Shown here: positions 1 to 32,611 of the stretch, piece after piece
Numbering within the stretch: the stretch's first letter is position 1
Layout: every line of letters begins with the position of its first letter
Source of the DNA: a virus
Reading direction: 5' to 3' (one strand)
Length of the DNA: 32,611 bases
Virus record (IMG/VR): IMGVR_UViG_3300048833_000781
Span: 1-32,611 of that record
The notes under the pieces: model-generated
The model's input: the letters and a program-made list of their open reading frames with translations, nothing else
Told to the model about the DNA's origin: nothing
Database searches by the model: none
Program-made: the position numbers and the translations under genes

Positions 1-684
1 TCAGATCGAGCGGCCGAACCAGACAACGCGGCCGGCGACCTGGAGCTTGTCGGCGGCTTCGGGGGTGACTTCTTCGGGTGGGTAGCGCTCGTTATCGCTC
101 GTGATCAGGATCGAGCCGTTGACGCGACGCTGGGCGCGTTTAACCACGACCTCTCCATCCAGAATCAAGACGTAGAGGGCTTCCGCCCTGATTCGCTTCA
201 CAGCGGTGTCAACGATCAGGTCGTCACCGGCTGATAGCGTCGGCTCCATGCTGTCTCCCGCGACGGTGACGATGTTCGCATGGGCCGGAGAAACGCCGAT
301 AGACCGCAGGAAAGCACGGGGGAACGGCACCATTTCAAGGGTTTTCTCCGAAGCACCTGATGCGCCCGGCCCCGCCGATGCCACCACGTCGAGGCGGGGG
401 ATATTGCTCACATCGTGCCGATCCGTCGCTTCGCCGTCGGAGAAAGCGTCGCCATGACCCGTAGCAAGCCACTCGATCGAGCAGCCGGCACGCGTTGCCA
501 AGCCGGTCACCACGCTCAAGGGCGGCTCGACCTCGCCCGACACATATCTGTCCAGCGTTCTGCCAGATTTGCCGGTTGATTCGACGGAAGCGTCGATACC
601 GATTCGCTTTATGACGGATCTAATTCTTTCGCCCAGCTCCGGAAGCGAACCGTAAACCGCCTTTACCCTTTCGGGATCGCCCAT
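1..684 (-). CDS. S24-family phage repressor (CI/LexA-like)
   Basis: Lysogeny repressor of 227 aa, transcribed leftward and divergent from the early genes. The N-terminal ~80 residues look like a helix-turn-helix DNA-binding domain. The C-terminal half is a LexA/CI-type S24 self-cleavage and dimerisation domain: Ala104-Gly105 within ASAGPG is the likely autocleavage site, Ser145 in GDSMEPT is the nucleophile and Lys182 in VVVKRAQ is the general base. The frame stays open to 831, but the ATG at 684 is preferred because a GGTGGA ribosome site lies just upstream and the extra residues would run through the operator region. Cleavable repressors of this type normally make induction responsive to RecA/SOS, unlike the ClpX-sensitive repressor of Mu itself. 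The stop codon is the first base triplet of the window, so the left end of the element is outside. Confidence 0.9.
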   Translation of the reverse strand: MGDPERVKAVYGSLPELGERIRSVIKRIGIDASVESTGKSGRTLDRYVSGEVEPPLSVVTGLATRAGCSIEWLATGHGDAFSDGEATDRHDVSNIPRLDVVASAGPGASGASEKTLEMVPFPRAFLRSIGVSPAHANIVTVAGDSMEPTLSAGDDLIVDTAVKRIRAEALYVLILDGEVVVKRAQRRVNGSILITSDNERYPPEEVTPEAADKLQVAGRVVWFGRSI

Positions 685-870
685 GTTTCCACCGTAAGTC
701 TTTGTATTTGTGGGGCAATGACAGATTTGCGCCACGCGTGACAGATTTCGCAAGAGTAAAGACAAATATGTCTTGATCTGAGACGTATCTGACGGCACAA
801 TTCGGGCCATTGCAGTGATTTGCAAATCCATCCGCCGAACCCTGCCAGGATCGCATCAGAAGGACCCATC
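685..870. promoter_or_regulatory. Divergent early operator/promoter region
   Basis: This 186-bp gap between the leftward repressor and the rightward Ner-like gene holds repeat structure expected of an operator. TGACAGATTT occurs twice at 719 and 739, exactly 20 bp apart, so both lie on the same helix face. A perfect dyad, AAGACAAATATGTCTT (6-bp arms, 4-bp centre), is at 759-774. A weak rightward sigma70-like pair is TTGATC at 773-778 and CACAAT at 796-801, with 17-bp spacing, so the dyad would overlap its -35. Binding of the repressor or Ner-like protein here is inferred from position only. Confidence 0.55.
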
Positions 871-1182
871 ATGACCAAGACGAAACTCCCCGAGGTGATC
901 TGGGATCGCCACACCATCCTCGCCGAAATCCGCCGACGCGGGATGACGCTTTCGGGCATTGCCGAGGATGCGGGGCTGGAAGGCAGCGCCTGCCGTCACG
1001 GCATTGCACGACGCAACCGAAACGGCGCGCTGGCCATTGCAGCAGCGCTCGGTATTCCCTTCGACACCCTGTTTCCCGGCTACCACGCCCGTGGTCACAA
1101 CAGTGATGCAAACCTTAGCCTGAAACCGGCTTCCTCGTCACGTCAAAACGTTGCCCCGTCCGTGGACGGGAAAGCGGCCTGA
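871..1182 (+). CDS. Ner/Nlp-type winged-helix regulator
   Basis: Protein of 103 aa resembling the Ner/Nlp family (Mu Ner, bacterial SfsB/Nlp). The pattern is Trp-Asp-Arg-His followed by ILAEIRRRGMTLSGIAEDAG, a recognition-helix segment at about residues 26-50, then ALAIAAALGIPFDTLFPGYH at 53-72, the characteristic family ending. In Mu, Ner turns down both the early promoter and the repressor promoter, and its position as first rightward gene opposite the repressor agrees with that role. The ATG at 871 follows AGAAGGA at a suitable distance; an upstream in-frame TTG at 820 is unlikely. Residues after ~75 are a polar tail not typical of Mu Ner. Confidence 0.82.
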   Translation: MTKTKLPEVIWDRHTILAEIRRRGMTLSGIAEDAGLEGSACRHGIARRNRNGALAIAAALGIPFDTLFPGYHARGHNSDANLSLKPASSSRQNVAPSVDGKAA

Positions 1183-1199
1183 ACGGACGGAGCTGAAGC

Positions 1200-2042
1200 A
1201 TGCGCATTCAAGATATAGACATTGATCTCATCGACATCGGCCCGGGCCGTCGCGTCGCCGACCCCGCCTGGGAAGAGGCTTTGGCTGGCGATATGTCGCG
1301 CAATGGCCAAATCGAGCCGATCGAAGTCGTCGAGGTCGGTCAACGCTTCCGGCTGATCGACGGCCTGCACCGTATTGGTGCGCGAAAGATCCGGGGTGAG
1401 GCTCTGGTTACGGCGAAGATCAAGACCGCAATCGAGGTCGCAAGCGACGCGGAAATCACGCTGCGGGAGATCGCCTCCAATTTCATGCGCCGCGAGCTTT
1501 CCGTGCTCGACAAGGCGCGCGATGTTGCGCGCTGGCGCGCCCTCTATGAGCAGACCACCGGGGCCATCAAACCGGGCAAAAAGGCAAATAGGGGCAAATC
1601 TGCACCTAATTCGGATGAAGAGATCGAGGCGCAGTCCGAGCTGTTCTCTGCATCGTTCAGCGAAGCATCGCAGGCAGCGCTGGGCCTGAACAAGGATGCC
1701 GTCAAGCGCTTCCTCCGCATAGCCCGGATCGACGACGAGGTGCGCCAGCGGATCTCGCTGCACAGGATTGCGCATAACCAGTCCGAGCTGCTCGCGCTTT
1801 CTGATGAGGCGTCAGACCGACAGGTTCGCATTGTCGGGCTGCTGCTTGCCGAGCCCCCGGCTGCCGCAAGTGTCGCTGAGGCCGTTGCGATCATCGATCA
1901 CATTCTGCCCGTCGAGAAGCAGGCGGCATGGGAGCGGGTTTCCGACAAGTTCTCGAAACTGCCGGACCCGGCAAAGCGGCGCTTCCTGATCGAGCATTGG
2001 TCGCTCGTCGAGGAAATCCTTGCCGAGAGGAAGGCTGCCTGA
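1200..2042 (+). CDS. ParB/RepB N-domain protein
   Basis: Protein of 280 aa with a ParB/Srx-type N-terminal domain at about residues 3-110. The DGLHRIGARK segment at 54-63 corresponds to the GxRRxxA nucleotide-binding box of ParB, and the segment at 93-106 (NFMRRELSVLDKAR) matches the following conserved helix. ParB N-domains bind CTP in partition proteins. There is no parA nearby, so a role in regulation or early DNA metabolism is more likely than partition. GGAG precedes the ATG. The stop codon overlaps the next start (TGATG), implying translational coupling. ParB-like proteins at this place are known in other alphaproteobacterial Mu-like phages, but their function there is unclear. Confidence 0.75.
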   Translation: MRIQDIDIDLIDIGPGRRVADPAWEEALAGDMSRNGQIEPIEVVEVGQRFRLIDGLHRIGARKIRGEALVTAKIKTAIEVASDAEITLREIASNFMRRELSVLDKARDVARWRALYEQTTGAIKPGKKANRGKSAPNSDEEIEAQSELFSASFSEASQAALGLNKDAVKRFLRIARIDDEVRQRISLHRIAHNQSELLALSDEASDRQVRIVGLLLAEPPAAASVAEAVAIIDHILPVEKQAAWERVSDKFSKLPDPAKRRFLIEHWSLVEEILAERKAA

Positions 2043-2497
2043 TGCGCAAGCGGGATGCCTTCACCGTGGATCTCTTCCGGGACTATCAGCCCGCGCCTGT
2101 CGTCGAGCGGTTTGCCGACGATCAGGTCAAGGCCTGGTCAGTCGCGGGACGCCTCGCCAAGGCGATCGCGCTGACCATGGAGGAGTGCCCGCTGACGCGC
2201 GACGAGATTGCGGCTCAGATGACCGAAATCACCAAGTCGCCGGTCACGAAGGCCAGCCTTGATGCCTACGCCTCGCAGGCGAAGGAAAACCACCAGATCT
2301 CGGCCGCGAAGCTTGCCGCTCTCGTTGCCGTGACCGGAGATGCCCGGCCTCTCAATGTGCTGCTGGAAGAGGCCGGCCTCATCGTGATCCCCCGAAAGTA
2401 CGAGGCGCTGCTGAAGCGGGAACGTGCCCGCGAGCTGCGCGAACTCCTGGAACGTGAAGAGAGATCGGCCGACGCCGAATGGAGAGCCAAGCGATGA
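2042..2497 (+). CDS. Hypothetical early protein, possible HTH regulator
   Basis: Protein of 151 aa, starting at the ATG that overlaps the preceding stop. Residues about 50-110 (LTRDEIAAQM..., then a Lys/Ser-rich turn, then ISAAKLAALVAVTGDARPLN) have the spacing of a helix-turn-helix followed by a helical packing region, vaguely like phage CII/CP76 regulators. The last 35 residues are highly charged and probably helical (repeats of Arg-Glu-Leu). I do not recognise a definite family. It is coupled to the ParB-like gene upstream and overlaps the next gene by 4 bp, so it belongs to the same early operon. Confidence 0.7.
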   Translation: MRKRDAFTVDLFRDYQPAPVVERFADDQVKAWSVAGRLAKAIALTMEECPLTRDEIAAQMTEITKSPVTKASLDAYASQAKENHQISAAKLAALVAVTGDARPLNVLLEEAGLIVIPRKYEALLKRERARELRELLEREERSADAEWRAKR

Positions 2498-3120
2498 ACA
2501 TGACCAATCACGTAGAAAGCCCCTACTTCGAACGCCTGCCGCGCTACGCACGGCCGGCCCTGCAGGCAGCCTGGGATAAGGCCTATGGCAAGCAGTTCGG
2601 TACCATCGCCATCTACCAGTCCTTCTGCAAGGACATGGAAGAGATCGGACACGACAAGCCGTCAAAGCCGCTCATGAGTGACTGGATCGCCCGGGTGCAG
2701 GGCGGCTTAGTTGCCCGTCCAGGCTCTGCCGCCGATGGCGCGGATCCGGCGGTTGTAGCCTCGCTCGAAGATGTCTTGGCGGAGCCGATCGAAGAGATCG
2801 TCGAGGAGCCTGCAGCCTTCGACCTGGATGGTCACCTGTCCGAGCCCGGGCACAAGGGGCAGGCCGAAGCGGCACATCGCGCGCTTGGTGGCGACAATGA
2901 TGTTCTCGCACTTTTTGCCAAGGCTGCTGATCCCGCTCCAGAAGTCGAGGATGCATTGACCGAGGTACGGGCGAACCTTCGCAAAGAGCTTCAAACTGCT
3001 TGCCTGGACGGCATCGACGATCTGACTGACGAAGTGGTCAGTCGGGCCCAGAAGATGGCGCGGCAGATGATGGTCGAAATGCTGCGGGAGCTGGCCGCCG
3101 AAATGGAGGCCGCATCGTGA
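2494..3120 (+). CDS. Hypothetical early protein
   Basis: Protein of 208 aa with no recognised domain. The ATG at 2494 overlaps the upstream stop (ATGA) and has GGAGAG eight bases before it; an in-frame ATG at 2479 inside the previous gene is less likely. The first 75 residues are mixed and contain several aromatic residues. Residues ~85-140 form an acidic, low-complexity linker, and the C-terminal ~60 residues are strongly helical with regularly spaced Leu/Met, suggesting oligomerisation. Context between the ParB-like gene and the transposase suggests an accessory role in early phage DNA metabolism, which is inference only. Confidence 0.65.
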   Translation: MNMTNHVESPYFERLPRYARPALQAAWDKAYGKQFGTIAIYQSFCKDMEEIGHDKPSKPLMSDWIARVQGGLVARPGSAADGADPAVVASLEDVLAEPIEEIVEEPAAFDLDGHLSEPGHKGQAEAAHRALGGDNDVLALFAKAADPAPEVEDALTEVRANLRKELQTACLDGIDDLTDEVVSRAQKMARQMMVEMLRELAAEMEAAS

Positions 3121-3326
3121 GCTGCGGAGCCTTCGCCCAGATCGATGCATTCACCGTGGGCCTGCTGGTAGTCACTGTGTGGAATGCCGCCGCGATCAGC
3201 GTTTTTAGCTTTCTGATGATGGACATCAGGCGACCCGCTTCGGTGATGTCGCTGTTCTTCTCGGTCACATCCGCCGTCGTGCTGGTTGCCCTCAGCGCAC
3301 TCGTAACCATCGGGCTTTGCCAATGA
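3117..3326 (+). CDS. Small two-pass membrane protein
   Basis: Protein of 69 aa starting at GTG 3117, which overlaps the previous stop (GTGA), with GGAGG at 3105-3109. Two hydrophobic segments of about 20 residues each (about 9-32 and 42-67) are separated by a short MDIRRP loop, so it is very likely an inner-membrane hairpin protein. Function unknown. Small early membrane proteins in temperate phages are sometimes involved in superinfection exclusion, but nothing in the sequence proves that. Confidence 0.55.
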   Translation: MSCGAFAQIDAFTVGLLVVTVWNAAAISVFSFLMMDIRRPASVMSLFFSVTSAVVLVALSALVTIGLCQ

Positions 3327-3334
3327 CCCCGGCT

Positions 3335-3499
3335 CGCTCTCGCCGATGCGGCGCGAGAGCGCTGCGCGCCCACCCGATCTCCTCCCAGGGGGTGGGCGCG
3401 CTTCAGATTTCCAACCGTTTCTGGTGCCGCCAAGGTCTCGCGTCCGGCGCCCGAGCCCTGCAGGTCCGTCTCGTGCCCCAAACCGGGGCGGACCTGCAG
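3335..3499 (+). promoter_or_regulatory. Leader with three consecutive inverted repeats
   Basis: The 196-bp gap before the transposase holds three stem-loops in series: CGCTCTCG/CGAGAGCG at 3335-3361 (8-bp arms), a perfect 12-bp arm pair at 3364-3375 and 3390-3401 (14-nt loop), and a perfect 11-bp arm pair at 3458-3468 and 3489-3499 (20-nt loop). In the last, GCCCC at 3475-3479 and GGGGC at 3485-3489 can form a competing inner hairpin. The final stem ends 11 nt before the AGGAGA ribosome site. No U-run follows any of them, so simple intrinsic termination is not obvious; attenuation, RNA processing or protein binding are possible. Confidence 0.6.
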
Positions 3500-3522
3500 A
3501 TTTCGCACACAGGAGATATCAG

Positions 3523-5721
3523 TTGAAAGAGTGGCTCACAGCGCAGGAAATCGCGGACGAAAAGCTGCCGTTCTTGCCTACCACCAAGATGGGCATCAAC
3601 ATGCTTGCTGAGCGCGAGAACTGGAACGCCCACCCTTTCGCCCGCCAGCGCCAAGGTCGCGGCGGCGGAATGGAATACCGCTATATGATCCTGCCGGCGA
3701 CGGCACAGATGGCCTATGTCGCCAAGTATCAGCGCATCGGCGTCGAGGCAGATCAGCCACCAGAGGGCGCGCTTGGTGACGTGAACCTGAATGCCCGCGA
3801 GAAGCGCGAGCGGGACGCCAGGGTTGCCATTCTCAGGGCCTTTGAAGATTTCGCGACCGGCATGCGCGCTCGCAGCCGGACGCTGTCAGGCGCCTTTCAC
3901 CACTTCTCGATCAAGTACAACGGTCGGTCCCTGCAGGTGGAAGATTGGGTGCGGGAAGCCGTGCCATCGATCTCACCCCGCACGCTGGCTCGCTGGCGCT
4001 CAAAGGCGAAAAAGGGACTGTCCGAGCTCGCTTTCGATCGAGGGGCCGCTCGCGCCGGTACTGGGGTGCTCGACACGGCCAATGAAGGCAAGGTCCGGAC
4101 ATACATTCTGGGCCTTATCGCGAGTGCGCCACAGCTCTCGGCCGATGCGGTCCTCACGCAGGTACGCGGTGAGTTTGGTGACCATTTAACGGTGCTATCG
4201 AAAGGCGATTTAAAGGCCGTCAAAATGCCTTCGATCCGCACCTTCCAGATGTTCATCAACACACTGAAGGAAAAGCACAAGGTCGAGCTGCTGAAGCTCA
4301 CCAATCCGGACCAGTACCGCTCAACCATGTTGCCTTCGGGGCGCGGTATGTATGCCGATATCAAGCGGCCGAACCAACTCTGGCAGATTGATGCGTCACC
4401 GACTGATGCGCTCTGCACCGATGGCCGTCACTCGGTCTATGTCTGCGTCGATATCGCCAGCCGCCGGATGCTGACTTACATGTCGAAGACGCCGCGTGCT
4501 TCCGCTGTCGGCCTTCTTATCCGAAAGGCTATTCTCGCCTGGGGCGTTCCGAAGGTCATCAAGACGGACAACGGCTCCGACTTCGTGGCGCACGAGACCA
4601 AGACGCTGTTTGCCGCTCTCGGCATCGATCCCGATCCCTCAGACGCCTATAGCCCGGCGCAGAAGGGCCACGTCGAGCGCGCCATCAGGACTTGGCAGCA
4701 TGGCTTTGTGACGCTCCTGCCCGGCTACGTCGGGCACAATGTCGCCGAGCGAAAGGCGATCGAGGACCGCAAGAGCTTTGCCGAGCGGCTTGGTCAGGAC
4801 ACGGCGGAAGCCTTCAATGTCCAGTACACGGCAGCCGAGTTCCAGGAGCGCTCTGACCGCTGGTGCCTCGACAAGTACCAGCACACTGAGCACGGGGGCC
4901 TAGAGGGGCTTACTCCCTTCCGCTACGCGGCCTCGGCCGAGTACACCGTCTCCCGCGTCGATGAGCGCGCCCTTGATGTTCTGCTCATGCCGGTTGCCCG
5001 CAACAATGGGCGCTGCACGGTCACCAAGTTCGGCATCCGCATCAATCATCACCACTATCGTCCCGAGGGGCTGCTCACAGGCCAGAGCGTGTTTGTCCGA
5101 ATGGACCCGAACGATGCCGGCCGCGCACATGTCTTCTCGCTGGACCAAACCGAATATCTCTGCCTCGCGACCTGCCCCGAGCTTGCCGGCATCCATCCGC
5201 AGACCTTCGAGAAGGCGCGCAAGGAGCTGCATGCTCAGCAGGTCAAGGAGCGCATCGATCCGATCAAGGCCGAGATCAAGAAGATCACCAGCGGGCCGTC
5301 GCTGATCGACCGGGCACTGGAAGTCGCAGCCCGCGACATCCCGAACGTCATCGCCCTGCCAAAGCGCGAGGAAAAGCACTCCACGCCTCAGATCGCCGCC
5401 GCGCTGGACGCCATGGATGGTGCCGAGGGCAAGCGGACTGTGGCCGAGGATGCGGGCTTTGATGCGCGTGTCCAACAGGTCGTGCTTGAGGATCTGACAC
5501 CCAAGGCATCCGGCGAGAATGTCGCCGCCATCCGCACCGGCACCACGCCCAGCCAGCGCTTCCACCGGGCACGTGCACTTCGCGCCCGCATGGATGCCGG
5601 CATCGAGCTCCTTCCGGAGGAGGCTTTCTGGCTCGGTTCCTACGAGGGCTGTGTCGAATGGAAGGTGCAGAAGGCTCTGTTCGAAGATTTCGGCGACCAG
5701 GCGCCGGTACCGAGTCCCTGA
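3523..5721 (+). CDS. Mu-like DDE transposase (MuA homologue)
   Basis: Transposase of 732 aa that joins the phage ends to target DNA during integration and replicative transposition. Residues ~2-65 form the MuA-type winged-helix DNA-binding domain (WLTAQEIADEKLPFLPTT..). The catalytic RNase H-fold core holds Asp290 (WQIDASP), Asp349 (KTDNGSDF) and Glu385 (GHVERAIR); the last pair is separated by 35 residues, the classical D35E spacing. A C-terminal Mu-transposase beta-barrel follows at about 500-570, then a helical tail that would contact the MuB-like ATPase. The reading frame is open upstream to 3346, but the TTG at 3523 with AGGAGA at 3511-3516 is the convincing start, and upstream sequence is consumed by stem-loops. 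It is slightly longer than Mu MuA (663 aa). Confidence 0.95.
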   Translation: MKEWLTAQEIADEKLPFLPTTKMGINMLAERENWNAHPFARQRQGRGGGMEYRYMILPATAQMAYVAKYQRIGVEADQPPEGALGDVNLNAREKRERDARVAILRAFEDFATGMRARSRTLSGAFHHFSIKYNGRSLQVEDWVREAVPSISPRTLARWRSKAKKGLSELAFDRGAARAGTGVLDTANEGKVRTYILGLIASAPQLSADAVLTQVRGEFGDHLTVLSKGDLKAVKMPSIRTFQMFINTLKEKHKVELLKLTNPDQYRSTMLPSGRGMYADIKRPNQLWQIDASPTDALCTDGRHSVYVCVDIASRRMLTYMSKTPRASAVGLLIRKAILAWGVPKVIKTDNGSDFVAHETKTLFAALGIDPDPSDAYSPAQKGHVERAIRTWQHGFVTLLPGYVGHNVAERKAIEDRKSFAERLGQDTAEAFNVQYTAAEFQERSDRWCLDKYQHTEHGGLEGLTPFRYAASAEYTVSRVDERALDVLLMPVARNNGRCTVTKFGIRINHHHYRPEGLLTGQSVFVRMDPNDAGRAHVFSLDQTEYLCLATCPELAGIHPQTFEKARKELHAQQVKERIDPIKAEIKKITSGPSLIDRALEVAARDIPNVIALPKREEKHSTPQIAAALDAMDGAEGKRTVAEDAGFDARVQQVVLEDLTPKASGENVAAIRTGTTPSQRFHRARALRARMDAGIELLPEEAFWLGSYEGCVEWKVQKALFEDFGDQAPVPSP

Positions 5722-5730
5722 AAAAGAAGC

Positions 5731-5757
5731 GGCCCGCCGGCTGCCACCGGACGGGCC
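5731..5757 (+). other. Hairpin between transposase and MuB-like gene
   Basis: GGCCCG-CCGG pairs with CCGG-A-CGGGCC around a six-base loop, giving a 10-bp stem with one bulged base. It lies ten bases after the transposase stop and ends 37 bases before the MuB-like start. There is no following T-run, so it may be a processing or partial attenuation signal that sets different transposase and ATPase levels. Confidence 0.45.
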
Positions 5758-5794
5758 ATCACCACTCATGACGAATGCTTGAAGGAAATATCGC

Positions 5795-6550
5795 ATGAAC
5801 CAGAATGTCAATCCCAACACCGCCGGGCCCGGCTTCGGCACGGTCGCCGCCTTGAAGAACGTTGGTGCCGCCTTTGGTGTCGCGCAGCGCATCATTGATC
5901 GGCCAGCCGGCGTGGATGGCCTGGGGCTCTTCTACGGCCCGTCGGGCTACGGCAAGTCGAAGGCCTCGACCTATGTGCAGAACAAGACCGGGGCGGTCTA
6001 TCTGGAGGTCTTCGATTACTGGACCCGCAAGACCTTCTGCGAAGCCCTGCTTTCGGAGCTTGGTATCGACAAGCCGAAGGGCACGATCGCGGGCATGATG
6101 CAGCAAGCGCTGCGCCTTCTCCAGGACGATCCGAACCGGCTGATGATCATCGACGAGGCTGACAAGCTGGTCGACAAGGGCATGATCGAGCTGGTGCGCG
6201 ATATCTACAAGGGTGCGCGTATCCCGGTGCTACTGGTTGGCGAAGAGATGTTGCCGCAGAAGCTCGCCCGCTATGAGCGCTGCGAGAACCGCGTGACCGC
6301 CTACGGGATGGCGAACCCGAGCGATCTCGACGACGCCCGTCGCCTTGCTGCCCTCTATCATCCGCGCCTGAGCTTCGGCGACGATCTTCTCGCGGAGGTT
6401 CTCTCCAAGACAAAGGGCAACGCTTCGCGCATCGTTACCTCGCTTGCCGAGATCGCACAGTTTGCTCGCGCCAACAGCATGACGAGCCTCGCTCGCGCCG
6501 ATTACGACGGGCCGTTCTTCACCGGACAGGCGCCGCGGAGGGGCAAGTGA
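5795..6550 (+). CDS. MuB-like AAA+ ATPase, transposition target protein
   Basis: ATPase of 251 aa. Walker A is GPSGYGKS at 48-55 and Walker B is LMIIDEAD at 116-123; a sensor/arginine region (ARYERCENRV) follows near 165-175. Mu MuB coats target DNA, delivers it to the transposase and protects the phage genome from self-integration. The position directly after the transposase is the Mu arrangement. It is shorter than Mu MuB (312 aa) and appears to lack the N-terminal HTH appendage, as in many AAA family proteins of alphaproteobacterial Mu-like phages. The ATG follows AAGGAAATAT. The stop overlaps the next start. Confidence 0.92.
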   Translation: MNQNVNPNTAGPGFGTVAALKNVGAAFGVAQRIIDRPAGVDGLGLFYGPSGYGKSKASTYVQNKTGAVYLEVFDYWTRKTFCEALLSELGIDKPKGTIAGMMQQALRLLQDDPNRLMIIDEADKLVDKGMIELVRDIYKGARIPVLLVGEEMLPQKLARYERCENRVTAYGMANPSDLDDARRLAALYHPRLSFGDDLLAEVLSKTKGNASRIVTSLAEIAQFARANSMTSLARADYDGPFFTGQAPRRGK

Positions 6551-7176
6551 TGCACCGCGTCCTGAAGCTTACGATCGAAGACGCCCGGCCGATCCGCCAC
6601 GGTGCCGATTACTGGTGGGGCCGCATCCTCGACATCACGCGCGTCGAAAACGTCTTCTCCTACAAGGAGCTGGACGGCATGTCCGATCCCTACAAGGAGC
6701 GCTATCTCGGCCGATTCCTGATGAAGCTGGAGCGCGCCGGCTTCATCGAGAAGGTGGTCGGCGGCTCCTACACGCCAGGCGCACGTGTCTATCGCCTCCT
6801 GAAGCGCCAGAGCCAGACGCCTGTCATCTCCTTCGACAAGAAGCAGAGCGTCGTTGGCCAGCGCCAGCAGAACATGTGGAACGTGATGCGTCGCCGTCGC
6901 CAGGGCTTCACGATCGACGATCTTGTGATGGACGGCAGCACCGAAGATGCGTTGATCGCGCGCAACACGGCCAAGCAATACGTGATGCTGCTCGAAGGTG
7001 CCGGCATCCTCGTCTGCACCAAGCGTTTCAAGCCGGGTCGCGGCTGCAACATCTATGTGCTCAAGGGCTCTGCCAATACGGGCCCGAAGCCGCCCTCCAA
7101 GATGAAGGCCTCCATGGTCTACGACCCGAACCGGGGCGTGATCGTCGGTGCAGTCAATGCGGAGGAGGATCTATGA
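6550..7176 (+). CDS. Hypothetical protein, probable tandem winged helix
   Basis: Protein of 208 aa starting at ATG 6550 in a TGATG junction with the MuB-like gene (GTG at 6547 is possible). Two segments, about 35-85 (SYKELDGMSDPY... then FLMKLERAGFIEKV, ending in a beta-like RVYRLLK) and about 108-175 (FTIDDLVMDGSTED... then KQYVMLLEGAGILV, ending YVLKG), share a helix-helix-wing pattern that suggests two winged-helix DNA-binding domains. The family seems conserved after MuB in rhizobial Mu-like phages. I know no function; assisting transposition or regulating the early operon are the natural guesses. Confidence 0.7.
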   Translation: MHRVLKLTIEDARPIRHGADYWWGRILDITRVENVFSYKELDGMSDPYKERYLGRFLMKLERAGFIEKVVGGSYTPGARVYRLLKRQSQTPVISFDKKQSVVGQRQQNMWNVMRRRRQGFTIDDLVMDGSTEDALIARNTAKQYVMLLEGAGILVCTKRFKPGRGCNIYVLKGSANTGPKPPSKMKASMVYDPNRGVIVGAVNAEEDL

Positions 7177-7580
7177 GCCAGACATCCTATGCGCCCGGCG
7201 ATTTCGCCGGGAAGGCTCGCGCCTCCTGGGGCGACGCGCTCCCGGATTGGGTGCTGATCCTCGCCGAGGCCTGCCAGCGCACAAGCCAGACGGCCGTTGC
7301 CAAGCGTCTCGACTATTCGGGATCTGCGATCAGCCTCGTCATCGGCAACAAGTACCAGAAGGGCGATATCCGCCGCGTCGAGCAGATGGTGCGCGGCACC
7401 CTGATGGGCGAGACAGTTGCCTGCCCGGCGCTTGGCGACATCGCCCGCAATGTTTGCCTGCAATGGCAGGCCAAGCCCTATGCCGCGACCTCTTCTCTGC
7501 GCGCCTCAATGTATCGCGCATGCCGAGACAACTGCCCTCACAGCCGTATCAGCCAGCCTCAAGGAGATGACGATGCTTAG
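7173..7580 (+). CDS. HTH protein with conserved cysteines
   Basis: Protein of 135 aa. A Cro/CI-like helix-turn-helix lies at about residues 36-62 (SQTAVAKRLDYSGSAISLVI). It is followed by four cysteines with spacing C84-x10-C95-x21-C117-x3-C121, suggesting a zinc-binding module. Proteins with this layout are common in the early region of alphaproteobacterial Mu-like phages. The ATG at 7173 overlaps the preceding stop and has GGAGGA at 7161-7166. Likely a DNA-binding regulator or accessory transposition factor; target unknown. Confidence 0.72.
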   Translation: MSQTSYAPGDFAGKARASWGDALPDWVLILAEACQRTSQTAVAKRLDYSGSAISLVIGNKYQKGDIRRVEQMVRGTLMGETVACPALGDIARNVCLQWQAKPYAATSSLRASMYRACRDNCPHSRISQPQGDDDA

Positions 7581-7800
7581 TGACAGCCTCAGGGAATTGC
7601 GTGAGCGCATCAAGAGCGGCGGCATGCCGGCCGACACTGCCGGGCTGATGCTGGTGCTCCGAGCCTACGAGATGGAGGCCCGCAACATGGAGGACCGGAT
7701 CGAGATCATTTCCGGTCGGCCGCACGCGCCACTCGGCGGGCAGCTGATGAGCAGCCCGATCATCGAGATCTCCGGCCACCAGCCGGCACACCACGCCTGA
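7573..7800 (+). CDS. Hypothetical small early protein
   Basis: Protein of 75 aa that overlaps the end of the upstream gene by 8 bp. AAGGAG at 7561-7566 favours ATG 7573 over the ATG at 7567. The sequence begins with an amphipathic helix (DSLRELRERIKSGG) and contains a second helix around 25-45; the tail is rich in Pro/His. No recognised domain. Confidence 0.6.
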   Translation: MLSDSLRELRERIKSGGMPADTAGLMLVLRAYEMEARNMEDRIEIISGRPHAPLGGQLMSSPIIEISGHQPAHHA

Positions 7801-7862
7801 CGCCCCGGTGAAGCGCTCTTTAACGGGTGTTTCAAAGCCTCGGAAAACAAGGATCGACACAG

Positions 7863-8516
7863 ATGGAAGCAGTGATTTTAGAAGAAAAGCCTGAGGATGG
7901 GGTGACCATCATGAACGGTCGCCCCTTCATGACCGATGCGAAGGGACGCCTGGTCCCGCTCGCGAATGTATCCGCCCAGGACAAGCTGGAGGACGAAACC
8001 GTTCGCAAGATCATCGGCTACGCCAAGGAACTGAACGCTCAGATTGCGCGGTTCAGAGACCATACGATCGGCGACATGAACAGCTTCGACGCGCTCCTGG
8101 CGCAGGAGTACGGGGTGTTCAAGGGTGGCCGGAAGGGCAACAAGACCTATCACAGCTTCGACGGGCTGATGCGCGTGACGCTGCAGGTTCAGGATCAGAT
8201 CACCTTCGGGCCTCAGCTGCAGGTCGCGAAAACGCTGATCGACGAATGCCTCAACGAATGGTCGGCCGACAGCCGGCCGGAGATCCAGGCGATCGTCACT
8301 CGCGCCTTCAACACCGACCAGGAAGGTAAGATCAACAAGAGCGAGCTGTTCATGCTGCTCCGCCTCGACATCCCGGACGAGCGCTGGAACCGGGCCATGG
8401 ATGCGATCCGCGCCTCCATGCGGGTCACCGGCTCCAAGGAATATGTCCGGTTTCACTTCCGCGAGAGGGCGGAGGACGAATGGATGCCGATCACAATCTC
8501 GCTCGCCAACGCCTGA
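7863..8516 (+). CDS. DUF3164 family protein
   Basis: Protein of 217 aa that matches the DUF3164 family well: the NGRPFMTDAKGRLVPLANV opening, the EYGVFKGGRKGNKTYHSFDG centre, the TLIDECLNEWSADSRPEI segment and a C-terminal DERWNRAMDAIRASMRVTGSKEYVRF. The family is almost confined to Mu-like phages and lies in their semi-essential early region; its role is not established. The ATG at 7863 is preceded by AAGGA; 62 bp separate it from the previous gene, the largest gap in this early stretch, with no clear promoter that I can see. Confidence 0.9.
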   Translation: MEAVILEEKPEDGVTIMNGRPFMTDAKGRLVPLANVSAQDKLEDETVRKIIGYAKELNAQIARFRDHTIGDMNSFDALLAQEYGVFKGGRKGNKTYHSFDGLMRVTLQVQDQITFGPQLQVAKTLIDECLNEWSADSRPEIQAIVTRAFNTDQEGKINKSELFMLLRLDIPDERWNRAMDAIRASMRVTGSKEYVRFHFRERAEDEWMPITISLANA

Positions 8517-8527
8517 AGGAGGCTCCG

Positions 8528-8824
8528 ATGAACAGCACAATCATGGATACCGCGAAGCTTATGGAGAGCAGCCTACAGGCGCTTCCGCCTTTCGTTGATG
8601 ATCGGGGGGTAAGCGCCTGGGAGGAAAGCTTCGCTCGCCGTCGCAAGGCTGCACGTCAGGTGATGCTGGATGCGATCGAGCAAGCTGGCAGCGGCAAGTA
8701 TTCGGGCGATATCGGCAACCATCGCCTGGAGATCGCTGGTGTCGCCGTTACTGGTCGCTGTGCCTATGAGCAGCTCATGAGCGGTTGGCTCGATGCTGCA
8801 AACGCTGTGGCAGGTGCAGCATGA
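8528..8824 (+). CDS. Hypothetical early protein
   Basis: Protein of 98 aa with a strong AGGAGG site at 8517-8522 before ATG 8528. The middle ([20 protein letters not shown]) is a basic amphipathic helix, and a beta-like [12 protein letters not shown] segment follows. No recognised family. It overlaps the GapR-like gene by 4 bp (ATGA), so the two are probably translated together. Confidence 0.62.
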
Positions 8825-9090
8825 GCAACGCACACACTGTCGCACGCGACCAGCTCCGGGCCTTCGTCGAGCGCATCGAGCGCCTCGAAGAAGAAAAGAA
8901 GACGATCGCCGACGACATCGCCGATGTCTATGGCGAGGCCAAGGCCATGGGCTTCGACAGCAAGATCCTGAAGAAGGTCATCGCACTCCGCAAGAAAGAC
9001 GATCAGGAGCGGATGGAAGAGGATCTGGTTCTCGACACCTATCTGCACGCCCTTGGCATGATCGAAGCACCGGCAGAGGAACAGGCGTGA
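8821..9090 (+). CDS. GapR-like DNA-binding protein (DUF2312)
   Basis: Protein of 89 aa closely matching the DUF2312/GapR family: [20 protein letters not shown] at 10-29, then [21 protein letters not shown] and the [20 protein letters not shown] ending. GapR is a small coiled-coil nucleoid protein of alphaproteobacteria that clamps overtwisted DNA ahead of replication and transcription and stimulates topoisomerases. A phage copy among early genes could assist replicative transposition, relieve supercoiling, or interfere with the host protein. Length and motifs are full, so it looks functional. The overlaps on both sides (ATGA and TGATG) place it within one operon. Confidence 0.92.
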
Positions 9091-9236
9091 TGGACATCGA
9101 CCCCATCAAGGCTGGCGGAATCGTGATCGCTCTGGCGGCAGTTGCGGTCGCTGGCGTCAAGGCTTCGAAAGGCCAGCAGGGCGACTGCCTGGCGCTCTTC
9201 ATTGCCTTCCTCATCACTTTGGCGGTCTTCGCATGA
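9090..9236 (+). CDS. Small membrane protein
   Basis: Predicted 48-aa protein starting in a TGATG junction with the GapR-like gene and overlapping the next gene by 4 bp. Two hydrophobic stretches (about 8-22 and 32-48) are linked by KASKGQQGDC. Likely inserted in the inner membrane. No known function. Confidence 0.5.
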   Translation: MDIDPIKAGGIVIALAAVAVAGVKASKGQQGDCLALFIAFLITLAVFA

Positions 9237-9469
9237 GCGCGGCCGTCACCACTCTCGTTGCCCAGAGCAACTGCCCGATCTGCGGAAGTGAGATCACGAG
9301 CGGAGGCGGCGGTGTCGCCTTCGCCTCGGCCACCTTTGCCTGCGGTGCCGAACTGCAGACGGCCAATGGCGAGATCGTCATCGGCATAGCCTGCCCGTCG
9401 CCAAGCTATGTGGCTGTGCGGGCGCTTAACGAGACGGTGCGCCTGGCGGCCGGGGAAGGTGCGGCATGA
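9233..9469 (+). CDS. Hypothetical protein with CxxC motif
   Basis: Protein of 78 aa. CPICG at 14-18 looks like the first half of a zinc ribbon; further cysteines occur near residues 37 and 54, so a metal site is possible but incomplete by the usual two-CxxC rule. A Gly-rich GGGG loop follows the first pair. Start and stop overlap neighbouring genes by 4 bp, which supports it as real coding sequence. Function unknown. Confidence 0.55.
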   Translation: MSAAVTTLVAQSNCPICGSEITSGGGGVAFASATFACGAELQTANGEIVIGIACPSPSYVAVRALNETVRLAAGEGAA

Positions 9470-9660
9470 CTGAGCTCACCCGGAAGGAGCGCATCCGTGC
9501 CGCTGCGATCGAGCATTTCAGTGACGACGGACACCAGCTGATCGTCCACGAAGGCGAGACCTATGCCCGCCTGGTCGAAAAGGCCAAGGGCTGCACGATT
9601 GTCCTCGCCGAGATCAATCTCGACACGCTCGCAAGCCAGATCGACAGGAGGCTTAAATGA
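9466..9660 (+). CDS. Hypothetical small early protein
   Basis: Protein of 64 aa with a basic N-terminal helix (ELTRKERIRAAAIEHF), a predicted beta hairpin in the middle and a C-terminal helix. It overlaps the genes on both sides by 4 bp. No family recognised. Confidence 0.52.
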   Translation: MTELTRKERIRAAAIEHFSDDGHQLIVHEGETYARLVEKAKGCTIVLAEINLDTLASQIDRRLK

Positions 9661-9902
9661 AAAAGCCGCGCCGCCGAGCCCAACCTTTGGGGCAAAGGAC
9701 CGTTCCCGACTGGACGCCAAAGAAGGCCCACACCTTCGCGATGAAGCGGGTGAAGGAGATCGAGTTGCTTTTGCAGGAGATCAGCTACACCTATGACCAG
9801 ATCTTTCAGCCGGTTGCCTACGAGTGCGACCAGCTGATCGAGAGCCTGAAGCTGATCCGCGAGGAAATAGACAACGCTCTTGAGATCGAGGCGCAGCCAT
9901 GA
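9657..9902 (+). CDS. Hypothetical small early protein
   Basis: Protein of 81 aa with a very basic N-terminus (KKPRRRAQ) and a long, probably coiled-coil helix from about residue 27 to 78 (VKEIELLLQEISYTYDQIF...). AGGAGG at 9646-9651 precedes the ATG at 9657, which overlaps the upstream stop. Basic head plus helical tail suggests nucleic-acid binding and oligomerisation, but no family is recognised. Confidence 0.55.
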   Translation: MKKPRRRAQPLGQRTVPDWTPKKAHTFAMKRVKEIELLLQEISYTYDQIFQPVAYECDQLIESLKLIREEIDNALEIEAQP

Positions 9903-10540
9903 CTTCGTCGATCGCCGCTATTCACTCACTCTCCAAGAAGCTCGGCCTCGACGAGGATACCCGACGCGCCAAGATGACCGTGATCACTGGTAAGGCCTCG
10001 ACCAAAGCCATGACCGAGGCGGAGCGGCAGCGTGTTGTGGTGGCGCTGAAGGCCGAGGTTGGGCAGGTTTCGCCGCCTGGACAAAGTGCCAACGGCTTCA
10101 GCGGCAAGTATTCCGCAAAGCTTCGGGCGCTATGGATCGCCGGCTACAACCTCGGCCTGATCCGTGATCGGCGAGACAGCGCAATTGAAGCCTTCGTGAA
10201 AGGCCGCACCGGCCTCGATCGAACCCGTTTCCTGCATGTCCACAGCGACGCCAAGAAAGCGATCGAGGCGCTGAAGGCTTGGCTTGCCCGCGACGGCCAG
10301 GTAGGTTGGGACAAGACCCCGCTGAGCTGGATGGAGCCCTATGGCGCAAAGATCGCCTGGGCGCAGTGGAAGATCCTGCGCCCGCAGGCGACGCTCACCA
10401 ACCGCTACGAGTTCGATGCCGCCGTGGCGCTGATCATCGGCGAGCCGAAGCGGATGCTGAGCCAGCTGACCGAAAAGGACTGGCAGGCTGTCATGAACGC
10501 ATTCGGTGAGCGCATTCGCGCCGCAAAGGCAGGTGCGTGA
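9899..10540 (+). CDS. GemA/Mu gp16 family regulator (DUF1018)
   Basis: Protein of 213 aa that fits the gp16/GemA family. It starts with IHSLSKKLGLDEDTRRAKM, typical of the domain (usually IHIAKKxLGLDDDTYR). A later segment around residues 60-85 (FSGKYSAKLRALWIAGYNLG) matches the family SGKYAAKLRALWIAAYNLG signature closely, and there is a C-terminal extension. In Mu, GemA modulates host gene expression and DNA relaxation during development. Here it sits in the same semi-essential early region and is linked by 4-bp overlaps to both neighbours. Confidence 0.9.
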   Translation: MTSSIAAIHSLSKKLGLDEDTRRAKMTVITGKASTKAMTEAERQRVVVALKAEVGQVSPPGQSANGFSGKYSAKLRALWIAGYNLGLIRDRRDSAIEAFVKGRTGLDRTRFLHVHSDAKKAIEALKAWLARDGQVGWDKTPLSWMEPYGAKIAWAQWKILRPQATLTNRYEFDAAVALIIGEPKRMLSQLTEKDWQAVMNAFGERIRAAKAGA

Positions 10541-10773
10541 TGGCAGATCGCATCGACCCATGCCTGCGCTGCCAGCTCCCAGACTGCGATGACAATGCGC
10601 CTGAGTGCGGCCTGCGCGTGGCGCTCCGTCGCTACTATGCGCACCGCCGTAACAACCGGCCCATCCCGGACGAGGATCGCCGCGCCTATTCGCTCGCCTG
10701 GCGAGAGATCTACCAGATCCCGTGGAAGGAAAAGAAGGCAGCCGAGCGCGCTGCAGTGAAGGTGGGTGCGTGA
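10540..10773 (+). CDS. Cys-rich small early protein
   Basis: Protein of 77 aa starting at ATG 10540 in a TGATG junction (GTG 10537 is possible). CLRCQLPDCDDNAPEC near residues 8-23 gives four cysteines spaced x2, x4, x6, suggesting a small zinc site, followed by a basic segment (RRYYAHRRNNR) and a helical, charged end. A compact zinc-dependent nucleic-acid-binding protein is plausible. Such proteins recur in rhizobial phages; no function known to me. Confidence 0.6.
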   Translation: MADRIDPCLRCQLPDCDDNAPECGLRVALRRYYAHRRNNRPIPDEDRRAYSLAWREIYQIPWKEKKAAERAAVKVGA

Positions 10774-11477
10774 TGGCCGACCGGGAAAAGCTGATCACCA
10801 AGATCCGAGCCCTAACAGCGAAGACCGTCGCGGCAGGCTGCACAGAGGCCGAGGCGCTGCTCGCGGCCGAGAAGGCTGCGGCCTTGATGCGCGATTATCA
10901 GATCAGCCACTCTGAGCTTTTCATCGAGCAGCATTCGGTTCGTCGCCGCACCGCTGGTCAGAGCCAGAGGGACCGCCTCTGGCGAGCTTTGGCTATCAAT
11001 ACCAACACCGCCTCGATCCTTGACTTCAATGCTCAAGGGCAGCCGCAGCGGACCTTTGTGGGTCACGAACCGGGGCCGCAGATTGCGGTGTATCTTTATG
11101 TCGTCCTGGACCGGGCAATCGACCGGGCCGTCGCAGAATTCAAGACTGGCAGCTATTACAGCCGTCGGCGCTCACTCAAGACGAAACGGCTGGCGGTAGC
11201 CGAGTTTACCCATGCGATGGTTTGCAGGCTCCGCGACCGGCTCTGGGACCTGTTCGCCTCGACCAGGTCGGAAAGCGCGACCGTCGCGGCTTTGAATGCC
11301 CTTGCCGAACGGTTCCCAGACGCTGTCGAGGTTGCGCCGAGGAACCAACAGAAGCGGAAGGTTGCCATCACCGAAGCTTCTATCTCCGGCTTCATGGCCG
11401 GCGAGGCAGTCCCACTGTCGCACGGAATGCGCGGAGCTGCCGAACCGGCACGCCTGACCGGAAAGGCGGGTGCGTGA
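10773..11477 (+). CDS. DUF2786 domain protein
   Basis: Protein of 234 aa. Residues ~4-45 match DUF2786: KIRALTAKTVAAGCTEAEAL followed by AAEKAAALMRDYQIS. The following region (about 60-200) forms the domain usually fused to it in phages, including AIAVYLYVVL-like and RRRSLKTKRLAVAEFTHAM segments, with many Arg residues. The family is found in early regions of many phages and in some bacteria; its activity is uncertain. TGATG coupling joins it to the upstream gene and the next start overlaps its stop. Confidence 0.82.
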   Translation: MADREKLITKIRALTAKTVAAGCTEAEALLAAEKAAALMRDYQISHSELFIEQHSVRRRTAGQSQRDRLWRALAINTNTASILDFNAQGQPQRTFVGHEPGPQIAVYLYVVLDRAIDRAVAEFKTGSYYSRRRSLKTKRLAVAEFTHAMVCRLRDRLWDLFASTRSESATVAALNALAERFPDAVEVAPRNQQKRKVAITEASISGFMAGEAVPLSHGMRGAAEPARLTGKAGA

Positions 11478-11692
11478 TGAGCATCGACTGGATCAGAAAG
11501 AACTACCAAGTGCCGGCGAAGGTCGGTGGTCGGGTCGAGTATACAGGTGGGAAAACGCCTTCCCTCGGCACGATCACAGGCGCTCGGGGTGGACACTTGA
11601 GGATCAAACTGGACGGCGACTTTTCGTCCAATCCGTATCATCCAACCTGGGAGCTTCGCTATCTCGATCCCTCGCCGAAGGAGATCGTGTGA
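11477..11692 (+). CDS. Conserved phage protein, KOW/SH3-like barrel
   Basis: Protein of 71 aa beginning MSIDWIRKNYQVPAKVGGRV, then YTGGKTPSLGTITGARGGHL, and ending in a HPTWELRYLD motif. This layout is shared by many small phage and rhizobial proteins and suggests a small beta-barrel (SH3/KOW-like). It starts in a TGATG junction. Function unknown; nucleic-acid binding is possible by fold. Confidence 0.68.
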   Translation: MSIDWIRKNYQVPAKVGGRVEYTGGKTPSLGTITGARGGHLRIKLDGDFSSNPYHPTWELRYLDPSPKEIV

Positions 11693-12129
11693 TGGTCGCC
11701 TACGGCTTCAAAAAGTACTTCGCGCCTCAGATCGAGGACGGCAGCAAGGGTCACACCATTCGGGGACACCGCCGCCGGCATGCTCATGTCGGTGAGCCAG
11801 TGCAACTCTTCACCGGCCTTCGCACCCGCCACTGCCGAAAGATCATCGCGGACCCGATCTGCATCGCTGTCCTGCCTATCGTCATCATGTCTTCGGATCT
11901 GATCGAGGCCGGAATCGCTTACATCGAGGTCGATGGCACGCCGCTGCATCGGGATGAGATCGAGGCCTTTGCGATCTCCGATGGCTTCGATCCAGCCCGC
12001 CTGCAGGGAGTTGCTCCAGCCAAGCTGATCGGAGCTACAGCCCGCGAAACCATGGGCCGCTTCTGGGCAGCCGAAAATCCCGGCTCGATCTTCCAGGGCG
12101 TCATCATCCGCTGGGAGGCTCGCCCCTGA
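11692..12129 (+). CDS. ASCH/PUA-like domain protein
   Basis: Protein of 145 aa. The opening VAYGFKKYFAPQIEDGSKGH with TIRG and RRRHAHVGEPVQLFTGLRT resembles the ASCH domain (PUA-like fold): a K-x-TIR element followed by a conserved Gly and a hydrophobic strand. ASCH proteins are thought to bind RNA or modified nucleotides. It has the size of the stand-alone phage versions. It is coupled by TGATG on both sides within the early operon. Confidence 0.72.
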   Translation: MVAYGFKKYFAPQIEDGSKGHTIRGHRRRHAHVGEPVQLFTGLRTRHCRKIIADPICIAVLPIVIMSSDLIEAGIAYIEVDGTPLHRDEIEAFAISDGFDPARLQGVAPAKLIGATARETMGRFWAAENPGSIFQGVIIRWEARP

Positions 12130-12323
12130 TGGCTCGCGCGCTGCCGCTTTTCGACGCCATGGAGCTGGACAAGATCCGGCGCAAGCGCATCGAGCTGCAG
12201 CGCAAACTCGCGCGTGGGGGTGTGGATGTCCGCACGCGCATTCACCGGGAAGAGCAGCTGCGCACGCTCACCGCTCGCCAGATCGAAATCGAGGTCCGTC
12301 TCGGGATTGCGGGGAAGAGATGA
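12129..12323 (+). CDS. Hypothetical small helical protein
   Basis: Protein of 64 aa, almost entirely charged helix (LDKIRRKRIELQRKLARGG...REEQLRTLTARQIEIEVRLG), probably coiled coil. It starts in a TGATG junction and overlaps the Mor-like gene by 4 bp. No recognised family. Confidence 0.52.
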   Translation: MARALPLFDAMELDKIRRKRIELQRKLARGGVDVRTRIHREEQLRTLTARQIEIEVRLGIAGKR

Positions 12324-12691
12324 GCACTCTTCCTGTTGTCATTGCAGAGATCGAGCAAGTCGTCGGATATGAGGTCGCCCTCAAGCTTGCTCAGGCCAAA
12401 GGTGGGCAGACGGTTTATATTCCCGCCGAGGCATCCGAGGGCCATTGGCTGACGGATATTGTGGGGCTTGAGGCGGCACGAAAAATCTGCGATCACTACC
12501 GCGTCGCCAATACGGGAGCAAAGCTTCTGATCCCGATGGCGAAGCAGGCGGTGCAAAAGCGCCGTCTGGTCGAGGCCCTTGAAGCCGGGGCTTCCGCCCC
12601 AGCTGCTGCCGCAGCAGCCGGCATGCATGAACGGTCTGCCTACCGCACGCGTAAGCGGCTGAAGGACGGGCGCCAAGGTTCCCTCTTCTAA
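12320..12691 (+). CDS. Mor-family transcription activator
   Basis: Protein of 123 aa matching the Mor/C activator family. The N-terminal part (AEIEQVVGYEVALKLAQAKGG) forms the dimerisation helices, followed by the strand QTVYIPAEAS typical of Mor. The C-terminal part (KQAVQKRRLVEALEAGASAP...ERSAYRTRKRLKDGRQ) is a helix-turn-helix. Mu Mor and C bind dyads upstream of middle and late promoters and recruit RNA polymerase. This is the last early gene and lies just before the lysis operon, the expected place. No second (C-like) activator is visible, so one protein may serve middle and late promoters. Confidence 0.85.
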   Translation: MSTLPVVIAEIEQVVGYEVALKLAQAKGGQTVYIPAEASEGHWLTDIVGLEAARKICDHYRVANTGAKLLIPMAKQAVQKRRLVEALEAGASAPAAAAAAGMHERSAYRTRKRLKDGRQGSLF

Positions 12692-12699
12692 AAGCCGCC

Positions 12700-12720
12700 G
12701 ACCCTGACAGTGTCAGGGTC
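12700..12720. promoter_or_regulatory. Perfect dyad before lysis operon (candidate Mor site)
   Basis: A 21-bp perfect palindrome with 10-bp arms and one central base (G12710). Its core, CCTGACAG(T/C)GTCAGGGTC, recurs at 20579-20596. A -10-like CATAGT at 12742-12747 places the dyad centre about 44 bp before the inferred start point, and no good -35 is seen, which is the architecture of Mor-dependent promoters in Mu. It could instead act as an RNA hairpin (9-bp stem, 3-nt loop) ending the early operon; the following TCGTTG is a poor terminator tail. Confidence 0.6.
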
Positions 12721-12785
12721 TCGTTGCGCGCACGCCACGGGCATAGTTGCTCCACTGATCTCGAATCCGAGACGCTGGAGACCCA

Positions 12786-13502
12786 ATGCGACCCATTGAC
12801 GAAATCATTGTCCATTGCACCGCGACCCCGGAAGGCCGCGCGGTGACTGTTGCGGAGATCGACGCCTGGCACCGGGCGCGCGGCTGGTCTGGTGTCGGTT
12901 ATCACGGCGTCATCGGAATTGACGGCCAATATTGGGACGCCAGGCCATTTGAAGCTGTCGGCGCTCATTGTGAGGGCCACAACAGAAAAACGCTTGGCCT
13001 CGTCTACGTTGGCGGTCTCGCCAAGGATGGGCGGACCGCCAAGGACACTCGCAATGCGGCGCAAAAGAAGACGCTGATCGACACGCTGATCAACTGGCGC
13101 GACCGGTTCAAGACGATCGTCAAGGTCTCCGGTCACAACGAATATGCGGCCAAGGCCTGTCCGTGCTTCGACGCATCCAAGGAATACGACCATCTCTTCG
13201 AGGGCCGTTCAAAGGGCTTTTCACCGGTCGTTGATCCCCTTTTGAAGCGCGGCAGTTTCGGGCCGGAAGTCCGCGAATGGATCGACCAGCTCAAGGCCTG
13301 GCGCAAGACGCTTGCCATGGCAGGCGCACCCCTTCGCGGCGACGCCTTTGACCATCAGGTCGAGATGTCCACCATCGTCTTCCAGAAGGCGCGGAACATC
13401 GTGGCTGATGGCAAGGTAGGCCCGCAGACCCGGCGCGAGATGGAGCTTGCTCTTGCCTATAAGCCGCCGTTCCAGGCGCTTGATCTGCGAGGTGCTGCCT
13501 GA
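12786..13502 (+). CDS. N-acetylmuramoyl-L-alanine amidase endolysin
   Basis: Endolysin of 238 aa with an Amidase_2 (T7-lysozyme-like) domain at about 3-130. Zinc ligands appear to be His10 (IIVHCTAT), His117 (VSGHNEY) and Cys125 (AKACPCFD). The C-terminal ~90 residues resemble a peptidoglycan-binding repeat (KRGSFGPEVREWIDQLKAW and VADGKVGPQT). There is no signal peptide, so release through a holin is expected and a holin-like gene follows. GGAG precedes the ATG. This is the first gene after the candidate Mor site. Confidence 0.92.
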   Translation: MRPIDEIIVHCTATPEGRAVTVAEIDAWHRARGWSGVGYHGVIGIDGQYWDARPFEAVGAHCEGHNRKTLGLVYVGGLAKDGRTAKDTRNAAQKKTLIDTLINWRDRFKTIVKVSGHNEYAAKACPCFDASKEYDHLFEGRSKGFSPVVDPLLKRGSFGPEVREWIDQLKAWRKTLAMAGAPLRGDAFDHQVEMSTIVFQKARNIVADGKVGPQTRREMELALAYKPPFQALDLRGAA

Positions 13503-13504
13503 CG

Positions 13505-13756
13505 ATGGAAAAGCCCAACTATTCCACTTCCAAGCGCTACCTCTGGATCTCCATGTTCCTTGCCTGGGCCGTGATCCTGATCCTCGCGGCAGGTGCTGCC
13601 TGGGCCGGCCAGGCTGTCGAGTTCGGCACGATTGCGGTGCCCTCAATGGTCGCCGTAATCGTCTCGACGCTTGGCATTCATCGGGGTCTCGGTTCGCTCG
13701 ACATGATGACAGCCATCAGAGGCAGCAAGCCGGACCCTCCGGAGGGTTCCGCATGA
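13505..13756 (+). CDS. Holin-like membrane protein
   Basis: Protein of 83 aa with two predicted transmembrane segments (about 13-34 and 41-58) and a charged, Pro-rich C-terminus. Size, topology and place between endolysin and spanins fit a class II holin or a 3TM-holin-like protein. It starts 2 bp after the amidase stop and overlaps the next gene by 4 bp. Confidence 0.75.
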   Translation: MEKPNYSTSKRYLWISMFLAWAVILILAAGAAWAGQAVEFGTIAVPSMVAVIVSTLGIHRGLGSLDMMTAIRGSKPDPPEGSA

Positions 13757-14106
13757 GCAGGACTTACCTCATCCTCGCGATCGTCGCCGGTGCGCTGGCG
13801 ACCATTTCCGTTTCGGGCGCATTCGGCCTCACGATAATCCGCAACCTGGTCGCTGACGCAGCCCAGGCGGCGCGCGCTGAGCGGGATTATTACTGGCGCG
13901 GCCAGATCGACCAGATGAAGGCAGCTGCCGAGCGGCAGATCGCTGAGAACCTCAGACAAACCATGGCAGCGCAAGACGAGGCCCGCGATCAAGTCGCGCA
14001 GGCGGAAGCGCGCGCAGCGGAGCTGGAGAGAGACAATGCGGCTTTGCCGGACGGTGGTGATCGTGGCCTTGGCCGCGATCGGGTCCGCCTGCTCAACAAA
14101 CGATAG
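13753..14106 (+). CDS. Rz-like i-spanin
   Basis: Protein of 117 aa with one N-terminal transmembrane segment (about 5-28) followed by a periplasmic coiled coil (about 45-98, heptads of Ala/Gln/Glu). This is the inner-membrane spanin layout. It overlaps the next gene, a lipoprotein in another frame, by 71 bp; that nested arrangement is characteristic of Rz/Rz1 pairs that fuse inner and outer membranes in the last step of lysis. Confidence 0.78.
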   Translation: MSRTYLILAIVAGALATISVSGAFGLTIIRNLVADAAQAARAERDYYWRGQIDQMKAAAERQIAENLRQTMAAQDEARDQVAQAEARAAELERDNAALPDGGDRGLGRDRVRLLNKR

Positions 14107-14305
14107 GGAGGTGGTGCCCGTGCCGCAGTTCCTGGAGCGCGAAATCCCGGCAGAGGCAGCGAAGCCGTGCCCGGCGCCAGTGACCATCCCAGATCGGGAC
14201 CTGTCAGAGAAGGAAGTCCACGACTTCTGGGGCACCGATCGCACGGCGCTCCGCGTCTGCGAAGCTCGCCGATCGGCGGCTGTCGGAGGTGCCCGTGTAC
14301 AGTGA
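14036..14305 (+). CDS. Rz1-like o-spanin lipoprotein, nested in Rz
   Basis: Protein of 89 aa beginning inside the Rz-like gene in a +1 frame. Residues 1-18 form a signal peptide and Cys19 (AAIGSAC) is the likely lipidation site, though the -3 position is Gly rather than the usual Leu. The mature N-terminal part is Pro-rich (VVPVPQF, AKPCPAPVTIP), as in Rz1. With the i-spanin it would complete the lysis cassette. The gene ends 11 bp into the following zinc-finger gene. Confidence 0.75.
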   Translation: MRLCRTVVIVALAAIGSACSTNDREVVPVPQFLEREIPAEAAKPCPAPVTIPDRDLSEKEVHDFWGTDRTALRVCEARRSAAVGGARVQ

Positions 14306-14510
14306 TTTCGACCGGGAGATCGGCGAGGCTCGCGTCGAGCAGGAGCGCCAGGCGAGAATCGATGCCGCTCGTGCGGCTCTGCAGAAACATGGCCGAGAGG
14401 TATGTGAGTGCGGCGCGACAATCTCGGCCGCACGGCGCGCCGTTTACCCATCCGCCACGCGTTGCCTGGAATGCCAGGAGATTGCCGAGAAGGAAGCATA
14501 CCTCAGATGA
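14295..14510 (+). CDS. TraR/DksA-type C4 zinc-finger protein
   Basis: Protein of 71 aa with a C4 zinc finger (Cys37, Cys39, Cys57, Cys60; CECG...CLECQ) preceded by a helical hairpin with many charged residues, as in the short TraR/DksA proteins of P2 (Orf82) and Mu-like phages. Such proteins can bind the secondary channel of RNA polymerase and alter transcription. GGAGG at 14285-14289 favours GTG 14295, although GTG 14289 is also in frame. It overlaps the end of the Rz1-like gene and the start of the next gene. Confidence 0.8.
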   Translation: MYSDFDREIGEARVEQERQARIDAARAALQKHGREVCECGATISAARRAVYPSATRCLECQEIAEKEAYLR

Positions 14511-14833
14511 CCCCAGCCGAAATCTCTCAGTATCTCGGGCTGGCGCTCGCAGTGATCGCGCTTCTCGGCCACGCCAAGGGCTACTTTTCCTCGGGTCAAA
14601 AGACGCTCAGCGAGGATGTTTCCGAGGCCAAGAAGAAGATCATCGAACATGATCGGCGCATCCAGACCATTGAGGGCGAGATGAAGCACCTGCCGAACAA
14701 GGACACGGTCAACAAGCTGCAGGTGGATATGACCGAGCTGAAGGGCGACATCGCGCTTATTGCCAAGTCCTCCGAGGCGACCGAGAGGGCCACGCGCCGG
14801 GTCGAAGAATTTCTACTGCACCACGATAAATGA
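14507..14833 (+). CDS. DUF2730 family protein
   Basis: Protein of 108 aa with one N-terminal transmembrane helix (about 8-28) and a long coiled coil (about 32-105: KKKIIEHDRRIQTIEGEMKH...). This is the layout of DUF2730, a Mu-like phage family found between lysis and terminase genes. The exact role is not known. It overlaps both neighbours by 4 bp. Confidence 0.78.
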   Translation: MTPAEISQYLGLALAVIALLGHAKGYFSSGQKTLSEDVSEAKKKIIEHDRRIQTIEGEMKHLPNKDTVNKLQVDMTELKGDIALIAKSSEATERATRRVEEFLLHHDK

Positions 14834-15153
14834 GGGAAATGATGCTCTCCGAAGATTACAAGAAATGGGTCGATGAGAACATCCGCCTGATCATCCTCAA
14901 GGATCTTGCCGACCCGCGTTCCGGAGGGTCCACCAACACGTTTCTTATCCAGAAAAGCCTGGAGCGCTTCTCCTACAAGAAGTCGCGCGACTACATCTGC
15001 AACCAGCTCCTCTGGATGGAAGAGAACACGGGTGCGGTAAAGACGCGGAGGGAGGGCACGGAAACGAGTGCGGTTTTGACCCGCGCCGGCCGCGACCATG
15101 TCGAGGGACGGCACTATCTTGCCGGTATCCAGACGCCCGGCGACGCGGAGTAG
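14830..15153 (+). CDS. VpaChn25_0724-family phage protein
   Basis: Protein of up to 107 aa resembling the VpaChn25_0724 family, present before the small terminase in many Mu-like phages: an early RLIILKDLADPR segment, then winged-helix-like SYKKSRDYICNQLLWMEENT and a beta strand ending VLTRAGRDHVEGR. The ATG at 14830 overlaps the upstream stop; however, GAGGGAA at 14832-14838 would better serve the ATG at 14842, giving a protein four residues shorter. Probably a winged-helix DNA-binding protein. Confidence 0.75.
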   Translation: MREMMLSEDYKKWVDENIRLIILKDLADPRSGGSTNTFLIQKSLERFSYKKSRDYICNQLLWMEENTGAVKTRREGTETSAVLTRAGRDHVEGRHYLAGIQTPGDAE

Positions 15154-15156
15154 ACC

Positions 15157-15795
15157 ATGGCTCCGCACACCCGCCCGCGCCCATCGTCGATCGACCTTCT
15201 GCCGGAAGAGTGCGAAGGCATTGTTGCCTGGGCGTTTCAGGAGCTGGCGAATTCCAAGCGCTCCCAGACTGAAGTCTACGCCGAGTTCCGCAACAAGCTG
15301 ATCGCGCTGCAGGGCGAGCTCGGCCTTGATTTCGACATTCCGCACTTCTCGTCTTTCAATCGGCACAACCTTCGGCTCGGCAAGCTGACCCAGAAGATGC
15401 AGCGCACCCAGGCAATCGCCAATGCGGTCGTCGCCAATTCGAATGGCGTGGACGCCGACAAGCTGACACAGGCATCGACCCGCATGCTGAAGACGCTGCT
15501 GGTCGAGGTCATGGAGAATGCCGCTGACGATGGGATGAGCTTCAAGGAAGCGAAAGAGGCGGCAACAGCGCTTCGTCAGATTGCGCTCGCCGAGACCGCA
15601 TCGACTGGCCAGCGAATGAAGCTGGAAGCCGCAGAGAAGCTGAAGCAGGCCGAAGACGCCATGAAGGCCAATGCCGAAAAGGCCCTCGACACGCTCTCAA
15701 ATGAGCCCGGCATCTCCAAGGAAGCCATCGCGCGTGCGCGACGCGAATTCCTCGGCGTGCGCCCGAAGAAGAAAGACACGGGCTCTGATGGTTGA
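15157..15795 (+). CDS. Small terminase-like protein (DUF3486, Mu gp27)
   Basis: Protein of 212 aa fitting DUF3486, the Mu gp27 family. Key segments are SSIDLLPEECEGIVAWAFQE near the start, a helical TEVYAEF region followed by FSSFNRHNLR, and a long helical C-terminus ending in ARREFLGV. gp27 is considered the small terminase subunit, recognising phage DNA for headful packaging. Order with the next gene (gp28) matches Mu. It overlaps the large terminase by 8 bp. Confidence 0.88.
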   Translation: MAPHTRPRPSSIDLLPEECEGIVAWAFQELANSKRSQTEVYAEFRNKLIALQGELGLDFDIPHFSSFNRHNLRLGKLTQKMQRTQAIANAVVANSNGVDADKLTQASTRMLKTLLVEVMENAADDGMSFKEAKEAATALRQIALAETASTGQRMKLEAAEKLKQAEDAMKANAEKALDTLSNEPGISKEAIARARREFLGVRPKKKDTGSDG

Positions 15796-17446
15796 GATCC
15801 CTAGGGGCGAATGGCGCGACCCGCCGGTTCTGCCGAGCGACCCAGCCGCGCTCCCGGTTGAGCTGCCGCGTGGCGGCGATATTCCTGATGACCTCGACGC
15901 CCTGGCAGACGGCATTCTGATGACGCATCAGGCGGAATGGATTGCCGATGAGAGCACATTGAAGCTCTGCGCAAAGGGTCGCCGTACCGGGATCACGTTT
16001 GCCGAGGCTCTGGATAACACGCTGATTGCCGCCGCTCGGCGCTCCGCCGGCGGCCAGAATGTTTTCTACATTCCAGACAGCAAGCCGAAGGGTCGGGAGT
16101 ATATCGGCTATTGCGCCCACTTCGCCAAAACGCTTGCCGGCGTCAACGAGCTGGTGGCGATCGAGGATGGCGTTTTCTTTGACCAGAAGGCAGACGGCAG
16201 CACGCAGGCCATCTCTAGCTATATCATCCGCTTCAAATCCGGCTTCCGGATCGAGGCGCTTTCGTCCAGGCCAGAAAATATTCGCGGTCTGCAGGGCACC
16301 GTCGTGATCGACGAAGCAGCCTTCCACCGTGATGTGCGCGACGTGATTGATGCGGTCGGCGCGCTTCTCATCTGGGGCGGCAAGATCAGGATCATCTCCT
16401 CGCATAACGGCGTCAGCAACCCGTTCAACGAACTGATCCGCGAAGCCCAGGCCGGCAAGAATGGCTTCAAGGTCCATACCTACAGCTTCGGCGATGCAGT
16501 CGCCAACGGGCTCTACAGGCGCGTTTGCCTGATCAAGGGCGAAGAGTGGTCGAAAGAAAAGGAAGCGGCCTGGGAGGCGGAGATCCGCTCGGCCTACGGT
16601 ACCCGCACCGCGAAAATGCGCCAGGAGCTGGATGCGATTCCGGCTGAATCGGAAGGTGCCGCCCTCACGCGTGTCCTGATCGAAAGCTGCATGCAGCCGA
16701 ACATACCTGTCATCCGCTGGGCTTGCTCCGACGACTTCAAGATGCTTCCAGATGAGGAGCGCTCAAACCAGACAAAGGCATGGCTTGAGCGCGAGGTGGG
16801 TCCCCATCTCACCAATCTGAATTCGCGCCGGCCGCATGTGTTCGGTGAGGACTTTGGGCGCATCGGCGACACCACGGCGATCGTGCCGATGGAGGTTGGT
16901 ACGGACCTGGTGCGTCGGGTGCCGTTCATTGTCGAGCTGCACAATGTGCCCTTCGACCAGCAGCGGGAAATCCTGTTTTATGTGGTCGATGGCCTTCCCA
17001 ATCTGACTGGCGGTGCGCTCGATGCCGGCGGCAATGGCGCCTATCTCGCAGAAAAGGCCGCGCAGCGTTACGGCTCGACCATCGTCGAGGTGAAGTTTTC
17101 CGCCTCCTGGTACCAGCTGGAAATGGCAGCCTATGTCATGGCCTTCTCCGACAAGACCGTCGTCTTGCCCCAGAATGCGGATGTGCTCGCCGATCACCAG
17201 GCGCTCGCTTACGTCAACGGTTACATCAAGGTGCCGGACGATCACCGCACCAAGGGATCGGATGGTTACGACCGGCATGGCGATACAGCGATTGCCGGTG
17301 CGCTCGCTTACTTCGCCAGCCGATCGGACCTGGAGGCGTTCGGCTACACCCCGATCAGTCAGCTCGAGTCCTTGACGGGTGTGCGCATGTTCGAAGAACC
17401 GGTGAGCGGTGGCCTGATCCCCAACCTTAGAGGAGGCCTTTTCTGA
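15788..17446 (+). CDS. Large terminase (Mu gp28-like)
   Basis: Packaging motor of 552 aa. The ATPase part has a Walker A-like CAKGRRTGIT (61-70) and Walker B VVIDEAAF (172-179, Asp175-Glu176). The C-terminal RuvC/RNase H-like nuclease starts at FGEDFGRIGDTTAI, with Asp355 as a probable metal ligand, and a further acidic residue is expected near DGYDRHGDT. The ATG at 15788 is chosen because it has the usual position and the residues encoded upstream in this frame belong to the preceding gene. The order gp27-gp28-gp29-gp30 is preserved. Packaging in Mu-type phages captures flanking host DNA. Confidence 0.93.
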   Translation: MVEIPRGEWRDPPVLPSDPAALPVELPRGGDIPDDLDALADGILMTHQAEWIADESTLKLCAKGRRTGITFAEALDNTLIAAARRSAGGQNVFYIPDSKPKGREYIGYCAHFAKTLAGVNELVAIEDGVFFDQKADGSTQAISSYIIRFKSGFRIEALSSRPENIRGLQGTVVIDEAAFHRDVRDVIDAVGALLIWGGKIRIISSHNGVSNPFNELIREAQAGKNGFKVHTYSFGDAVANGLYRRVCLIKGEEWSKEKEAAWEAEIRSAYGTRTAKMRQELDAIPAESEGAALTRVLIESCMQPNIPVIRWACSDDFKMLPDEERSNQTKAWLEREVGPHLTNLNSRRPHVFGEDFGRIGDTTAIVPMEVGTDLVRRVPFIVELHNVPFDQQREILFYVVDGLPNLTGGALDAGGNGAYLAEKAAQRYGSTIVEVKFSASWYQLEMAAYVMAFSDKTVVLPQNADVLADHQALAYVNGYIKVPDDHRTKGSDGYDRHGDTAIAGALAYFASRSDLEAFGYTPISQLESLTGVRMFEEPVSGGLIPNLRGGLF

Positions 17447-19131
17447 TGGCCAGGACGCCACAAATCATCGACCAGTGGGGAAACCCGGTCTCGACCGCAG
17501 CCCTCAAGCAGGAGTTTGCCGCGCCAACCCTGGGCGGCTTGCGCACCGTCTGGCAAGAGACCATCGTCAACAACCTGACGCCGCTTGCCATGGCCGACGT
17601 GCTGAATGCCGCCGGCCGCGGCTATCCCGATCGCTTCTTCACGCTTGCCTCGGAAATGGAAGAGCGCGATCTGCATTATGCGGCGGTGCTCGGCACCCGC
17701 AAGCGGGCGATCACCGGCGTGAAGCCTATGATCATTCCGGCGTCGGAAGACGCCGAGGACGAGAAGATTGCCGATGCGGTGCGTGAGCTGATCGATCAGC
17801 CGGAGTTTGTGGACGACTATATCAGCGACCTGCTGGACGCGCTCGGCAAGGGCTACTCCGTCGTCGAGACCGTGTGGGACCGGTCGGGTAAGGAGTGGTT
17901 CCCGAAGAGATACGAATGGCGCGACCAGCGGCATTTCGTGATTGACCAGACGGATGGCCGCACGCTGCGCTTCAAGCAGGAGGGCAACATCCATGGCGTT
18001 GACCTTCCGCCTTTCCAGTTTTCTGTCCATCGTCCGAAGCTGAAGTCGGGCTTGCCGATCCGCGCCGGCCTTGCTCGCCTCTCTGCCTGGGCCTTCCTCT
18101 TCAAGTCCTACACACTGAAGGACTGGATGGCGTTCCTCGAAATCTACGGCATGCCGCTCAGGATCGGGCGCTATAGCAAAGGCGCAAGCCTTGATGATCG
18201 CCGCGTCCTTTTGACTGCCCTCCGCCAGATCTCGTCTGACGCAGCTGCGATGATTCCGAAGGAGATGGATGTCGAGTTCATCGAAGCGAAGGGCGGTACC
18301 GGCAACGCTGTCTTTTCGGCCAAGGCGGAATATCTCGATCGCCAGATCTCGAAGGGTGTGCTTGGTCAGACCATGACGACGGACGACGGGTCCTCGCTCG
18401 GTCAGGCTGCCGTTCATGAAAACGTCCGACACGACATTGCGCGAGCCGATGCGCGGCAGACAACGATCACGGCCAACCGTGATCTGATCCGGCCCTATGT
18501 GGATCTCAATTTCGGGCCGCGCGACCGCTACCCGACCATGGTCATCCCGATCACCGAAAACGAAGACATCAAGGCCCTGGTCGAGGCTGTCGAGCGTCTC
18601 GTGCCACTCGGCCTGAAGGTCGGCATGGCCGATGTGCGCGAGCGCATCGGCTTCGAGGAGCCGGATGAGGATGCCGAGCTTATGGCGCCGGCAGCGCCGC
18701 GCCCTGAAGCGGGTCGGCCGATCGAGGTGGTGACGAACAAGCGCAAGCCAGGCGCGGGGCAGCCAGAGGGAAAGGCGGCAGGGGAAGATGACGAAGACGG
18801 CAAGAACAATCTTCAGCCAGATCCTCCGGTCACGTCGGCCGCCCGACTTCAGATCCGCTGCCCGGGCTGCGGCGGCTTCCATGCGCTGGCAAGTGATCAG
18901 ACACCAGAGCTCGACATACTGGCCGAGGAAGCCCTGACCGACTGGGAGGAAGATCTCGACCCAATCGTAAAGCCACTTCAAAGGCTGTTCGACACCGCGA
19001 AATCCTATGCCGACCTTGAGGCGGGCCTTGATGACCTCATCGCTCGCATGGATGCCGGGCCGATCGCTGACCGGCTTGCCAAGGTCATGATGAAGGCGCG
19101 CGGGCTTGGCGATCTTGGCGAGGGCAAATAG
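17446..19131 (+). CDS. Portal protein (DUF935, Mu gp29)
   Basis: Portal of 561 aa of the DUF935 family. Family segments include PTLGGLRTVWQETIVNNLTP, the EMEERDLHYAAVLGTRKRAI region, and FEIYGMPLRIGRYSKG (sequence FLEIYGMPLRIGRY). It forms the dodecameric DNA gateway of the head and docks the terminase. The C-terminal ~140 residues carry a CPGC knuckle (Cys472, Cys475) followed by GGFHAL, an addition not present in all portals. AGGAGG at 17431-17436 precedes ATG 17446, which overlaps the terminase stop. Confidence 0.93.
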   Translation: MARTPQIIDQWGNPVSTAALKQEFAAPTLGGLRTVWQETIVNNLTPLAMADVLNAAGRGYPDRFFTLASEMEERDLHYAAVLGTRKRAITGVKPMIIPASEDAEDEKIADAVRELIDQPEFVDDYISDLLDALGKGYSVVETVWDRSGKEWFPKRYEWRDQRHFVIDQTDGRTLRFKQEGNIHGVDLPPFQFSVHRPKLKSGLPIRAGLARLSAWAFLFKSYTLKDWMAFLEIYGMPLRIGRYSKGASLDDRRVLLTALRQISSDAAAMIPKEMDVEFIEAKGGTGNAVFSAKAEYLDRQISKGVLGQTMTTDDGSSLGQAAVHENVRHDIARADARQTTITANRDLIRPYVDLNFGPRDRYPTMVIPITENEDIKALVEAVERLVPLGLKVGMADVRERIGFEEPDEDAELMAPAAPRPEAGRPIEVVTNKRKPGAGQPEGKAAGEDDEDGKNNLQPDPPVTSAARLQIRCPGCGGFHALASDQTPELDILAEEALTDWEEDLDPIVKPLQRLFDTAKSYADLEAGLDDLIARMDAGPIADRLAKVMMKARGLGDLGEGK

Positions 19132-20354
19132 TGGCCGACGTTCCCGACCTCTTCAAGACGGCGCCCCGGGAAGTCACCCGCTACTTCGCCAACAAGCCTG
19201 CAGCCGAAAGCTTCGACTGGCGCGACTGGGCACCGCAGGAGCACGCCTATGCCTTCACCGTCGCCAAGTCCACCGGCTACGACATCCTGGAAGACGTTCG
19301 CGCGGCGGTCGCTGATGCGGTCACCAACCGCATCCCCTTCGAAGACTTTGCCAGGAGCCTGACGCCTGTTCTGCAGTCCAAGGGTTGGTGGGGGCGTCAG
19401 CTCGCGATCGACCCGGATACCGGCGAAGAACGCATCGTGCAGCTCGGGTCGCCGCGCCGGCTACGAACAATCTACTGGGCGAATGTGCGCACGGCACATG
19501 CGGCCGGCGAATGGGAGCGAACCCAGCGCACGAAGGCGTTCCTGCCTTACCTGGTCTATCTGCGCTCGATGGCCGAGAAGAAGCGCGAGGAGCATCTGCG
19601 CTATGTCGGTCTGGTCGCTCCTGTTGATGATCCCGTCTGGCGTCGGATCTATCCGCCGAACGGTTGGGGCTGCCAGTGCGGCGTGCGCCAGGTATCCAGA
19701 TCCCAGGCCGAGCAATACGGGTATGTCGAGGGGCAAGAGACGCCTGAGCTGATCGAGCGGCCATGGCGCAACAAGCGCACCGGCGAGATCGTCATGCTGC
19801 CCGAAGGCGTCGATCCGGGTTGGGACACCAATCCAGGGGCGGAGCGAGCCGCGAATGTCTCTCGGTTCCTGATGGATAAGATCGAGGCCATGCCGGCGTC
19901 CCGGCAGAAGGTTGCGATCGACGATATCGTCACGTCCCCAATCCTCAAGGCTTATGCAGAGGGCAGACTGCGGCAGGGCTTCGTTCCGGTGGCGCAGTTG
20001 CCCCAGTCGATCGTTGCTGCTTACGGAGCGGAGACGGCTGTCGTTCGAATGTCCGCCGATGGCGCTGCTCAAATCCTGGGCGATCAGGCGGCGTCAGCAG
20101 CTGCAGCGCTGACCGCCGATGATTTACGCGCAGCCATCCGGGTCATGGCGACACCGCAAGCCGCTATGAGAACCCAGTCGGAGGACGCGGTCGAGCTGGT
20201 GGGATATTCGGCAGATGGTCAGTGGTGGACGGCCGCGATCAGACTTGCAGCGGGCAGGACGCAGTGGTGGCTCCAGCGCCTCGGCCGCGCGACAGCAGCA
20301 GAGGCTCGCGAAGCGATCGACCGGGCCCGGCGTACGGGAAGAGTGATCGACTGA
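19131..20354 (+). CDS. Head morphogenesis protein gpF (Mu gp30)
   Basis: Minor head protein of 407 aa with the SPP1 gp7/Mu F domain: RTAHAAGEWERTQRTKAFLP followed by the region ending PPNGWGCQCGVRQV (175-188), whose Cys181/Cys183 and nearby residues form a conserved metal-like site. The GTG start overlaps the portal stop (TAGTG). The extra C-terminal ~150 residues are less conserved. In Mu, gpF is needed early in head assembly. In Mu, gpG follows directly; here gpG is displaced about 3.8 kb downstream. Confidence 0.9.
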   Translation: MADVPDLFKTAPREVTRYFANKPAAESFDWRDWAPQEHAYAFTVAKSTGYDILEDVRAAVADAVTNRIPFEDFARSLTPVLQSKGWWGRQLAIDPDTGEERIVQLGSPRRLRTIYWANVRTAHAAGEWERTQRTKAFLPYLVYLRSMAEKKREEHLRYVGLVAPVDDPVWRRIYPPNGWGCQCGVRQVSRSQAEQYGYVEGQETPELIERPWRNKRTGEIVMLPEGVDPGWDTNPGAERAANVSRFLMDKIEAMPASRQKVAIDDIVTSPILKAYAEGRLRQGFVPVAQLPQSIVAAYGAETAVVRMSADGAAQILGDQAASAAAALTADDLRAAIRVMATPQAAMRTQSEDAVELVGYSADGQWWTAAIRLAAGRTQWWLQRLGRATAAEAREAIDRARRTGRVID

Positions 20355-20629
20355 CTGGGGGTATGTGTGTGGGTCAGATCCGGCTTTCCAAGACAGAAAG
20401 ACGGCAATCGATTTTAAGCGTCATGGGCGCGCCTGGAGCCCCTTTAGCGGGCGACGACAGCGCCAAGACCCTCGAAACGCCTCCACGGCCTTTAAATCAT
20501 CTTTAAAAATCGATTATGATCTGAGGGGAGCATCCCAACTGCGATCGGACTGCCGATTGCCTCAGAAGGGATCATGGGCCTGACAGCGTCAGGGTCGCGG
20601 ATCTTCGTGCCGCGATCCAATATTCGCCC
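20355..20629. promoter_or_regulatory. Intergenic region with AT-rich promoter-like patch
   Basis: This 275-bp gap, the longest non-coding stretch in the window, separates gpF from the head protease. I see no convincing gene in it. An AT-rich patch at about 20490-20520 contains TATGAT at 20515-20520, one mismatch from the -10 consensus, with only a poor -35 (TTAAAT). ATCGATTTTAA at about 20409-20419 is nearly inverted as TTTAAAAATCGAT at 20502-20514. The region ends with the second copy of the dyad seen before the lysis operon. A separate head-gene promoter here is likely. Confidence 0.5.
20579..20596. promoter_or_regulatory. Second copy of the late dyad (candidate Mor site)
   Basis: CCTGACAG(C)GTCAGGGTC matches the element at 12703-12720 in 17 of 18 positions. 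Its centre is G20586, and AT-rich CAATATT begins 32 bp further on, similar to the spacing at the lysis promoter. Only one arm base breaks the symmetry. It lies 33 bp before the protease start, so a start point at the same distance would fall at or near that ATG. Confidence 0.58.
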
Positions 20630-21703
20630 ATGAACACGACAACCGCAACAGCATTTTTTACCGATCTGGCCAGCGAGGGCAGCGCCCCGCCGGAATGGAT
20701 CGAGCTTTTCCCGAAGGGGCCGCAGATCCGTGCCCGCGATGGGCGCTCCTGGATGCTGGAGCCTGCTCGCGTAGTCGCAGCCTTTGCCGCCAACAAGGGG
20801 CCGCTGGCGATCGATTATGAGCACGCCCAGGCGCACAAGGCCCCGAAGGGCGAAGAGGCCAAGGCTGCCGGCTGGATTGTTGCAGTCGAAGAGCGAAGCG
20901 GTGCTGTCTGGGGCAAAGTCGAATGGACCCGTGCTGCGGCGCAGATGATCGTCGAAAAAGAATACCGCTTCATCAGCCCGGATTTCGATCACACCCGCGA
21001 GGGTCTGATCGTTCATCTGAACGGTGCCGGCCTGGTCAATCGCCCGGCCCTCACCATGACCGCCTTATCTCAAAAACAACCGGAGACTATTGCAATGAGC
21101 CTGAAGGCAATTGCCGCCGCGCTCGGCCTCAAAGACGATGCCGACGAAAAGGCGGTCCTTACCGCGATCGAGGCCCGCGCGAAGCAGGTCACGGCGCTCT
21201 GCGCAGTCCTGAAGATCGATGCGGCCAGTGATGCCGCAGCGATCACAGCAGCCGTTGAAGGGCTGCAGAAGGAGCACGACACGGCGCTTGCGTCGCTCCA
21301 GTCGGCGCAAGGTGCCGATGTCACTGCCCTCAAGGCGCAGCTCGACGACACCCGCAACGCTCTTGCTGCGCTCCAGCAGAAGGATGTCGATCGCGAGATC
21401 GAGACGGTGCTCGACCAGGCCAGCGCGGAAGGCAAAATCACGCCGGCCTCTCGCGAGAGCTACCGTGCCATGTGCATGACCGAAGGCGGCGTCGAGCGCT
21501 TCAAGGCGCTGGCAGCCACCCTGCCTGTCATCTGCGCGCCGAGCCAGCTTGGAGGCAAGCCGGCGATCACCGCCGATGAGGCGACCAATCTCAACCCAAC
21601 GGCGCTCGCCTCAAAGGCGCGCAAGTATCAGGACGATCAGGCCGCGCTTGGCATGGTTGTCTCGATCTCTGAGGCCGTCGAACATGTGAAGGCTGCAGGC
21701 TGA
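20630..21703 (+). CDS. Head maturation protease I with scaffold (Mu gp32)
   Basis: Protein of 357 aa. The N-terminal protease (about 15-140) has PPEWIELFPKG, LAIDYEHAQ (His65) and EYRFISPDF (Ser116), the conserved positions of the Mu I protease family. The remainder is Ala/Gln-rich coiled coil typical of a scaffold. An in-frame ATG at 21095 (Met156) has GGAGA at 21082-21086 and probably makes the separate scaffold protein (Mu Z, gp32.5). The gene has no clear ribosome site before ATG 20630. It follows the second late dyad and begins the head operon. Confidence 0.9.
   Translation: MNTTTATAFFTDLASEGSAPPEWIELFPKGPQIRARDGRSWMLEPARVVAAFAANKGPLAIDYEHAQAHKAPKGEEAKAAGWIVAVEERSGAVWGKVEWTRAAAQMIVEKEYRFISPDFDHTREGLIVHLNGAGLVNRPALTMTALSQKQPETIAMSLKAIAAALGLKDDADEKAVLTAIEARAKQVTALCAVLKIDAASDAAAITAAVEGLQKEHDTALASLQSAQGADVTALKAQLDDTRNALAALQQKDVDREIETVLDQASAEGKITPASRESYRAMCMTEGGVERFKALAATLPVICAPSQLGGKPAITADEATNLNPTALASKARKYQDDQAALGMVVSISEAVEHVKAAG
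21095..21703 (+). CDS. Scaffold protein from internal in-frame start
   Basis: Probable separate translation product of 202 aa, identical to residues 156-357 of the protease. It begins MSLKAIAAALGLKDDADEKA, an amphipathic opening also seen in other Mu-like scaffolds, with GGAGA eight bases upstream of the ATG. The remaining sequence is Ala/Gln/Leu-rich helix with few aromatics, as expected for a scaffold that is degraded or expelled as the head matures. The internal-start arrangement is known from Mu I/Z and lambda C/Nu3; here it is inferred. Confidence 0.6.
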   Translation: MSLKAIAAALGLKDDADEKAVLTAIEARAKQVTALCAVLKIDAASDAAAITAAVEGLQKEHDTALASLQSAQGADVTALKAQLDDTRNALAALQQKDVDREIETVLDQASAEGKITPASRESYRAMCMTEGGVERFKALAATLPVICAPSQLGGKPAITADEATNLNPTALASKARKYQDDQAALGMVVSISEAVEHVKAAG

Positions 21704-22083
21704 TGACCAATTCTCTTCTGACCAAGAGCTTCCGCTCGGCGAGCGCTATCGCCGGCTTTCTCATCGTGAAGGCTGCCGCCGGTGGCGCTGCCGTTGCGTC
21801 CGCCGGCACCGACCCGCTGCTTGGTGCGGCCGGCTCCATGGGTGTGCCCGAAGGCGGCATGCTGGATGTAGACATGGTTGGCGCGTCCGAGGTTCGTCTC
21901 GGCGGCGATGTTGTTGCCGGCGACCCACTGACATCAAACGCAGCCGGCAAGGCCATCAAGGCGCTTCCGGTCGCCAATGCCGTCGTCCGTATCATTGGCT
22001 TTGCCATGTCCGATGGCGCAGCCGATGACATCATCCCCTACCACATCGCGCCGGGCACGCTCACCAAGCCCGCAGCTGCGTGA
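21703..22083 (+). CDS. Head decoration-like protein (DUF2190-like)
   Basis: Protein of 126 aa rich in Ala/Gly/Val, with short beta-type segments (VRLGGDVVAGDPLTSNAAGK and RIIGFAMSDGAADDIIPYHI). This resembles capsid decoration or DUF2190-type proteins that sit between scaffold and major capsid genes; Mu gp33 is in the same position. The start overlaps the protease stop (TGATG). It could instead be a capsid-stabilising minor protein with no enzymatic role. Confidence 0.68.
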   Translation: MTNSLLTKSFRSASAIAGFLIVKAAAGGAAVASAGTDPLLGAAGSMGVPEGGMLDVDMVGASEVRLGGDVVAGDPLTSNAAGKAIKALPVANAVVRIIGFAMSDGAADDIIPYHIAPGTLTKPAAA

Positions 22084-22103
22084 CCCTGAAAGGCTGAGCA
22101 TCC

Positions 22104-23081
22104 ATGTCGAACGTCAACAGACCCTTTCCCCTCGATCCGACGCTGACCGCGATCGCGATCGGCTACCGCAATCCGGCAGCAACGCTTCTTTACTCGCGCG
22201 TCCTGCCGACCGTTGAAGTCATGTCCGAGCAGTTCAAGTGGACCGAGTTTCCGCTTGACGAGGGCTTTACCGTTCCGGAGCTGGAAGTCGGCCGCAAGGG
22301 CCGCGTCAACCAGGTCGAGTTCACCGCGACCGAAAAGGACAGCTCGACGAAGGATTACGGCCTCGACGACGCCATCCCTTATTCGGACATCCAGGCGGCG
22401 GCACGTGCGCGCGCCGAGAAGCGCTCCAACATCGATCCGCGCAACATGGCCGTCGAGGGGCTGACGAACCTCATCGAGCTTGGCCGAGAGGTGCGGGCCG
22501 CCCAGATCGTCCAGGACGCAAACAACTACGACGCCGACAAGAAGATCGCGCTGGTCGGCACCGACAAGTTCTCCGACTACGACAACTCCGACCCCTACGG
22601 CGTCATCGACGAGGGCATGGACAAGACGCTGGTCTATCGTCCGAACCATATCGTGATGGGCCAGCCGGTCTGGTCGAAGATCAAGCGGCACCCGAAGATG
22701 ATCAAGGCCGTCAAGGGTGGCCTGACGGAAGACGGCGCAATCACCAAGGCTCAGTTTGCCGAACTCTTTGAGCTGCCGCCTGAGAACGTGCTGATCGGCA
22801 TGGCGCAGGTCAATCTGTCCCGGAAGGGCCAGAACGTCGCCCTGTCCCGCGTCTGGGGCAAGTCGATCCAGCTTCTCTATCTCGATCCTTCGAAGCGCCA
22901 GGCCGACGGCTCGGTCATCACCTGGGGCTTTACCGCCGAACTGGGTGGCCGGATCTCAGGCTCGATTGAGGACAAGGATATTGGCCTGGAAGGCGGGGAG
23001 CGCATCCGCGTCGGCGAGAAGGTGCGCGAGCTCGTGGCCGCAAAGTCTGTCGGGTACCAGATCCAGGGCGCTGTTGCCTGA
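22104..23081 (+). CDS. Major capsid protein
   Basis: Protein of 325 aa in the position of Mu gpT, with features of HK97-fold capsids of the kind found in many proteobacterial phages: an N-terminal arm, an extended loop rich in Lys/Asp (KDYGLDDAIPYSDIQAAARA), a central helix (LTNLIELGREVRAAQIVQ), and a beta-rich C-terminal domain ending with GGERIRVGEKVRELVAAKSV. Upstream there are 20 bp with a GAAAGG site. A hairpin follows 32 bp after the stop. I place it by context and overall pattern rather than by a single motif. Confidence 0.85.
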   Translation: MSNVNRPFPLDPTLTAIAIGYRNPAATLLYSRVLPTVEVMSEQFKWTEFPLDEGFTVPELEVGRKGRVNQVEFTATEKDSSTKDYGLDDAIPYSDIQAAARARAEKRSNIDPRNMAVEGLTNLIELGREVRAAQIVQDANNYDADKKIALVGTDKFSDYDNSDPYGVIDEGMDKTLVYRPNHIVMGQPVWSKIKRHPKMIKAVKGGLTEDGAITKAQFAELFELPPENVLIGMAQVNLSRKGQNVALSRVWGKSIQLLYLDPSKRQADGSVITWGFTAELGGRISGSIEDKDIGLEGGERIRVGEKVRELVAAKSVGYQIQGAVA

Positions 23082-23113
23082 TCTCCTGGGTGGCAAGCCC
23101 GGCTCTTCAATAT

Positions 23114-23141
23114 CGCCGATCGCTGGCTTTGGCGATCGGCG
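23114..23141 (+). terminator. Strong hairpin after capsid gene
   Basis: CGCCGATCGC and GCGATCGGCG form a perfect 10-bp stem with an 8-nt loop (23124-23131). It starts 32 bp after the capsid stop and is followed by GTTCTTCGG, only a weak U-tract. A leaky terminator or an mRNA-stabilising hairpin after the most highly expressed gene would make sense, because downstream tail genes are needed in smaller amounts. Confidence 0.55.
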
Positions 23142-23194
23142 GTTCTTCGGCAAGGGGCGGTACGCGCCCTTTCCCAAAGAACCGGAGGTCCATC

Positions 23195-23638
23195 ATGGCA
23201 AAGAAGCCTGCATCTACTACGCCAAAGCCTGTCAAGGCGCTCGCCGCAGCCGAGACCCTCAACGGCTCGAACACTCTGCCGGCGGTCGTTGAGATCGCGC
23301 CCGACCAGTTTGTCGCTCTCGCCGAGCTTGTGGCAGCCGCGCACAAGCGATCCGGCATGACGGCCGCCGTCTGGAACGAGCTTGGCGAAGAAGAGCGCGA
23401 CAAGCTGCTCCATCGTGAGGTCGAGATCGCCGGTCAGTCGCTTGCCTCGGCAACCTCGCCGGCTGAGGTGACTGCTGCCATGCGCTTGGCGTTTGGGGCT
23501 GACGGCGATCAGCGGCGCGGCCCGCGCGTGCGTCAGGAAGTGCGCTATCGCGGGCAGACGTATGCGCCTGGCGAATTCCTGCCGCACGACATTGATCCGG
23601 AGATCGAGGACGAGCTCGACGAGATCGGCGCGATCTGA
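23195..23638 (+). CDS. Mu gp35-like protein
   Basis: Protein of 147 aa. The first 30 residues are Lys/Ala/Pro-rich and probably disordered. The C-terminal 40 residues (VRYRGQTYAPGEFLPHDIDP, then EDELDEIGAI) match the small beta-alpha module found in Mu gp35-type proteins. It lies between the capsid gene and the gp36 gene exactly as in Mu. GGAGG at about 23184-23188 precedes ATG 23195. Function is unknown; a minor head or connector role is assumed from position. Confidence 0.72.
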   Translation: MAKKPASTTPKPVKALAAAETLNGSNTLPAVVEIAPDQFVALAELVAAAHKRSGMTAAVWNELGEEERDKLLHREVEIAGQSLASATSPAEVTAAMRLAFGADGDQRRGPRVRQEVRYRGQTYAPGEFLPHDIDPEIEDELDEIGAI

Positions 23639-23641
23639 GGA

Positions 23642-23770
23642 ATGCCAGCGGGGAGCGCCGCGAGAGGACAAGCCGCATCGAGCGGAGAATGCCCCGAAGC
23701 CCCGTCGCAGGATGAAGAAGCGGAAACGCACCTGCACGAACAGCGGCACCATTTGGAGATGAGCCTGTGA
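23642..23770 (+). CDS. Possible 42-aa small protein
   Basis: An ATG three bases after the gp35-like stop opens a 42-codon frame whose TGA overlaps the GTG start of the next gene (GTGA). It would otherwise be a 128-bp gap in an unusually dense operon. The product is polar and acidic with a His-rich end (HLHEQRHHLEMSL). The start has GAGGA immediately before it, which is too close for a good ribosome site. It may be real, or just a linker that happens to be open. Confidence 0.35.
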   Translation: MPAGSAARGQAASSGECPEAPSQDEEAETHLHEQRHHLEMSL

Positions 23771-24186
23771 TCTACGCCACGCGCCAGCAGCTTGAAGAGG
23801 TATGGGGCCCGGACTTCGTGTCCGACCTTCTGCCCGAAGATGTCGATGCCCAGGTTGCGATCGACGGCGCGCTGGTGCGGGCTTCTGCGGAAATCGACAG
23901 TCATCTTTCGGCCCGATATCCGCTTCCGCTTGCAGCGGCCCCTGCCGCCCTGGTCACGCCTTGCGCCTCGATCGCCGTCTACATGCTGGCGATCCGGCAC
24001 ACTGCGCTCACCACCACGATCGAGGAGCGCTACAAGCAGGCGATCGAGCTGATGAAGCGCATTGCCGATGGCAAGGCCGGGCTTGGCGAAGCGGAGCCGC
24101 GCGTCTCGGCCGATCAGGACGCCTCGACCGGCGGCGCCTTCTTCTCGTCTGGTCCGCGTCTCTTCTCCCGGGAGCGGCTGCCATGA
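23767..24186 (+). CDS. Mu gp36-like head-tail protein (DUF1320)
   Basis: Protein of 139 aa matching DUF1320: it begins IYATRQQLEEVWG, then a helical ALVRASAEIDSHLSARYPLP segment, then a CASIAVYMLAIRH helix and EERYKQAIELMKRIADGKAGLG. These are all family landmarks. The protein is thought to act at the head-tail connector. The GTG start is supported by GGAGATGAG upstream and by the overlap at its end with gpG. Confidence 0.9.
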   Translation: MIYATRQQLEEVWGPDFVSDLLPEDVDAQVAIDGALVRASAEIDSHLSARYPLPLAAAPAALVTPCASIAVYMLAIRHTALTTTIEERYKQAIELMKRIADGKAGLGEAEPRVSADQDASTGGAFFSSGPRLFSRERLP

Positions 24187-24659
24187 GCGTTGTTTTCGAA
24201 GTCACAGAGACTGGGCTTTCCGAGGCCCTCCTGAAAATCGAAGGGCTTGCCAATGCCCCTACGGAAGAGCTCGCCGACGGTATCGGCCGGCTTGTCCAGG
24301 AGAGCACGCGCAACCGCATCCGCTCAACCAAGACCTCCCCTGCCGGAGCGCCCTGGAAGGCGAATCGTGCCGGCACGTCAACGCTCTATCGCTCCGGAGC
24401 CCTGGAGCGGTCGATCGACTATACGGCTTCGGCCGACAGCGTCGTTGTCGGGTCGGGCCTGGTCTATGCCCGCGTCCACCAGGAGGGAGGCAAGATCGAG
24501 CCGAAGACCGCCAAGGCGCTTGCGTTCATGGCAGGTGGACGGCTGGTTTTCGCAAAGTCCGTCACCATCGATGCGCGGCCATATCTGGGGCTTTCGCCTC
24601 AGGATGAGACCGACATCATCAAGGCGGCGGAAGACTGGATCGCGGAGCGCTTGCAATGA
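24183..24659 (+). CDS. Virion morphogenesis protein gpG (tail completion)
   Basis: Protein of 158 aa of the phage virion morphogenesis family (Mu gpG/P2 gpS type): LADGIGRLVQESTRNRIRST, PAGAPWKANRAGTSTLYRSG and VVVGSGLVYARVHQEGG, then a KSVTIDARPYLGLS ending. Members terminate the tail at the head side or help head assembly. In Mu, G directly follows F, whereas here it follows gp36. The start overlaps the gp36 stop and its own stop overlaps the next gene. Confidence 0.88.
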   Translation: MSVVFEVTETGLSEALLKIEGLANAPTEELADGIGRLVQESTRNRIRSTKTSPAGAPWKANRAGTSTLYRSGALERSIDYTASADSVVVGSGLVYARVHQEGGKIEPKTAKALAFMAGGRLVFAKSVTIDARPYLGLSPQDETDIIKAAEDWIAERLQ

Positions 24660-25180
24660 GCGGGCGGATCGAGGCCTTCAGGACGGCTGTGGCTGCCCGC
24701 ATCAATGTCATCGCGCCGGAGCTTCGCAGCGTCGAGGCGCAGTTCGGTCGCTTCGACCTGGACGAGCTGGAGCGCACGTCGATGCGGTGCCCGGCTGTGC
24801 GGCTCTCCATCCTGCGCGCCCCTCTGGTCTCGGCGCTGGATGGCAAGCTGGAGGCGCAGCTCTATTGCGTTGCCTTTGTCATAACGGACGGCAAGGACAA
24901 GGATCGGTTCGGCTGGAATATTGCCGAGGCCATCGCGACCCAGCTGCATTCGGGCCAGCTTTGGGGCCTGACCAGGCTCGCGGCTCCGACAGACAGAGAG
25001 ATCCAGCCCGTCGTCACCGGCAAGCTCCGCGATCGTGGCGTTTCGATCATTGCGGTGGAATGGCGCCAAACGCTCCGGCAGCTCGGCGAGAACATCTTCG
25101 ACGACAACGGCGTGATGTTTGATGGCGCGTATCTGAACGGGGAGGAAGTCGAGCTCGACCAGGGAGGCGCGAATGAATGA
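24656..25180 (+). CDS. DUF1834 (Mu gp37-like) protein
   Basis: Protein of 174 aa similar to DUF1834/gp37: an N-terminal helix (RIEAFRTAVAARINVIAP), then beta strands with CPAVRLSILRAP and EAQLYCVAFVITD, and a GWNIAEAIATQL helix followed by a W-rich strand. The fold is that of tail-terminator-like proteins. In Mu, tail sheath and tube genes follow soon after; here a P2-type baseplate gene follows at once. It overlaps gpG by 4 bp and gpV by 8 bp. Confidence 0.82.
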   Translation: MSGRIEAFRTAVAARINVIAPELRSVEAQFGRFDLDELERTSMRCPAVRLSILRAPLVSALDGKLEAQLYCVAFVITDGKDKDRFGWNIAEAIATQLHSGQLWGLTRLAAPTDREIQPVVTGKLRDRGVSIIAVEWRQTLRQLGENIFDDNGVMFDGAYLNGEEVELDQGGANE

Positions 25181-25706
25181 CCGTGACGCACGGGCTATTG
25201 CTCGCGAGTTCCGTCGCTCAGACAAGCGCTTCGATGATCTTGAGCGCCGCATGGCCTCCATGATCCTCAGCGGCAAGATCGCCGCAGTTGATGGTGATCG
25301 CGTCAGGGTCGAGCTTGAGCCCGCCAACGCCAAGACCGGAAAGCCGTTTCTGTCGCCCTGGGTGCAGATGCAGGAAGCATCCGGCCAGACTGGCACGCAC
25401 TTCCCGGTCAAGGAGGGCGACCCAGTGCGGCTGCTGTCGCCCAATGGAGAGCTTGGCCCAGCCTCACTTGCCGTGCGCGACGGCTACACAGACGGAGCGT
25501 CGAACCCCACCGACAAGAAGCAGACCGAGCTGGTCATCGCGAACGACGGCCCTGTTCGCTTCAAGGGATCGTCCATCATTTTCGAGGCGGAAGGTGCTGT
25601 CGATGTGAACTCGGCGAGCCTCAAGCACAACGATGTGAATGTCGGCGATAGCCACATCCACCCTGAAAGCATCGGCATCCTGACCGGCCCACCCGTATCG
25701 TCCTGA
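25173..25706 (+). CDS. Baseplate spike protein (P2 gpV-like)
   Basis: Protein of 177 aa. A short N-terminal helix (about 1-30) leads into an OB-like domain (about 33-105: SGKIAAVDGDRVRVELEP... SPWVQMQEASG... FPVKEGDPVRLLSPNG), then a beta-helix-like C-terminal part ending in GDSHIHPESIGILTGPPV. His161/His163 resemble the metal-binding HxH at the tip of P2 gpV spikes. It would trimerise and pierce the outer membrane. It starts the V-W-J-I baseplate set typical of P2. Confidence 0.9.
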   Translation: MNDRDARAIAREFRRSDKRFDDLERRMASMILSGKIAAVDGDRVRVELEPANAKTGKPFLSPWVQMQEASGQTGTHFPVKEGDPVRLLSPNGELGPASLAVRDGYTDGASNPTDKKQTELVIANDGPVRFKGSSIIFEAEGAVDVNSASLKHNDVNVGDSHIHPESIGILTGPPVSS

Positions 25707-25717
25707 AGGAGACCATC

Positions 25718-26020
25718 GTGAAAGCGAACGAGCAGAGCATAGAGACAGAAATTCAGGGCAAGCAGCTTATCGCTCCGCGCGTGACGCCGGTCATGCTCGA
25801 TGACGAGATCGTCGCGGAAGACTATCACGTCTTCCCCGGCACATGCCTGACCGTCTGCTGCCTGACCCTCAGGAACGGCTTTACGGTCACCGGCGAAAGC
25901 GCCTGCGCCTCTCCCGAAAACTTCGACGCCGAGCTCGGCCGCAAGATCGCGCGCGGCAATGCCTGGGAAAAGCTCTGGCCTCTGCTGGGCTTCCGGCTGC
26001 GCGATCAGCTGGCCCGTTAA
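25718..26020 (+). CDS. Gp49-like (N4 gp49/Sf6 gp66 family) protein
   Basis: Protein of 100 aa. The central and C-terminal segments (LTVCCLTLRNGFTVTGESAC, then FDAELGRKIARGNAWEKLWP ending in LGFRLRDQL) match the N4 Gp49/Sf6 gene 66 family. This family is widespread in phages with no firm role. It starts at GTG 25718 with AAGGAGA upstream, in the middle of the baseplate genes. Confidence 0.82.
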   Translation: MKANEQSIETEIQGKQLIAPRVTPVMLDDEIVAEDYHVFPGTCLTVCCLTLRNGFTVTGESACASPENFDAELGRKIARGNAWEKLWPLLGFRLRDQLAR

Positions 26021-26044
26021 TCACACCTCAAAGGAGCTTTAAAC

Positions 26045-26302
26045 GTGGAAAAACAGATCTTCGAAGTCACCGAAAAAGCCGGCGCATTTGTCGCCGGCAA
26101 GCGGTCGCCCGGCGCAGGCAAGACCATGTCGCTCACCGCAGAGCAGGCTTATTTCGCGCTGCAGGCTGATGAGCTCCGCATGCCCGCCGCCCAGGCTGCC
26201 ACTGAAGCGCCGGCGGCTGATCCGGCGGTGGCGGTAGAACCGACATCGGAAGCTGTCGACGCTCCGGCCGAAGCCAAGTCGCGCTCCTCGCGAAAGGGCT
26301 AA
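26045..26302 (+). CDS. Hypothetical small tail-region protein
   Basis: Protein of 85 aa starting at GTG 26045 with AGGAG upstream. The first 45 residues contain FVAGKRSPGAGKTMSLTAEQ and a helix ending LQADELR, resembling the small modules of gp35-type proteins. The rest is an Ala/Pro/Glu-rich tail ending in RSSRKG. Function unknown. It lies between the Gp49-like and gpW-like genes. Confidence 0.6.
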   Translation: MEKQIFEVTEKAGAFVAGKRSPGAGKTMSLTAEQAYFALQADELRMPAAQAATEAPAADPAVAVEPTSEAVDAPAEAKSRSSRKG

Positions 26303-26305
26303 AAC

Positions 26306-26686
26306 ATGCGGGTCGGGATCAACGAGTGGACAGGACAGAGGCTGACTGGCTGGGCGCACTGCCAGCAGTCTATCCGCCGCTGCCTGCGCACGCGCTTCCG
26401 GACCCGCGAAATGCGCCAGTATCTGGGCTCCAGGGTGCCTGAGCTGCAAGACGATAATGCGTCTGCAGACACTATTTTCGATTTCTTCGTCGCCATCGCC
26501 GAAGCGCTTGCCGATCCTGATGGTGGCGAGCCCGGATTCAGGCTTGTCGAGATTGAAATTGTCGCAAGCGGTGCGCGCTCGGGTCGGTTTGCCTTCCTGT
26601 TGAGCGGCATCTTCTTCCCGCGAGGTCACCTGGGCGACTTCTCGATCTCCGAACTGCAATCAGTCACTTTTCCCGAGGGGGCTTGA
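26306..26686 (+). CDS. Baseplate protein gpW (gp25 family)
   Basis: Protein of 126 aa matching GPW/gp25: MRVGINEWTGQRLTGWAHCQ, then SIRRCLRTRFRTREMRQYLG, SRVPELQDDNA, a helix, DPDGGEPGFRLVEIEIVASG and a FFPRGHLGDFS ending. gp25-type proteins have lysozyme-unrelated wedge roles: they link baseplate and sheath and start sheath polymerisation. Its presence implies a contractile tail although no sheath gene is in the window. Confidence 0.92.
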   Translation: MRVGINEWTGQRLTGWAHCQQSIRRCLRTRFRTREMRQYLGSRVPELQDDNASADTIFDFFVAIAEALADPDGGEPGFRLVEIEIVASGARSGRFAFLLSGIFFPRGHLGDFSISELQSVTFPEGA

Positions 26687-26687
26687 G

Positions 26688-27629
26688 TTGATTTACGCGC
26701 CAACCGCCATCGACCTGTCCCGCCTTGACGCTCCCCAGGCGATCGAGACCATCAGCGCCGAAGCTCTTTATGCTGATTACCGGGCCCGCTTTGTCGCGGC
26801 ATGGGACTCCTTGCGGATCCGCTATCCCGATCTGCCTGTCCATGACACCGTCCTCCTGGAGACGGAGCCGGCGGCCGTCGTCGGCCAGGTATTCAGCTCA
26901 AGCCGTCGCAACGATCGCCAGCGGGTGAATGACGGCCTGCGTGCGCTTCTGGCTCCGCTTGCCTCGCAGTCGGATCTCGCTGTTCTCGTGGCCAGCCGGA
27001 ACATTGAGCGCCTCACGGTTGTCCCGGCGAGCTCGACAGCAGACGCGATCATGGAGAGCGATGCCTCGCTTCTGCGCCGATTCCTTCTGTCGTTCGATGA
27101 GCCGTGCGCCGGTTCTGCCGGCCGCTACCTCTTCGATGCCTGGTCGGCCTGGCCGCAAAACGAAGACAGGACGCTCGGCCTTTGGGATGCCCGCGTGAAC
27201 GGATGGGCCATCCACGGCCGGCGCGGAGACAGCGACCTCGTGCTTGTGGGGCCGTATGGGCGTGTCCCGACGACGGAAGAGCTTACCGCCGTTCGGGCAT
27301 CCGTTGCCCACCCCAATCGCGCGCCAGAGGCCGTCGCAATATCGGTGCTGGCCGCAACGCGCGTTGAGTACGCAGTGCGGCTTCACCTTGAGGTGCCGGG
27401 AAGCGGCCCGTCTCCCGCTGTCGTAAAGGCAGAGGCGGAAGCCAGGGTAAGCAGGGCGGCGACCGACAGGATCTTGATCGGCGGCGAGATCCCGGCCGGG
27501 CTTCTGCCTGGCGTTGCCTATGGCGACGGCATCATCAAGGTGACTGACCTCGCTCCCGTAATCATCGCCCCAGATCCCTACAAGGTGCCCGTCATGACTG
27601 ACCTGACCGTCACGGTCGAGGTGCGCTGA
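26688..27629 (+). CDS. Baseplate wedge protein gpJ (P2-like)
   Basis: Protein of 313 aa similar to P2 gpJ/T4 gp6: early YADYRARFVAAWDSLRIRYP, then helical VFSSSRRNDRQRVNDGLRAL, DLAVLVASRNIERLTV, a FLLSFDEPCAGSAGRYLFDA region, and C-terminal beta segments ending PVMTDLTVTVEVR. Baseplate wedge component. It uses a TTG start at 26688, one base after the previous TGA, and the upstream CGAGGGGG may serve as ribosome site. Its stop overlaps gpI. Confidence 0.9.
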   Translation: MIYAPTAIDLSRLDAPQAIETISAEALYADYRARFVAAWDSLRIRYPDLPVHDTVLLETEPAAVVGQVFSSSRRNDRQRVNDGLRALLAPLASQSDLAVLVASRNIERLTVVPASSTADAIMESDASLLRRFLLSFDEPCAGSAGRYLFDAWSAWPQNEDRTLGLWDARVNGWAIHGRRGDSDLVLVGPYGRVPTTEELTAVRASVAHPNRAPEAVAISVLAATRVEYAVRLHLEVPGSGPSPAVVKAEAEARVSRAATDRILIGGEIPAGLLPGVAYGDGIIKVTDLAPVIIAPDPYKVPVMTDLTVTVEVR

Positions 27630-28294
27630 TGGCTGATGTTGCGCTTCTCCTGTCTGCCGAGGCAAAGGCGTTTGAGCGAGCGGTCGCCGCCGGCATGTCC
27701 GATGAGCTTCCTGTTCCCTATGACGAGATCATGGACCCCTACCGGACACCGGAGCGGTTCCTGCCGTGGCTTGCTGCGCACCATTCCGTCGATCTTTGGT
27801 TTGATGATTGGCCGACAGCCCGCAAGCGCGAGATGATTGCGCAATGCGCCGGCGTCTCTACGGTCTATCCGGCGTCGCCGCTCGGAAGCCTGAAGGGCAC
27901 GCTTGCCGGCCTCAAGCGCTATCTGGAATTCGTGGATGCCGAGATAATTCATCGGATTGCGCACCCGTCGCGCTTCATTTTTGGTGAAGCGGTTCTTGGC
28001 CAGACGCCGATCAACCATGTGCCGTTTCTGGCGCGCTACCTGATCAAGGTGAGCCTGGTTGCGCCGAACGGCTATTTCCAGATCGGGCGCAGCGCCTTTT
28101 CCAGGCGCTACCTTCGCTCCGTCGATCTGGAGCCACTGCGGCGCGCCAAGCGGGCGGCGCAAACGGCGAAGACGCCGGAGACCCAATACACGATCAGCTT
28201 CGCCTGGCGGCGCAGCATCACCTTTCAGGACAACATCCCGATCGACGGCAGCCATGTGTTTGATGGCTGGCTCGACGCATCCCGCCTAGGCTGA
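27629..28294 (+). CDS. Baseplate/tail protein gpI (P2-like)
   Basis: Protein of 221 aa of the phage tail protein I family: ALLLSAEAKAFERAVAAGMS, YDEIMDPYRTPERFLPWLAA, HHSVDLWFDDWPTARKREMI, and the TVYPASPLGSLKGTLAGLKR segment. It forms part of the wedge that attaches tail fibres. The order V-(two small genes)-W-J-I is that of P2. It is followed 11 bp later by the fibre-like gene. Confidence 0.92.
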   Translation: MADVALLLSAEAKAFERAVAAGMSDELPVPYDEIMDPYRTPERFLPWLAAHHSVDLWFDDWPTARKREMIAQCAGVSTVYPASPLGSLKGTLAGLKRYLEFVDAEIIHRIAHPSRFIFGEAVLGQTPINHVPFLARYLIKVSLVAPNGYFQIGRSAFSRRYLRSVDLEPLRRAKRAAQTAKTPETQYTISFAWRRSITFQDNIPIDGSHVFDGWLDASRLG

Positions 28295-28305
28295 GGAGCA
28301 AGAGA

Positions 28306-30570
28306 ATGAAGCGTATCGATTTTTCAAATGCAGAGGTCGCGGACCACTCCGACTTTGCCAATATCGGGCTCTTTGCCCAGCAGAGCATTGACGGTATCTG
28401 GCTCGATGCCATCGGCTATCCAGCCCACTGGGCAGGCTTTACTGTCAGCCAGAAGTCGGCGCAGGAAGTCACGGTGTCGGCGGGTCGCTATGTTGCAGGC
28501 GAGCTGGTCTATGACCAGGCGGCCGCGACCGATGTCAACCTTCAGCTCCAGATCCCGCCGGCGGCGTCCGATCAGCGCTGGGTTGCTATCCTGCTTCGCG
28601 GCGAAGAGGTCACGGTTTCGGAAAGCCGACCCTTCAACACGTCGGAAGATCCGGAAGTTGAGACCATCGTCCAGATCTCGACGCCAAAGACCATCCGCCG
28701 CATCGTGTCCCTGATCTTGCAGGCGGGCGACGCCAACCCGGTTCCGGTGAAGCCTGTCGTCGCGCCGACTGATGCCTGCATTGCCTATGTGCTGGTGACC
28801 TCGTCGGGTATCGACTTTATCGAGCCCGGCAACGATAGCCGCGTAAAGACCCTTTACGAGGTCGAGGGCCGCGTCTCGGCGCTGGAGATCAATCTCGATG
28901 GGCTCTTTCTGCGCACGGAATCGATCGAGACCCAGATTACCAATATTCAGGGGCGGCTGACCGAGATCCCGCGCCCGCAGATTATCCGCCAGATGCAGCG
29001 CGATATCGGTGCAGCCCGCCTGAAGGGTGAGCTTCCGGATGAGGCCCGCGCCTATGTCTTTGACCAAGGCCTGATTCCCGATCAGTGGGACTTGACCCAT
29101 GTCGACTGGCTGGCCCGGATCGAGGAAGGCGTGCGCTTCGGCTATGCGGCCACCACCCAGGCGCGGCTTGAGGTGCAGGCCGAGGATAATCCCGCAATTG
29201 CGTTTCGTGGACGGCGCATGGTTCCGGCTTTTGACGAGGTCGTGAAGATCGCCAATACGGCAATTGACGGCAGCTTGAACATCAGCCAGCTCGTGCACAC
29301 CGTGACGACGGCCGTGCGCCGCGAGGTCTCGCGCATCCGCATCACCTATGGCCCGACACAGTGGGCTTGCGAGAACCAGGCGGGATGGTCTGCCCTTGGT
29401 GGCGATGCCCGTGTGGGCCAGATGTTCAACATCGGCGGCGAGGTGTTTCAGGTTGTCGAGATCCGCGCCAACCACGGTCGCGGCCACCAGACCTACGGCG
29501 TCCGGCAGGTTCGCCAGGAGCAGTATACCGAGGCCTATTGGGAATACGTGACCGAGCATATCGGCATCAACGGTTCGGTCTATGGCCAGACCTTCCTTGT
29601 GGCCCAACCGATGCAGATGACCTCGATCGACCTGCACTTCGCCCGCGTCGGCGTCGATGGCGACGTGCATGTCTTCATCGTCGAGACCACCAACGCCGGC
29701 ACGCCAAAGTTCGATGCGGTCCTCGCGCAAGCCACTGTCGCCCGTGCTGCTCTCACTGCTGGCTGGAACAAGTTCGTGTTGCCGATTACTCTTCTCGAGA
29801 GTGGAAAGCGCTATGCCTTCGTGACCGTGACGACAGGCGCACACGCGCTCTCGACCTCAGGCTCCAACAAGTACACCGGTGGCTCGCAGTTCCTGACGAC
29901 GGACGGCGCCTTTGCGCAAGGCTCGACCGAGATCGACATCTGCTTCCGGATCAACGGTGCCCGCTATCGCTCTCCGCGCACCGTCGTTCCAATGCAGGCG
30001 CTAAACCTGGTCGATGGCATGACGGTCATCGACATGATCTACCCGGGCTGGGTTCCAGGCGGCTGCCAGCTTGCCTGGGAGATCCGGCCGGCAGGCACGG
30101 ACATCTGGACCGAGATCGACGATGGCGACCCGGCAGAAAACCCGCTGGTCGGTCTGCCGGCGTCCGTAGAGCTGCGCATGGTGATGCTCGGGACGGCGGA
30201 TCTTCAGCCGATGATCCAGCTCGACCCGACAGCCGTCTCCCGCGTGTCGCGCAATCGCAGCACCATGGTCGGCGTCTCCCAGGATTTCGACTTCGGGCTT
30301 TCGACGACATCGATCGTTACCCAGTACACGCTCGACGCCTTCGACGAGACGCGTCACACCTTTACCCCGCGCATCATGGTCGGCGGGGTAGTCGTCGCGC
30401 CGGCAACGACCGAGATCACCATCGACCCTGCCAACCCGAACCGTCGCACTTACCTCTCGACCTATGCGCTGGGGGCGGCAACGACTTCTGCGCGCATGCG
30501 AGTTGAGGCGACGACGACCAACATCGTGTCCGTGCCGTTCGTGCAGGATGCCTTCATCTCCGCTCTGTAG
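28306..30570 (+). CDS. Large fibre-like tail protein
   Basis: Protein of 754 aa in the position of P2 gpH. The N-terminal ~190 residues are beta-rich (VTVSAGRYVAGELVYDQ...) and probably attach to the baseplate. A coiled-coil segment at about 185-235 follows (RVSALEINLDGLFLRTESIE...). The middle and C-terminal parts are long beta domains with carbohydrate-binding-like or Ig-like character (VHVFIVETTNAGTPKFDAVL, AGWNKFVLPITLLESGKRYA). I do not recognise a named family. It may form the shaft that carries the diversified adhesin encoded two genes downstream. GAGGAGC precedes the ATG. Confidence 0.7.
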   Translation: MKRIDFSNAEVADHSDFANIGLFAQQSIDGIWLDAIGYPAHWAGFTVSQKSAQEVTVSAGRYVAGELVYDQAAATDVNLQLQIPPAASDQRWVAILLRGEEVTVSESRPFNTSEDPEVETIVQISTPKTIRRIVSLILQAGDANPVPVKPVVAPTDACIAYVLVTSSGIDFIEPGNDSRVKTLYEVEGRVSALEINLDGLFLRTESIETQITNIQGRLTEIPRPQIIRQMQRDIGAARLKGELPDEARAYVFDQGLIPDQWDLTHVDWLARIEEGVRFGYAATTQARLEVQAEDNPAIAFRGRRMVPAFDEVVKIANTAIDGSLNISQLVHTVTTAVRREVSRIRITYGPTQWACENQAGWSALGGDARVGQMFNIGGEVFQVVEIRANHGRGHQTYGVRQVRQEQYTEAYWEYVTEHIGINGSVYGQTFLVAQPMQMTSIDLHFARVGVDGDVHVFIVETTNAGTPKFDAVLAQATVARAALTAGWNKFVLPITLLESGKRYAFVTVTTGAHALSTSGSNKYTGGSQFLTTDGAFAQGSTEIDICFRINGARYRSPRTVVPMQALNLVDGMTVIDMIYPGWVPGGCQLAWEIRPAGTDIWTEIDDGDPAENPLVGLPASVELRMVMLGTADLQPMIQLDPTAVSRVSRNRSTMVGVSQDFDFGLSTTSIVTQYTLDAFDETRHTFTPRIMVGGVVVAPATTEITIDPANPNRRTYLSTYALGAATTSARMRVEATTTNIVSVPFVQDAFISAL

Positions 30571-30578
30571 AGGTCATC

Positions 30579-30761
30579 ATGACAACCAAACCTATGACTA
30601 TCGATGAGGCTGCGACCTATGTCGTGAAGCTTTCCCGCGTCGTTCAGATGGGGGCGTTCAAATACAAGCCTCTGAACGAAATGGAGATGGCGGGCGCCAT
30701 GCTCAAGCGGATCGTGGACGAGCACGGCGAGGAGGCGATCGACTATGCCCGACAGCTCTGA
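30579..30761 (+). CDS. Small helical protein before the DGR target
   Basis: Protein of 60 aa, mostly helical (ATYVVKLSRVVQMGAFKYKP...GAMLKRIVDEHGEEAIDYARQL), overlapping the adhesin gene by 17 bp. Closely packed between fibre and adhesin, it could be a chaperone for fibre assembly or a small regulator. No recognised family. AGAGGT near 30569-30574 precedes the ATG. Confidence 0.55.
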   Translation: MTTKPMTIDEAATYVVKLSRVVQMGAFKYKPLNEMEMAGAMLKRIVDEHGEEAIDYARQL

Positions 30762-32202
30762 CGATTATCAGCTCCCGTCCTGGCCTCCGACGCCGATCAA
30801 CCGCGATCTCTGGAATGCGGTCATGGGCTCGATCGCCGCCCGACTGACGGCGCGCGAGGATCTCGAAGCCACCTTTGAGGCCCTTCAGCAGACGGGCATC
30901 CAGGCGTCGCTTGATTACATTCAGGTGACCGTCGCACCACAGATCGCGACGCTCCAGACCTCGATCACACTCGCCCAGGAGCAGCTTGACCAGATCATCC
31001 TGGATGGCGTCTCGCCCGACTCCAACAAGCTAGGCGGGCAGCTCCCGGCCTACTACGCAACGGCGAATGCCCTTTCGACCGGTTTGACCGACGCTGCGAA
31101 CGCCTTGTCGCAGCTGAGCACAGATACGGCCGACGCCCTTGCGGACAAGGCCGACGCCGACGATGTCGCCACCGCCCTTGCGGACAAGGCCGACGCCGAC
31201 GATGTCGCCACCGCCCTTGCAGAGACTGCCGCAGCAATCAGCCTCCGCGCAAAAGGCCTGTTCGAAAAGGCCGATCCGCGCTCCGTCGCCTTCACCAAGA
31301 CTGGCGCCGGCACGGCTTCGATCAAGGCCGGCACCATCGTCGAGGTGAATGGCGCGGTCCATCAGTTTGCGGTCGATACCGCAATTACCATGCCGGCGCT
31401 GACCGCAGGCACGGATTATGCAATCTGGATCCACCCAGACGGTGCGATCTCGGCGACGGCAAGCTTCACGTCGGCGCCCGTTGCCAATGCGCGTCGCATT
31501 GGCGGCTTCCACTACGCGCCAGGCGGCAATGCTGCGGCCCAGGCTGGCGGTGACGCTGTGCCGGCGATCAACGAATTCTCGATGTGGGATCTGAAGTGGC
31601 GGCCGTCCTGCCCGGACCCGCGCGGCATGACGTTGGTGGCCGGTGCTTTCTGGTGTGACATCTATCATCTCGGCGTCGATCACCTGATCAACGGAACGTC
31701 GAAGTTCAACGTGACCATGGCAGACGGCTCTTCGCCGCCGCGCCGTCCGCTGATGTTCGGTGGCAATGGAACCGCGACCTATTCGACGCTCACCTGGTGG
31801 GAAGCTGCCGAGGTCATGGTGAGCCACGGCAAGGAGCTGCTCTCCTATGCCGACTTCGCTGCCGCAGCTTACGGCACCACGGAAAACGCGTCTGCCGGTA
31901 CCGATCCGGTCTCGACCATACTTCGCCAGGCCTACACCTCGAAATGGGGCGTGATGCTGGCGACCGGCAATGTCTGGGTCTGGGGCAATGAGTTTGGCGG
32001 TGGCGCTCAGGGTGCTGCCTGGGCGAACAACAACGGCGGTCGCGGGCAGGTCTACCAGCAAGAGAACGCGCTCCTCCTCGGCGGGTCCTGGGGCGTCGCT
32101 GCGTTCTCTGGCTCGCGCGCGTCGAGCTGGGGCGACGCGCCGTCGATCTCCGAGTCCCGCTTCGGGGCGCGGGGCCGCTGTGAGCATCTGACCCTTGTCT
32201 GA
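30745..32202 (+). CDS. Mtd-like receptor-binding protein, DGR target
   Basis: Tail adhesin of 485 aa. Residues 1-130 are helical and beta-mixed. Two perfect 13-residue repeats (ALADKADADDVAT) lie at 131-156, followed by a beta-rich segment (about 175-265) and a C-type-lectin domain from about 275 (WRPSCPDPRGMTLVAGAFWC). The end, GG-x-W-xxxxx-SGSRA-x-x-W-xx-APS-x-S-x-S-xx-GARGRCEHL, aligns without gaps to the C-terminus of BPP-1 Mtd as I recall it. Predicted variable residues are Ser448, Gly450-Phe454, Ser461, Gly463, Asp464, Ile468, Glu470, Arg472 and Phe473. These would form the ligand-binding surface. It is longer than Mtd (381 aa) because of the N-terminal region. GAGGAG precedes the ATG. 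Confidence 0.93.
   Translation: MPDSSDDYQLPSWPPTPINRDLWNAVMGSIAARLTAREDLEATFEALQQTGIQASLDYIQVTVAPQIATLQTSITLAQEQLDQIILDGVSPDSNKLGGQLPAYYATANALSTGLTDAANALSQLSTDTADALADKADADDVATALADKADADDVATALAETAAAISLRAKGLFEKADPRSVAFTKTGAGTASIKAGTIVEVNGAVHQFAVDTAITMPALTAGTDYAIWIHPDGAISATASFTSAPVANARRIGGFHYAPGGNAAAQAGGDAVPAINEFSMWDLKWRPSCPDPRGMTLVAGAFWCDIYHLGVDHLINGTSKFNVTMADGSSPPRRPLMFGGNGTATYSTLTWWEAAEVMVSHGKELLSYADFAAAAYGTTENASAGTDPVSTILRQAYTSKWGVMLATGNVWVWGNEFGGGAQGAAWANNNGGRGQVYQQENALLLGGSWGVAAFSGSRASSWGDAPSISESRFGARGRCEHLTLV
31135..31220 (+). repeat. 39-bp tandem repeat in adhesin stalk
   Basis: Two perfect 39-bp copies (31135-31173 and 31174-31212) followed by eight bases of a third. They keep frame and encode ALADKADADDVAT twice. 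The unit would allow gain or loss by slippage, altering the length of the acidic stalk before the lectin head without breaking the gene. Confidence 0.95.
32075..32199 (+). other. DGR variable region (VR) with homing end
   Basis: The 3' end of the adhesin gene in the place of the BPP-1 VR. Ten of 13 predicted variable codons read NNC: TCC 32086, GGC 32092, GTC 32095, TTC 32104, AGC 32125, GGC 32131, GAC 32134, ATC 32146, CGC 32158 and TTC 32161. The exceptions are GCT, GCG and GAG. Intervening codons (SGSRA, GARG) are conserved. A 15-nt G/C-only run at 32164-32178 corresponds to the (G/C)14 part of the initiation-of-mutagenic-homing site in BPP-1. The left boundary is approximate, since the template repeat is not in the window. 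Confidence 0.85.
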
Positions 32203-32611
32203 CCGCCCTGAAAAGGGCGGGCCTGCCCGGGGCCAGCCACAGCAAATCCTGACAGATCCAACCAGCAGCTACGACCAGCTGCGCATCATTGAAAGGTACG
32301 AACAATTTATAGATTACCTTTACCCCATCCTGCAGAGCTGCCCGCGCAAGCACGGCATTGCGAGGGATGCGGTATTGGCTGCGATGTTCGCGCAGGTCGA
32401 TCTCTTCATAATTGCTGGAAAGTCGAGACAGGCTTCCAGACTGTATTCCGCAGACGCCAATCTTTCGGCCCTGCGGTTCTGGCTGCGCTTTCTGGCGGCA
32501 CCATCGCGCAAGATCATCACGCCCAACCAGCACCGGGTGGCATCGATCCACCTGGCCGAGGTCGGCAAGATGATCGGCGCATGGCTGAAGTCAGCAAAGA
32601 GCGGGGGTTGA
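32195..32611 (+). CDS. avd: DGR accessory protein Avd
   Basis: Protein of 138 aa in the annotated frame. From residue 25 on it matches BPP-1 Avd closely: YDQLRIIERYEQFIDYLYPI, CPRKHGIARD, QVDLFIIAGKS, SADANLSALRFWLRFLA and HLAEVGKMIGAWLKS. Avd is a four-helix-bundle protein that forms a pentameric barrel, binds the reverse transcriptase and template RNA, and is needed for mutagenic homing. There is no ATG or GTG upstream of the conserved part in this frame; TTG at 32195 overlaps the adhesin end by 8 bp and is the best start, without a clear ribosome site. The first ~24 residues cover the hairpin and are low-complexity. The stop codon is the end of the window. Confidence 0.93.
   Translation: MSDRPEKGGPARGQPQQILTDPTSSYDQLRIIERYEQFIDYLYPILQSCPRKHGIARDAVLAAMFAQVDLFIIAGKSRQASRLYSADANLSALRFWLRFLAAPSRKIITPNQHRVASIHLAEVGKMIGAWLKSAKSGG
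32203..32220 (+). other. DGR target-site hairpin with GAAA tetraloop
   Basis: CCGCCCT and AGGGCGG form a perfect 7-bp stem closed by GAAA, starting at the first base after the adhesin stop codon. In BPP-1 and related DGRs, a hairpin or cruciform with a four-base loop just downstream of VR enhances homing. It lies within the 5' part of the Avd reading frame. Confidence 0.85.

What the first reader, a model, noticed from the sequence alone, without database searches (positions are those of the whole stretch)
30745..32611. BPP-1-type diversity-generating retroelement in a Mu-like alphaproteobacterial prophage
The window ends with three DGR components in order: an adhesin with an Mtd-like variable C-terminus, the homing-site hairpin, and a close Avd homologue. 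The Avd match spans almost the whole helical bundle (RIIERYEQFIDYLYP, PRKHGIARD, FIIAGKS, LRFWLRFLA). BPP-1 is a podovirus of Bordetella; here the same module is attached to a transposable phage with Mu-type replication and a P2-type baseplate. This would let a phage that copies itself by transposition also diversify host recognition.
Basis: partly seen in the sequence, partly recalled or inferred. Interest (0 to 1): 0.92.

Follow-up and report, generated by a model that had tools for sequence, protein, structure and literature searches.

The report
Mu-like phage with Bordetella-type tail diversifier
This fragment of a Mu-like phage ends in the first half of a known gene cassette that rewrites the tip of the phage's tail fibre so it can bind new bacteria; the combination is already known in other Mu-like phages, so this is a well-supported new example and not a new kind of system.

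Summary
Adhesin residues 169-484 match the BPP-1 tropism determinant Mtd (E about 1e-110), its last ~117 bp are a variable repeat (VR), a 7-bp GC-rich hairpin with a GAAA loop follows at 32203-32220, and the last gene is an Avd homologue (E 1e-38). The template repeat (TR) and reverse transcriptase (RT) are NOT in the window: the record ends on the Avd stop codon. That they follow is a strong inference: all 12 related records with Avd beside an Mtd-type adhesin also have an RT, and in the 11 whose TR I aligned, TR/VR differences lie almost only at template adenines. The window VR differs from the closest TR at 17 of 22 adenines but only 8 of 95 other bases. The phage is Mu-type (MuA, MuB, Mu portal, P2/Mu baseplate). 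The 34 relatives sharing its fibre N-terminus lack the Mtd domain, Avd and an RT, so the fibre is a fusion that captured a mobile Mtd/DGR cassette. Mu-like phages with DGRs are already published (Hankyphage, Desulfovibrio piger prophages, Mushu). This is a new member of a known kind, apparently in a new, probably alphaproteobacterial, Mu-like group.

The parts
30745..32202 (+). Chimeric tail adhesin (485 aa): N-terminal ~114 aa shared with P2/Mu-type tail-module relatives, linker aa ~117-164, Mtd-type C-terminal domain aa 165-485
31134..31220 (+). Perfect 39-bp tandem repeat (2.2 copies, in frame, 13-aa units) in the linker between the tail-module part and the Mtd part
32067..32183 (+). Variable repeat (VR); aligns without gaps with the 117-bp template repeats of L001/L002, and its changed residues fall on template Asn (AAY) codons
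32203..32220 (+). Homing-site hairpin: 7-bp GC-rich stem with GAAA loop (GRNA consensus), 19 bp after the end of VR
   Evidence: published rule in PMC3240598
32195..32611 (+). Avd accessory protein homologue (138 aa from TTG; the true start may lie further in, where L001/L002 have an ATG)
3346..5721 (+). MuA-like transposase (rve, Mu-transpos_C, HTH_Tnp_Mu_1)
5795..6550 (+). MuB-like DNA transposition protein (phrog_296)
17446..19131 (+). Mu-type portal protein
25173..28294 (+). P2/Mu-type baseplate genes (assembly protein 25173-25706, gpW-like wedge 26306-26686, gpJ 26688-27629, gpI 27629-28294)
28306..30570 (+). 754-aa tail protein of unknown function (phrog_17470), marker of the tail module shared with AmM-1 and other phages
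1..831 (-). S24-type CI-like repressor

Best explanation
The window is a right-truncated piece of a temperate Mu-like phage with a P2/Mu-type baseplate whose receptor-binding fibre is a fusion: the N-terminal, baseplate-side part of its own tail module joined in frame to the Mtd domain of a BPP-1-type diversity-generating retroelement (DGR). The order is Mtd with VR, hairpin, Avd, then (beyond the record) TR and RT. RT with Avd would copy a TR transcript and misread its adenines; the cDNA would replace VR next to the hairpin, changing about ten surface residues of the fibre tip and so the receptor bound. Shown: adhesin, VR, hairpin, Avd, Mu-type genes here, and adenine-specific TR/VR differences in relatives. 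Inferred: presence of TR and RT here, activity, and a role in host range.
For: Mtd and Avd identity. RT in 11 of 16 related records; wherever Avd occurs beside the adhesin, an RT follows at BPP-1-like spacing. TR/VR differences are at template A only in L001, L002, L005, L006, L007, L016, L017 and one VR of L018, with a single exception each in L004, L010, the other VR of L018, and L078. Window VR against L001 TR: 17 of 22 A differ, 8 of 95 others differ, Fisher p=1.6e-10; against a more distant TR, L078, p=4.5e-9. Variable residues coincide with those of BPP-1 Mtd. In L001/L002 the TR begins 22 bp after the Avd stop, just past the point where the window ends. Mu genes. Fusion: the N-terminal part matches 34 tail-module relatives, none with Mtd or Avd or an RT.
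Against: TR and RT are not in the record and no overlapping record was found. A chimeric assembly joining two phages inside the adhesin is not excluded, although the frame is open through a linker found in neither relative. Some Mtd-type adhesins (Haematospirillum) have no adjacent Avd or RT, so an adhesin alone does not prove a DGR.
Confidence: 0.9

Rival explanations
1. Remnant or decayed DGR: the phage once had the cassette but TR or RT has been lost, leaving a fixed Mtd fibre and an orphan Avd.
For: Haematospirillum genomes and related phage records carry Mtd-type adhesins with no Avd or RT nearby.
Against: Avd is intact and 87% identical to the Avd of complete cassettes; no relative with Avd beside an Mtd adhesin lacked an RT; the window VR departs from templates at adenines, the mark of past homing.
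Confidence: 0.06
2. Assembly chimera: a Mu-like phage contig wrongly joined to the DGR cassette of another phage such as G003, whose Mtd region is 97% identical in protein.
For: None of the tail-module relatives carries the Mtd domain, none of the other DGR relatives shows Mu-type genes (several are fragments), and a perfect 39-bp tandem repeat lies near the junction.
Against: The fusion is in frame; the linker (aa ~117-164) matches neither parent and its repeat occurs in no other viral contig; DNA identity to G003 is 92.8%, not 100%, and starts only after the linker; the same kind of tail-fibre/mtd fusion is described in a Vibrio kappa prophage (PMC3521204).
Confidence: 0.04

Closest known systems
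Bordetella phage BPP-1 DGR (Mtd, VR, Avd/bbp7, TR, Brt)
   Same: Mtd domain 57% identical over aa 170-484, Avd 51% identical, same VR position and variable residues, hairpin with GRNA loop, same gene order as far as the window reaches and in complete relatives
   Different: BPP-1 is a podovirus without Mu-type transposition (own knowledge); its fibre N-terminus is unrelated to this tail module
Hankyphage of Bacteroides (PMC6199706, PMC12135933)
   Same: Mu-like transposable phage with a DGR, 117-bp repeats differing at adenines, Avd, active diversification of the tail fibre
   Different: Different host phylum; not among the phage records matched by this Mtd or Avd
Mu-like prophages of Desulfovibrio piger (PMC12724379) and Faecalibacterium phage Mushu (PMC5883640)
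   Same: Mu-like phages with RT, Avd-like protein and a variable target
   Different: Other hosts; [quoted passage not shown]
Vibrio cholerae HE-09 kappa prophage fusion (PMC3521204)
   Same: BPP-1-type cassette fused into the tail fibre gene of a different temperate phage
   Different: Kappa is a P2-like, not a transposable, phage (own knowledge)
IMG/VR records 2693430069_000001 and 3300025018_000292 (L001, L002)
   Same: 78% DNA identity over 31279-32611, with complete TR and RT
   Different: Different fibre N-terminus; no Mu transposase or Mu portal found

Membership tests
BPP-1-type diversity-generating retroelement | Target gene with C-terminal VR in a C-type-lectin (Mtd) domain | tested here: met
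BPP-1-type diversity-generating retroelement | Avd accessory protein | tested here: met
BPP-1-type diversity-generating retroelement | GC-rich 7-10 bp hairpin with GRNA loop 4-34 bp after VR | tested here: met
BPP-1-type diversity-generating retroelement | Template repeat differing from VR at adenines | tested here: inconclusive
   absent from the truncated record; met in close relatives, and the window VR differs from their TRs mainly at adenines
BPP-1-type diversity-generating retroelement | DGR reverse transcriptase with YxDD | tested here: inconclusive
   none in the truncated record; present with YMDD in relatives
Transposable (Mu-like) phage | MuA-type transposase and MuB-type ATPase | tested here: met
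Transposable (Mu-like) phage | Mu-type head genes (portal, minor head protein, protease) | tested here: met
Transposable (Mu-like) phage | Random integration with short (5-bp) target duplication | not testable with these tools
   no host flanks in the record

The most novel reading that the evidence does not exclude
A complete, active BPP-1-type DGR, captured by in-frame fibre fusion, in an alphaproteobacterial Mu-like lineage that otherwise lacks DGRs, so that each transposition-made genome copy in one cell could receive its own fibre variant.
Probability: 0.4. Interest if true: 0.45.

Novelty: new member of a known kind. Interest (0 to 1): 0.33.

Why it matters
It extends DGR-bearing transposable phages beyond the published Bacteroides, Faecalibacterium and Desulfovibrio cases. 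It also gives a clean natural example of a whole fibre-tip-plus-diversifier cassette moving between unrelated phages by fusion at the fibre linker: a 97%-identical Mtd domain sits on a different fibre in another phage (G003).

Tried and rejected
A template repeat elsewhere in the window: no second copy on either strand. An overlapping viral record reaching beyond 32611: none. A bacterial genome carrying the same phage: only three Haematospirillum loci with related adhesins and no Avd. Close Avd in 385 alphaproteobacterial genomes: only three weak matches. First idea that this phage lacks a tail sheath and tape measure: rejected, because in Aurantimonas phage AmM-1 the sheath, tube and tape-measure genes lie downstream of the fibre, and the sister Mu-like phage L043 has further genes after its fibre, so they are expected beyond the window's end. 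Assembly chimera: judged unlikely, see rivals.

Full report
What the window is. It is a complete IMG/VR virus record of 32,611 bp. Both ends fall on gene ends: a CI-like repressor on the minus strand at 1-831 and the Avd stop codon at 32611. It looks like a provirus call or contig cut at gene boundaries (inference), so nothing beyond Avd can be read.

The phage. A MuA-like transposase, MuB-like protein, Mu portal, minor head protein, protease and major head protein and P2/Mu-type baseplate genes make it a Mu-like phage with a contractile-type baseplate. The closest transposases in the phage collection are in Rhodobacter phage RC1 and Rhodovulum phage RS1, 36% identical, and the 754-aa tail protein is 68% identical to that of Aurantimonas phage AmM-1. 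This supports an alphaproteobacterial host without proving it. In AmM-1 the sheath, tube and tape-measure genes follow the fibre, so the missing right part of this phage probably holds them too.

The DGR parts. Adhesin residues 169-484 match solved BPP-1 Mtd at E about 1e-110. Avd matches solved BPP-1 Avd at 1e-38. The hairpin after VR has a 7-bp GC-rich stem and GAAA loop, inside the published rule of 7-10 bp and a GRNA loop (PMC3240598). L001, L016 and L017 keep it with 8-bp stems, GRNA loops (GACA, GGTA, GAAA) and paired stem changes.

The missing parts, from relatives. Of 16 related viral records, 11 have an RT over the Pfam cut-off. In L001, L002, L004, L005, L006, L007, L010, L016, L017, L018 and L078 the order is Mtd/VR, Avd, TR, RT. 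L001/L002 and L005/L006/L007 are close to each other, so these are about eight independent cassettes. A divergent cassette in G003 has the same Mtd, Avd, RT order. TR and VR differ only at template adenines in seven of these records, with one exception each in L004, L010, one of the two L018 VRs and L078. The window's VR compared with the L001 TR differs at 17 of 22 adenines and 8 of 95 other positions, p=1.6e-10. In protein, its changed residues fall on template Asn codons, the ones that vary in BPP-1 Mtd. In L001/L002 the TR starts 22 bp after the Avd stop.

How the cassette got here. The tail-module relatives compared (L012, L013, AmM-1, and 31 further loci) share the adhesin's first ~114 residues, but none has the Mtd domain or Avd, and no RT was found in 35 of the records, in L012 or L013, or in the annotation of AmM-1. 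Seven of the 35 are Mu-type by transposase. The sister Mu-like phage G403 (transposase 61% identical) has an unrelated fibre tip. Conversely, the Mtd/DGR relatives sit on other fibre N-termini, and none shows the Mu transposase or portal domain (several are fragments). G003 has a 97%-identical Mtd domain on yet another N-terminus. The best reading is in-frame capture of a mobile Mtd/DGR cassette by a Mu-like phage's fibre gene, as described for the V. cholerae HE-09 kappa prophage (PMC3521204).

Novelty. Mu-like phages with DGRs are published: Hankyphage, with observed tail-fibre diversification (PMC6199706, PMC12135933), D. piger prophages (PMC12724379) and Mushu (PMC5883640). [quoted passage not shown] What is new here is the phage group and the particular fusion. 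I rate it a new member of a known kind.

Noticed in passing
L030 (G003) 3114-6636, minus strand, and L031 17298-18617: Record G003 carries a complete DGR with two tandem Mtd-like targets near one end and a third, separate Mtd adhesin (97% identical to the window's) cut off just before its VR at the other end: possibly two DGRs in one phage.
   Followed up: partly
L018 4720-6874: Two tandem target genes, each with its own VR, apparently served by one template repeat.
   Followed up: no
L032, L033, L034 (Haematospirillum): Mtd-type adhesins 45-56% identical to the window's, with no Avd found in the two genomes searched and no RT beside the related phage records: apparently target genes without a retroelement.
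   Followed up: partly
phage records LR745707 and LR745708 (hits H18, H15): Records labelled Escherichia phage T7 have a tail fibre gene 17 with an Mtd-like tip (about 54% identical); probably engineered hybrids.
   Followed up: no
window 31134-31220: Perfect 39-bp tandem repeat (2.2 copies, in frame) in the fibre linker; its core was found in no other viral contig.
   Followed up: partly
window 1200-2042: ParB-like partition protein next to the repressor in a Mu-like phage.
   Followed up: no
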